Assembly: GCA_023150805.1 (NCBI GenBank)
Contig: JAKLKF010000024.1
Span: forward strand, 1-64,000
DNA: 64,000 nucleotides
Source of the DNA: Myxococcota bacterium
GTDB taxonomy: Bacteria > Myxococcota_A > UBA796 > UBA2385
Direction of reading: 5' to 3'
The notes beneath the pieces are model-generated. The model made no database searches, had not been told where the DNA came from, and was given only the letters and a program-made list of their open reading frames with translations. Made by a program: the position numbers and the translations under genes. Position 1 is the first letter of the stretch. The number at the start of each line of letters is the position of its first letter. Positions 1 through 64,000 of the stretch are shown in pieces.

Positions 1-630
1 ACCGGCCCCGGCGTCACCACCGATGGCGGCGCCACCTCCACCGACGGCGGCACGTCTGCAGTCGAGTTGTGCCGCGAGGTGGAGACCCCCTTCGACGAGA
101 GCACGGCCCCGGTCTCCGAAATGGAGATGTCGAATTGGCGCGCCGACATTTCGGCGCTCGGCGCGACGAACTGGACCACCTCTCTGGATGGAACCGTCGA
201 GTCCGAAGTCAACGTCGGTACCACCTGGTCAGGGGAGCTGGTCATTGTGGACTGGGTCGCCGATGGCAGTGAGGGAGCGATCTTCCCATGCCAAGAAGGC
301 CCGGCCGTTCGCGCCTGGCTGGAAATCAACGTCACTGTCTTGCCCGGAGACGCTCTGGGGACCTTGGCCGGTGCCATCGACACCAACGGGGTCGGCTATT
401 GGTTCACCCGTATGCGCACCACCGCGCCAAGCCTGTCGGAGGACTGGCAGACCCTGGTCGACAGTGCCGAGGACGAAGCGGGGCGTCCCGACGCAACCAC
501 CTTCATGGAAATCGTGAACCCGCCCGACGCCGGCGCATCGCTCGTCATCGGCTCCGAGACCACGACCTGGTCCCAGGCCTGGTGGTCGGGCCCGCTCAAG
601 CAAGGCAGCGGGTTGATCCCAGCGGACTGA
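1..630 (+). CDS. C-terminal part of a secreted/lipoprotein-like protein (5' end outside window), paralog of the next gene
   Basis: Frame open from base 1 (TGPGVTTDGGATSTDGG...) through ...GSGLIPAD*; about 80% identical to the product of 766..1512. Confidence 0.75.
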   Translation, partial: TGPGVTTDGGATSTDGGTSAVELCREVETPFDESTAPVSEMEMSNWRADISALGATNWTTSLDGTVESEVNVGTTWSGELVIVDWVADGSEGAIFPCQEGPAVRAWLEINVTVLPGDALGTLAGAIDTNGVGYWFTRMRTTAPSLSEDWQTLVDSAEDEAGRPDATTFMEIVNPPDAGASLVIGSETTTWSQAWWSGPLKQGSGLIPAD

Positions 631-765
631 GTACCGCCTGGATGGACCCGCGCCCGGTTCCCGAGACTGCGGTGGGGGTGGCTGGGCCTGCCTGACACGG
701 ACTGGCCGTGGACACCCGCGCCCGATCCTGCCATGCTTCCAATGGACCCACCCGATGGAGGACAC

Positions 766-1512
766 ATGCACAAGCACTCGCCGGTCGCCTTCCTGGTGGG
801 CCTGCTCGCCTGCGCCGAGCCCGACACCGACGACGACACCGGCCCCGGCCCCGGCGGCTCCACCGATGGCGGCACCACCGATGGCGGCGCCACCTCGGAC
901 TGGGGTAGCGGCACCCCCGATGGCGGCACGTCTGCGGTGGAGTTGTGCCGCGAGGTGGAGACCCCCTTCGACGCGAGCACGGCCCCGGTCTCTGAGATTG
1001 CGATGGCGCTCTGGCGCAATGATATCGTGGCGGGCTACGGCGGGGTGGACTGGACCACCTCCCTGGATGGTACCGCCGAATCCGAGGTGTGGGTAGGGAC
1101 CTCTTCCTGGCCTGTGGATCTCGTCGTCGTGGAATGGGTCGGCGATGGCAGCGAAGAAGCGATCTACCCATGTCGAGAGGGCCCGGCCGTTCGCGCCTGG
1201 TTGGACATCTACGTCACTGTCGTGCCCGGCGAAGCGCAGGGGACCTTGTCCGGGGGCATCGACACCAACGGGGTCGACTATTGGTTCAGCCGTATGCGCA
1301 CCACGAGCCCCAGGCTGTCGGAGGACTGGCAGACCCTGGTCGACGGTGCCGAGGATGAAGCGGGGCATCCCGACGCAACCACGTTCATGGAGATCGTGAA
1401 CCCGCCCGACGCCGGCGCATCGCTGATCATCGGCTCCGAGACCACGACCGGGTCCAAGGCATGGTGGTCGGGCCCGCTCAATCAGGGCAGCGGGTTGATC
1501 CCAGCGGACTGA
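766..1512 (+). CDS. Putative lipoprotein with DGG-rich tether, tandem paralog of 1..630
   Basis: MHKHSPVAFLVGLLACAEPDTDDD: signal peptide and lipobox LLAC; GGAGG-like SD just upstream of ATG 766; paralogous to upstream ORF. Confidence 0.85.
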   Translation: MHKHSPVAFLVGLLACAEPDTDDDTGPGPGGSTDGGTTDGGATSDWGSGTPDGGTSAVELCREVETPFDASTAPVSEIAMALWRNDIVAGYGGVDWTTSLDGTAESEVWVGTSSWPVDLVVVEWVGDGSEEAIYPCREGPAVRAWLDIYVTVVPGEAQGTLSGGIDTNGVDYWFSRMRTTSPRLSEDWQTLVDGAEDEAGHPDATTFMEIVNPPDAGASLIIGSETTTGSKAWWSGPLNQGSGLIPAD

Positions 1513-1526
1513 GTACGGTCGCTCAG
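1509..1526. terminator. Short inverted repeat carrying both stop codons of a convergent pair
   Basis: CTGAG-tacggtcg-CTCAG; TGA of the + gene in left arm, TCA (TGA of - gene) in right arm. Confidence 0.4.
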
Positions 1527-2338
1527 CTCTCCTGGTACTCGCTGCCCGCCGCCGTCACGTGCCAGGTGTGCTCGCGCCGCCCTCCGGCCAGCACCACCTC
1601 GATGGTGTCCTCGTCCAGGCGGGTGAAGGTCAGGGTCGCGTCCTTTCCGTTGGGCAGCCACAGGGTGTAGGTGCCGGCCTGGGGCACCGGGTCCTGGCCG
1701 CGCATCTGCACCCCGTCGATGTCGAGCTGCCATTGTCCCGCCGGCGCGGTCCAGGCGCGCGAGCCGTTCACCTCGATGCCGGCCGAGATGCCCTGATCTC
1801 GATCGATGAGGGTCTGCGTGCGATCGCCGGTGCCGGTGCGCGCCTCGCCGGCGGCGTTGGTCCAGGCGACCTCGTGCACGACGTGGCGGCTGGCGTCCTC
1901 GGCGTCCCAGGTGACGGTCGCCTCTCCGTCCATGGTCAGCTCGCCGTCGGTCATGCCGACCCACTCGTGCAGGATCTCGGCGTGGCCCGGCTCGGCGCTG
2001 ACCAGGGTGACGCTGGTGACACCGGCGTAGGTGCGGCCGTTCCACACGCAGGCGTCGTCGAGCGTGCCGAAGTCCATGGTGACCGTGGTCCCCTCCCGCG
2101 TGACGGTCGAGCAGGGGATCTGCGACTGGACGAAGGCCCGCAGCTCCTCGGCGGCGTCCTCGGCGGCCTGGCCCAGGGTGAAGTCGGTCGTGATCTCGGT
2201 GACCGAACCGGAGAATGCGTCGACGCGGGCGGTCTCGGCCGTCTCGGCCATCGCGTCCTTGGCCTCTTGCACGGTGAGGACCATGGAGCAGGCGGTCAGC
2301 AGGGCCAGGGGCAGGGCGAGCAGGGGCAGGCGGCTCAT
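1523..2338 (-). CDS. Putative lipoprotein of unknown function
   Basis: MSRLPLLALPLALLTACSMVLTVQEAKDAM: signal peptide and lipobox LTAC; ATGA overlap with upstream gene. Confidence 0.8.
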   Translation of the reverse strand: MSRLPLLALPLALLTACSMVLTVQEAKDAMAETAETARVDAFSGSVTEITTDFTLGQAAEDAAEELRAFVQSQIPCSTVTREGTTVTMDFGTLDDACVWNGRTYAGVTSVTLVSAEPGHAEILHEWVGMTDGELTMDGEATVTWDAEDASRHVVHEVAWTNAAGEARTGTGDRTQTLIDRDQGISAGIEVNGSRAWTAPAGQWQLDIDGVQMRGQDPVPQAGTYTLWLPNGKDATLTFTRLDEDTIEVVLAGGRREHTWHVTAAGSEYQES

Positions 2339-3648
2339 GGGGTCTCCGGGTGGGGTGCCGTCATTGGCACGGGCGGGCCGGTCCGCGGTCTGGGGGGCCG
2401 GCCCTTGCCGCAGCGGCCGGTCAGGCAGGCGCTCATCGGCAGGTCGGGCGGGTCGGGCCAGGACAGGGCCGGCAGCGCGCTGCCCGTCGCCTGGGCCACG
2501 CCGTCTGCCAGCGAGGCGGCCAGGGCCTCGTTGCCGGCGCCCGACAGGTGCACGATGTCGCGGAACCAGGTGGGCGGCTCGACCCCGCCGCCCCGCTCCT
2601 GGAAGGCGGCGGCCGTGTCGGCCAGGGTGGCGCCGGTCTGGCGGGCCAGCGCGCGCAGCTCCTCGTTGACGCGGGAGGGGGCCCGCAGGGGCAGGGGGTC
2701 CTCGTCTCGCAGGCGGATCAGGGTGGCGGCGGCCTGTTGCCGGTCGCCCTCGTCCCAGGCGATGCGCGCGGCGACCAGGTCCAGGTCGACGCAGGGGCTC
2801 TGCTCCCGCGCCGCCGCCAGGGCCGCCCGGTCCACCTGGGAGACGGGCATCACGGCCGTCCGGCTGGGCTCGACCCCCAGCGCCCGCAGCGCCTCGGGGC
2901 AGGTGAAGCCGACCGAGGACCAGGCGGGGTTGCTGACGACGGTGGACAGGACGACCGGGATCCCGGCGGCCTGGACCTGGGTGACCAGCGAGCGCATCCG
3001 CCGGGTGAAGTCGTCGATGGCGGCGGCTTTCTGCGACTCCGAAAGCGCGACCTCCTTCACGCGGAAGTGCTGGGTGACGGCGCGCTCCTCGGGGCCGCCG
3101 ACCAGGGCCTCCAGCAGGTTGAACAGTCGGCTGTGGCCCAGCACAGCCCGGGTGCGGGCGATGGCGACCTCGCGGGGATCGCCGTAGCGCCGCTCGAAGA
3201 TGGCATTGCCCAGGTCGTTGTGGCCACTGTAGATGATCACGGCGTCGGGCTGCAGGGCGATGACTCCGGGGGCGCTGGCCAGCAGGTGGCCGCTGTCCAT
3301 GCCGCTCACCGCCAGGTTGACCACCTCGGCCGACAGGCCCGTGGCCAGCAGGTTCGCCGCCAGCCGCTCGTCGGAGGGCGGGCCGGCGACGGAGCTGCCG
3401 CCCAGCAAGACCAGGCGCAGCCGGCCGGGCTGCTTGTCCTGTGCGGGCCACCACTCGACGTGCTCCCGCAGCTTGGGCCGCACCTGCCCCCCCTCCTCGG
3501 TCCACAGGCCCTCGCTGCCGTCGGGCATGCGCACGACCATGGGCACCACCGGCGGGCCAGACAGCAGCCGCGCGGTCCCCTCGGCGAGCAGGAGCAGGGC
3601 GGCGGCGAGGAGCAGGCCCGACAGCGGGCGGCGGCGAGGGGGGGTCAC
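2335..3648 (-). CDS. SGNH/GDSL-type hydrolase-like protein, membrane anchored
   Basis: N-terminal TM; RLVLLGGSSVAG (block I), AVIIYSGHNDLGN (GxND-like block III), DIVHLSGAGNEALA (DxxH block V); GTG start 3648 overlaps TGA of upstream gene. Confidence 0.8.
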   Translation of the reverse strand: MTPPRRRPLSGLLLAAALLLLAEGTARLLSGPPVVPMVVRMPDGSEGLWTEEGGQVRPKLREHVEWWPAQDKQPGRLRLVLLGGSSVAGPPSDERLAANLLATGLSAEVVNLAVSGMDSGHLLASAPGVIALQPDAVIIYSGHNDLGNAIFERRYGDPREVAIARTRAVLGHSRLFNLLEALVGGPEERAVTQHFRVKEVALSESQKAAAIDDFTRRMRSLVTQVQAAGIPVVLSTVVSNPAWSSVGFTCPEALRALGVEPSRTAVMPVSQVDRAALAAAREQSPCVDLDLVAARIAWDEGDRQQAAATLIRLRDEDPLPLRAPSRVNEELRALARQTGATLADTAAAFQERGGGVEPPTWFRDIVHLSGAGNEALAASLADGVAQATGSALPALSWPDPPDLPMSACLTGRCGKGRPPRPRTGPPVPMTAPHPETP

Positions 3649-5600
3649 CCGGCCAGCGTATAGGAGCGCAGGCGGCCCTCGCGCGTGGCCAGCCACAGGC
3701 AGGTGCCCGCGGCCAGGGCGGTGACGCCGGGGATCGGCAGGGCGGCCAGGATCGCGGCCCCCGGCCCGTAGACCCGCAGGGCGTGGTCGTCGGCCACCAC
3801 GGCGCGGCCGTCCACCATCATGACCACCCCCCCGTCCAGCTCCCCGATGCCCGGCGCGAAGACCCGTCCCCGGCGCGTCGGCCCGGCGCCGCCCTGGTCC
3901 GGCGCCACCCAGTGCCAGGCCCCCGGCAGCAGCGTGGGGCCTTGCTGCGCGCAGTCCGCCTGGGTCTGGGCTGCGGGCGGCGACCAGCGCTCCCGCCAGG
4001 TGCTGCGGTCGGTGGGGTGCCCGTCGGTGTCCTGGGTGCACAGCTCCACGGTGGGGCCCAGGGCGATGGCGACGACGGCCGCCCGCGTGGAGACCGTGCC
4101 CAGGGCGGCGCCGTCGCGGGCGTCGAAGGCGCGCAGCGCCCGGCCGCGGGCGTCCATCGCCAGCAGGCGGCCGTCGCGCGCCAGCAGGTGGGGGGAGGCG
4201 GGGCAGCGCACGCGCCACCGCTCCTGGCCCTGCGGATCCCAGGCCCGCAGCGTCTGGTCGGCCAGCGAGGCGAAGACCAGGTCCTGGTCGGCGGCCAGGG
4301 CCACCACCTTGGCCGGCAGGGGCGTGTCGGTCCTCGGCACCAGGAGGGGCGGGCCCCGCAGCCCCTCGGCGCCCCGCTCCTGCCACTGGAAGAGCAGCGC
4401 GCGCAGGGGGGCCCGGAGCTCGGCGGGCAGGGCCGCGGGCGACGCCTCCCAGGCCGCCTGGCAGGCCTCGACCATGGCGCGGCGCAGCTCGGGGCGGGTG
4501 TGGGCGGCGCGCGGCGCCAGGGTGTCGGCCCAGGTGGCCAGGTCCCAGGCGGTGGCCTGGGCGCCGGTCACGCGGGCCAGGCCGGCGCAGCCCCGCGCCC
4601 CCGGCAGGTCCGGATCCACCTCGATCACCGCGGCGACGTCGGCCCAGGCCAGCCAGTCCGGGGGCGCCCCGGCCAGTTGCACGGCTGCCGCCTGGATGCC
4701 GGCGCCGTCCCGCGCCCACAGCGCGACCGCCGCGCCCTGCAGGGTCACGGCCTCCAGGCGCACGTCGGCGGCGCCGTGGGCCTCCACCCCGCTGCCCCGC
4801 TCTGCTCCCGCCGGGGGCGGCAGGCAGGCCAGGCGCCCGCCGCGGACCTGGGCCTGGGCCCGGTCGCGCACCACCAGGGCCGCCGCCCAGGCCGACAGGT
4901 CCACCCGCGACAGCTCCGCCCGCGCCTGGCCGTCCACCCAGCAGGCCACGCGGGCGCCGGCCACGACCAGCCCGGCGCCGCGCAGGCGGCTGCCGTTGTC
5001 CAGCCGCAGCGCGACGTCGACCCCCGCCTCGACCCGCAGGTCGTCGAGCTGCACCCGGGCGTCGGCCATCACCGCGACCGCCGTCTGCGCGCCACAGATC
5101 CGCAGGCCCCGCCCGCGCAGGTTGGGGCGGGCGTCGGCCGGGAAGATCGACACCGAGACGGCCTGGCTGTGGTCCTGCAAGCCACAGTCCTCGACCGTGG
5201 CGTGCCCCGTGCCGCGCAGGTCCAGGCCCGCGTGGCGCCAGGCCTCGCCCGGCGCCAGGGTCGCCTGGGGCTCGACGGCGAAGGCGTCGGCGGCGCCGAC
5301 CAGCTCGCAGCGCCGCAGCAGCAGGTCGCCCGGCCCCTCCACCACGACGACGCTCCCCCACGAGGGGCGGCCATCGGGGTGTGGGCGGCGCTCCAGGCGC
5401 AGGTCGGAGAGGATCACGCCGGGCGAGGTGACGACGACCAGGGCGTCGCGGGCGTGGCCGCGCAGGGTGACGCCGTCCCCGCCCTGTAGCGTCAGCGGCC
5501 GGTCGATCCGCAGCGGCGCGGCCAGCGGCGGCTCGTCGGGGCCGACGAGCAGGACGCTGCCGGGGGCGGCCGCGGAGACGCGCTGGGCGAGGGGGTGCAC
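3645..5600 (-). CDS. Right-handed parallel beta-helix plus beta-propeller/PQQ-like repeat protein
   Basis: N-terminal repeats typical of beta-helix (LRLERRPHPDG, LLLRRCELVGA, TVEDCGLQDHS), C-terminal LVFASLADQTLRAWDPQGQERWRV, LLAMDARGRALRAFDARDG. Confidence 0.72.
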   Translation of the reverse strand: MHPLAQRVSAAAPGSVLLVGPDEPPLAAPLRIDRPLTLQGGDGVTLRGHARDALVVVTSPGVILSDLRLERRPHPDGRPSWGSVVVVEGPGDLLLRRCELVGAADAFAVEPQATLAPGEAWRHAGLDLRGTGHATVEDCGLQDHSQAVSVSIFPADARPNLRGRGLRICGAQTAVAVMADARVQLDDLRVEAGVDVALRLDNGSRLRGAGLVVAGARVACWVDGQARAELSRVDLSAWAAALVVRDRAQAQVRGGRLACLPPPAGAERGSGVEAHGAADVRLEAVTLQGAAVALWARDGAGIQAAAVQLAGAPPDWLAWADVAAVIEVDPDLPGARGCAGLARVTGAQATAWDLATWADTLAPRAAHTRPELRRAMVEACQAAWEASPAALPAELRAPLRALLFQWQERGAEGLRGPPLLVPRTDTPLPAKVVALAADQDLVFASLADQTLRAWDPQGQERWRVRCPASPHLLARDGRLLAMDARGRALRAFDARDGAALGTVSTRAAVVAIALGPTVELCTQDTDGHPTDRSTWRERWSPPAAQTQADCAQQGPTLLPGAWHWVAPDQGGAGPTRRGRVFAPGIGELDGGVVMMVDGRAVVADDHALRVYGPGAAILAALPIPGVTALAAGTCLWLATREGRLRSYTLAG

Positions 5601-5622
5601 CGCGGTCGTCTATCCGGGGCGC

Positions 5623-6918
5623 TCAGGCCTCGGCGGGGGCGCCCGGGGCCTTCGGCACGCAGCGCAGGAAGCCGCCGTGCCGCTTGAGCTCGTCCAGGCG
5701 GCAGGACCAGACGAGCTGGCCGTCGTGGACGGTCATGTCCGGGCAGCCGTCGCACATGTTCGCCTCGCCGTCGGGCATCATGTCGATGGGCTGGATGAAG
5801 GCCAGGCTCTGGATGTGCTGCTTGCGCAGCGCGCGCCGGGGCGAGGTGGCCAGGTCCGTCACCCAGCGCCGGGTGGCGCTGCGCAGCCGCGGGTCGACCG
5901 TGGAGAATGCCGCCATGGTCAGGCGGCCCTGGCGCAGCAGGGCGGGGTGGGAGTAGGCCAGGTAGCGGCCGGCGACCGCGTGGTGGGCGGTCTGTACCAC
6001 CTCCATGAAGCGCGGCCCGGCGTAGCCGTAGATGCGGTCCTTGTTGCCGATGCGCGTGACCAGCGTCCACTTGAAGCTGCCCGGGTCCTTGGTGCCGCCC
6101 AGGTAGGCCGCGGCGTCGAAGTCGGGGATCTCCTTGCGGATGTGCGCGAACAGCTCGGGGGTGGTCAGCGGCGCCGGGTTCTTCTCCTGGTCGTAGTACA
6201 CCAGGTCCTTCATCCCGACCCTCTCGCTCCCGGCGTAGTACTCGAACTCCTGGCTGCGGGCGGTGCGGAACAGGATGAAGACCATGGAGTGCACGATGTC
6301 GATGTGTTGCTGACCCCAGCGGATCAGCCCGGGCACGTCGTCCATGTTGTCCCGGAAGACGGTGGAGTTGAAGGCGCAGGACAGCCCGCCGGCCTCGGCC
6401 ACCATGGTCGCCAGCTCCAGCCGCAGCGCGTTGAGCTCCAGGTTGGTCTGGCGGGGGCGGCCGGGGCGGTGCTGGCTGGCGTCGACGTGGAAGGTGAGCC
6501 CGTGCAGGCCGGCCTTCTTCAGATCGCGGAGCAGCTCGGGGGTCATCGCGTGGCCGTTGGTGTTGATCACGGGCTTCAGGCCGTAGTCGTGGCGGATCAT
6601 GTGCACGATGTCGACGATGCGCGGGTGGATGAGCGGCTCGCCGCCCGCGATGGAGATCGAGTCGACCCTGCGCTGCGAGGTGAAGACCTGCATGTCCTGG
6701 CGCAGGGTGTCCAGGCTCTTGTGGCTGTTGGGCTCGTTCTTCGAGTAGCAGCCCTCGCAGTAGATGTTGCACTTCTTGGTGGGCTCGAGCCAGGACAGCA
6801 CGTTGTCGTTGAGGGTCCAGGGCAGGCGATAGTACTCGGTCGGATGCACGTTCTCGTCCAGGGAAAGGGGCGCGCCATCGTTACTCCCCTCGGCGGGGGC
6901 GCGACATCGGATCTTCAT
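5623..6918 (-). CDS. Radical SAM protein
   Basis: CNIYCEGC (CxxxCxxC), SIAGGEPLIHP (GGE), C-terminal Cys cluster NMCDGCPDM. Confidence 0.87.
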   Translation of the reverse strand: MKIRCRAPAEGSNDGAPLSLDENVHPTEYYRLPWTLNDNVLSWLEPTKKCNIYCEGCYSKNEPNSHKSLDTLRQDMQVFTSQRRVDSISIAGGEPLIHPRIVDIVHMIRHDYGLKPVINTNGHAMTPELLRDLKKAGLHGLTFHVDASQHRPGRPRQTNLELNALRLELATMVAEAGGLSCAFNSTVFRDNMDDVPGLIRWGQQHIDIVHSMVFILFRTARSQEFEYYAGSERVGMKDLVYYDQEKNPAPLTTPELFAHIRKEIPDFDAAAYLGGTKDPGSFKWTLVTRIGNKDRIYGYAGPRFMEVVQTAHHAVAGRYLAYSHPALLRQGRLTMAAFSTVDPRLRSATRRWVTDLATSPRRALRKQHIQSLAFIQPIDMMPDGEANMCDGCPDMTVHDGQLVWSCRLDELKRHGGFLRCVPKAPGAPAEA

Positions 6919-6956
6919 CCGAGGGGCGGGTGCTCCGAAGCGTGCATCCTGCACAG

Positions 6957-8471
6957 ATGTCCCCTCGCACCGGTCGCCTGTCCCTGCCTCGCCCCGCGCC
7001 TGTCCCGGCCGCGCTGGGCCCCCTGCGCTTCGGCGCCCTGGACGGCCAGGTCCTGGTCGCCAACGACGTCGGGGACTGGCTGCTGCTGGACCCGCCGGAC
7101 TTCCGCGACCTGGTGGAGGGCCGCGTGGGGCCGGGGCACCCGCAGCGGGAGCGGCTGGCCGCCGCGGGCATGCTGCGCGAAGGCCTGGACGCCGAGCGGC
7201 TGGCCCAGCGGCTGCGTCGCCGCAAGGAGGGCTTCTTCCAGGGGCCCCACCTGCACATCCTGGTGGTCAGCCTGCGCTGCAACCACGCCTGCGGCTACTG
7301 CCACGCCAGCCACGTCGGCATGGGCGCCCAGGGCCTGGACATGACGCCCGAGGTCGCCCGGAGGGCGGTGGACCTGGCCCTGGACAGCCCGGCGCCGGGG
7401 GTGACCATCGAGCTGCAGGGCGGCGAGCCGCTGGCCAACTGGCCGGTGATCCAGGAGGTGATGCGGCACGGGCGGCGGCGCAGCGAGGAGGTGGGCAAGC
7501 CGGTGCGCTTCCACCTGGTCAGCAACCTGAGCCTGATGGACGAGGACAAGCTGGCGGCCCTGATCGCCCCCGACGTGGCGGTCTGCACCAGCCTGGACGG
7601 TCCCGCCGACCTGCACGATCACAACCGCCGGCTGGTGGGCGGCGGCAGCTCCTACGCCCAGGTGGTGCACTGGCTGACCCGCTTCCGGCAGGCCTACGCC
7701 GACCGGGGCTGGGACCCGCGCTGGTTCCGGGTCGAGGCCCTGGCGACGGTCACCCGCGCCTCGCTCTCCCGCGCCGCGGACATGGTGGACACCTACCTGG
7801 AGCTGGGCCTGCCCGCCCTGCACGTGCGCGGGCTCAACCCCTACGGCTTCGCGGCCAGCGCCTGGCAGCGCATCGGCACGTCCACCGACCAGCTCCTGTC
7901 CTTCCACGGCCAGGTGCTCGACGAGATCATCGCCCGCAGCCGGCAGGGCGCCGACCTGCGCGAACAGACGGCCGCGACCCTGCTGACCAAGCTCTTGACC
8001 CCCGACGATCCCAACCACATGGACCTGCGCTCGCCCTGCGGGGCGGGCATCGGCCAGGTCGCGACCGACGTGGACGGTCGCATCTTCCCCTGCGACGAGG
8101 GGCGGATGCTGGCCAGGATGGGCGACGATCGCTTCGCGCTGGGCCACGTCGATCACACGCCCATCCGGGAGGTGATCGGCCACCCCACCGTCAAGGCCAT
8201 GGCCCTGGCCAGCACGCTGGAGGCGCTGCCGGGCTGCGCGGACTGCGTCTACCAGGCCTTCTGCGGCCTGTGCCCGGTGCACGCCTGGAAGACGCAGGGG
8301 GATCTGTTCGGCCAGCGCCCGCGCTCGGAGCTGTGCCGGCTGCACCAGGGCCAGCTCGAGCTGCTGATCCGCCGGCTGCGCGACGACCCCGACGGCTTCG
8401 TGCGGCAGCTCTTCCTGCGCTGGACCCTGCACCTGGACCGCGACCTGCAGCCGTCCTGCTCGACGACCTGA
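6957..8471 (+). CDS. Radical SAM/SPASM maturase, HxsB-like
   Basis: CNHACGYCHAS, ELQGGEPLANW, TSLDGPADLHDHNR, C-terminal CADCVYQAFCGLCPVHAW; arrangement resembles His-Xaa-Ser system maturase HxsB (from memory, not searched). Confidence 0.87.
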   Translation: MSPRTGRLSLPRPAPVPAALGPLRFGALDGQVLVANDVGDWLLLDPPDFRDLVEGRVGPGHPQRERLAAAGMLREGLDAERLAQRLRRRKEGFFQGPHLHILVVSLRCNHACGYCHASHVGMGAQGLDMTPEVARRAVDLALDSPAPGVTIELQGGEPLANWPVIQEVMRHGRRRSEEVGKPVRFHLVSNLSLMDEDKLAALIAPDVAVCTSLDGPADLHDHNRRLVGGGSSYAQVVHWLTRFRQAYADRGWDPRWFRVEALATVTRASLSRAADMVDTYLELGLPALHVRGLNPYGFAASAWQRIGTSTDQLLSFHGQVLDEIIARSRQGADLREQTAATLLTKLLTPDDPNHMDLRSPCGAGIGQVATDVDGRIFPCDEGRMLARMGDDRFALGHVDHTPIREVIGHPTVKAMALASTLEALPGCADCVYQAFCGLCPVHAWKTQGDLFGQRPRSELCRLHQGQLELLIRRLRDDPDGFVRQLFLRWTLHLDRDLQPSCSTT

Positions 8472-8486
8472 GCGCGGGGGCTCAGG
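8467..8486. terminator. Bidirectional hairpin between convergent radical SAM genes
   Basis: CCTGAGC-gcgggg-GCTCAGG, 7-bp perfect stem containing both stop codons. Confidence 0.5.
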
Positions 8487-9381
8487 CGGGCAGGTCGGTG
8501 CGCGTCCGCAGCGCACCCCAGCCGTGGCGCTCGGGGTACTCGCGCCAGGGGCCCTCGCAGCGGTCCGTCCAGGTGCAGGCCGCGCAGGGGGGGCCCTTGG
8601 CCTTGCCGTCGGCCAGGCGCGAGGCGCGGAAGTCGGGCACGACGCGGGTGGGATCGTCGATGCGGGTGGGCGGGATGCGGGCCTCGGAGAGGAAGCGCTC
8701 CAGGCCGGACAGCAGGCAGGCGGGCATGGCCTCGACCATGCAGGGCACGCCGGCCTCGATGCCGGGCACCAGGGCGGCGCGGACCCAGGGGGCGGCCTCG
8801 TCCAGGCGGGGCACGATCTCGTCGAAGGCGGCCCAGGCGGAGCCCAGCGGGTGGACCATGGCGAGCTGGTACTGGCTGACGTCCAGGGCGACCAGCAGCG
8901 CGGCCAGGGCGGGCAGTTCCCGCAGGTTCGGCCGGGCGACGACGCTGTTGGTCAGCACGCGCTGGCCGCGGGCGCGCAGGTTGCGGATGCCCTGGACGGT
9001 CTGCCGCCAGCTCCCCGGGGCCCGGGTCAGGGCGTCGTGGGTCTGCGGCGTGGCCCCGTGCAGGGCGGGGGAGAACTCGGTCACGCCGGCCTCGATCATC
9101 GCGTCGCAGAAGGCGGGTACGGCGAAGCGGCGGCCGTTGGACTGCAGCTGCACCTCCCGGTAGCCCAGGGCGCGGGCGTGTCGGACCAGCGCCGCCAGGT
9201 CGCGGCGGATGGTGACCTCGCCGCCGGTCAGGACCAGGCGGTCGCCGTGGGCGCGGTCGGCCTCCAGCGCGGCCATCAGCGCGGCCGTGTCGCGGTCGGG
9301 CTCGTGCAGGCGCCGGTCGCCCTGCACGCAGAAGCGACACCGGTTGTTGCACTGGAAGCCGGCCTTCAGGTCGATGCGCAT
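8482..9381 (-). CDS. Radical SAM protein
   Basis: CNNRCRFCVQGDRR, LTGGEVTIRRD, C-terminal PCAACTWTDRCEG. Confidence 0.86.
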   Translation of the reverse strand: MRIDLKAGFQCNNRCRFCVQGDRRLHEPDRDTAALMAALEADRAHGDRLVLTGGEVTIRRDLAALVRHARALGYREVQLQSNGRRFAVPAFCDAMIEAGVTEFSPALHGATPQTHDALTRAPGSWRQTVQGIRNLRARGQRVLTNSVVARPNLRELPALAALLVALDVSQYQLAMVHPLGSAWAAFDEIVPRLDEAAPWVRAALVPGIEAGVPCMVEAMPACLLSGLERFLSEARIPPTRIDDPTRVVPDFRASRLADGKAKGPPCAACTWTDRCEGPWREYPERHGWGALRTRTDLPA

Positions 9382-9441
9382 CGGCGCAGCCTGCGGGGCG
9401 GGGGCCGCGGGCGCCTCGGTCGTCCGACCGATCCGGGCGGT

Positions 9442-10026
9442 TCAGGCTCCGCCGGCCAGCACCTTGGACAGGAACAGGCGGCGGTCGGTGGTGACCGTGC
9501 CGTCGACGCGGCGCGCGGGCACCTCCATGTAGACGCCCATGTCCTCGAAGCCCATGTGCATGTACATCTCGTAGGCGCCCTTGCGCGAGGCGGTGGTGCG
9601 CAGCAGGGCGTGGGTGTAGCGCTGCGTGTCGACCAGGTGCAGGCGCAGGTCGACGAGCTGCTTGCCCAGCCCGCGGCCGCGGAAGGCGTCCTGGACGCCC
9701 AGCTCGGCCAGGTAGAAGACGTGGCGCGGTGGGACCAGGCCGCGCAGCGAGCGGGCGATGTCGGGGCGCGACAGCAGCGGCACGCCCACCCCGAAGGCGA
9801 CCACGCGGGCGTCCCCGCGCAGCACGAGCAGGGTGACGTGGTCGGGGGTGCGCAGGAAGCCGTCGAGGATGCCCAGGGCTTCGGAGGCGTAGAAGCGCTC
9901 GAAGTAGGGCGGCCCCGAGAAGATGTCCTGGTAGGCCCCGGCGAAGGAGGCGCGGTAGGGCGCGGCGTCGTCGGGGTCGTGGACCCGGACGATGCGGAGG
10001 CCGTCTTCTCTCTCGACCAGCGTCAT
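9442..10026 (-). CDS. GNAT-family N-acetyltransferase
   Basis: FYLAELGVQDAFRGRGLGKQLVDLRL (acetyl-CoA binding Q/RxxGxG/A), C-terminal YEMYMHMGFED. Confidence 0.82.
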   Translation of the reverse strand: MTLVEREDGLRIVRVHDPDDAAPYRASFAGAYQDIFSGPPYFERFYASEALGILDGFLRTPDHVTLLVLRGDARVVAFGVGVPLLSRPDIARSLRGLVPPRHVFYLAELGVQDAFRGRGLGKQLVDLRLHLVDTQRYTHALLRTTASRKGAYEMYMHMGFEDMGVYMEVPARRVDGTVTTDRRLFLSKVLAGGA

Positions 10027-10089
10027 GGCGCGCATCATGCCGGGGGGCGGGGGCCCTGGCAAGGCGCAGCCGAGGCCGCGCCCGCGGGC

Positions 10090-19296
<9,207 letters not shown>

Positions 19297-19460
19297 GGGG
19301 ACTCCCGGAGGTCTGGCGAGGGGCCCCTATGCGGCGGCTGTGACGCCCGCGAGATGCGAAATCCCTTGCGCGGCGGAGGGATCCTCTGTTCGCACCCCGC
19401 GTGCGGACCGTCGCCCCGCGTGCCCGGGTCCGGTGCTACCGTGCTTCGCGGAGGTGTTGG

Positions 19461-20903
19461 ATGAACGAACCTCGGTGGACGACGGTGTGTTTTTTCTCGA
19501 TCCCGTTGCTCGGCTTCGTGATCCCCGCCGGCTGCGCGCCGGTCGCCCAGGACGACAGCGCCGGGGTGGGGGACGGCGGGGGCGAGGCGGACGGCGGCGG
19601 GGGCGAGGCGGACGGCGGCGGGGGCGGGACGGCCGACGCGGGCTCGACCACCGAGCCGGATCCGGGCGGCGTCGCGGTGCTGGCCGGGCCGGCGGCGCTC
19701 CTGGGGTCGGAGGGCACCTGGGTCACGGGCTTCCCGGGCACCGACTGCGGCGGCTGGGTGGCGCCGGCCGGAGACGTGGACCTGGACGGCGACCCCGACG
19801 TGGTCGTGATCTGCGCCCAGGAGGGGCGCGATCCCGTGCGGGACTCCCTGCTGCACCTGGTCGACGGCGCGGCCCTGCTGGGCGGCGCCGCGGAGGTGGT
19901 CGCCAGCCTGTCCGGTGCCCCCCACCGGTCCGGCGGAGGTGCGCACCGGCTGGGGGACCTCGACGGGGACGGCCGCGCCGAGCTGCCCCTGGAGACGGTG
20001 TCGGGCACCTCCCACTCGCTGGGCTCGGTGCTGCCGGGGGCCGCGTGGGCCCTGGGCGGCGAGGTGGACCTGCGGGCCTGGGAGCTGCGGGGGGACAGCG
20101 GCTACTCGCCCATGCCCGGCCAGGTCCTGCCGGACGTCGACGGCGACGGCGGGCCCGACCTGCTGCTGGTCCAAGAGCCCGGCCACTACACCGACGAGTC
20201 CAGCGACGGGATCTGGCTGTTCGTGGTGCAGGGGGCCGCCTTCGCGGTCCTGCCCGCCGGCGACCCCGCCGAGCTCGCGCGGCTCCCGCACGCCCGGGTC
20301 GTGGGCTCGCGTGCCCTGGGCGAGCCCGACGTGATCGGCGGCGTGGGCGACGTCGACGGCGACGGGCGGGAGGACCTCGGCGTCGCCTTCGGCCCCCGGG
20401 ACGCGCACGCCGTCGACCAGCGGGGCAGCATCCGGCTGGTCCTCTCCTCGACCCTGGGCGCCGTCTCCCTCGCCGCCGTCTCCCTGGAGGACGGCCCCGA
20501 GGTCCGCGGCGTCCAGCCGGCGCGGCTCATGGCGTCGCAGTTCCAGGGCCTGGGCGACCTGGACGGCGACGGCCGGGGGGAGCTGGCGGTGCTCTTCGCC
20601 AAGCGCATCGACGGCAGCAGCGAGCAGCCGGTGACCGAGCTGGGCGTGGTGCGAGGGGCGGACCTGGCCGCCGGCGGCACGGTGGACCTGGCCCCCTGGA
20701 GCCCGGAGCACCGGGCCACCGACGGCCTCGCCTGCGACCTGGACGGCGACGGGCTCTCCGAGTGGATTGGCGCCGACGGGATCTGGGCCGGCGACAGCCT
20801 GCTGGAGGGGGCCCCCTCGCCGGTCGCGCCGGGTGTGACCGCCCTGGCCTGCCTGGGGGACCTGGACGGAGACGGGGCCGAGGAGCTGGCGGTGGAGCGG
20901 TAG
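19461..20903 (+). CDS. FG-GAP/VCBS repeat lipoprotein
   Basis: Lipobox PAGC, DGG-rich tether, repeated GDVDLDGDPDVVV / GDLDGDGRAEL / GDVDGDGREDL calcium-binding blades. Confidence 0.82.
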   Translation: MNEPRWTTVCFFSIPLLGFVIPAGCAPVAQDDSAGVGDGGGEADGGGGEADGGGGGTADAGSTTEPDPGGVAVLAGPAALLGSEGTWVTGFPGTDCGGWVAPAGDVDLDGDPDVVVICAQEGRDPVRDSLLHLVDGAALLGGAAEVVASLSGAPHRSGGGAHRLGDLDGDGRAELPLETVSGTSHSLGSVLPGAAWALGGEVDLRAWELRGDSGYSPMPGQVLPDVDGDGGPDLLLVQEPGHYTDESSDGIWLFVVQGAAFAVLPAGDPAELARLPHARVVGSRALGEPDVIGGVGDVDGDGREDLGVAFGPRDAHAVDQRGSIRLVLSSTLGAVSLAAVSLEDGPEVRGVQPARLMASQFQGLGDLDGDGRGELAVLFAKRIDGSSEQPVTELGVVRGADLAAGGTVDLAPWSPEHRATDGLACDLDGDGLSEWIGADGIWAGDSLLEGAPSPVAPGVTALACLGDLDGDGAEELAVER

Positions 20904-20916
20904 GCGCCGGACCCGG

Positions 20917-20970
20917 CTGGTAGGTCTGGCGGGCTACTGCCCGCTGGTGGGTCTGGCGGGCTACTGCCCG
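20917..20970. repeat. 27-bp tandem duplication carrying a hairpin at the ASST gene 3' end
   Basis: ctggt(a/g)ggtctggcgggctactgcccg x2; each copy with flanking bases contains GCGGGC-tact-GCCCGC. Confidence 0.9.
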
Positions 20971-22373
20971 CTGGTGGGCGCGTACAGGTCGTCCAGCCAG
21001 CGCACCCGGCCCCAGATGGCGCCGACGCCGGTCTGGACCGTCCACAGCTCCTGGCCCTCGGGGCTCACCTCGACCAGCCGCCCCTGCGTGGACCAGGCGA
21101 CGAGCCGGTTGCCGTCGGGCAGGCGCCGGGCGTCGCCCAGCAGCGGGATGTGCATGCCCTCGGGGTGCCACAGCTCCCAGGTCTGCTGGAAGGTCCCCGC
21201 CTCCAGGTCCAGGCGGTACTCGACCACGCGCGAGCGCAGGTCGGCCCGGTGGTCGCCGTTGTCGAAGACCAGCATGCCCTCGGCCCACAGGTCGGAGAGG
21301 TGGCCGTGGTCGATGGGCGGCATGGGCTCGCCCTGCAGGCCGCCCTCCAGCCCGACCTGCCAGGCGGGGGCGCCGCTGTCCAGGTCGAAGGCCCAGACCA
21401 GGTCGAGGAAGCGCGAGACGATCGCGATCTCGCCGCGATCCTCCAGCAGGGCCAGGCTGTTGGCGTGGGTCCAGTCCTTGCCCCCCAGGCCGACGACCTC
21501 CTCCTCGGCGTGGAAGCAGCGCGGCTCGGCGTCCAGGTGGTCGTGCAGGGCGTGCAGGACCTCGGTCGGCGTCTCCTCCGTGGCGCCCTCGGGCCCGGCG
21601 ACGACGGCGTCTCCCACGACGTCGTACAGGCCTCCCTGGTAGTCGGTCTCCCGGCTGTCGAAGGCCAGCCAGGCGATCCGCCCGTCGGGCAGCTCCAGGA
21701 AGTCGTGGTGGGCCAGGACGGTCCGCGTCGTGGTGGCCGTGCCCTCCCGCAGGGAGACCCGCCGCAGCTCGCCCACGTCCACCGACTGGTTCTGGTCGTA
21801 GGTGCCCATCAGCACCGAGCGGCCGTCCCGGGACAGCCGCACGGTCGGGGCGAGCAGCCCGTCGCCGACCTCGGTCCACCACACCAGGTCGCCGTCCCGG
21901 TCCAGGATGACGACCCAGGCGCTGTCCAGCTGCAGCAGGGCGCCCAGCACGAAGCCGCCCGGCTGCATGCGCGAGGGGTCGGGCGTGGAGACCTGCAGCG
22001 GCACCACCTCCTCGGGGCGGGTCGGCGTGTCGAAGGCCACCGCCTCGCCGCGGCGGTCCTCCTCGCCGTCGGTCCAGGCGGCGCGCAGCTCGTAGCGGCG
22101 GCCCGCCTTCAGGCCCAGCAGCCAGGCCGAGGCGGCGCCCTGGTCGTCGACCTCGGTCGGCACGACCCGGTCGAAGGCGCCCTCCTCGCCCAGCTCCAGC
22201 CAGGTGTCGGCGCCGGCGGGCGCCGTCCAGGTCGCCTCGGCGACCGTGGCGACGGTCGGGCGGAGCGCCACCGCGCCGTGGTCCCCGTCGTCGGCGCCGC
22301 CGTCGGTCCCGCCGGTCCCCCCGCCCCCCGCGGTGCAGGCCATCCACCACCAGAGTGGCCAGGAACCGGGCAC
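20961..22373 (-). CDS. Arylsulfotransferase (ASST)-like secreted/lipoprotein
   Basis: VVILDRDGDLVWW, KDWTHANSLALLED, DHGHLSDLWAEGMLVFDNGDHR, SRVVEYRLD; N-terminal lipobox-like MAC and DGG tether; GTG start. Confidence 0.72.
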   Translation of the reverse strand: MPGSWPLWWWMACTAGGGGTGGTDGGADDGDHGAVALRPTVATVAEATWTAPAGADTWLELGEEGAFDRVVPTEVDDQGAASAWLLGLKAGRRYELRAAWTDGEEDRRGEAVAFDTPTRPEEVVPLQVSTPDPSRMQPGGFVLGALLQLDSAWVVILDRDGDLVWWTEVGDGLLAPTVRLSRDGRSVLMGTYDQNQSVDVGELRRVSLREGTATTTRTVLAHHDFLELPDGRIAWLAFDSRETDYQGGLYDVVGDAVVAGPEGATEETPTEVLHALHDHLDAEPRCFHAEEEVVGLGGKDWTHANSLALLEDRGEIAIVSRFLDLVWAFDLDSGAPAWQVGLEGGLQGEPMPPIDHGHLSDLWAEGMLVFDNGDHRADLRSRVVEYRLDLEAGTFQQTWELWHPEGMHIPLLGDARRLPDGNRLVAWSTQGRLVEVSPEGQELWTVQTGVGAIWGRVRWLDDLYAPTSGQ

Positions 22374-22416
22374 GGCGCCTCCTCGCGGGTCCTACCCCGG
22401 TCGCGGCGCGTGGGGG

Positions 22417-23937
22417 CTACTGCCGCCGCTTGAAGCGGGCCGGCTCGATGCCGTGCCGCACCACCCGCAGGCCCATCACGCGCTCGGTCACCTCGAGCAT
22501 CCGCGCCGCGGCGGCCATGTTCCCGCCGGTGGACTTCAGGGCGTCCAGCAGCATCTCCCGCTCGACGGCGTCGAGCTGGGCCTGCAGCCCGCCCGTGGGC
22601 CCGGTGCCGCTGGCCTCGGCCGTCTGCAGGCTGGGGGGCAGGTGGTGGCCGTGGATCACGTCGTCGCGGGTGAGCAGCACGGCGCGCTCGATGCAGTTCT
22701 CCAGCTCCCGCACGTTGCCCGGCCAGTGGTAGGCCGTCAGCATGTCGATGGCCGGGGTGCTGATGCGCTTGACCTGCCGGCCGTGCAGCCGGTTGAAGGA
22801 CAGGACGAAGTGGTCGGCCAGCAGCAGGATGTCGGCCTTGCGCTCGCGCAGCGGCGGCAGGTGGATCGGGAAGACGTTGAGCCGGTAGTACAGGTCCTTG
22901 CGGAAGGTCCCGGCGTCGATCATCGCCTCCAGGTCGCGGCTGGTGGCGGCGACGATGCGCACGTCGACGTCGATGGTGCGGTTGCTGCCCAGCCGCTCCA
23001 GCGTGCGCTGCTGGAGCACCCGCAGCAGCTTGATCTGGGTCGGCGGCGACAGGTCGCCCACCTCGTCGAGGAAGATGGTGCCGCCCTGTGCCAGCTCGAA
23101 GCGCCCCTTGCGGGCCTGCAGGGCGCCGGTGAAGGCGCCGCGCTCGTGGCCGAACAGCTCGCTCTCGATCAGGCTGTCGGGCAACGCCGCCAGGTTCACC
23201 TTCACCAGCGGGCCCTGGGCGCGGTTGCTGCCCTGGTGCAGGGCGTCGGCGACCAGCTCCTTGCCCGTGCCGCTCTCGCCGCGCAGCAGGACGGTGGTGT
23301 TCGACGGGGCGACCTGGGCCACCAGCTCGTAGACCCGCTGCATCGCCCGGCTGGTGCCGATCATCGCGGTCGGGCGCGGGGCCTCGGCCCCCCCGGCTCC
23401 GCCCGCGGGGCGCCCCCGGCGCGAGGCCCGCTCGGCGACCGCGGGCCCCAGCATCGCCGCCACCACGACCAGCAGGTCCACCAGCGGCGCCAGCACGGCC
23501 GCCGGCGCCGGCTCCCGGTAGGCCGACAGCGTGCCCAGCACCTGGCCGCCCACCCGCACCGGCACGCAGAGGAAGGCCCGCTCGACCCCCTCGTCCAGGG
23601 CGCCGGTGCGGTCCAGGAAGCGCGGGTCCTCGGAGATCCGGGGCACGACCTGGGCCTCGCCCGATGCGGCCACCCGGCCGACGATGCCCTCGCCCATCGC
23701 GTAGCGGCCCCGGCGCACCTCGGCCGGCGTCAGCCCGTGGGCGGCCTCGATGCACAGGGTCTCGCCGGCGCCCTCCTCCTCGCGCTGCACCAGGCAGAGC
23801 GCGACGCGGCGCAGGTCGAAGCGCTCGGAGAGGGCACGCAGCAGCGGGCCGAGCACCTCGTCGAGGTCCAGGGTGCTGGTCAGCGGCTCGGCCAGGGCGC
23901 GCAGGGCCGGCAGGGGAGAGGTGGGGGGCGGCGCCAT
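22417..23937 (-). CDS. GAF domain sigma54-dependent Fis-family transcriptional activator (NifA-like)
   Basis: [15 protein letters not shown] Walker A, GAFTGA loop, [12 protein letters not shown] Walker B, C-terminal [23 protein letters not shown]. Confidence 0.95.
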
Positions 23938-24034
23938 GCGGCGGACTAACCGGGCCGAGGAGTCGACCCCGGGGAGCCGGCTTTCACGGGAACGCCGCGG
24001 GAGGGTGGGGCGGTCGCCATGCTAGGCCAGCCGC

Positions 24035-25417
24035 ATGGTCCACGCCCACCCGGTGATCGCGCTGCTCCCGCTCCTCCTGCTGGCCTGCGCCTCGCCGCCC
24101 GGGTCGGGCCCGGGTCCGCAGGGCGGCGACAGCGGAACGGCAGACGGGGGCGGCCCGGGAGACGGCGGCAGCGGCGCCGAGCAGGACATCGTCACCACGC
24201 ACCTGGCCCTGGACCTGGAGAACCGCACGGGGGTCGCCACCCTGCAGGTCCAGCCGGCGGCGGGCGCCTCGACCGTGCTGCTGGACGTGTCGGGCCTGGA
24301 CCTGCGCGGCGTGACGGTGGACGGGGTCGCGGTGGGCCCGGAGGTCCGCGACGGCATGCTGCCCGTGCCGGTCGACCCGGGCGGCGCCCCGGTGCAGATC
24401 GAGGTCGCCTACGACTTCCCGGCGCGCTCGGACGTGGACTTCGACGGCTGGATGCCGGGCCTGGGCGTGAGCTTCACCTGGCCCTACTTCTGCGGGAACC
24501 TGTACCCCTGCGACCCGCAGCTGCGCGACGGCGTGCGCTACACCATGGAGGTCACGGGCGCGCCGGCCGGGCAGCGGGCGATCTTCCCGGCCCGCATCCC
24601 CTCGGACGCGCCCTCCTACATGCCGGCGGTCGCGGTCGGCGACTACCAGGAGCTGGCCCTGGGCACCACCTCCGCCGGCACCACGCTGCGCGCGCTCTAC
24701 CTGCCCGGCGCCTCCGGCCTGGAGGGCGCGCAGGCCGGCACCGAGCTGCTGGTGGACGTCTTCGACTACTTCGAGCGGGTCTACGGCCCCTACAGCTTCG
24801 GCGCCGACGTCGCGACCGTGGAGGTCGACTGGGGCGCGGACTCCTGGGGCGGCATGGAGCACCACCCCTACTTCCACGTCGGCCGGTTCGACTTCGACGA
24901 CGGCGAGGTGCACGCCCACGAGGCCGCGCACGGCTGGTTCGGCGACGGCGTGCGCATCGGCTGCTGGGAGGACTTCGTGCTCTCGGAGGGCACGGTGACC
25001 TACATGGCCGCCCGGGCCACCGAGCAGGTCGGCGGGCGCGAGCTGTGGAGCTACTACGTCGAGGGCTTCCTGATCCCCATCTGCGAGGGCCTGGACGTCA
25101 ACACGGTCGTCCTGCCCGAGACCTGCAACGAGATCGACCTGCTGCACCACGACATCTGGTCGCTGGCCACCTACATGAAGGGGGCCTGCTTCTACGAGGA
25201 GGTGGCCGACCTGGTCGGCGCCGACCTGCTCGACGAGGTCATCGCCGAGCTGTACCAGGAGCGCGTCGGGGGCACCGCGCGCATGCAGGACATGATCGAC
25301 CGGATCCTGGCGCGCACCGATCCCTCGCACCACGCCGCCATCGAGACCCTGGCCGAGGAGTGGCTGCGGACCGAGGCCTGCCCGAAGGACTACGCCGAGC
25401 GCTGCGGCGCCCATTAG
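24035..25417 (+). CDS. M1-family (gluzincin) metallopeptidase-like lipoprotein
   Basis: WGGMEHHPYFHV (GxMEN-like), HEAAHGWFGDGVRIGCWEDFVLSEG (HExxH...E), lipobox LLAC. Confidence 0.87.
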   Translation: MVHAHPVIALLPLLLLACASPPGSGPGPQGGDSGTADGGGPGDGGSGAEQDIVTTHLALDLENRTGVATLQVQPAAGASTVLLDVSGLDLRGVTVDGVAVGPEVRDGMLPVPVDPGGAPVQIEVAYDFPARSDVDFDGWMPGLGVSFTWPYFCGNLYPCDPQLRDGVRYTMEVTGAPAGQRAIFPARIPSDAPSYMPAVAVGDYQELALGTTSAGTTLRALYLPGASGLEGAQAGTELLVDVFDYFERVYGPYSFGADVATVEVDWGADSWGGMEHHPYFHVGRFDFDDGEVHAHEAAHGWFGDGVRIGCWEDFVLSEGTVTYMAARATEQVGGRELWSYYVEGFLIPICEGLDVNTVVLPETCNEIDLLHHDIWSLATYMKGACFYEEVADLVGADLLDEVIAELYQERVGGTARMQDMIDRILARTDPSHHAAIETLAEEWLRTEACPKDYAERCGAH

Positions 25418-25427
25418 ATCCGGCGCG

Positions 25428-27236
25428 ATGGCCCGTCCCTCGCCGCCGCCCGCTCCCGTCGTGCTCACCGTGGGCGCGGGCCGGGGCGTGGTGCTGGGCC
25501 TGCCGGGGGCGGCGCCGGCGACCGGGGAGCTGGCGGAGGAGGCGATCGCGGCCGTGGCGGCGCGGGTCGAGGGCCTGGTGCGGGCGCCGGCCGGGCTGCT
25601 GCTCTCGGCCTCGGACCTGGACGCGGCCGCGCGGGAGCGGCAGGCGGGCGAGGTCCTGGCCGCGCTCTTCGACCCGCCCGCCCTGCGCGAGGTGCGCGAC
25701 GCGCTGGTGGCCTGGGCCGCGCGGGGCCAGCCCCTGCACCTGGTGGTGGACGCCCGCACGCCGGCGGCACGGGCCCTGCCCTGGGAGCTGCTGCTGGCGA
25801 TCCCGCCGGGCCGCAGCCCGCTGGCGGCGACGCGGGTGCTCCGGCTGCAAGCGGCGCCGCCGCCCGTCGCGCCGCCCCCCTCGGAGGGCCTGGAGCTGCG
25901 CCTGTGGGTGGCCGACCCCGCCGATCCGGTCAGCGCCCGGGTCGCGGCCGCGCTGGAGGCCACGGTCGCCGGCCTTGTGGGCCTGCGGCTGCGGCGCCTG
26001 CCCTCCGACCTCTCCGGCCCGCCCGCCCCGGCAGGCGGGGTCGACCGCGGCGGGCCGGCCGTGCTGCACCTGCTGACGCACGGGGCCGGCGCCCTGGACC
26101 GGGTCGGGCTGGCCGGCCCCGGCGGTCCCCGCGCCGCCGACACGGTCGCCCGGGCGCTGCAGCCCTGGTCGGCGGGCGCGCTGCTGGCGGTCACCGACGT
26201 GTGCGGCGGCGCGGCGGCGACGACCGACCCCGCCGACGCCCCGACCTGGCGGCTGGCGATGGGGGGCCCACCGGTGGTGGTCGGGCCGCGCACGCGCTGG
26301 GCGGCCGAGGCCTCGGTGGCCTTCAGCGCCGCCCTCTACGGCGCCCTGGCCCGGGGCGAGGCGGTCGGCGAGGCGGTCGAGGCGGGCCGGCTCGCGCTGC
26401 GCGGGCTGGCGATCCCCCACGAGAGCGGGCGGTGGTGGACCCCGCTGGCCATCGTGAGCACGCCGCTGGCGGCGGGCCTGCGCCTGGCCCGGCCGCCCCT
26501 GTCCCTGCCCGGCTGGCCGGCGTCCGCCCCCGACGCCGCCGCTTGGCTGCGCGCCGCCGCCGACCGCGCCCGCGGCTACCTGGGCGTCGAGCACCTGCTC
26601 GCCGCCTGCACCGACCCGGCCCTGTCCCTGCCCCCTCGGCTGGCGGCCCTGCGCCCGGCGCTGGCCGAGCTGGCCGCACGGGTGCCGCCCGCGCCGCACG
26701 CCGGGCCGGCCGAGCCCACCCCTCGCCTGCGCGGGCTGGGCGCCGAGCTGGCCCCGGGCTTCGACGCGGTGGATCTCGCCCGCCAGCTCGCGTGCGTGCC
26801 CTGGCTGGCGGCCCTGCTCGACCCGGCCGTGCGGGCTCGCCTCCTCGCCCCGCCCGAGGACGACGGCCGCGGCACCCTCCCGCTGGAGCCGGTGGAGGCG
26901 CCGCCGCTGTCGGCCGAGGGCCTGGTGCTGGAGGTCGAGGCGGGCCCCGAGGACGGCCGCCTGCTGGCGCTGCGCGCGCCCGGCGAGGTGCTGGGCCGCT
27001 GGGACCCCGGCCAGCCCGACGTGCGCGACCTGCGCCTGTACGTCGACCGCGCCGACGCCGACCGCACCCTCTCCCGCCAGCACCTCTCGCTGGAGGGCCC
27101 GGGCCTGCTGCGCCTGCGGGGCGCCACCCGCCTGCAGCGTGGACCCGGGCCCGCGCAGCCGGCCCAGGGGGTGGTCGCGGTCCAGGCGGGCGACCTGCTG
27201 GTGCTGGGCGCGGGCACCCGGCTGCGCGTGCGCTGA
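25428..27236 (+). CDS. CHAT-domain (caspase-like) protein with C-terminal FHA-like domain
   Basis: LHLLTHGAG (His), LLAVTDVCGGAAAT (Cys), FSAALYGALARGEAVGEAVEAGRLALR; C-terminal GEVLGRWDPGQPDVRDLRLYVDRADADRTLSRQHLSLE FHA-like. Confidence 0.85.
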   Translation: MARPSPPPAPVVLTVGAGRGVVLGLPGAAPATGELAEEAIAAVAARVEGLVRAPAGLLLSASDLDAAARERQAGEVLAALFDPPALREVRDALVAWAARGQPLHLVVDARTPAARALPWELLLAIPPGRSPLAATRVLRLQAAPPPVAPPPSEGLELRLWVADPADPVSARVAAALEATVAGLVGLRLRRLPSDLSGPPAPAGGVDRGGPAVLHLLTHGAGALDRVGLAGPGGPRAADTVARALQPWSAGALLAVTDVCGGAAATTDPADAPTWRLAMGGPPVVVGPRTRWAAEASVAFSAALYGALARGEAVGEAVEAGRLALRGLAIPHESGRWWTPLAIVSTPLAAGLRLARPPLSLPGWPASAPDAAAWLRAAADRARGYLGVEHLLAACTDPALSLPPRLAALRPALAELAARVPPAPHAGPAEPTPRLRGLGAELAPGFDAVDLARQLACVPWLAALLDPAVRARLLAPPEDDGRGTLPLEPVEAPPLSAEGLVLEVEAGPEDGRLLALRAPGEVLGRWDPGQPDVRDLRLYVDRADADRTLSRQHLSLEGPGLLRLRGATRLQRGPGPAQPAQGVVAVQAGDLLVLGAGTRLRVR

Positions 27237-27260
27237 GCGCGGCGGGGCGGGCGCTCAGCG
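27231..27260. terminator. Bidirectional hairpin overlapping both convergent stop codons
   Basis: CGCTGAGCGC-ggcggggcgg-GCGCTCAGCG, 10-bp perfect stem. Confidence 0.6.
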
Positions 27261-27818
27261 ACCCGGGGGCGGGGGGGTGCACTCCAGCGAGATCAGGACG
27301 TCGAGGTGCCGCAGCGCCACCAGGCGGCCGATCCCGGCGGGGCAGGTCGACAGCGCGTCCTCGACCCGGTTGGCCTGGATGCCGATCGGCGCGAGGGTGA
27401 GGGTCCGGCCGTCGGCGCCGACCCAGGTCAGGTCGCCCTCGATGCTGGGCGAGGGGCCGCCGATCGGGCGGGTGTGCAGGGCGCCGCGGGAGATCTCGAC
27501 GCCGGCCAGGTGTCCCTGGCCCGCGTAGGGGCCGCGGACCAGGTCGAGCAGGGGGTTGACGTCCAGGCCGAGGGTGACCGTCCCGGCGACCAGCCCGAGC
27601 ACGGCGAAGCGGCGCAGCGCCCCGCCGGGGGCGTCCCAGGCCAGCCCGAAGGCCAGCGCGAAGGCGCTGCCGAAGGCCCAGGCGACCCGCAGGGCCGGCC
27701 ACAGCCACCAGGTCGCCTCGGTGTAGGGCGGGAACAGCGTCAGGAGCGGGCCCAGCATCAAGGCCAGGCACCAGGAGACGGCCCCGGCCATGCCCAGCGC
27801 GGCCACCAGCCGGTCCAT
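27255..27818 (-). CDS. Small integral membrane protein, tandem paralog of next
   Basis: Multiple TM stretches; LMLGPLLTLFPPYTEATWWLWPALRVAWAFG; ATGA coupling with upstream gene. Confidence 0.72.
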   Translation of the reverse strand: MDRLVAALGMAGAVSWCLALMLGPLLTLFPPYTEATWWLWPALRVAWAFGSAFALAFGLAWDAPGGALRRFAVLGLVAGTVTLGLDVNPLLDLVRGPYAGQGHLAGVEISRGALHTRPIGGPSPSIEGDLTWVGADGRTLTLAPIGIQANRVEDALSTCPAGIGRLVALRHLDVLISLECTPPPPGR

Positions 27819-28333
27819 CAGGTCGCCCTCGCGTCGAGGAAGGCGCGCAGGGCCGGCAGGGTCCGCACCTGGACCGCCGGCGCGCCACGCAGGCTCTCCA
27901 GCGCGCGCCGTGCCCGGTCGCCCTGGATGCCCCGGAAGCGCAGGCGCACCGGCCCCTCGGCGGTGAGCAGCTCGACCTCGGTGTGGGAGACCCGCTGCCC
28001 CAGGGCCGGCTGCAGCCGGCTGTGGGTGTCCGCCGCGCGCAGGCGCCCGGTCAGCGTCTGCGGGCCGCGCGCCAGGGCCAGGGCCGGGGCCACGGACAGG
28101 ACCAGCCCGACCGCGCCCAGCCCCAGCCCGGCGCCGAGCATGGCCGGGGCCTCGCCGCCCGCCATGCGCGCCGTGGCCGCGCCGGCGGCCACGCCCCCGC
28201 CGACCATCCAGGCCAGGCGCAGCGCCGGCCACAGCCACCAGGCCCCCCGGGGGTAGGGCGGCAGGGCGGTCAGCAGCGGGCCGAGGAAGACGCCCGCGGC
28301 CCAGGCCGACAGCAGGAGCAGGTCGAACCACAC
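27818..28333 (-). CDS. Small integral membrane protein, tandem paralog of previous
   Basis: VFLGPLLTALPPYPRGAWWLWPALRLAWMVG matches the neighbour; GTG start with TACCAT 7 nt upstream. Confidence 0.68.
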   Translation of the reverse strand: MWFDLLLLSAWAAGVFLGPLLTALPPYPRGAWWLWPALRLAWMVGGGVAAGAATARMAGGEAPAMLGAGLGLGAVGLVLSVAPALALARGPQTLTGRLRAADTHSRLQPALGQRVSHTEVELLTAEGPVRLRFRGIQGDRARRALESLRGAPAVQVRTLPALRAFLDARAT

Positions 28334-28362
28334 GGGCGCGATGGTAGCGCCTGCGCGGTCGT

Positions 28363-29085
28363 TCAGGGCTCGGCCCCCCCGGCGGCCTGCCGCAGGCGCC
28401 GCCGCACCAGCCCGCCCAGGACCAGGGCCAGCAGCCCCACGGCGGCCAGGCCCAGCCACTCGGCGGGTCGCAGCGGGTCGGCGCCCGCGCTGGCCAGGGC
28501 CACCTCGGCGCCGGTGAAGCCGGCCCAGGCGTAGAGCACCACCGCGGGGACCATGCCGACCACGCTGGCCAGCAGGTAGGGGCCGAAGGGCAGCGAGGTC
28601 AGGCCCGCCGCGTAGTTCTGGACGGCGTAGGGCACCACCGGGAACAGCCGCAGGACGACCACCCAGCGCCAGCCGCGGCGGCCCAGGCGGGCCCGCACCG
28701 CCGCGACCCTGGGGTGACGGGCGGCGAAGCGCGCCACGCCCTGCTCGCCCAGGGCGCGGGCCAGCAGGAAGGCCAGCGCGGCCGAGCTGCTGGCGCCCAG
28801 CCAGACGGCCAGGCTGCCCAGCCAGGGGCCCAGGACCGCGCCGGCCAGCAGGGAGACCGTGGACCCCGGGATCAAGACCAGCTCGCCCAGGGCGTAGGCC
28901 AGGGCGAAGAGCAGGACGGCGGGGCCGGGCCCCTGGGCCAGGGCCTGCTCCCGCAGCCCGTCGAGCAGCGCCGCCAGCGGCAGGGTGCGGCCGGCCAGCC
29001 CCAGCAGCAGCACGACGCCGACCAGCAGCGCCACCTGCCGGCGCAGGGAGCCGGCGCGCAGCGGGGGGTGGAGGTGCTCGGCCAT
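28363..29085 (-). CDS. TVP38/TMEM64 (DedA-like) family membrane protein
   Basis: ELVLIPGSTVSLLAGAVLGPWLG, VVVLRLFPVVPYAVQNYAAGLTSLPFGPYLLAS. Confidence 0.9.
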   Translation of the reverse strand: MAEHLHPPLRAGSLRRQVALLVGVVLLLGLAGRTLPLAALLDGLREQALAQGPGPAVLLFALAYALGELVLIPGSTVSLLAGAVLGPWLGSLAVWLGASSSAALAFLLARALGEQGVARFAARHPRVAAVRARLGRRGWRWVVVLRLFPVVPYAVQNYAAGLTSLPFGPYLLASVVGMVPAVVLYAWAGFTGAEVALASAGADPLRPAEWLGLAAVGLLALVLGGLVRRRLRQAAGGAEP

Positions 29086-29223
29086 CGCGCCGAGCCTACC
29101 CGCCCGGACCGCCGGGCGAGGGGCGGCCTGCTCCCCCCTCCTCGGGACCGGCGCGCGCGCCGCGGCTTGACACTCCCCCGGGGCCGTGCGTCAATCCTGC
29201 CCTCCTCCTCGCGCCGAGCCCCC

Positions 29224-29730
29224 ATGACCGCGCGCCCCGCCCGCCCGACCCTCGCCCCGCTCCTGCTGGCGGGCGCCCTGCTCCTGCTGCCCGGCTGCGC
29301 GCTCAAGACGACCATCCTGGTGATGGACGCCGAGCAGGCCGTGTCCGCCGCCGAGGCGGCCCGGGCCGACGAGCTGGCCACCCACGACATGACGATGGCG
29401 CGCGCCTACATGCAGGAGGCCCAGCGCCTGTGGGCCCACAGCCAGTACGCGGCGGCCGATCGCCTGGCGCTGGAGTCGCGGCGGCTGGCCGAGGCCGCGG
29501 CGCAGAAGGCCGCGGTGGGCGGCGATCCGGGCCAGGAGGCCCTGGAGGACGCGGCCGCCCCGCCGCCCCAGCCGGTCGCCCCGCCGGTCGAGCCCGAGCC
29601 CGACGACAGCGAGCTGATGCAGCTCATCGAGGAGGGCAAGGAGGAGGAGGAGGAGGGCGAGGAGAAGGAGCCCAGCATCCTGCAGGACGAGAAGCTCGAC
29701 ACCGAGATCTTCGACGAGGACAGCCCGTGA
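29224..29730 (+). CDS. DUF4398-like lipoprotein
   Basis: Lipobox LPGC; AEQAVSAAEAARADELATHDMTMARAYMQEAQRLWAHSQYAAADRLALESRRLAEAA. Confidence 0.75.
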   Translation: MTARPARPTLAPLLLAGALLLLPGCALKTTILVMDAEQAVSAAEAARADELATHDMTMARAYMQEAQRLWAHSQYAAADRLALESRRLAEAAAQKAAVGGDPGQEALEDAAAPPPQPVAPPVEPEPDDSELMQLIEEGKEEEEEGEEKEPSILQDEKLDTEIFDEDSP

Positions 29731-30674
29731 TCCTCCCCCTGCTGCTGGCCCTGGCCTGCGCGCCGGCCTGGAACCTGGACACCGACGCGGTCGCGGCCGC
29801 GCAGAAGCTGGCCCTGCTGCAGGCCAACCGCTTCGTGCCCCGCTGCGCGCCGCGGGAGTGGGCCCTGGCGAAGTCCCACGAGGAGTTCGCGAAGGTCAGC
29901 CTGTCGCACGGCGACGGCAACGCCGCGCGCCGGCACCTGGACGACTCGCTGCGCTGGTCGGACGAGGCCATCGCCAAGGCCATCGCCTGCGCCCCCGGCG
30001 ACGGCGACGGCGACGCCATCGACGACGATCTCGACACCTGCCCGCAGGCGGCCGAGGACTACGACGGGGACCGGGACAAGGACGGCTGCCCCGACGTCGA
30101 CAGCGACGGCGACGGCCTGGAGGACGACAAGGACCCCTGCCCCCGCGAGGCCGAGGACCTGGACGGCTTCAAGGACAGCGACGGCTGCGCCGACCTGGAC
30201 AACGACGGCGACGGTGTCGCCGACGAGGCCGACCGCTGCCCCGTCCAGGCCGAGGTCGTCAACGACTACATGGACGACGACGGCTGCCCGGACGTGAAGC
30301 CCGAGCGCATCGTGCTCAGCCGGAAGAAGATCGAGATCCTGGAGAGCGTCAACTTCCAGCTCGGCGCCGCGACGATCGAGGCCAGCAGCTTCGCCCTGCT
30401 CGACGAGGTCGCCCGCGCGATCCAGGACAACCCCGACATCCGGGTGCGGATCGAGGGGCACACCGACAACGAGGGCGACGACGACTTCAACCTGCGCCTG
30501 TCCCAGTCGCGCGCCGAGTCGGTCAAGCTCTACCTGTCGGACCGGGGCATCGACCCGGCGCGGCTGGACGCCGTCGGCTTCGGCGAGGAGCGGCCCATCG
30601 ACACGAACCGCACCGACGAGGGGCGGGCCAACAACCGCCGGGTGGAGTTCGTGATCCTGCGCGCCGGGGAGTAG
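29727..30674 (+). CDS. OmpA-family peptidoglycan-binding protein with thrombospondin type 3-like repeats
   Basis: DGDGDAIDDDLDTCPQAAEDYDGDRDKDGCPD repeats; C-terminal VNFQLGAATIEASSFALLDEVARAIQDNPDIRVRIEGHTDNEGDDDFNLRLSQSRAESV; GTGA overlap start. Confidence 0.92.
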   Translation: MILPLLLALACAPAWNLDTDAVAAAQKLALLQANRFVPRCAPREWALAKSHEEFAKVSLSHGDGNAARRHLDDSLRWSDEAIAKAIACAPGDGDGDAIDDDLDTCPQAAEDYDGDRDKDGCPDVDSDGDGLEDDKDPCPREAEDLDGFKDSDGCADLDNDGDGVADEADRCPVQAEVVNDYMDDDGCPDVKPERIVLSRKKIEILESVNFQLGAATIEASSFALLDEVARAIQDNPDIRVRIEGHTDNEGDDDFNLRLSQSRAESVKLYLSDRGIDPARLDAVGFGEERPIDTNRTDEGRANNRRVEFVILRAGE

Positions 30675-30695
30675 GCTCCGGGGACCGGAGGTCCC

Positions 30696-31817
30696 ATGCA
30701 CGCACTGCTCCTCGGCCTGGCCCTGTTCGCTTGCAAGAGCGGGAAGATCGGTGGCGACGACACCGGGGGGGACGCCGACGGCGGCACCCCGGACGGGGGC
30801 ACGGGCGACGGGGGCACCGGCGACGGGGGCACGGGCGACGGGGGCACGGGCGACGGGGGCACCGGGGACGGGGGCACGAGCGGGCCCACCTTCCGCTTCG
30901 AGGTCGACGGCAGCCTGGTCGGCCGCTCGCTGTCCTTCGGGGGGCTGGTCTCCATCGAGGACGATCTGCCCGCCTTCGCGCAGGCGCTGGGCTCCGTGCC
31001 GCTCACCTCCGCGGAGATCGAGCTGTCGCCGGCCCTGCCGGTCGACGCGCCCCTGTTCGAGCTGGATCCCGAGGGCTGGCCGGGCTGGAAGGCGGCGCTG
31101 TACATGCCCTTCGTCTTCCAGGACGAGGACGGCGACGGCTTCCTGGGCGCGGACGAGGTGATCACCGCCGCCAGCTCGACCTGGCTGGGCTGGTTCGAGG
31201 CGCCCCTTCCGCCCGAGCTGGATGCCGCGGGCTTCGTCGAGGGCTGGAACGCCCTGGGCATGGTGGCCGACGCCTTCCCCATCCCCGTCGATCCGCTGGA
31301 CATCGGGATCTCCCAGGCGCTCGACCCCGTGCTGCTCGTCACGCTGGCGGGGACCTACGACGGGGCGGTGCCCGTCACCGACCTGCGGCTGGCCGTGGTC
31401 GCCGGCGCCGAGACCATGGACGGCGCGCCCGTCGAGCCGCGCTACGCCGACCAGGCGCTCACCGAGGACTGGTCGGTCACCATCGACGGGGCGCCCCCGC
31501 CGGAGCACTACGCCGACCTGGACGGCAGCGGCGTCCCCATGGCCGCCGAGCTGCTGCTGGCCTACCTGGACCTGGACGGCAGCGAGGACCTGGACCTGCG
31601 CCACGACGGGCCCCTGTACTCGGCCTGCCTGGACGGGGACCTCGTCGTCGCCTTCTGGGTGGAGCCGATGACCGACCTGGCCCAGGCCTGGGGTGCCACC
31701 TTCTCGGGCTATGGCACGGGCTGGCAGCTCGTCGCCGACCCCGACGGCGAGGGGCGGCTGCTGGAGGCGGGGGAGGCGTCGGCCCTGGTCATCGGGGAGA
31801 GCTGCCCCCTGGAGTGA
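30696..31817 (+). CDS. Lipoprotein with (TGDGG)n tether
   Basis: MHALLLGLALFACKSGKIGGDDTGG: lipobox LFAC; repeat then globular domain. Confidence 0.78.
   Translation: MHALLLGLALFACKSGKIGGDDTGGDADGGTPDGGTGDGGTGDGGTGDGGTGDGGTGDGGTSGPTFRFEVDGSLVGRSLSFGGLVSIEDDLPAFAQALGSVPLTSAEIELSPALPVDAPLFELDPEGWPGWKAALYMPFVFQDEDGDGFLGADEVITAASSTWLGWFEAPLPPELDAAGFVEGWNALGMVADAFPIPVDPLDIGISQALDPVLLVTLAGTYDGAVPVTDLRLAVVAGAETMDGAPVEPRYADQALTEDWSVTIDGAPPPEHYADLDGSGVPMAAELLLAYLDLDGSEDLDLRHDGPLYSACLDGDLVVAFWVEPMTDLAQAWGATFSGYGTGWQLVADPDGEGRLLEAGEASALVIGESCPLE
30791..30879 (+). repeat. 15-bp in-frame tandem repeat encoding TGDGG
   Basis: (ggcac[c/g]ggcgacggg)n, about 5 copies. Confidence 0.85.
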
Positions 31818-31902
31818 CCGGCGCCGTCACCGGCCGCGCGGCCGCCGCCTCGACGGCTCCGGGCCCGGTGGGTACAACGCACACCCCCCCTCCGAGGCCG
31901 CC

Positions 31903-33225
31903 ATGACCATCCAGCGCCTGCCCGCCGACGCGCCCCCCCTCGCCACGGTCGCCCGCATCGGCGACTTCGTCGGCCAGACCGTCACGCTGCGGGGCTGGCT
32001 GTACAACCTGCGCTCCTCGGGCAAGATCGCCTTCCCGCAGCTGCGCGACGGCACCGGCGTGATCCAGTGCGTCGCCGGCCGCAAGGACCTGGGCGACGAG
32101 GCCTTCGAGGCGCTCATCCGCCTGGGCCAGGAGTCCAGCCTGGTCCTGCGCGGCGAGGTGCGGGCCGACCCGCGGGCGCCCGGCGGCTACGAGCTGAAGG
32201 TCAGCGGGCTGGACATCCTGCACGCGGCCGTCGACTACCCGATCGGCCCCAAGGAGCACGGCCCGGACTTCCTGCACAACCACCGCCACCTGTGGCTGCG
32301 CAGCCGGCGGCAGCAGGCGATCATGCACATCCGGCACCTCAGCGTGATGGCGATCCGCCGCTACTTCGACGAGCGCGGCTACCTGCTGCTCGACTCGCCC
32401 ATCTTCACGCCGAACGCCTGCGAGGGCACCAGCACGCTCTTCGAGACGGAGTACTTCGGCCGTCCCGCCTACCTGACGCAGTCCGGCCAGCTCTACCAGG
32501 AGGCCGGCGCCACCGCCTTCGGCAAGACCTACTGCTTCGGCCCCACCTTCCGCGCCGAGAAGAGCGGCACCCGCCGCCACCTGACCGAGTTCTGGATGGT
32601 CGAGCCCGAGATCGCCTTCGCCGATCTCGAGGACATCATGGACATCGCCGAGGACTTCCTGGTCTTCTGTACACAGTTCGTCCTGGAGCACGGCCGGCCC
32701 TGGCTGGTCGAGCTGGAGCGGGACCTGTCCAAGCTGGAGGCGGTGCAGAAGCCCTTCCCGCGCATCAGCTACGACGACGCCTGCGTGCAGCTCGCCGCCC
32801 TGGGCGAGCCGGTCGATCCCGACGACGACTTCGGCAGCCCCCACGAGACGGTGCTGACCCAGCAGTACGACCGGCCGATCATGGTCTACGGCTACCCGAC
32901 CGCGGTGAAGGCCTTCTACATGAAGGAGAACCCCGAGAAGCCCAGCCGGGTGCTCGGCGTCGACGTGCTGGCCCCCGAGGGCTACGGCGAGGTCATCGGC
33001 GGCGGCCAGCGCGAGGACAGCCTGGACGTCCTGCTGCACAAGATCCAGGAGCACAAGCTGCCCCAGGAGTACTTCGAGTGGTTCCTGGACCTGCGCCGCT
33101 ACGGCACCGTGCCGCACGGCGGCTTCGGCATGGGCCTGGAGCGCTTCGTGACCTGGGTCTGCGGCATCCCGCACATCCGCGAGACCATCCCCTTCCCCCG
33201 CACCATCACGCGGCTGACCCCTTGA
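31903..33225 (+). CDS. asnS: Asparaginyl-tRNA synthetase
   Basis: OB fold [26 protein letters not shown]; class II motifs [24 protein letters not shown] and [28 protein letters not shown]. Confidence 0.97.
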
Positions 33226-34226
33226 GCGGGGGGCGGGGCCCGGGCACCGCGGCCGAGGTCGCGGCCCTGGTCGGCGGCGCGCTGCACGGCCCGGACCGGA
33301 CCTTCTCGGGCGTGGGCAGCGTGGAGACGGCCGAGGTGTACGAGCTGGCCTTCGCGGAGAAGGCCGTGCCCGAGGGGTGCCGGGCCGGGGTCCTGCTGGC
33401 GCGGCAGGCGGTGCCGGGCCGGACCTGCGTGGTGGTCGCAGAGCCCAAGCGGGCCTTCATGGTGGTGCTGCAGGCCCTCTTCCCCGAGGTGGACGGGCTG
33501 GTGCAGCGGCCGCGGGGCGCCGGCGGGGACCCGGCGCATGGACAGACCTGGGTGGACGCGGTCGTGCACCCCGGCGCCACCGTGCACCCCACCGCCCACC
33601 TGGGCCCGGACGTCACCGTCCACCCTGGTTGCTACGTCGGCGCCCACTGCGTCGTCGGCGAGGGGACCGTGCTGTACCCCAACGTCGTGCTCTACCCGGG
33701 CACCGAGCTGGGCCAGCGCTGCCGGGTGCACGCCGGCACCGTCATCGGCGCGGACGGCTTCTCCTACGAGCCCGGTCCGCGCGGGCCGGTCAAGGTGCCC
33801 CAGGTGGGCCGCGTCATCGTCGGGGACGACGTCGAGATCGGCCCCAACTGCGTCATCGACCGCGCCTTCCTGGAGCAGACGCGCATCGGCGACGGCAGCA
33901 AGCTGGACGGACTGGTGATGATCGCCCACAACGTGGCGATCGGGCGGGGCGTGGTCATCGCCGCCCAGGTCGGGCTGGCGGGCTCTGTCCAGGTGGGGGA
34001 CGGCGCGATGCGGGGCGGCCAGGCCGGCGGGGCCGACCACCGGGTGATCGGGCGGCGGGCGATGGTCGCCGCCCAGGCCGGGGTCGGCAAGGACGTGCCC
34101 GACGGCGAGGCGGTGCTCGGCAGCCCGGCGATGCCCCTGCGGGTGGCGCGGCGGGTCTACGCCTGGCTGCCCCAGCTCCCCGAGGTGGCCCGCAAGGTGC
34201 TCAAGGGCGGCTCAGGCCCCGGGTAG
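33222..34226 (+). CDS. lpxD: UDP-3-O-acylglucosamine N-acyltransferase (LpxD-like)
   Basis: Left-handed beta-helix hexapeptides; [57 protein letters not shown] start overlapping asnS TGA. Confidence 0.93.
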
Positions 34227-35207
34227 TTGCCGGTCGGGCGGCGCCTGGCCGCGTCGGGCCAGCGCGAAGCCCGCGAAGGCGCCGGGGATGGCGCCGGCGC
34301 CGCACAGGGCCGAGCCCACCGACATGCCCAGGAACACCCCCCACAGGTCGCGGCCGCGCTGCGTGCCGGGGGAGACCTCGGCCACCGCCTCGTCCCACTC
34401 CTCCCGCCACTGCGCGGCCACCTTGGGCTTCGGCCCGACGAGCTGCCGCTCCAGGGCCACCTCGCGCTGCATCGCGTGGCTGATGCCCAGCAGGTGGCCG
34501 ATGGCGATCACCGGGAAGAGCAGCGAGCGGATGCCGGCCGAGGGGAACAGCTCGACCAGCGCGCCGAAGACATAGGTCGAGTAGGCCGGGTACAGGATGC
34601 GCAGGGCCCGCAGCTCCTCCTCGTGCATGCCGCGCGCGCGCATGAAGTCGACGGCGTACTTGCTGGCCAGGTACTCCTGGTAGAGCGCCACCCCGGGGAT
34701 GTAGCGGGTCAGCGCGTACAGGCCGGGGAAGGCGCGGCGGCGGAAGTCCAGGACGTGCCCCAGCTCGTGCAGGGCGATGCCCGCGTGGCTGCTGTACAGG
34801 TTGACCGTGTCCGTCCACGGGTTGTAGTGGTCGCCGCCGAACAGCCGGCCGCAGGACAGGGTGGTCGCCAGCCAGGTGGGCAGGCCGAAGCACAGCCGCA
34901 GCAGGATGTTGGTCCGCCCGCTGGTGAACAGTCGCCCCAGGTCCTCCAGCGGGGCGTACTCGTTGATCCGCACGCGCAGGCCCTGCAGCCGGTGCTCGGC
35001 GATGAAGTCGGTCATCGCCCGCTCGACCTGCGGGTCGAGGTCGTGGCTCTCGAAGCGCGGGTTCAGGAAGATGAGCTTGTTGGGCGCGGAGAGGACCCGC
35101 CCCAGGGCGTCGAGGAAGGGCAGGCGGCGGCCGCGGCTGATGACGGTGCGGCCGACCGGGGTCGGCGGCGCGAGGGGGGGGGTCGCGGGCAGGCGGGGCG
35201 CGTCCAG
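34212..35207 (-). CDS. Putative zinc metallopeptidase-like membrane protein (HELGH)
   Basis: [22 protein letters not shown]-terminal TM. Coding frame extends upstream of ATG 35015; CTG at 35207 with GGAGG SD is a candidate start. Confidence 0.72.
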
Positions 35208-35292
35208 GGGAGCCTCCGGTCGGCGTGGCGATCCTACGCCGGGCGCGCCGGCCTGTTGCGCGCGAGAGGCCCGCGGCTGGCGTCCCGGCGGA

Positions 35293-38200
35293 TCAGCCCA
35301 TCGCCGCCCGCACCAGCAGCGGGTCGACGCCCCGGCGGTCCACCCCCGCCTGCTCGGCGGCCCGCCGCACCCGGTCCAGCAGCTCCTCGGCCCGGGGCTC
35401 GCCGCGCTCGACCCGCTTCAGCAGGAGCAGCTCGACCAGCAGCAGGTCCTCGGGGCCGGCCCGCGCGGCCCGCTCCAGCGCCTCGTCCGCCAGGGGGGCC
35501 GCGGGCTCGGCGCACAGCATGGCCCCCAGGGCGGCCAGCAACGCCCAGCGCGGCGCGTCGGGCGGCTCTCCCGCCCGGGTCGCCAGCTCGGCCAGGGCCC
35601 GGACCCGCGGGCCGTCCCCCAGGATGGCCGCGACCTTGGCCAGGCCCAGGCGCGCGACGCGGGCGAAGCCCTCTCGGCCGGTCGCCTCGAAGGTCAGCGC
35701 GTCCGTCCAGGTCGAGCGCGCCGCCTCCAGGTTGCCGGCGTCCAGGTGGATGGCTCCCAGGGTCGCCAGGAGGTGGCCGGCGGCGGTGCGCTCACCGACC
35801 CGGCGCAGCCGCACGATGCCCGCCTCCAGCTCGGCGACCGTCTCCTCGGTGCGGCCCTCGCGGACGGCCAGGCGCCCCAGCAGGTCCCACGCCTCGATCT
35901 CGGCGTGCAGCAGGCCGTGCTGGCGAGAGAGGGCCTGGACCTGGCGCGCGGCGCGCGCGGCCTCCTGGGCGTCCACCGAGAGCAGCAGCTCGGCCCGCAG
36001 GAGCAGGGCCCGCGCCTGGGTGTCGGGCCGGGGCGCGTAGGCCAGCGCGGCCTCGACCTCGTCCAGGGCCGCCTGCCGCTCCAGGCGCTGGGCGCGCAGG
36101 GCCGCTCGCGCGGCGTGGAAGGACGCCCGCACCGGGCTGGGCACGTGCGGCAAGGCGTCCTCCACCGCGCCCAGGCGCGCCAGGCCGGCGTCTGCGCCGG
36201 GGGGGCCGGCCTGGGCCGCCAGGTGCAGCGCGTGCAGGCAGGCGGCCTGGACCGCCAGGGCGGGGGAGACCGGCCGCGTGGACACCCGGTCGTCCAGGCG
36301 CAGCGCGTCCTCGGCCCGCCCCAGGGCCCACAGCGCCTCGCTCTGCACCAGCGCCGCCTCGGCCCAGGCCTCCTGCCCCTCCGCGCCGGCCTGCTCCGCC
36401 AGGTCCATGGTGCGCGCCGCCACCCGGGCGAGGGGCTGGGGGCGCAGCGAGCCCTGCAGCCGCCGCAGCGCGCGCCGCAGGCGGGCCAGGGCCTCGGCCG
36501 GCCGGCCGGCCAGGGCCAGGTGCAGGCCGCCCCGCGCCTCGGCCATCGGGTCCTCGCCCTCCTCGGCCCAGGCGGCGGCCAGGTTGTCGTGGATGGTGCC
36601 GTCCAGGCCCGGGTCCGCCGCCAGCTCCGACACGGCCTCCTTCAGCTCGGGCGAGTCGATGTGCAGCCCCTCGGGGCCGACGTGCACCAGGCCCAGGGTC
36701 ACCAGGCGGTCCAGGGCGTCGCCGACCACCCGGGCCACCACCCGCTCCGGCGCGCCGGTGCCCGCCAGCCGGACCACCCGCAGGGCGTGGCCCAGCGGCG
36801 GATCCTGGGCGATCGCCAGGGCCAGCCGCTGGCGCGCGAAGTCCAGCGCGTCCCGGGGCAGGGGCGGCGCCTGGGCGGCGAGCGTCCACAGCGGGGTGTC
36901 GCTGGGGTCCATGCCCCCGGGCACCAGCGCCTCCTGCCGCACCATGTGCACGATCAGCTCGTGCATGTAGCGGGGGTGCCCGCCGGTGGTCCGGGCCAGC
37001 ACGCCGGCCAGCTCCTCGTCCATCGGCAGGTGGGCGTGGGCCAGCTTGCGGGCCTCGGCCGGAGGCAGGGCGTCGAGCTGGATGCGCCAGGTGCGCCGGG
37101 GGTAGCGGGCCTCCAGCCGCCGAAGCGGCCGAAGGTTGCCCCGGTGCTCGGGCAGGTCGGCGTAGGAGGCGATGACCAGCGCCGGCGCGCGGCTGGCGAA
37201 GAGGATGTCGACGATCGACCAGGCGTCGTCGGCCTCGCCGGCCATGTGCACGTCGTCCAGCCACAGCCAGGACAGCCCCCGCCAGGCGTGCGCGGCGAGG
37301 TGCTCGACCACGAAGGAGCGGGCGATGGTGCGGTCGGCGGGCAGCCCGCCGGGGCGAGGGGAGACCACGTCCGCCAGGGCCGCGGCGTCGTGGCGGCAGG
37401 CGGCCGGGGAGGTGTCGCGCATCCGGGACAGGGTGCGCGCGATGTCGTTGCGCCAGGACCGTGGGTCCTGCAGGGGCGGCAGCAGGCGCCGCAGCGCGCC
37501 GTCCAGGCCCTGGGCGGGACCCTCCCGGCCGGCGAAGTCCAGCCGCACGCCCTGCGCGATGCCCACCCGCTCCAGGGTCCGGGTCAGCTCGTCCACCAGG
37601 CGGGTGCGGCCCATGCCGCGCGCGCCGCCCAGGCAGACCAGCACGGGCCGGCGCGTCCGGATCACCGCGCGGGCCGCCGCCCAGAGCTGGTCCAGCTCGG
37701 CGTCGCGCCCGGTCACCGGGATCTCGCGGTGGGCCACCAGGCGCGGGTCCTGGGGGACGCGACGCGGCACGTAGGGGCGCGGGCGGTGCCGCGGCGGGCG
37801 CAGGGGTGGCGGCTGGTGCCAGACCAGGCCCCCGCCACGCTCCGCCAGGGCGGCGCCGATGGGGCGCGGCGCGGTCTGGTCCCGCGGCGGCCACTCGACC
37901 AGCGAGTCCTCGCCGATCTCCGCCATCAGCGCCAGCCGCGGGGGCTGGCCGGGCAGCGGGCGGCCCAGCGCCCCGCCGCGCTCGGGATCGGGCAGGGCGT
38001 GGATGGCGCGAGACACGTCGGCGGCCAGGTCGTAGCGCGACCGGCGGTCGGGCTGGAGCATGGCCAGGACGATGGGCTCCAGGCCGGCGGGCACCACCAG
38101 CCCCTCGCGCACGGGGACCTGGGTCGGCGGCCGCTGGCGGCTGGCCAGGGCCTCGACCGGGTCCTTGGCCGGGAAGGGCAGCTCGCCCGACAGCATCCGG

Positions 38201-38835
38201 TAGAGCACGGCGCCGACGCTGAACAGGTCGGTGGGCGGGCCCCAGAGCTGCGACTGCCCCGTCAGCCGCTCGGGCGCCATGTAGCCGACGGTGCCCAGGA
38301 CCAGGCCCTCGTCCTCGTCCTGGCTCCAGCGGGCACGCGCGACGCCCAGGTCGGCCAGCCACAGCACCCGCTGCTGCGGGCCCGTGCGGTGCAGCAGGAG
38401 GTTCGAGAGCTTGACGTCCAGGTGGAGCAGGCCCCGCGCATGCAGGGCGCCCAGCGCGTCGAGCAGGCCGATCACCTGCTCGCGCAGCTCGGGCCAGGCG
38501 GGCGTGGTGCCGGCGTGGTCGAGCATGCTGCCGTCGCTGGCCAGGGCGAAGGCCAGGTAGGGGCGGCCGTCGGGCGTCCGGCCCATGTCGTGCAGGGCGA
38601 TCACGTTGGGGTGCACGACCGAGGCCGAGACCACCGCCTCGCGCTCCAGCCGCCCCGCCAGGCGGGCGCCCTCGGTCCGCAGCACCTTCAGCGCCACCAG
38701 GATGCCGAGCTGGCGGTCCTGGACCCGCCAGACCTCGCTGGCGCCGCCCCGGCCCAGCAGCGCACGCTCCGGGTCGGGCCAGGGCTGGTAGCGCTCGGGC
38801 AGCGCCGGCGGGGTCGCGGAGGGGGGGCGGGTCAC
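35293..38835 (-). CDS. Ser/Thr protein kinase fused to AAA/MalT-like ATPase and TPR-like region
   Basis: LLGRGGASEVWRV, ILVALKVL, HLDVKLSNLLL, DLGVAR, GTVGYMAPERL; then ARGMGRTRLVDELTRTL P-loop-like; helical repeats in C-terminal third. Confidence 0.92.
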   Translation of the reverse strand: MTRPPSATPPALPERYQPWPDPERALLGRGGASEVWRVQDRQLGILVALKVLRTEGARLAGRLEREAVVSASVVHPNVIALHDMGRTPDGRPYLAFALASDGSMLDHAGTTPAWPELREQVIGLLDALGALHARGLLHLDVKLSNLLLHRTGPQQRVLWLADLGVARARWSQDEDEGLVLGTVGYMAPERLTGQSQLWGPPTDLFSVGAVLYRMLSGELPFPAKDPVEALASRQRPPTQVPVREGLVVPAGLEPIVLAMLQPDRRSRYDLAADVSRAIHALPDPERGGALGRPLPGQPPRLALMAEIGEDSLVEWPPRDQTAPRPIGAALAERGGGLVWHQPPPLRPPRHRPRPYVPRRVPQDPRLVAHREIPVTGRDAELDQLWAAARAVIRTRRPVLVCLGGARGMGRTRLVDELTRTLERVGIAQGVRLDFAGREGPAQGLDGALRRLLPPLQDPRSWRNDIARTLSRMRDTSPAACRHDAAALADVVSPRPGGLPADRTIARSFVVEHLAAHAWRGLSWLWLDDVHMAGEADDAWSIVDILFASRAPALVIASYADLPEHRGNLRPLRRLEARYPRRTWRIQLDALPPAEARKLAHAHLPMDEELAGVLARTTGGHPRYMHELIVHMVRQEALVPGGMDPSDTPLWTLAAQAPPLPRDALDFARQRLALAIAQDPPLGHALRVVRLAGTGAPERVVARVVGDALDRLVTLGLVHVGPEGLHIDSPELKEAVSELAADPGLDGTIHDNLAAAWAEEGEDPMAEARGGLHLALAGRPAEALARLRRALRRLQGSLRPQPLARVAARTMDLAEQAGAEGQEAWAEAALVQSEALWALGRAEDALRLDDRVSTRPVSPALAVQAACLHALHLAAQAGPPGADAGLARLGAVEDALPHVPSPVRASFHAARAALRAQRLERQAALDEVEAALAYAPRPDTQARALLLRAELLLSVDAQEAARAARQVQALSRQHGLLHAEIEAWDLLGRLAVREGRTEETVAELEAGIVRLRRVGERTAAGHLLATLGAIHLDAGNLEAARSTWTDALTFEATGREGFARVARLGLAKVAAILGDGPRVRALAELATRAGEPPDAPRWALLAALGAMLCAEPAAPLADEALERAARAGPEDLLLVELLLLKRVERGEPRAEELLDRVRRAAEQAGVDRRGVDPLLVRAAMG

Positions 38836-38940
38836 GGCGGCCTGGGTCCCGAGCCGTTGGCGGAGGAGGAGGGGGTCGGACAGCCTACCCGGTGTGCGCG
38901 ACCGGGCGCACCTGTCGGAGGCGGGTGCTACCTTGCCGCC

Positions 38941-39864
38941 GTGCTGCTCCTGGCCCTGTTCACGCTCGCCTGCGTCCCCGTCGAGGTGCCCCCCGACGCC
39001 TGGCCGCAGTCCGGCTGCGTGGCGCCCACGCCCTTCTCGGCCCAGGGCCGCGCCGACCGCAGCCGCGAGTACTGGCTGCAGGTCGAGCCCGACCTCCAGG
39101 TCCGCGTGCACGCCCGCTGGCCGCGCCGCGACGACTGCTTCGCCGCGGCGGTCCTGGTGCCTCCGGGCTTCGAGTGGGGCCTGCGCCTGATGGAGACCCC
39201 GCACGCCGAGCTGCTGCTGGACCACGGCGTCGCCGTGGTGAGCTGGGACCCGCGCGGCCGGGGCTTCAGCGACGGCGAGGAGGTGGTCAACGGCCACGAG
39301 AGCCAGGACGACCTGGCCGCGCTGCTGCGCTGGGTCGCCAGCCAGGAGCGGGTGGATCCGACGGCGGTGGTCGTCTCGTCCCGGTCCTTCGGCGGGGCGC
39401 TGGCGGCGGGGGCCCTGGGGCGGCACGAGGACCTGGCCGTCGCCGGCTGGACCGACGTGGAGAGCCCCGGCTACCTCTCCGAGGACCTGGCCTACACCGC
39501 CGACAGCAGCCAGGAGCGCGTGGGCAGCTACGTCCCCGAGGACCCCGACGAGGCCCTGGCGTGGTGGGCCGAGCGCGAGCCCGCCCAGCTCATCGCCGGC
39601 GTGACGGCGCCCTACCACCGCTTCCAGGGCCTGCCCGACCACGCCCTGGGCGAGCGCACCGCGGCCGCGGCGGCGATGCTCAACGCCGCAGACCAGGCCG
39701 CCGTGCTCCGCTACAACATGGCGGACCTCGACCCGCGGGACGCGACCGCCGCCTACATCCGCGAGCACGCCATCGACGGCGGCATCGACCCGGACGACAG
39801 CGTCGTGGGGGACGCCGTCCTGTGGTGGCTGGGGGTCGAGCCGGGCCAGTACGCCTGGGACTGA
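38941..39864 (+). CDS. Alpha/beta hydrolase-like lipoprotein
   Basis: Lipobox TLAC; VAVVSWDPRGRGFSDG, VVVSSRSFGGALAAG nucleophile elbow-like; GTG start. Confidence 0.76.
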   Translation: MLLLALFTLACVPVEVPPDAWPQSGCVAPTPFSAQGRADRSREYWLQVEPDLQVRVHARWPRRDDCFAAAVLVPPGFEWGLRLMETPHAELLLDHGVAVVSWDPRGRGFSDGEEVVNGHESQDDLAALLRWVASQERVDPTAVVVSSRSFGGALAAGALGRHEDLAVAGWTDVESPGYLSEDLAYTADSSQERVGSYVPEDPDEALAWWAEREPAQLIAGVTAPYHRFQGLPDHALGERTAAAAAMLNAADQAAVLRYNMADLDPRDATAAYIREHAIDGGIDPDDSVVGDAVLWWLGVEPGQYAWD

Positions 39865-39962
39865 GGCCCCCGAGGACGACGCCTTGATAGGCTGTGGGGG
39901 CCTGGGCTCCCACCAGGCGCCCGACTGGCCCGTCCCCCCCGCCCCGAGGCCTCGCCTCGCCG

Positions 39963-40622
39963 ATGGAGTCGCCCGTGTCCGATGTCGCAGGTGTGTCGAT
40001 CGAGCAGTACGCCCAGCTCTGTGTCGCGATGGCCGACACGGGCGGGGACGAGTCCAAGGAGCTGGCCATCGCCGCGGAGGTGGGCGTCGGCGCCGACGCC
40101 TGGCGCCAGGCCAAGGCCGAGTTCACCCGGCGGATGCAGGATCCGGCCGACATGGGCAAGACCGCCGGCGTCTTCATGAAGCACTACCAGGCCGCCCAGG
40201 CCGCCGCCCGCGGTGGGGCCGAGCCCTGCACGCTCGAGGTCTACACCCGCATCTCGGCCGAGTACTCCTTCCTCAAGGACGCGCAGGGCAACAAGGTCCC
40301 CTTCGAGCAGGTCTTCGCCAACCACGGCATCACCGGCGCCCAGTGGAACGAGTACACCAGCTACTGGACCCCCAAGGTCAACGACCCCGCGGACCCCTCG
40401 GCCCAGACCTTCCGCGTGCTGATGCAGCAGGAGTCCGACCGGATCTTCGGCATCAAGCGCGACGCCAGCGGCAGCGTGATCCACGAGGACGCCGCCGACG
40501 AGGAGCCGGAGGAGGCGCCGGCCCCCAAGGCCGCCGGCGGCGCGGGGGCCGGCTCGCAGAAGCAGGAGTCTCCCGACATCTTCACGCAGATCATCAACGC
40601 GATCACGGGCCTGTTCAAGTAG
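39963..40622 (+). CDS. Conserved hypothetical protein
   Basis: Complete ORF MESPVSDVAGVSIEQYAQLCVAMADTGGDE...; strong GC3 bias. Confidence 0.72.
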   Translation: MESPVSDVAGVSIEQYAQLCVAMADTGGDESKELAIAAEVGVGADAWRQAKAEFTRRMQDPADMGKTAGVFMKHYQAAQAAARGGAEPCTLEVYTRISAEYSFLKDAQGNKVPFEQVFANHGITGAQWNEYTSYWTPKVNDPADPSAQTFRVLMQQESDRIFGIKRDASGSVIHEDAADEEPEEAPAPKAAGGAGAGSQKQESPDIFTQIINAITGLFK

Positions 40623-40631
40623 CGGGCCCGT

Positions 40632-41483
40632 TCACGGGGCGGGCCGGCGCTCCGGGGCCTCCCGCTCCTCGACCAGCAGGGTCACCCGGTCGCGCAGGCT
40701 CGGGGGCAGGCGCCGCTGCACGATGCGCCGGCCCTCGGCCGCGCCGTAGCGGGCCGAGAGGTGGGTCAGCAGGATCGCCTCGTTCTGGAACAGCTCGGCG
40801 CACTCGATCACCTCGTCCAGGTGGATGTGGCCCTTCTCGCGGGTGCGGGCGACGCTGACCCGCTCGTCGAGGAAGGTGACCTCCATGATGAGCAGCCGGG
40901 CGCGCCGGAAGTCCTCGACCCGCTCGATGACCTCGATGCGGCTGTCGCCGGTGAAGGCCACCAGCGGGCCCGCCACCTCGACCGTCAGCCGCTCGCCCGC
41001 CGCGCGCCGGGCGGCCAGCTCGGGGCCCGGCAGGCCGGCCAGCTCGGGCCGCAGCTTGTACCGGCGCTCGGTCAGCACGTAGCCCTGCGAGACGACGCGG
41101 TGGATCGTCGGGTGCGCCGTCGCGACCAGGCCGGGCCGGATCTCGAAGCTGCCGCCGGCCTCCAGGGGCACCACCCGGCAGGGCAGGTCGCTGCCGTCCA
41201 GGCGGCGCCAGACCGCCAGCATGTCCTGGAAGGCCTCGGCGTTGCGGGCGGGCATCACGTAGGTCGGCGGGGCCATGCCCTGCATGTGGCGGGTGGCGCA
41301 GTGGTGCACCACGCCGGCCATGTGGTCGACGTGGGCGTGCGTGAACAGCACCAGCGGGTGGCGGATCGCCCGGCGCGGGCACACGCCCATGTCGAAGCAC
41401 AGGCCCAGCCCCGGGAGCTGGATGCAGGTCTCCACGCCGCCGACGCTGACGGCCTCGACCGCGACGCCGGCGAGCTCGAGCAT
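40632..41483 (-). CDS. Metallo-beta-lactamase-fold hydrolase, RNase Z-like
   Basis: LFTHAHVDHMAGVVHH (HxHxDH), VAFTGDSR, LLIMEVTFLDE, ILLTHLSARY. Confidence 0.87.
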   Translation of the reverse strand: MLELAGVAVEAVSVGGVETCIQLPGLGLCFDMGVCPRRAIRHPLVLFTHAHVDHMAGVVHHCATRHMQGMAPPTYVMPARNAEAFQDMLAVWRRLDGSDLPCRVVPLEAGGSFEIRPGLVATAHPTIHRVVSQGYVLTERRYKLRPELAGLPGPELAARRAAGERLTVEVAGPLVAFTGDSRIEVIERVEDFRRARLLIMEVTFLDERVSVARTREKGHIHLDEVIECAELFQNEAILLTHLSARYGAAEGRRIVQRRLPPSLRDRVTLLVEEREAPERRPAP

Positions 41484-41540
41484 GGGGGCTCGATAACCGG
41501 CGCGGGCGGAGCGGGGGCCCCGCCGGGCGACGGGCCGGGA

Positions 41541-41636
41541 CCCTGCCGCCGGGCCTTCGAGGCCCCTGCCGCCGGGCCTTCGAGGCCCCTGCCGCCGGGC
41601 CTTCGAGGCCCCTGCCGCCGGGCCTTCGAGGAGCCT
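41541..41636. repeat. 23-bp hairpin-forming tandem repeat in a divergent intergenic region
   Basis: cccctgccgccgggccttcgagg x4, period 23 bp (cttcga at 41555, 41578, 41601, 41624); contains GGGCCT-tcg-AGGCCC. Confidence 0.92.
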
Positions 41637-41658
41637 GCCGCGGGGTAGGGTGGGCAGC

Positions 41659-42444
41659 ATGCCCGCGCCCGACCTCGACGCCACGCTCGCCGCCTTCCTC
41701 GCCGACCCCGACCCGGCCCTGCTCTCGCCGGTCGGCCCGACCCCGCTGCTGGCGCCGGCCGTGCTGCGGCTGGCCCGCCGCCTGCCGCAGGCGCGGCGAG
41801 CCCTGGGGCCGCGCCTCGCCGACCCGCTGGCCCTGGCCCTGCTGGGCGAGGGGCCCGCGCCCGCGGAGGAGGAGCTGGGGCGCGCGGTGCTCTCGGCGGT
41901 GGCGGCGGTCGAGGGCGGGCAGGCGGTCCCCGACCCCGCGGGCCTGGAGGCGCGCGCCCGGGAGGCCGCCGGCCGGGGCGAGGCCTGCTGGTGGCCCCTG
42001 GCCGCCCAGGTGCACGCCAGCAGCGTCGTCGCCCGCGAGCACCAGGGGCGGCGCGCCATCTCCGAGCAGGAGCTGCCCTTCGTCTTCCCCGGCGAGCTGG
42101 ACCCCGTCGTCGTCGACGTCCTGGCGGTCGGCGCCCGGGCCCTGCCCGCCCTGCACGTCGACTGGGCCCGCAAGCTGGCCGACGTCGCCGCCGAGGTCCT
42201 GGTGCTGGACTGCCGCTGCCTGGGCCTGTGGTTCTGGCCCGTCCTGCGCTCGATGGCCACCGAGCGCCTGGGCAAGCCCGTCACCGCCCTGCGCAAGGCC
42301 CGCCGGCTGCCCCCGGGCGGCCTGGGCCTGGCCGCCGCCTACGCCGCGCGGGTCGGTGTGCCCTGGGCCCCCCTGCTGGAGGGCGCCGGCCCCGCAGACC
42401 ACCTGCTCGCCGCGCTGGCCATCGTGGGCGACCGGCCGGCCTGA
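41659..42444 (+). CDS. Hypothetical protein
   Basis: Complete ORF with strong GC3; TAGGGT 7 nt upstream of ATG. Confidence 0.66.
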   Translation: MPAPDLDATLAAFLADPDPALLSPVGPTPLLAPAVLRLARRLPQARRALGPRLADPLALALLGEGPAPAEEELGRAVLSAVAAVEGGQAVPDPAGLEARAREAAGRGEACWWPLAAQVHASSVVAREHQGRRAISEQELPFVFPGELDPVVVDVLAVGARALPALHVDWARKLADVAAEVLVLDCRCLGLWFWPVLRSMATERLGKPVTALRKARRLPPGGLGLAAAYAARVGVPWAPLLEGAGPADHLLAALAIVGDRPA

Positions 42445-42545
42445 GCGCCGGGACCCGGCCGCTCCGGGTCGCCCTGCCGCAGGCCGCCGCCCGCCGCGGG
42501 GCCGCGCGTTAGGCCCCGCCCTCCCCCGAAGCACGCGAGGACCCC

Positions 42546-44216
42546 GTGTACAACGACTTCCTCATCCTCGGCGGCGCCGGCCTGGTCGGCCTGCAGGTCT
42601 GCCGTCACCTGGTCGAGCAGCTCCAGCCCAAGCGCATCGTCGTCGCCTCCCTGCTCCAGGACGAGGCGGTGGCCGCCTGCGCCGCGCTGCGGGCCGAGCT
42701 GGGCGACAAGATCTCCTTCGTGCCCGAGTGGGGCAACCTGTTCGTGCCCACCGACCTGGCCCAGCTCGCCCGCGGCGAGATCCTGGCCGACGCCGACCGG
42801 CGCCGCCGCCTGCTGGTCAGCCTGTACGAGGACTTCGACGCCGCCTACGACGGCAACCACCTGGTGCAGATGATCCGCCGCCACCGCCCCGAGGTGGTGG
42901 TCGACTGCGTGAACACGGCCACCGGCCTGTCCTACCAGGACGTGTTCGACGGCGCGGCCAAGGTCCGGGAGTGGATCGGCCCCGACGGCTTCGACCAGAA
43001 GGGCATCCCCGACCTGGAGGCCTTCCTGCTCTCCCAGGGCGCGCCCCAGATCATCCGCCACGTGCGCTTCGTGCACCGCGTCAGCACCGAGTGCCAGACC
43101 CGGGTCTACGTCAAGGTCGGTACCACCGGCACCGGCGGCATGGGGCTCAACATCCCCTACACCCACAGCGAGGACAAGCCCAGCAGCGTGCTCCTCGCCA
43201 AGAACGAGGCCGCCTTCGGCCACACCGGCCTGCTCTTCCTGCTGGCCCGCACCCCGCACGCCCCCATCGTCAAGGAGGTCAAGCCGGCCGCGATGATCGG
43301 CTACCGCGGCGTGCAGGTGAAGCTGGCCGCCGACAAGCACCGCAACAGCGAGCTGTTCGCCCCGGTCCAGGCCCCCCTGGACGGCAGCCTGGAGCTGCGC
43401 CAGGACGACGCCGGCTACGAGCGGGTCGGCAAGCTCCAGGTCCCCATCGTCGACACGGGCGAGAACGGCGTGTTCACCCGCGGCGAGTTCGCCGCCATCA
43501 CCGCCCTCGGCCAGATGGAGTTCATCACCCCCGAGGAGATCGCCCGCACCGTCGTGCACGAGATCCGCGGCGCCAACACCGGCCAGGACGTGATCTCGGC
43601 CATGGACGCCAGCGTGCTCAACCCCTCGTACAAGGCCGGCCTGCTGCGCCGCGCGGCGCTGGCCGACCTGGCCGACGTCGAGGCCGAGAGCGGCGTGCCC
43701 AGCGTGGCGCTCGGCAAGCTCGGCCCGCCCGAGCTGTCCAAGCTGCTCTTCGAGGCCCACCTGCTGCGGCACGTCTACGGCTCGCTCGAGGCCGCCGTCG
43801 CCGAGGGGCTGACCCCCCAGGTCATGTCGTCCGCACTCCAGGCCGCCCTGGAGCCGTCAGGCGTCGCCCGCACCGCGCCCTCCATCGGCATCCCCGTGCT
43901 GCTGCCCGACGGCCGCAGCATCCTGCGCGGCCCCCGCATCAACGTGCCCCAGGTCCTGGGCCACGCCACCGCCGTCCAGTGGAGCAGCCCCGCCGAGCTC
44001 GAGGGCTGGGTCAAGCGCGGCTGGGTCGACCTGCGCCCCGAGAACATGGCCACCTGGCAGGCCCGCTTCCGCACCATGCTGGCCAGCCGGGCGAAGCTGC
44101 GCACCGCCGGCTCGGCCGCCGCGAACATCCACGCCTGGTCCGCCGACCACTTCGAGATCGGCGAGGTCGTGGCCTGGATCTTCAACAACGAGCTGGAGGG
44201 GTACCGGATGAAGTAG
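42546..44216 (+). CDS. NAD(P)-binding Rossmann-fold (epimerase/saccharopine dehydrogenase-like) protein
   Basis: NDFLILGGAGLVGLQVCRHLVEQ; PEVVVDCVNTATG; GTG start. Confidence 0.8.
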   Translation: MYNDFLILGGAGLVGLQVCRHLVEQLQPKRIVVASLLQDEAVAACAALRAELGDKISFVPEWGNLFVPTDLAQLARGEILADADRRRRLLVSLYEDFDAAYDGNHLVQMIRRHRPEVVVDCVNTATGLSYQDVFDGAAKVREWIGPDGFDQKGIPDLEAFLLSQGAPQIIRHVRFVHRVSTECQTRVYVKVGTTGTGGMGLNIPYTHSEDKPSSVLLAKNEAAFGHTGLLFLLARTPHAPIVKEVKPAAMIGYRGVQVKLAADKHRNSELFAPVQAPLDGSLELRQDDAGYERVGKLQVPIVDTGENGVFTRGEFAAITALGQMEFITPEEIARTVVHEIRGANTGQDVISAMDASVLNPSYKAGLLRRAALADLADVEAESGVPSVALGKLGPPELSKLLFEAHLLRHVYGSLEAAVAEGLTPQVMSSALQAALEPSGVARTAPSIGIPVLLPDGRSILRGPRINVPQVLGHATAVQWSSPAELEGWVKRGWVDLRPENMATWQARFRTMLASRAKLRTAGSAAANIHAWSADHFEIGEVVAWIFNNELEGYRMK

Positions 44217-44261
44217 GGCGGGGTGGGCGGCGTGGGGCGACCCGCCGGAATCACTCGACGC

Positions 44262-45878
44262 CTACCCGGCATGGATCTGTGACTGCACATCGTCCCGGCA
44301 GTTGATCGCCACGACGCGCAGGCCGACCGCCTTCTCGTACCCGAGGACGCGGGCGCGGCCCGAGAGCCGCTCCACGACCTCTTTGAACGTGAGCCTCCTG
44401 TCGCCCTCCCTCCAGTGACTCTTCGTACCGGAATGGATCACCAAGAGGATGCCGTGGCGCGAGCATGGGTCGCGCAGGTACTGGCCTACGAGCTGCCTCT
44501 CCAGGGCGGCGTCGAGCTGGGGCACGGTCCATCTGTCGGCGATTTTGATCTCGATCCCGACGACCGCCGATGGGTGCGACGAGTGGAGGCGAACGTCTGG
44601 CTTCTTGCGCAGATCCAGCTCCTCTTCGCGCACAACAGAGCACCGCGCTGTGGTGAGCTGCAGATGGTTGGCGACGAACGCTTGTACGCCTGCCTCGTCG
44701 GATTGTCGTAGCAGGTTCCGGCACGAGAAGGGGCCCCTCTCGACGGTCCTGCGAAGGTCCTCCAGGCGGTCGAGGACGTACTCGAAGAAGCCCTCGGCGT
44801 CGGCGAAGTGCGCTTTCGGCACGTCCAGGAACTCCCGCGCTCCCCGAAGATCGAGGGGCGGCGCCTCAGCGTCGCGCTCGCACCGTTCGTGCGCCAGCCG
44901 CGCGAACCAGTCGCCGTGCGCAGCGGTCGCGGGGTCGACCGCCAGGGCCAGAAGCGCGCGGAACGCGTCCTCCCCCGGAACATTCGCGAGGCGGCCCACC
45001 AGGCCGGACCGGCTCCGCTCCGCATCGTCGCGGGGGCCCGGCGTGAAGACTTCTCCGCTGGGCCGGTGGACGTCCGCCGCGGGCGCCACGACGCGGTAGG
45101 TGGATCGTACGAGGTCGGCCAGCGCGGGCGTGTCGAGGCCCGATGGGGTCCAGTCGACCGCCGCAACGGCCTCGACGAGGGACTGCTGCCCGGCATGTCG
45201 ATCGGCGGCGTCCCGCAGGATCGAGGCCGCGGCCCCGGGGTCTTGTCCTGCGAGGAATTGCCACCACAATGACGACGCCGGGTCCCCGTCGAGCGAGGCG
45301 CGGGGGCGCGCGAGGGCAAGCAGGCGCTCGCGTTTCTCGGCATCGACCACCACGGCGGCGAGCGCCCGTTCGAGCGCTCGGGCGTCTGCGTTCGGACGCG
45401 CCTCGATCAACTGGAGGAGCATGGGCGTGGCCAGCCTGCGGACGCGTTCGTCGCGGTGTCCGAGGTTGTCGAGCACCGCGCGGTCGGGAGACGTACCGGT
45501 CCCGACGTACTGCGCCTCCAGGACAGGGGCGAGCACGCCAAGAACCGCCCCCGGCCGAGCCTCGGCGAGGGCCCCGAACCAGGACGGGTAGTCGTTGATC
45601 TCGCACAGCGCAAACGCCGTCGCCTGCGCCACCTCCTCCTCCGACAGGTCGCCGGGCGACAACCCGTCCGCGAACGCGATGTTCAGCCCGGTCAAGCCCA
45701 CGGGGACGAACCACTCGACCTCGTTCTGCTTGTCCCGCTCGTGTGGGAGCATCGGACGGAACCGCCTCCATGCCTGCTTGAGGCCCTCCCGCGCGGCCTC
45801 GGCGACCTCGTCGCCGAACGGGCCAGCGAGGGACCGCCAGTCCGAATGCCCCCACCTGCTGTGCCGGTGGTCCTCCAT
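44262..45878 (-). CDS. C-terminal portion of NACHT-like NTPase: helical region plus PD-(D/E)xK nuclease-like domain
   Basis: [49 protein letters not shown]...ExK arrangement. Same frame as 45960..48476; coding-like sequence continues upstream of its ATG to the TAG. Confidence 0.78.
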   Translation of the reverse strand: MEDHRHSRWGHSDWRSLAGPFGDEVAEAAREGLKQAWRRFRPMLPHERDKQNEVEWFVPVGLTGLNIAFADGLSPGDLSEEEVAQATAFALCEINDYPSWFGALAEARPGAVLGVLAPVLEAQYVGTGTSPDRAVLDNLGHRDERVRRLATPMLLQLIEARPNADARALERALAAVVVDAEKRERLLALARPRASLDGDPASSLWWQFLAGQDPGAAASILRDAADRHAGQQSLVEAVAAVDWTPSGLDTPALADLVRSTYRVVAPAADVHRPSGEVFTPGPRDDAERSRSGLVGRLANVPGEDAFRALLALAVDPATAAHGDWFARLAHERCERDAEAPPLDLRGAREFLDVPKAHFADAEGFFEYVLDRLEDLRRTVERGPFSCRNLLRQSDEAGVQAFVANHLQLTTARCSVVREEELDLRKKPDVRLHSSHPSAVVGIEIKIADRWTVPQLDAALERQLVGQYLRDPCSRHGILLVIHSGTKSHWREGDRRLTFKEVVERLSGRARVLGYEKAVGLRVVAINCRDDVQSQIHAG

Positions 45879-45959
45879 GCGCCCGACCAGGAACCGGAGC
45901 GCCCCGCCGTGGCTGCCGCGTCGTACCTCGCCGACCAGGGCGGTCAGTTCCTCGCGGTT

Positions 45960-48476
45960 CTAGCGCTCCCGGGCCGTGTGCTCGGCCTCGAGCTCGGCTG
46001 AGTGACGACGGCGCTCCTCCTCGTGGGGGTCCGGAGCCGCGCGGCGCTCACGCCGGCGGGCGACGGCCGCGGCGAGCTCCGGAAAGGCGGCGGCGGCCGC
46101 TTCCACTGTCTCCACTTCGTCGGCGCTCGCGCAGGCCATGCACGCGAGGACGAACCAGACCGCGCGCGCCTTGGCCGTCCGCGCCGCGAGGAGCTCCTCG
46201 ATCATCCAGATGGAGTCGCCCGGCCGCGGCCTCCAAAGGTCGTGTGGCTCCTCTCGAAAGGCCGCGTCGGGCCGCGTGAGCTCAATGGATGCGCGCCGGA
46301 CTCGCCTCCCGACGAGCCAGCGGAGCGTGGCCCGCCGGACCTCGCGGGCGGCCATCAGCTCGAAGACGCCCCGGTAGACTTCGCCGCGTGCGTCCGGAGC
46401 CTCATGGACGCGGGCGAGCGCCCACAGCCACGGGGCCCAGGCTTCCACCGTAGATCGGGCCGGAACTCCGTCGCGTAGCCGGCGTTCGAAGAGACCGCGG
46501 AGGACCGTCGCGAGCCGGACGGCCTGCGCGCCTGCGGCGCCCCGGCGCGTGGGGATGGTTCTTGCGCGACGAAGGAGCGCCGGGCCCACAATCGCCGCGA
46601 GCTCCTCGTGCCGGCGCGGGTCGTACTCGCGATCGAGGAGCCAGGTCCAGTCGTGGGCCTCGGACCGGGACGCGCGCGTGGCCGCCTTGGCCCAGGTCAA
46701 CATGGCCGCGCCGAGGTCCGCGGTGGTCATCGTCTCCGGGTAGAGCGCGTCTGCCGCCTCGAAGAGCACCTCGTTCACCGGACTCCGGCCATTGAGCACC
46801 ATGCGCACCACGCGCTCTCGCACGGCTGCGCCCCCCGCGGAAGCGGCAGCGCGCACGGCCAGCGCACGGAGCTCCGGCGAAGTCCCGCGGGCCGTGGCGA
46901 GCCGCAGGGCGTCCTCGGCGTTCCCTGCGAGCCGGCCGTGCCACACGAGCCGGAGCAACAACTCCGACCCGCGGCGCCCAGGGTGCCGCAGCCTCTCCCG
47001 GATGAGGTCGCAAAGCTCCGGGCACGCGAAGCGGGCCAGGTCCAGGTGGTCGGCCCCCTCCCGCCGCCACGGGTGGCGTTCCAGCTCCGTGAGGATGCGC
47101 GCGAGCGCACCCCCACGCTCGCCGGGCGGGACGGCCGCGGGGTCTCCGGCCTGCAGCAGGAGATGCGGGTCCGCCTCCAATAGCGCTCGGCGAAGGCCGG
47201 GGTCCCAGCCGGCCGCCCAGCCGGCGACGCCGCGCAGCGAAGGCGGGACCACTCGCCGGCCATAGCGTTCGCGCACGAGAAAGTCGGCGAGCGCGGAGCC
47301 GCCCGGCTGGCGCCCGAGCAGGTGGAAGAGGGCCATCGCGGCGAGGTACTCCTCCGTCGCCCGGTGGTGGACGCGCCGGGCTCCCGGGCCGTCGTCGACG
47401 AAGATCGCACGGTCGGTGAGTTCCACAAGCTCCCGCGGCGACATCCAGGCCAGCGCCGCGGACGGGTCCAGCGCGCCGTCCGCGGTCCCGGCGTCGGCCT
47501 GGGCGACGCGGACCCTGTGCTCGCCGCACAGGATGGCGACGAGGGCGAGCTCGCGGGCGCCCTTCGCGGCGTTCTCGGGGCTGAGCACGGTGTGCTTCCG
47601 CCGGGACGGGCCGTGCTCCTGCAGGCGGGCCGCGACGTTGTCCTCCATGAGCTGAGTGAGGGTCCCGATGCTGCCGCGGCGGTTCCACGAGGCGACGAGC
47701 CACGTGACATCGGCCGGACGCTCGATGAGCGCCCACGCGCCAGTCTGGCGGACCGCGTCGCGGAGCCGGGCGACATCCCTTGCGCCCTTCGACCGCGCCA
47801 GCTCGATCGCCTGTTCCTCGGAGAGCACGGCCATCCGGACGACACGGACCTCTGGAACTGCATCGGCGGCCGGGGCGACGCTCTGGCGGCGGCGCGCCGC
47901 GGCTGGTTCGGTGACCGAGGCGGGCGGGGCGTCGCCTTCGGCAGGAGGGGGCGGCTCCGGAGACTTGAAGTACCCGGCCAGCGCGGCGCGGTCCTCCTCC
48001 GTCCGCCACTCCGCGACGCGGCAGGTCAGCACTACCCGTACTCTGGGCCACTCCGCGTGAAGTTCCGTCGCGAGCCGATCGATTGCAGCTTCGAGCGTGC
48101 CGCTGGTGTTCCGGGCTTCGTCCAGCGAGTCCAACACGAACATGCATGCGGCGCCGGAGGCCCGCCACGCCTCGATCGCCGGACGCTCGTGCTGAGGCAC
48201 GAGCGGCGCGCCCGAGCGGCAGAGGTCGGACACCGTGCGGTAGACCGCATGGCCCCCCGCCGCCCGAATCGCTTCGACCTTCGCCTTGGCCTCGGTGGTT
48301 TTTCCGCAGCCGGTCTCGCCCAGTAGCACGACACACCTGGACCGCAGGAGCTCGTCCCAGCCCAGGGTCACGCGGTCGGCGTAGCTCCCGAGCATCCGCA
48401 CCGTCAGCGCAGAGATGTCCCGCGCGCCGAAGTCGACGAAGCGGCGGCCGAGGTCGATGTAGTCGTACCGTTCCAT
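45960..48476 (-). CDS. NACHT/STAND-like NTPase (N-terminal portion of a TAG-interrupted gene)
   Basis: Walker A VVLLGETGCGKTTEAK; Walker B-like CMFVLDSLDEARN (NACHT-type DxxDE); helical repeats follow; TAG at 45960-45962. Confidence 0.85.
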   Translation of the reverse strand: MERYDYIDLGRRFVDFGARDISALTVRMLGSYADRVTLGWDELLRSRCVVLLGETGCGKTTEAKAKVEAIRAAGGHAVYRTVSDLCRSGAPLVPQHERPAIEAWRASGAACMFVLDSLDEARNTSGTLEAAIDRLATELHAEWPRVRVVLTCRVAEWRTEEDRAALAGYFKSPEPPPPAEGDAPPASVTEPAAARRRQSVAPAADAVPEVRVVRMAVLSEEQAIELARSKGARDVARLRDAVRQTGAWALIERPADVTWLVASWNRRGSIGTLTQLMEDNVAARLQEHGPSRRKHTVLSPENAAKGARELALVAILCGEHRVRVAQADAGTADGALDPSAALAWMSPRELVELTDRAIFVDDGPGARRVHHRATEEYLAAMALFHLLGRQPGGSALADFLVRERYGRRVVPPSLRGVAGWAAGWDPGLRRALLEADPHLLLQAGDPAAVPPGERGGALARILTELERHPWRREGADHLDLARFACPELCDLIRERLRHPGRRGSELLLRLVWHGRLAGNAEDALRLATARGTSPELRALAVRAAASAGGAAVRERVVRMVLNGRSPVNEVLFEAADALYPETMTTADLGAAMLTWAKAATRASRSEAHDWTWLLDREYDPRRHEELAAIVGPALLRRARTIPTRRGAAGAQAVRLATVLRGLFERRLRDGVPARSTVEAWAPWLWALARVHEAPDARGEVYRGVFELMAAREVRRATLRWLVGRRVRRASIELTRPDAAFREEPHDLWRPRPGDSIWMIEELLAARTAKARAVWFVLACMACASADEVETVEAAAAAFPELAAAVARRRERRAAPDPHEEERRRHSAELEAEHTARER

Positions 48477-48484
48477 GCCTGTAC

Positions 48485-48514
48485 ACCGTATGCCCACGAC
48501 CCCAGCGGCGACAA
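48485..48514 (-). promoter_or_regulatory. Sigma70-like promoter of the NACHT-like gene
   Basis: On minus strand TTGTCG - 18 nt - TACGGT, 8 nt before ATG 48476. Confidence 0.5.
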
Positions 48515-48533
48515 ACCAACGCCTGGCCGCTCA

Positions 48534-48746
48534 TCACCACTGAGGCAGGACGACCAGAGGCGGCGCGGACATCAGCGGTCCCGGGTGGGTGAGGGGCATC
48601 GTCTGCACCAGCTCGACGACATCGAGGAAGAGGCCCGTCGACGTCGGGATGCTCTGCTCGACAGGCGAGAACGCCGGGTAGTCCATCGGAACGAGGTGGA
48701 GCTGGTGTTCTTCGCGTCGCAGCGACCCATGATCTACGCACGTCAA
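48534..48746 (-). CDS. Possible small ORF between the divergent NTPase genes
   Basis: SLRREEHQLHLVPMDYPAFSPVEQSIPTSTGLFLDVVELVQTMPLTHPGPLMSAPPLVVLPQW; high GC3 in most codons; start uncertain (TTG 48746 or ATG 48686). Confidence 0.3.
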   Translation of the reverse strand: MTCVDHGSLRREEHQLHLVPMDYPAFSPVEQSIPTSTGLFLDVVELVQTMPLTHPGPLMSAPPLVVLPQW

Positions 48747-48775
48747 TGTCGACGTGCGTCGAATTTGACGTGCGT
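48736..48775. promoter_or_regulatory. Repeated operator-like sites (one inverted, two direct copies of GACGTGCGT)
   Basis: ACGCACGTC-aatgtc-GACGTGCGT-cgaattt-GACGTGCGT. Confidence 0.7.
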
Positions 48776-48780
48776 CACGT

Positions 48781-48809
48781 TTGACTTTCTTTGGAGGCGG
48801 CGCTACACC
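48781..48809 (+). promoter_or_regulatory. Sigma70-like promoter of the dual AAA ATPase operon
   Basis: TTGACT - 17 nt - TACACC, 5 nt before ATG 48815. Confidence 0.6.
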
Positions 48810-48814
48810 GGGAC

Positions 48815-49948
48815 ATGTCTGGAGCGCCCATGATCGCCGACTCCCCTGTCCCCCGCCTGGACATCCTCCGTCAGCTCAAGGACCGCTTGCAGCGCGGCAG
48901 CGTGGTGCTCCATGGCCCCCGGCGCTTCGGCAAGAGCACCCTGGTGGGCCAGCTCGTGCAGGCCAGCCCACCGTCGATGTCGGTGCTGGCCCTCGACCTG
49001 GAGGGCATGCATCGAGACCCCGTCGACGAGCTGGCCCGCGCCCTGCGGACCGAGCTCCCCAGGTCCACCTGGGCCCGGGCCCTCGACCTGGGCCGCAGGT
49101 TCGATTCCCTGGAAGCAGCCGGCTTCGGCCTCTCGTTGAAACAGGGCGAGGTGCCGGCACCGTGGAGTCGCGTCGAGCAGCTCCTCCGAGACGCGGTGGC
49201 CGCGCTCGGCGAGAAGACGCTCGTGGTCGCGCTGGACGAAGTGCCCTGGTGGTTGGACGCGGTCAGGTCGACGCAGGGCGCCCCGGCTGCCCGGGCAGCG
49301 CTGGCCCAGCTCCGGCGCCTGCGCCAGCACCCCCAGCTTCGATCCCGCCTGCGAATGATCCTGACGGGCTCCATGGGGCTCTCGGGCCTCGCGGGAGAGC
49401 TGGGCGCCTCGGCCGAGCTCAATGACCTGGACGTGCTGGAGATGCCACCGATGGACCCTGAGGAGGGCCGCACACTGTTCGAAGTAGAGCTGCGGGCGGA
49501 CCAGAGGTGTGACCCGGAGGTCGCGGGGTACGCGGTCGCGATGGCAGGCGGCAGTCCGCATTGGATCAAGCTGCTGGCAGTGGAGTGTGGCGAGGCCCCC
49601 GCTCCCGATGTCGCCGCGGTGGATCGGGCCGTCGACCGCCTGCTCCAGCCTGCGCTGCGTCATCTCTTCGCCGACGAGGGCATGGAGCACTTCCGTCGGC
49701 GGCATCCCGCTCGGCTGGCCGTACTCCAGGCGATGTTGTCGGCGGTGGACGGCGCCGACCGTGGGGTCCCCCGCCAGGCGGCCTTCAACGCCGCCGTCCT
49801 CACGGACCCCGACCTTCGACAGACTGACGCGCGGGACTGCCTGTTCCTGCTCTACGACGCCTTTCTGCTCCGCGAGGACGGCCCCGAGGCCGTCGCCTGG
49901 GTCAACCCGATCTTCCGCCGCTGGTGGCGGCGCTACGGTGTCGCATGA
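48815..49948 (+). CDS. AAA/archaeal-ATPase-like P-loop ATPase
   Basis: VVLHGPRRFGKSTLVGQLV Walker A; TLVVALDEVPWWL Walker B; MILTGSMG sensor-like; PHWIKLLA. Confidence 0.86.
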   Translation: MSGAPMIADSPVPRLDILRQLKDRLQRGSVVLHGPRRFGKSTLVGQLVQASPPSMSVLALDLEGMHRDPVDELARALRTELPRSTWARALDLGRRFDSLEAAGFGLSLKQGEVPAPWSRVEQLLRDAVAALGEKTLVVALDEVPWWLDAVRSTQGAPAARAALAQLRRLRQHPQLRSRLRMILTGSMGLSGLAGELGASAELNDLDVLEMPPMDPEEGRTLFEVELRADQRCDPEVAGYAVAMAGGSPHWIKLLAVECGEAPAPDVAAVDRAVDRLLQPALRHLFADEGMEHFRRRHPARLAVLQAMLSAVDGADRGVPRQAAFNAAVLTDPDLRQTDARDCLFLLYDAFLLREDGPEAVAWVNPIFRRWWRRYGVA

Positions 49949-52248
49949 GCCCTCCCGATCCCGGCTCGCGGCCCGACCTGCTCGCGCTCGAGGCTCATGC
50001 CTTCGGTGACGTCGATGCGCTCCGCGACCCCGCGCAGCGGCCACCGCCGGCCCGACAGTACACCCCGGGGTCCGAGCCGCCGGCTGTGCTGGAGGCCCGC
50101 ACGGTCGGCCGCGACGAGGTCATCCGGGCGATGGACGAGGGCATCGCCCGCCTCCTCCGCGGTGAATCCCCGCACCACCTCTACCTGTTCGGACCCCGAG
50201 GCGTAGGGAAGTCCCACCTGCTGGCCCTGGGGCGGTCCCACGCGCAGCTCGCTGAGCCCCGTGGCCAGCTCCGGGTGCGGGTCATCCCAGAGGACATGGT
50301 CTCTCCTGCCCATGCGGAGGAACTCTGGGCTCGCATGGTCCCCGTGCACGATCTCCCGCCATGGATGCTCTGGGAGAGGACAGCCGAGGTCGAGGTGTCC
50401 ACGCCGACGGTCATCCTCCTCGATGGCCTCGACAAGCACCTGGGCGCGCTCTCCCCCGCGGAGCGCAAGGCGCTGCGGGCCCTCCTCCAGGCCCACCCGC
50501 GGGTCTGGATCGTCGGCGCGGGTGCCCGCCTCTCGTCCGTGTTCATCGAGCAGGACGAGGCCTTCTACGGTGGCTTTCGGGCCGTTCCCGTCGGCGGCCT
50601 GGCTGACGCGGACGCCGCGACCCTGCTCGAGCGACTGGTGGGAGACGATGCTCTCGCCCACCCCCGCTGGCAGGCACGCCGGGACGCGCTGGTGACCCTG
50701 GCCGGCGGGAATCCGCGCGCCCTGGTCGCCCTGGCCCAGGCCGTCGGCTCCGCGCCCGGCGAACTGGTGGCCACGCGCCTGCTCTCCGCGGTCGACGAGT
50801 TCACGCCGCACTACCAATTGCGCATGCGCGACCTGGCTCCGAATGAACAGCGCCTGATCGACCTGCTCACCACCTCGCCGCGCCTGCTTGGACCCTCCGA
50901 GGTCGCCTCCATCCTGGGCGGGGTTCCCGCGACCTGGTCCACGGCGGCCAACCGCCTGTCCGACGACGGAGTGTTGACGATCCAGCAGGAAGGCAAGTTC
51001 GCCCGCTACCGCATCACCGAGCCCTTGTTCCGCTACTGGCTCGAGTTCCGGACCGCTACGCCCGAGCGCACCCGCATCGCATGGCTGAGCCAGCTCCTCG
51101 AACGGGTCCTGGGGCCCGACGAGATGGTCTCCACCTGGCGCGAGAGCGACGACCCGGCCGTGCAGGACGCCGTCTTCTCGGCCATGCGGCGGAACCCGAG
51201 CGCGCGGCGCATTGCGTGGGCGGGCGCCCTGCCTGAACTGCAGGCCGCGGTGCGCGCGGGGGAGCCGACCGAGATCCAGCGGCACCTGGCCTCCGCGGTC
51301 AACCTCTGCCCGTCCGAGGTGGACGCCTGGGAATTGTTGGTGCTCCTCTCGCCCACGCCGAAGCTGGCGGCCCAGGTGGCTTCGGCCCTGGATGCCCACC
51401 GCTGTACCCACCTGGCGCAGCTCGCGCGCGCGCTGGCCGGCCAGGCAACGCCGCGGTCCGTCCTGAGTGCGCTGCTGACTGAGGGCCGAGGCGAGCTGGA
51501 ACGAATCGGCGTGTTTCAGCGGAACGTGGCCCTGGACCAGGCGCGCGTGCTCGATCAGGTCTTCACAGGCGCGGTCCTGCGCATCGATCCCCGCGGCCAG
51601 CCCTGGCGCCTGCGGCCGCATGAACGGACAGCGCTCGCCGCGGTTCCGTGGCTCCGCAGCCGCTTCTACCGACACGGCCGCCGGACGACCCACCCCCCGC
51701 TGTTGGACGAAGCCAACCTGCTCGCCGCGGCCCTGCACGGCGACGACGCCGACCTGCCCGACCTGCTGTGGACCGCCATGGTCCGGCGGCACCTTCGACT
51801 GGCGAATCGCATCGTCGAGCTGCTGGATGCGTCCACCCACCCACGGCTGCCCTGGTGCCCCTGGCCCGGTCGCCTGCTGGCGCTCGACGCGCAGGTGCTG
51901 CTCCGCGTTGCGATGCGCGCGAAGGGCCGTGAGCCACTGTTGTGGGCCGCTGCCTTTGAAGGTGTCGATGAGGTCGCGTTCGGCCACTGGGTGGAGTCCC
52001 TGAGGGTCACACGGCCTCCGGCACCCCCGCCCCGCCAGGCCGGCAGCTTCGAGCTAGCCCTGGCCCGCGTGGCCCGAGGCACGCCCGACCGCTACCTCGG
52101 ACTGCGCGCCGCGCTCGGCGATCTCTGGGCGCCGGTGTTCATCGGGGTCGACATCCTCGTCGCGCAGCTCGCCCAGGCTGAGAAGGGCCCGCTCCATCCC
52201 GAGCTCGCGCGCGTCGACCAGGCGCTTCGCTCGACCGACCGTCTGTAG
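49945..52248 (+). CDS. AAA/STAND-type ATPase with long C-terminal region
   Basis: LYLFGPRGVGKSHLLALG Walker A; PTVILLDGLDKHL Walker B; wHTH-like RLIDLLTTSPRLLGPSEVASILGG; ATGA overlap with 48815..49948. Confidence 0.86.
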   Translation: MSPPDPGSRPDLLALEAHAFGDVDALRDPAQRPPPARQYTPGSEPPAVLEARTVGRDEVIRAMDEGIARLLRGESPHHLYLFGPRGVGKSHLLALGRSHAQLAEPRGQLRVRVIPEDMVSPAHAEELWARMVPVHDLPPWMLWERTAEVEVSTPTVILLDGLDKHLGALSPAERKALRALLQAHPRVWIVGAGARLSSVFIEQDEAFYGGFRAVPVGGLADADAATLLERLVGDDALAHPRWQARRDALVTLAGGNPRALVALAQAVGSAPGELVATRLLSAVDEFTPHYQLRMRDLAPNEQRLIDLLTTSPRLLGPSEVASILGGVPATWSTAANRLSDDGVLTIQQEGKFARYRITEPLFRYWLEFRTATPERTRIAWLSQLLERVLGPDEMVSTWRESDDPAVQDAVFSAMRRNPSARRIAWAGALPELQAAVRAGEPTEIQRHLASAVNLCPSEVDAWELLVLLSPTPKLAAQVASALDAHRCTHLAQLARALAGQATPRSVLSALLTEGRGELERIGVFQRNVALDQARVLDQVFTGAVLRIDPRGQPWRLRPHERTALAAVPWLRSRFYRHGRRTTHPPLLDEANLLAAALHGDDADLPDLLWTAMVRRHLRLANRIVELLDASTHPRLPWCPWPGRLLALDAQVLLRVAMRAKGREPLLWAAAFEGVDEVAFGHWVESLRVTRPPAPPPRQAGSFELALARVARGTPDRYLGLRAALGDLWAPVFIGVDILVAQLAQAEKGPLHPELARVDQALRSTDRL

Positions 52249-52280
52249 GAGACACCTGGCGGTACGTCCCCGTGGTTCTC

Positions 52281-52412
52281 CAGGTCGACGCCGGCCATGG
52301 GCGGGTCGGCAAGCTCCAAGTGCCCATCTCATCCCCGAGCAGATCGCCCGCACGGTCGTCCACGAGGTTCAGGCGCGGCTGGGTCGATCGGCGGCCCGAG
52401 GGCGGGGTGGGC
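52281..52412 (+). pseudogene. Decayed, internally deleted duplicate of the 3' part of the 42546..44216 gene
   Basis: Three collinear blocks matching 43401-43448, about 43522-43566 and about 44011-44043, then a 14-bp identical agggcggggtgggc (44215-44228 = 52399-52412). Confidence 0.8.
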
Positions 52413-52426
52413 TACCCTGGAGGCGC

Positions 52427-53530
52427 ATGCACGACCCCATCCGCCGCGTCGCCTTCCACGGCTTCCGCTCCTTCCAGCACGCCACCGTCGAGCTGCGCGA
52501 CCTCAACGTGCTGATCGGCGTGAACGGTGCCGGCAAGTCCAACTTCATCGACGGCCTGATGCTGCTCCGCGACATCGCGGCCGGACGATTCCAGGAGTTC
52601 GTGGCGCAGCGCGTCGGGGCGCACCGAATCCTCCACCGCGGGCGTGTTGCCCCGGGCATGGGGGTCGAAGTTCGCAGCGACCGCGTGGACTACGTCGCGC
52701 AGCTCGGCGCCAGCGAGGTGGACCGGCTGTTCTTCCTGTCGGAGGGCTTCACCACCCCACCTGGGCGGGAGGGGCTTGCCCTGCACCACGACCCGCAGAG
52801 CGCGTTCAGCCGGCCCGGCCAGCGCGAGTCCGCGCTGGTCCACTACCAGGGGGTCGGCGCGGATGAGGTCGAGGCCTTCGCCGCACGCCTGCGAGGCATC
52901 CAGCGTTGGCACTTCGTGGACACGCGCGCACTGGGGGTCCTGCGCCAGGCGGCCGACCTCCACGACAACCGGGGCCTGGACCCGCATGGTGGCAACCTGG
53001 CTGCGTGGCTCTACCTGCTGAGGTCGCAACATCGGGGCGCCTTCGCGCAGGTGCAAGGTACATTGCGGCTGGTCGCGCCCTTCATCGCGGAGCTCGTGGT
53101 CGAGCCGCAGGCCCTGAATCCCCACAGCGTCGTCGTCCAGTGGCGCCAGGTCGGTCTGGAGGGCCTGTTCGACGTCGGACACCTCTCGGACGGCACCCTT
53201 CGGTTCCTGGCCCTCGCCTCGGTGCTCCTGCAGCCCGAGCCCCCCTCTCTGATTGTGCTCGACGAGCCGGAGCTGGGCCTGCACCCGCACGCGCTGCACG
53301 TGCTGGTCGAGCTGCTCCAGGACGCCGCGCGGCGCACGCAGGTCATCGTGGCCACCCAGTCCCGGCAGATCGTGGACCTCGTCGCGGCGGAGGATGTCAT
53401 CATCGCCCAGCGAGAGGGCGCGGGCACGACGCTGCGTCGGTTGGACACGGAGGGGCTGCGCCCCTGGCTGGACGAGTACAGCCAGGGCGAGCTGTGGGAG
53501 ATGAACGTGCTGAGCGGTGTGGGGGGGTAG
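52427..53530 (+). CDS. AAA_21/OLD-RecF-like ATPase
   Basis: GFRSFQHATVELRDLNVLIGVNGAGKSNFIDGL; LSDGTLRFLALASVLL signature; LIVLDEPELGLHPHAL Walker B; VIVATQS. Confidence 0.9.
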   Translation: MHDPIRRVAFHGFRSFQHATVELRDLNVLIGVNGAGKSNFIDGLMLLRDIAAGRFQEFVAQRVGAHRILHRGRVAPGMGVEVRSDRVDYVAQLGASEVDRLFFLSEGFTTPPGREGLALHHDPQSAFSRPGQRESALVHYQGVGADEVEAFAARLRGIQRWHFVDTRALGVLRQAADLHDNRGLDPHGGNLAAWLYLLRSQHRGAFAQVQGTLRLVAPFIAELVVEPQALNPHSVVVQWRQVGLEGLFDVGHLSDGTLRFLALASVLLQPEPPSLIVLDEPELGLHPHALHVLVELLQDAARRTQVIVATQSRQIVDLVAAEDVIIAQREGAGTTLRRLDTEGLRPWLDEYSQGELWEMNVLSGVGG

Positions 53531-53587
53531 TCGTGCATTGCGGCGCCTTGGCCGCCTTCGGCCCTTCCAACCGCCCCTGACGCCTCC

Positions 53588-54406
53588 CTACGCCTGCGGC
53601 ACCGCGACCTGCGGGTCGCCCGCGGCGCCGACCTGGCGGATCTCCGCGATGAAGCGCTCGCGGGCGCCGTCATCGTCGGTGTCCACCACCTCGTGGGCGA
53701 AGGGCGCCAGCGTCTGCCGCGCCTCGTCCCGCTGATCGGGGTGTCCACCTGCCGTCACGTAGGCGATCAGCCGACCTTGCCGGCCGTTCTCGGCCCGCTC
53801 GACCGCGTACCGGTAGGCGCCGATGCGCTGGGCGATCTCCTTGAGGTCGGCATCGAAGCGCGGACGCGACGGCACCACCGGCTCCATGAGCAGCACCTGG
53901 TCGCCGCCCGGCACCCAGTGGCTCAGCTCAGGCAGGCCGGCAGCGTGCCGCCCCAACCAGCCCGCTCCGTCGGTACCCGGTCGGAAGGTCTTGCGGACGA
54001 AGCGCTCCACGCGCCAGGTCTCGAAGAACCGGTAGCCCAGGCTGGCACGCTGGGCGCTTCGTGGCTCCGCCACCCGCCGCTGTGGTGACCGAGCGGGGTT
54101 CAGTAGCGCCTCCACCCAGCCGAATGGGTCGAGCACGGCATCGGGGACCATGACCACCTCGCCCAGGCTGGCGTAGGGGCCGAAGGCAGGGGGCAGGGCC
54201 TCGACGCTGCCGATCCCGTCGAGGCGGGCGTGCAGGCGCTGGACGGCGAGCTGGAGCCCGCGATCGCCGAGACAGGCCAGGGGGAGGTGGTGGACCTTCG
54301 CGACGCGCACCTGGCCGTTGCGGCCCACGACCACCGCACCCAGCGGCATGCGGGCGCCGGTGAACGGGTCCGGCGTGATGTGCACGAGGCGGTAGCTGGC
54401 GATCAC
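53588..54406 (-). CDS. Hypothetical protein (possibly DUF3037-like)
   Basis: MIASYRLVHITPDPFTGARMPLGAVVVGRNGQVRVAKV; family call tentative; GTG start. Confidence 0.6.
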   Translation of the reverse strand: MIASYRLVHITPDPFTGARMPLGAVVVGRNGQVRVAKVHHLPLACLGDRGLQLAVQRLHARLDGIGSVEALPPAFGPYASLGEVVMVPDAVLDPFGWVEALLNPARSPQRRVAEPRSAQRASLGYRFFETWRVERFVRKTFRPGTDGAGWLGRHAAGLPELSHWVPGGDQVLLMEPVVPSRPRFDADLKEIAQRIGAYRYAVERAENGRQGRLIAYVTAGGHPDQRDEARQTLAPFAHEVVDTDDDGARERFIAEIRQVGAAGDPQVAVPQA

Positions 54407-54581
54407 CGATGGCCTCCGAGGGCTTCAAGATGGCGGGCGAGGTGGGCGACCTCGTGGGGCACGTACTCCACCGCCCCCCGCAGGGCCCGCCCCTCCCTGC
54501 CCCCCCTCCCCTGGGCTACCCTGCCCGCTCGCCCCCCCTCCCCGCTCCTGCCCCCTCCCCCCCCCTCGCCCGGGCTGTCCG

Positions 54582-55193
54582 GTGGCCGACGCCGCGCGCC
54601 GCGCCGACATCGCCGCCGCCCTCGCCGACCCGCTGGTGCAGCAGGGCAGGCTGGAGGCCCTGGTCGCCGAGCTGCTGCGCGCGGGCAAGGCGCCGGTGCT
54701 GGCGGCGGGCCTGGTGCCGCTGGCCGAGCTGGGGGTGGTGCGCGTGGGCCTGTTCGGCGAGGCCGGCGGGGTGGCGGCCCCCGGCTTCGAGGGCTGGCTG
54801 CCGACGGCCGTGGTCGACGAGGTGCGGGCGCGGCACGCGGGGCTGGTGGCCGGGTGCTGGGACGGGGGCCTGGAGGCCGGCTGGAGCCTGGCCTGGACCG
54901 ACGCGGCGGCCGAGGGGCTGGTCGCGTGGACGGCCCAGGGGGGGCGGCTGCGGCTGGCCGACGGGGTGGTGGACCTGCTGGACGACGGCCGCTGGACGGT
55001 GATCCCGGCGGAGCGGGTGGGGCGGGTGTCGCTCCAGGGCCTGCCCGAGCAGCGGGCGCTGCTGCGCCTGCACACGACGGACGGCCGCTTCGTGGCGCTG
55101 CGGGCGGGGCGGGCGCTGGGGGCGGGCCTGCTGGTGGAGCGCCTGGCGCGGGCGCTGGGGGTCGAGGCGGGGGGCAGCCGGTGGGACCGCTGA
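54582..55193 (+). CDS. Hypothetical protein
   Basis: Complete ORF with coding-like composition; GTG start. Confidence 0.66.
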   Translation: MADAARRADIAAALADPLVQQGRLEALVAELLRAGKAPVLAAGLVPLAELGVVRVGLFGEAGGVAAPGFEGWLPTAVVDEVRARHAGLVAGCWDGGLEAGWSLAWTDAAAEGLVAWTAQGGRLRLADGVVDLLDDGRWTVIPAERVGRVSLQGLPEQRALLRLHTTDGRFVALRAGRALGAGLLVERLARALGVEAGGSRWDR

Positions 55194-55290
55194 GGCCGGG
55201 GGCGACGGGGCCCGCGACGGCAGGTCGCGAGGGCGGCGGCCGCGCCCGCCCAGGGTGTTACCGCTGTGCGCGACTCCCGGACCCAGGACC

Positions 55291-56238
55291 ATGAAGCTCC
55301 AGCCCATCCTCGATCGCCGCGTGGTCCTGGTCTCGGGCAAGGGAGGGGTGGGCCGCACCACGGTCACCGCCGCGCTGGCGCGGGCCGCGGCCGCCGCCGG
55401 CAAGCGCGTGCTGGTCGCCGAGATCGAGGAGCCGGCGACCCAGGCCCAGTCGACCCTGGCGCGCATGTTCGGCCGCGAGGTGCTGCCGGTGCGGCCGACC
55501 CTGGTGGCGCCGGGGGTGCACGGCTGCATGCTGGCCACCGAGGAAGGCACCGAGCAGTTCCTGGGCGACGTCTTCCGGGTGCAGACCCTGGCGCGCCTGG
55601 CCCTGCGCAACGCGGCCCTGCGGCGGCTGCTGCACGCCGGGCCCAGCTTCCACGAGATGGGCATCTTCTACCAGCTGCTGCACCTGGTCCGGCAGGAGCT
55701 GCCCGACGGCCGGCCGCGCTGGGACTTCCTGGTGCTGGACATGCCGGCGACGGGCCACACGCTGGCGCTGACGGCCCTGCCCGACATCCTGCTGCGCCTG
55801 GTGCGCCGCGGGCCCATCGCCGCCGCCCTGCGCGAGGGCCAGGGCTGGCTGAACGACGCCCGCACCGGCTGCGCCGTCGTCGTCACCATCCCCGAGCCCC
55901 TGCCGGTGACCGAGTCGCTGGAGCTGGTCGAGGGCCTGCAGGCCACCCGGATGCACGTGGCCGCGATGGTGGTGAACAAGGTGCCCGAGGACCCCTTCTC
56001 GGCCGAGGAGCGGGCCGCCCTGGACGAGCTGCTGCCCCCGGGCCCGCTCTACGGCAAGGAGGAGCTGGCCCGCCTGGAGCGCACCCGCGTCTCGCTGGAA
56101 CGCCTGCGGGGCGCGGCCCGCGCGCCGGTGCTGGCCGTGCCGCAGTTCTTGGCCGACGGCCAGGGCGCGGTCGAGGCCATGACCGCCTGGTTCCAGGCCG
56201 AGGAGGGCCTGGGCCTGTCGGGTGGAGGGGCGAGATGA
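55291..56238 (+). CDS. ArsA/Get3-like P-loop ATPase A
   Basis: VVLVSGKGGVGRTTVTAALA deviant Walker A; DFLVLDMPATGHTLAL. Confidence 0.9.
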   Translation: MKLQPILDRRVVLVSGKGGVGRTTVTAALARAAAAAGKRVLVAEIEEPATQAQSTLARMFGREVLPVRPTLVAPGVHGCMLATEEGTEQFLGDVFRVQTLARLALRNAALRRLLHAGPSFHEMGIFYQLLHLVRQELPDGRPRWDFLVLDMPATGHTLALTALPDILLRLVRRGPIAAALREGQGWLNDARTGCAVVVTIPEPLPVTESLELVEGLQATRMHVAAMVVNKVPEDPFSAEERAALDELLPPGPLYGKEELARLERTRVSLERLRGAARAPVLAVPQFLADGQGAVEAMTAWFQAEEGLGLSGGGAR

Positions 56239-57368
56239 GCCGCCTGGCCGCGCACATCCACGACAAGCGCATCGTCATCTGCTGCGGCGCCGGCGGCGTG
56301 GGCAAGACCACCACCTCGGCCGCCCTGGCCGTGGCCGCCGCCCAGGACGGGCGCCGCGTGCTGGTGCTGACCATCGACCCCAGCAAGCGGCTGGCCGAGG
56401 CGCTGGGGGTGACCAGCAACACGCCCGACCCGGTGCGCGTGCGGGCCGACCGCGAGGCCGACGCCGGCATCCAAGCGCCGGGCGCGCTCTCGGCCTGGAT
56501 GCTCGACCCCAAGCTGGTGAGCGACGCCACGGTGCGGCGGCTGGTCCGCGACCCCAAGAAGGCCCAGGAGCTGCTGAACAACCCGATCTACCAGCAGGTC
56601 ACGCAGATGATCGCCGGGATGCAGGAGTACACCGCGATGGAGGCCCTGCACGGCTTCGTCGAGCGCGGCGAGTACGACCTGGTCATCCTGGACACGCCGC
56701 CGGCCCGCAACGCGCTCAACTTCCTGGACGCCCCCCGGCGCCTGGGCGAGTTCCTGGACGGCCGCATCTTCCAGATGCTGCTGCCGGACCGCGAGGGCAA
56801 GGGCCCGCTGGGCGGCACCACCCGGATGATGGCCGCCAAGATCCTCTCGGGCGTCTTCGGCGACGAGTTCTACACCGACCTGCAGGTCTTCTTCTCGGCC
56901 TTCCACGGCATCTTCGCCCAGCTCAACGGCAACGCCCAGAAGATGCGGGTGCGCATGCAGCAGGACGACGTGGTCTTCCTGCTGGTCACCAGCCCCGTGC
57001 GCACGGCGCTGGACGACGCGCTGTACTTCGAGGACCGCATCCGCGAGCTGGACCTGCCCCTGGGCGGCCTGATCCTCAACCGCAGCCGGCACCTGGCCGA
57101 GGCCCGGCCCATGCCGGACAGCGGGCTGTTGCCCCCGCGCGCCACCGAGACCCACCGCGCGGCCCTGGCCCACCTGGTCGTCCTGGCCGAGCGCGAGCGC
57201 AAGCACGAGGCCGAGCACCGCGAGCTGCTGTCCACCCTGGTGCAGAACGCGCCCAAGGACATCGAGGTGCTGACCGTGCCCGAGTTCCCCGGGGGCATCG
57301 ACGACCTGCGCGGCCTGGGCGAGCTGGCGCGCTGGATGCTGGACGAGACGCACGCCCACAAGGCGTGA
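56235..57368 (+). CDS. ArsA/Get3-like P-loop ATPase B
   Basis: IVICCGAGGVGKTTTSAALA; LTIDPSKRLAEALG; YDLVILDTPPARNALNFLDAP; ATGA overlap. Confidence 0.93.
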   Translation: MSRLAAHIHDKRIVICCGAGGVGKTTTSAALAVAAAQDGRRVLVLTIDPSKRLAEALGVTSNTPDPVRVRADREADAGIQAPGALSAWMLDPKLVSDATVRRLVRDPKKAQELLNNPIYQQVTQMIAGMQEYTAMEALHGFVERGEYDLVILDTPPARNALNFLDAPRRLGEFLDGRIFQMLLPDREGKGPLGGTTRMMAAKILSGVFGDEFYTDLQVFFSAFHGIFAQLNGNAQKMRVRMQQDDVVFLLVTSPVRTALDDALYFEDRIRELDLPLGGLILNRSRHLAEARPMPDSGLLPPRATETHRAALAHLVVLAERERKHEAEHRELLSTLVQNAPKDIEVLTVPEFPGGIDDLRGLGELARWMLDETHAHKA

Positions 57369-57414
57369 CGATTCGGCGCTTCCTCGGCGCCAGCACCGGT
57401 GCTACCACCTGCGC

Positions 57415-57651
57415 ATGAGCACCGAACCCTCCCTGGCCGAGAAGCAAGGCTCCCTGCGCTTCGTCACGATCTGGACCGTGGTGAACGCGCTCCTGGTCCT
57501 GTTGGGAGCGGCCCGCGTGGCCACGGCAGGCCCGGGCACGGCCCCGCAGGTGACCCTGGGGGTGCTGGGCGTCATCGCCGTGATGGTCGTCGTGGGCGTC
57601 GTGCGGATCCAGAAGCTGCGCGCCGAGATCGCCCAGGCGCCACGCGGCTGA
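57415..57651 (+). CDS. Small membrane protein
   Basis: 78 aa with two hydrophobic stretches; TACCAC 6 nt upstream of ATG. Confidence 0.7.
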   Translation: MSTEPSLAEKQGSLRFVTIWTVVNALLVLLGAARVATAGPGTAPQVTLGVLGVIAVMVVVGVVRIQKLRAEIAQAPRG

Positions 57652-57678
57652 TCCGCAGGCCCCCGGCCGCGCTCAGCC
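57646..57678. terminator. Bidirectional inverted repeat with both stop codons in its arms
   Basis: GGCTGA - 21 nt - TCAGCC. Confidence 0.35.
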
Positions 57679-59211
57679 CGCCGCCCGCCACGGCGCCCGG
57701 TCCGTCGGCGCCACGGCCTCCAGCGCCTGCCGCCAGGCCGCGAAGCGCCCGCCCGCCGCCACCGCGCGGGCCACGGCCAGGCCCGCCTCGGGGCCTCCCT
57801 GGGCCAGCTCGGCCTCGACCCAGGCCCAGCGGGCGCTGGTGGCCCGGACCTCGGCCCGGGCGCCCTTCAGGCCGGCCCGCAGCCGTTCCAGCCGCGCCTC
57901 GACGGTCCGCGTGCCGGCGAAGGTGGCCGTGTCCAGCGGCGTGTTGCGCTTGGGCACGAAGGGCGCGATGCCCAGCGCGACGGGGTGCACCGCGGCCAGC
58001 GCCCGCGTGCTGTCGATCAGCTCGGCGAGGTCGTCGTCCTGCTCGTCGGGCACGCCGAGCATCATGTAGACCTTGAGCACCTGGTAGCCGTGCTCCGCGG
58101 CGGCCTCGGCGCAGGCCAGCAGGTGGGCCTGGGTCGTGCCCTTGGCCATCTGCCGGCGCAGGCGCTGGCTGGCGGCGTCGCTGGCCACGGTCAGGGTGCG
58201 GTAGCCGCCGGCCCGCAGCAGGCGGGCGATCTCCGGCTTGTGGGCGATCCGGTCGGCCCGCAGCGAGGAGACGCCGACCCCGCGCCCGCTGTCGACCAGG
58301 GCCTGCAGCAGGGCGGGCAGCCCGGGGTGGTCGGAGATGGCGGCGCCGACCAGGCCGACCCGGCGGGCCTGCTCGGGCACCAGCGACAGCAGGGCGTCGG
58401 GGCTGACCAGCCGCATGCCGCCGCTGCTGGTGCGGCCGTCGCCGGTGGTCGACCGCCGCATCACGCAGAAGGTGCACTGGCGGTGGCAGCCGCGCTCGCC
58501 CTCCACCAGGAACATGTCGGACAGCTCGGCCTCGGGCGCCAGGATGGGGCCGCGGGCCGGCAGGTGCGTGTCGTCGGCGCGCGCGATGGCCGGCAGGTCG
58601 ACCCCGTGGCGCTCGGGCACGTAGCCGCCGGGCAGGGCGCAGACCCGGTCCAGCCAGGCCTGGCGCGACTCCTCGACGGCGCCCTCCATCGCCTCGACCA
58701 CGGTGTCGTCGGCCTCGCCCAGCAGCATGGCGTCGACGAAGGGGGCGGCGGGCAGAGGGTTGCTGAAGGTCAGCGGGCCGCCCAGCAGCACGCGCGGGTG
58801 GTCGGGGCCCCGGTCCTCGCGCAGCGGCGGCACGCCCGCCAGCTCCAGGACCTGGACCAGGCCGGCCAGCTCCAGCTCGTAGGCCAGCGAGATCCCCAGC
58901 GCCGGGAAGTCGCCGACCGGCGTGCCCGTCTCGTAGGTGCGCAGGACCCCGCCCTGGCGGCGGAAGGCCTCGACGTCGTCGGGCAGGAAGGCGCGCTCGG
59001 CGCTGATGCCCGCCTGGCGCAGGCGCTCCAGCACCCACTGGAAGCCCAGGCTGGACATTCCGGCCCGGTAGGGGCTCGGGTAGACCAGGGCGACCCGCGG
59101 CCCGCCGACCACGAAGCGCCCGCCGCGCTCCTGGGCCAGGCGGCGGCGCGCGTCGTCCTCGGGGCGCGGGGCGCGCGACGGGGGGCGGGTCGGTGGGCGG
59201 GGGCGAGGCAC
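57673..59211 (-). CDS. B12-binding-domain-type radical SAM protein
   Basis: VALVYPSPYRAGMSSLGFQWV N-terminal domain; GERGCHRQCTFCVMRR (CxxxCxxC); YQVLKVYMMLGVPDE. Confidence 0.9.
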   Translation of the reverse strand: MPRPRPPTRPPSRAPRPEDDARRRLAQERGGRFVVGGPRVALVYPSPYRAGMSSLGFQWVLERLRQAGISAERAFLPDDVEAFRRQGGVLRTYETGTPVGDFPALGISLAYELELAGLVQVLELAGVPPLREDRGPDHPRVLLGGPLTFSNPLPAAPFVDAMLLGEADDTVVEAMEGAVEESRQAWLDRVCALPGGYVPERHGVDLPAIARADDTHLPARGPILAPEAELSDMFLVEGERGCHRQCTFCVMRRSTTGDGRTSSGGMRLVSPDALLSLVPEQARRVGLVGAAISDHPGLPALLQALVDSGRGVGVSSLRADRIAHKPEIARLLRAGGYRTLTVASDAASQRLRRQMAKGTTQAHLLACAEAAAEHGYQVLKVYMMLGVPDEQDDDLAELIDSTRALAAVHPVALGIAPFVPKRNTPLDTATFAGTRTVEARLERLRAGLKGARAEVRATSARWAWVEAELAQGGPEAGLAVARAVAAGGRFAAWRQALEAVAPTDRAPWRAAG

Positions 59212-59344
59212 GGCCGCCTCTACCGCGCCACCTCCCCCCAGGGAACCCGCCCGCCGCGTCGTGGGTCTCTCGCCCTTGCGGCGGGTCGCGGCGGGAGACT
59301 ACGACAGCCCGGCCCGCCGCCCTCCCCTCGCCCCCGGTCCTGCC

Positions 59345-60097
59345 ATGCCCTCGCTCCTGCTGTCGTTGCTCGGCCTGGTCCTCCCCGCGCTGGCCTCGGG
59401 CGAGCAGGTGCTGCTCTACGACCTGCGCCTGGACGGGCAGCACGTCGGCACCCGCCACGTCACGGTGCGCAGCCTGCGGGCCGAGGACGGCGGCGAGGTG
59501 CGGGTCATCGAGAGCTACACCGAGCTGGAGGCCAGCGTCGCCGGCCAGGCGCTCGACTTCGCCAACCGCGCCAGCGCCCGGGTCGAGGTGGCCACCACCA
59601 GCTTCACCTCGTCGGTCAGCGAGGGCGGCAGGGTGCGCGAGGTGCAGGCCCGCCAGCGCAGCGACGGCGCCTGGAAGGTGACCGTGATCGAGGGCAACGA
59701 GGTGAAGCAGGCGACCCTGCCCCGCGGCCAGGTCGACCTGTCCAGCCTGCAGCTGCTCGACCCGGTCGCCCACCGCGAGCTGACCGGGCGGGCCCGCGCC
59801 AGCGTGCTGGCCGTCGAGACCGGGACCCTGTTCAGCGGCGCGGTCGAGGACCTGGGCGAGGGGCAGGTCGAGCTGGCCAACGGCACGGTCTCCGTCCATC
59901 GCTGGGCGTGGTCTCCCTCGGCGGTGCGCATGGAGCTGGCCTGGTCGCAGGACGGCGTGCTGGTCGCCTACGACAGCCAGGTGCTGGGGCGCACGGTCCA
60001 GGCCCGCCTGCGGGAGGTGCCGGCCGCGCGCAGCTACGGCGACATCGGCGAGGTGGCCCCGGTCATCGACCAGGGCCTGTCCGAGCAGGAGCTGTAG
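59345..60097 (+). CDS. Secreted hypothetical protein (DUF6134/DUF3108-like outer fold possible)
   Basis: Signal peptide MPSLLLSLLGLVLPALAS; LYDLRLDGQHVGTRHVTV. Confidence 0.75.
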   Translation: MPSLLLSLLGLVLPALASGEQVLLYDLRLDGQHVGTRHVTVRSLRAEDGGEVRVIESYTELEASVAGQALDFANRASARVEVATTSFTSSVSEGGRVREVQARQRSDGAWKVTVIEGNEVKQATLPRGQVDLSSLQLLDPVAHRELTGRARASVLAVETGTLFSGAVEDLGEGQVELANGTVSVHRWAWSPSAVRMELAWSQDGVLVAYDSQVLGRTVQARLREVPAARSYGDIGEVAPVIDQGLSEQEL

Positions 60098-60199
60098 GCC
60101 CGGCGGCGGGGGCGCTGGTGACCAGCCGTGACACCTCGGGGCCGGGACGCAGGCGTAGGCTCAGCCCTGCGCTCGCTCCCTCCCACCCCGGATCGCGCC

Positions 60200-60811
60200 G
60201 TGTCCAGGCGCCTCTCCCTCACCGTCACCGAGATCTACCGGACTGACGCGTCGCTCGACGCCGGGTCGGACGCCTACGCCGCGGCGCCCGTCCAGGCGCT
60301 GGACGACTGGGCCGAGCAGGATCCCGAGGCCTACCGCTCGATGGCCGCGCCGCGCCCGACGGCCGCGGCGGTCGCGGCCGCCTCGGTGGAGGTCGAGGAC
60401 GAGGAGGGCGAGTACCAGGGCAACCTGGAGCAGGTGGCCGAGGTGCTGGAGCTGGACGAGACGACCAGCCCCTACGACGCGCTGGACGATCTCGACGCCC
60501 TGGAGAGCCTGGACCCGCTGGGGCTGTCGATCTCCTTCCTGGAGGACGCGGGCCTGCTGCCGGTGGCCAACGTCGCGCCGCAGGACGAGGTCGAGGAGAC
60601 CGTCGAGGACCTGACCGAGCAGTTCATCACGCCGCTGCTTCCGGCGGCGCTGCCCGAGCTGCTCCCGGGCCTTCTCCAGGACTTCCCGCTCTACGAGGAG
60701 CTGAGCGGCGGCTTCGCGGTGGGCGAGGTGCTGGTGTCGCTGGATCCCCCGGTGCCGGCCCGCATCGCGCGGCGCCTGTGGAAGCGCGACCTGGACCGCC
60801 TGGCCGGCTGA
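60200..60811 (+). CDS. Hypothetical acidic protein
   Basis: VSRRLSLTVTEIYRTDASLDAGSDAYAAAPVQ...; GTG start; strong GC3. Confidence 0.7.
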   Translation: MSRRLSLTVTEIYRTDASLDAGSDAYAAAPVQALDDWAEQDPEAYRSMAAPRPTAAAVAAASVEVEDEEGEYQGNLEQVAEVLELDETTSPYDALDDLDALESLDPLGLSISFLEDAGLLPVANVAPQDEVEETVEDLTEQFITPLLPAALPELLPGLLQDFPLYEELSGGFAVGEVLVSLDPPVPARIARRLWKRDLDRLAG

Positions 60812-60833
60812 GGCGCGCGCGCCGGGTCAGCCG
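60805..60833. terminator. Bidirectional hairpin with both stop codons in its arms
   Basis: CGGCTGA - ggcgcgcgcgccggg - TCAGCCG, 7-bp stem. Confidence 0.45.
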
Positions 60834-61354
60834 CCGCCCCGCATGCCGAACCAGGCGCGGAAGGCCGCGGCGCTCTCTTGCGGCACGACCACCGGCTCGG
60901 GCGGCGGCGGCTCCAGCACCAGCGCCAGGCGGCCGCGGCCCAGGGCCCGCACCCGCTGGATCGCGGCCAGCGAGACCAGGGTCCAGCGGGAGGCCCGGTG
61001 GAAGGACTGCGGGTCCAGGCGGGCCTGCACGGCGGACAGCGGCTCGTCCAGCAGCACCTCGGCGCCGGCGCGATCCATGGCCCAGGTGGCGCCGTGGCGG
61101 ACCTGGACCCAGGCCAGGGCCTCGGCGGGCACGCTCACCCAGTCCAGGCCCCTGCGCCCCACCAGCCGCGCGGCGGGCGGCGGCGCGGCCAGCCTGCGCG
61201 CGACCTCGGCCAGGCCGCCCAGGAAGTGGCGCTCCAGGCGCTGCACCTTGGCCAGGGCGGCGGCCAGCTCCTCCTCCCGCACGGGCTTTCGCAGGTAGGC
61301 CACCCCGTTGGCGGCCAGCGCGGGCACCTCGTCCTCGATCAGCGCGATCCGCAG
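60827..61354 (-). CDS. LytTR-family DNA-binding regulator with severely truncated receiver domain
   Basis: LRIALIEDEVPAL joined to AANGVAYLRKPVREEEL; LytTR-like WVSVPAEALAWVQV...LDEPLSAVQARLDPQSFHRASRWTLVSLAAIQRV; AAGGAGG then CTG 61354 (or ATG 61381). Confidence 0.78.
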   Translation of the reverse strand: MRIALIEDEVPALAANGVAYLRKPVREEELAAALAKVQRLERHFLGGLAEVARRLAAPPPAARLVGRRGLDWVSVPAEALAWVQVRHGATWAMDRAGAEVLLDEPLSAVQARLDPQSFHRASRWTLVSLAAIQRVRALGRGRLALVLEPPPPEPVVVPQESAAAFRAWFGMRGGG

Positions 61355-61431
61355 GGTCCACCTCCTTCGTGCCGGACACATCGTCCAAGCGGCGGGATAA
61401 CGCAGGCGCCCTGCCCGGACCGGAGGAAGGC

Positions 61432-62256
61432 ATGGCGCAGCGGATCGTGGTGGTCACAGGGGCCTCGCGGGGCATCGGGCTGGCCATCGCCAGCGACCTG
61501 GCGCGCGACGGCGGGCGGATCCTGCTGGTCGCGCGCGACGCGGCGGCCCTGGCCGAGGCCGCCGACCGGGTCCGCGCCGCCGGGGCCGAGCCGGTGCTGG
61601 TCGCCGCCGACCTGGGCCGGGCCGAGGGGCGGGCGGCGCTGGTGGAGGCGGTGCGGGCCGAGGGCGACCTGCACGTGCTGGTGAACAACGCCGGGGTCGA
61701 GATCCCCGTCAGCGTCATCGACCACCGCCCCGAGGACATCGACCAGGAGATCGCCGTCAACCTGGTGGCGCCCCTGCAGCTCACCCGCGCGCTGCTGCCC
61801 GACATGGTCGCGCGGGGCCACGGCTGCGTGGTGATGGTCTCCTCGATGTCGGGCAAGTCGCCCACGCCCTGGAACGCCATCTACACGGCGACCAAGCACG
61901 GCCTGGTCGGCTTCACCACCAGCCTGGACATCGAGCTGCAGGGCACGGGCGTGCATGCCGGCGTGGTCTGCCCGGGCTTCGTCGCCGAGGCCGGCATGTG
62001 GGCGGACACGGGCATCCAGGCGCCGCTGGCCCTGCGCGAGGTGCCGCTGTCGGCCGTCGTCCGCGCCGTGCGCAAGGTGATCGCCGGCCAGACCGAGGTG
62101 CTGGTCACCCCCGGGCCCATCCGGCCGCTGCTGGCCCTGGCCCAGCTCCTGCCGGGCCTGACCCCCAAGGTGCTGGGCTGGATGGGCGTGCTCGACGTGC
62201 TGCGGGACCGCGCCCGCCACACGGCCGAGAAGCGCGCCGGCTCAGGGCAGGCGTAG
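61432..62256 (+). CDS. SDR-family oxidoreductase
   Basis: VVVTGASRGIGLAIA, LVNNAGVE, VSSMSGKSPTPWNAIYTATKHG (S-Y-K). Confidence 0.93.
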   Translation: MAQRIVVVTGASRGIGLAIASDLARDGGRILLVARDAAALAEAADRVRAAGAEPVLVAADLGRAEGRAALVEAVRAEGDLHVLVNNAGVEIPVSVIDHRPEDIDQEIAVNLVAPLQLTRALLPDMVARGHGCVVMVSSMSGKSPTPWNAIYTATKHGLVGFTTSLDIELQGTGVHAGVVCPGFVAEAGMWADTGIQAPLALREVPLSAVVRAVRKVIAGQTEVLVTPGPIRPLLALAQLLPGLTPKVLGWMGVLDVLRDRARHTAEKRAGSGQA

Positions 62257-63393
62257 CAGCGGCACCTGGACGCGGAAGCCCTCGCTGGCGTCTATCTTGA
62301 TTGGTTGACCAACCAGGTTTCTGTTCCGTGCGTCCAGGTTGGCCAGGCCGAGCCCGGCGCCCGGCCGCGGCCTGCGTGGACGCCGCTCGTGGTCGACCAC
62401 CAGGGCACCCGCCTCCAGCGTCACCCGGACCGCCAGGGGACGGTCGGGGTCGACGGCGTTGTGGCGGACGACGTTCTCCAGCAACAGCTGGAGCGCGCCG
62501 GGGCTGATGGCCAGGCCCGGGTCCGCCCCTGCGCCCTCCAACGGGTCCGGCAGCGTGATCCGCAGGGCGTCGCCGAAGCGGATGTGCAGCAGGGCGGCGT
62601 AGGCGGCGCCCAGCTCCAGCTCCTCGGCCAGGGGCACCCAGGACCGCCCGCGGCTGTCGAGCAGGGCGCGGTAGACGCGGGCGAGGTGCTCGACGAAGGC
62701 GCGGGCCTGGGCCGGCTGGCTCTCCACCAGGCCCGACAGCGTGTTCAGCGCGTTGAACAGGAAGTGGGGGTCGACCTGGGCGCGCAGGGCGGCCAGCTCG
62801 GCCTGGGTCCGGGCCGCCAGCGCCCGCTCCAGCCGCACCTGGTCGTCCACCCGCTCGCGGATGAGGAAGAGGGTCTCGTACAGCCAGGTGACGAAGAGCA
62901 CGCAGATCACGTTGACCAGCAGCACCACCTGGACCCGGTCGGCGACGTCCACCCCCGACAGGCGCTGCCAGCCCCACAGCATCAGCCAGGTCGTCGGCAC
63001 CGACCCGAACAGGATGCCCGCCGCCAGCAGGAGCAGCCGCACGCCGGGCCGCGAGAACCAGTCCGCCCGCGCCCGGCCCGCGAAGAGCAGCCCCCGGTTG
63101 GCCAGGTAGATGCTGGCCGCGCCGGCGACGAACCACAGGTGGCCCCACCACCAGGCGGCCGCGGAGGGGCCGGCCGGCCCGAACAGCCCGGTCAGGTGGG
63201 GGATGCACAGCCCGAAGCCCGGGATCAGCACCAGCATCAGCCAGCGGTCGTCGATGCGCCGCAGGGTCGCCGGCCGGGGGGGCGGGTGGGCGGGTGCGGC
63301 TTCGGTCGGCGAGGGTCCGGCTCGGGCCGCTCCAGGTCCGGCCTGGCCCGGTTCGGCCCTGCCGTCGGCGCGCTGATGGACGAAGCTCTGCAT
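62242..63393 (-). CDS. LytS/YehU-type sensor histidine kinase
   Basis: Multi-TM N-terminus; LRAQVDPHFLFNALNTLSGLVES; LLLENVVRHNAV N box; GLGLANLDARNRNL. Confidence 0.87.
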   Translation of the reverse strand: MQSFVHQRADGRAEPGQAGPGAARAGPSPTEAAPAHPPPRPATLRRIDDRWLMLVLIPGFGLCIPHLTGLFGPAGPSAAAWWWGHLWFVAGAASIYLANRGLLFAGRARADWFSRPGVRLLLLAAGILFGSVPTTWLMLWGWQRLSGVDVADRVQVVLLVNVICVLFVTWLYETLFLIRERVDDQVRLERALAARTQAELAALRAQVDPHFLFNALNTLSGLVESQPAQARAFVEHLARVYRALLDSRGRSWVPLAEELELGAAYAALLHIRFGDALRITLPDPLEGAGADPGLAISPGALQLLLENVVRHNAVDPDRPLAVRVTLEAGALVVDHERRPRRPRPGAGLGLANLDARNRNLVGQPIKIDASEGFRVQVPLLRLP

Positions 63394-63451
63394 CCGGCGC
63401 TCCCTGGCCGGCTCCTACCTCGCCACCGTGCGCCCCACCCCCGGAGGTCCC

Positions 63452-64000
63452 ATGTCCACGCCCGAGCAGCAGCTCGAGACCCAGCTCCGCAACATCGAGG
63501 CCCGCCTGGGCCGCAGCCGCGCCGACCTCTTCGCCTTCGTCCATGCCGCGGGCGAGCGCAAGCACAGCGAGCTGGTCGCCCTGTGCAAGGCCGAGCTGGG
63601 CCTGGGACACGGCGACGCCAACACGCTGGTGCACTGCGCGAAGCAGAGCCACGGCGCCGCCATCGCCGCCGAGCTCGGCGCCCAGGGCCAGGACCCGGCC
63701 GACGCCTGGTACGCCGGCAAGAAGGCCGCGCTGCGCCCCGTCCACGACGCCGTGCTGGCGGCCGTGGCCGCGCTGGGTGGCGGGCCGGGAGGCGCTGTCG
63801 AGCACGCGCCCAAGAAGACCTACGTCAGCCTGCGCCGCAAGAAGCAGCTGGCCACGGTCGGCCCGGCCACCGCCACCCAGGTCGAGGTCGGCTTCAACCT
63901 CAAGGGCGTCGAGGGTGGCGACCGCCTGCAGGCCCTGCCCCCGGGCGGCATGTGCACCCACCGCGTGCGACTGTCCTCGGTCGCCGAGGTCGACGCCGAG
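63452..64000 (+). CDS. DUF4287 + DUF5655-like protein (3' end outside window)
   Basis: ELVALCKAELGLGHGDANTLVH and APKKTYVSLRRKKQLATVGPATATQVEVGFNLKG; frame open to window end. Confidence 0.8.
   Translation, partial: MSTPEQQLETQLRNIEARLGRSRADLFAFVHAAGERKHSELVALCKAELGLGHGDANTLVHCAKQSHGAAIAAELGAQGQDPADAWYAGKKAALRPVHDAVLAAVAALGGGPGGAVEHAPKKTYVSLRRKKQLATVGPATATQVEVGFNLKGVEGGDRLQALPPGGMCTHRVRLSSVAEVDAE

Follow-up and report, generated by a model that had tools for sequence, protein, structure and literature searches.

A decayed gene end between two modules of a probable defence-type island in a Myxococcota genome

The window (the whole 64,000-nucleotide stretch of DNA analysed here, from a Myxococcota bacterium) carries an insert of about 10.3 kb, from 44229 to roughly 54.5 kb, at the 3' end of a resident gene (Table 1). 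The corresponding site is empty in relatives, the codon composition of the insert is foreign, and a decayed copy of the 3' end of the resident gene lies between two modules, here called A and B. We consider it likely that this is a horizontally acquired defence-type island that arose in at least two steps, through integrase-free accretion, a single homologous crossover and later decay of the redundant 3' end. The gain of modules by integrase-free defence islands is seldom visible in sequence; here, the decayed gene end marks the seam of two acquisitions.

Table 1. Coordinates of the resident gene, the insert and its flank in the window
Feature	Position	Strand	Remarks
Resident (host) gene, intact, 556 aa	42546..44216	+	Rossmann-type N-terminus; 3' half duplicated at 52280-52412
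14-bp repeat AGGGCGGGGTGGGC, proximal copy	44215..44228	+	Exact match to 52399-52412
HyoA-like NACHT/STAND gene (module A), one 1411-codon frame	44262..48497	-	Single in-frame TAG, codon 846 at 45960-45962
ATPase 1 of two-gene cassette (module A), 385 aa	48791..49948	+	AAA_14/16/22-like, below gathering cut-offs
ATPase 2 of cassette (module A), 774 aa	49924..52248	+	AAA_16/Orc-Cdc6-like; 25-bp overlap with ATPase 1
Decayed copy of the 3' half of the resident gene (remnant)	52280..52412	+	Four blocks joined across deletions
12-bp direct repeat TGGGCTACCCTG, left copy	52408..52419	+	Left end of module B
AAA_21/SMC-like ATPase (module B)	52427..53530	+	Best PADLOC match HEC-01A, E 4e-103; GC3 0.908
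272-aa protein (module B)	53588..54406	-	GC3 0.901; 6 further genomes of the order have homologues
HipA-like kinase remnant (module B), last ~25 residues, AVEYVPHEVAHLARHLEALGGHR and stop	54404..54482	-	Rest of kinase missing
12-bp direct repeat TGGGCTACCCTG, right copy	54512..54523	+	Next to where the ancestral flank presumably resumes
Ancestral right flank: 203-aa gene and first ArsA/Get3-type ATPase	54582..56238	+	Adjoin the resident gene in relatives

Extent and composition of the insert

The limits of the insert are drawn from three relatives, in which the orthologue of the resident gene directly adjoins the genes that begin in the window at 54582 (the 203-aa gene) and 55255 (ArsA-type). 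In G001, a genome of the same genus, the ArsA-type ATPase pair follows the gene within about 70 bp (locus L031, gene-ArsA-ArsA). In G007, of the same family, the 203-aa gene comes first and then the ATPase pair (L033, gene-p203-ArsA-ArsA), while in G002, also of the same genus, the 203-aa gene reaches the contig end (L032, gene-p203). An earlier sequence-only reading of this DNA had proposed an island here, and had named an empty site and a codon-usage profile among the checks. The empty site exists in G001, G002 and G007, and the codon composition is atypical across the whole insert (GC3 0.86-0.91) and differs between the modules: GC3 is 0.863-0.874 in module A and 0.901-0.908 in module B, compared with 0.993 in the resident gene, 0.995 and 0.966 in the two genes that follow the insert, and mostly 0.94-0.995 in the flanking genes.

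Absence from the orthologous site and atypical composition both characterise a genomic island. A mobility gene of its own, which is not obligatory for an island, was not found: no integrase or transposase family was recognised among the ORFs scanned between 44 and 54 kb, and the window contains no tRNA. The alternative that this gene order is an ancestral block is refuted by the empty sites, and none of the island's genes has a match in the relatives' regions at the same position.

The sequence-only reading placed the insertion at the 3' end of the resident gene, with duplication of that end, and this part stands. Its right-hand boundary does not. Foreign DNA was thought to end with the remnant, at 52412, but the empty sites and GC3 carry it on to about 54.5 kb, with some 2.1 kb of module B beyond the remnant before the ancestral flank resumes. 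Because the insert continues this far, the remnant is interior to it, an internal seam between two foreign modules of different GC3. The flanks were joined and aligned to the relatives, and the intergenic sequence proved too diverged for the right edge to be placed to the base.

The surroundings show other features. In G001, a few kb past the empty site, two low-GC3 genes (0.82 and 0.78; 941 and 494 aa) separate the second ArsA-type ATPase from the conserved gene that comes next, which corresponds to window positions 57673-59211 (L031, G001:C117, reverse complement 6395-10704); the window has only about 0.4 kb at that place. The neighbourhood may accept insertions repeatedly. Elsewhere in the window, an open frame on the minus strand (10090-19296) is very long, at 3068 aa, and has a GC3 of 0.986.

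The duplicated gene end and its decay

Orthologues of the resident gene are present in 41 of the 57 relatives searched (a count that includes this genome), the others sharing 53-81% amino acid identity with it. Its protein has no curated Pfam family, and a search of solved structures returned no useful match.

When 52240-52430 was compared with 42546-44260 by blastn at word size 7, four collinear plus-strand matches joined 52280-52412 to the region of the resident gene. These pair 43400-43448 with 52280-52328 (88%, E 4e-14), 43525-43562 with 52329-52366 (89%, E 8e-11), 44008-44042 with 52366-52400 (86%, E 1e-7) and 44215-44228 with 52399-52412 (100% over 14 bp). The last identity comprises the final two bases of the stop codon and 12 bp of non-coding flank. 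Overall identity is about 89%, and the blocks abut or share one or two bases, with no filler between them. The three blocks and the terminal 14-bp identity had been noticed in the sequence-only reading, with coordinates correct to within a few bases.

Since the window is 75% GC, spurious matches are common in it, and the similarity might in principle be due to chance or to a conserved domain common to unrelated genes. The blocks were therefore chained by a local alignment in which long gaps are nearly free, with 500 dinucleotide-preserving shuffles and the other 191-bp tiles of the window as controls. The chained score was 148, against a maximum of 40 among the shuffles and 54 among the tiles, which rules out chance similarity. 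Four ordered, abutting blocks that include non-coding flank also speak against this explanation, and we regard its probability as negligible. The pairwise alignment that had been suggested as a check of the duplication is thus significant under both controls.

The source of the copy appears to be close at hand. In a search of the genome itself, only the resident gene gave a multi-block match to the remnant, and no third copy of the gene end was found. The residues GKLQV are common to the remnant and the resident gene and are absent from the nearest orthologues. Together, these observations argue for a copy from the same or a very close lineage.

Within 134 aligned bases, the remnant carries 15 substitutions (11.2% divergence), eight of which change an amino acid. 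Four of these eight fall on residues that all, or 29, of 30 orthologues have in common: one Y is replaced by H, the TPEE sequence shows T to I and E to Q, and DLR shows L to R. Such changes would not be expected in a functional orthologue, and because they affect constrained residues we read the remnant as a decaying, unconstrained copy. The ratio of synonymous to nonsynonymous changes was rejected as proof of decay: it is 7:8 in the remnant and 141:151 for the G001 orthologue, and so no different from orthologue comparisons. That the distal copy decayed by deletions, as had been proposed, is borne out by about 76, 445 and 173 bp missing between successive blocks. Identical bases on the two sides of a breakpoint (AG at the third junction, CGAG near the second) are consistent with small deletions that arose through slippage or end joining, but are too short to serve as proof. 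Divergence along the intact gene shows no step at 43400 such as an imported 3' half might have left. Part of the 11% divergence of the remnant could predate integration.

Gene content of the two modules

The ~8.2 kb up to the remnant had been described as holding only P-loop NTPases, which is nearly right in content. Two of the minus-strand ORFs (45960-48497 and 44262-45878), however, are a single HyoA-like NACHT gene broken by a TAG. This follows from three observations: both ORFs match the HyoA model NF058534 of NCBIfam (the N-terminal half at E 5e-134 over positions 1-830, the C-terminal half at E 2e-111 over positions 880-1411), the frame is open apart from the one TAG, and the homologue in G011 is uninterrupted, with 70% identity over 1402 aa. 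The C-terminal half finds its match in the HyoA and EruA models only within their own C-terminal halves.

The match to HyoA is collinear and nearly full-length (1411 of 1430 model positions), with a NACHT-type N-terminus. It differs from the curated family in that the whole frame reaches 838 bits, below the cut-off of 1200 bits, and in that the full-length frame is interrupted here; hence, we call the gene only HyoA-like. HyoA matches occur in nine of 284 genomes from the phylum, and none but that of the present genome contains an internal stop. A scan of the genome collection for HyoA homologues yielded only G011 again, and in plasmid records the HyoA-like protein and ATPase 2 have no more than distant, partial homologues. 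In the literature library searched, no paper names the HyoA antiphage protein.

Because the premature stop separates the NACHT half from the C-terminal half, the gene is probably inactive at present, unless the halves work as two proteins. The amber codon could also be an assembly or sequencing error in this 398-contig genome. The C-terminus holds a motif conserved with G011, KPD...GIEIK, which may be read as a putative PD-(D/E)XK-like motif. The AlphaFold model of this terminus is poor (pLDDT 50) and its PDB matches are not significant; a search of solved structures with the C-terminal half was of no use either.

The decayed gene end doubles as a local neutral clock for the genes of module A. 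Frames of module A were diverged by 11.2% without constraint in 300 simulation runs, and stops were counted. The expectation is about 13 stops for the HyoA frame, where no run gave fewer than 6, and about 3 for ATPase 1 and 6 for ATPase 2. One is observed in the HyoA frame and none in either ATPase, a total of 1 against about 22. Since stops are so far below the expectation for decay, selection has maintained the genes of module A through most of the time elapsed since the copying, with the caveat that part of the reference divergence may predate integration. The break in the HyoA-like gene is then recent, provided that the stop is real.

ATPases 1 and 2 lack a Pfam family above cut-off and a convincing PADLOC match, and a search of solved structures with ATPase 2 gave nothing useful. 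Their homologues lie side by side in several other genomes of the order (G002, G025, G028, G013, G022 and G044), often alone among housekeeping genes. Several such pairs are surrounded by ordinary genes (CTP synthase, TldD, an aminoacyl-tRNA synthetase), and the pair is therefore not tied to defence islands. A diverged second pair is encoded in the same genome, on another contig (G000:C78:8383-8991, L127). Just downstream of the closest homologue of the pair, in G002, is an IS66-family transposase (L114, G002:C148:4742-6427), a possible vehicle for the cassette. The pair was kept intact here while the neighbouring gene copy decayed, and it is the part of the island most likely to hold something undescribed. 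That it constitutes an undescribed two-gene defence or mobile cassette is possible, if rather doubtful.

Module B begins with an ATPase that matches HEC-01A, a PADLOC candidate defence ATPase, over its whole length. HEC-01 consists of an A gene followed by a B gene; no HEC-01B partner follows 52427-53530, and the next gene is instead a convergent one for an unrelated 272-aa protein, which has neither a database family nor a PADLOC match. Just upstream of the 272-aa gene, on the same strand, are the last residues of a protein that we name a HipA-like kinase from our reading of its sequence and not from a database match. In G003 (L108, G003:C168), a longer kinase-like frame ends in RHAPAIVARYMNDLGARP and a stop directly before the 272-aa homologue, which indicates that module B has itself been trimmed. 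In G033 (L107, G033:C68), the kinase looks cut as in the window, and there is a TAG in the region of the 272-aa homologue.

The direct repeat TGGGCTACCCTG brackets module B. The whole 7.8-Mb genome has only 15 occurrences of its 11-bp core. When 9031 random 120-bp pieces of the window were compared with the seam, 31 had any 11-mer in common with it. The repeat was noticed post hoc and resembles a promoter element; as a bracket it is suggestive, and it could be a shared promoter-like element.

Proposed origin and known systems

In the first step of the account that we favour, module B, or part of it, would already have been downstream of the resident gene. The incoming DNA would have consisted of module A attached to the 3' end of that gene (a segment of at least about 830 bp, with 12 bp of flank). 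A single homologous crossover of the Campbell type within the gene, or else a tandem duplication equivalent to it, would then produce the order gene-A-(5'-truncated gene)-B, in which the left-hand gene is complete and the copy that separates A from B is redundant. No longer under selection, this copy would have gained point mutations and three deletions, so that 133 bp remain. Sister genomes carrying A alone or B alone were not found, and for this reason we infer the order of events and the single crossover.

Islands integrate at the 3' ends of tRNA or other genes, and many integrases insert just past a stop codon. The remnant might thus be the attR copy of a single element that integrated site-specifically and whose integrase was later lost, given that the duplicated stretch reaches just beyond the stop codon and leaves the gene intact. 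Several features do not agree with this. The duplicated segment spans about 830 bp (43400-44228), which we judge too long for an attachment core; neither an integrase nor an excisionase was found among the ORFs scanned between 44 and 54 kb, and the window lacks a tRNA; and the remnant lies inside the insert, where foreign DNA continues past it. An integrase-type island, with its short attachment core and integrase, fits less well than the single-crossover account and is unlikely here.

An identical final arrangement would result if the cell had duplicated the 3' end of the gene in tandem by itself and module A had then been inserted between the copies by illegitimate recombination. Transformation-stimulated partial duplications, as described in Streptococcus pneumoniae (PMC3784515), provide a precedent. 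However, two independent events at one place would be required and none of the data prefer this course, which we regard as improbable.

Module A probably acts in phage defence, a prediction made from homology: its main gene encodes a HyoA-type NACHT ATPase, which would be expected to switch on its C-terminal effector upon infection. The defence-type character first proposed for the insert is upheld by the HyoA-like and HEC-01A-like genes.

Both mobility-gene-less defence clusters and recombination that leaves partial duplications are already known, and the present locus is a new, clear and well-preserved example. Uptake-linked recombination yields partial duplications of resident DNA in the merodiploids generated by transformation, as it would in the account proposed here, although those described are repeat-mediated and span ~100-900 kb (PMC3784515), whereas the duplication in the island is sub-kilobase, old and decayed. 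The core defence hotspots cDHS1 and cDHS2 of Pseudomonas aeruginosa likewise hold defence genes between conserved genes, at a GC content below that of the chromosome, and in many sites no mobility gene is detectable (29% for cDHS1, 47% for cDHS2; PMC10250203). For the present island, by contrast, only one occupied and three empty sites have been seen, too few to show recurrent use, and the two modules meet at a decayed gene end.
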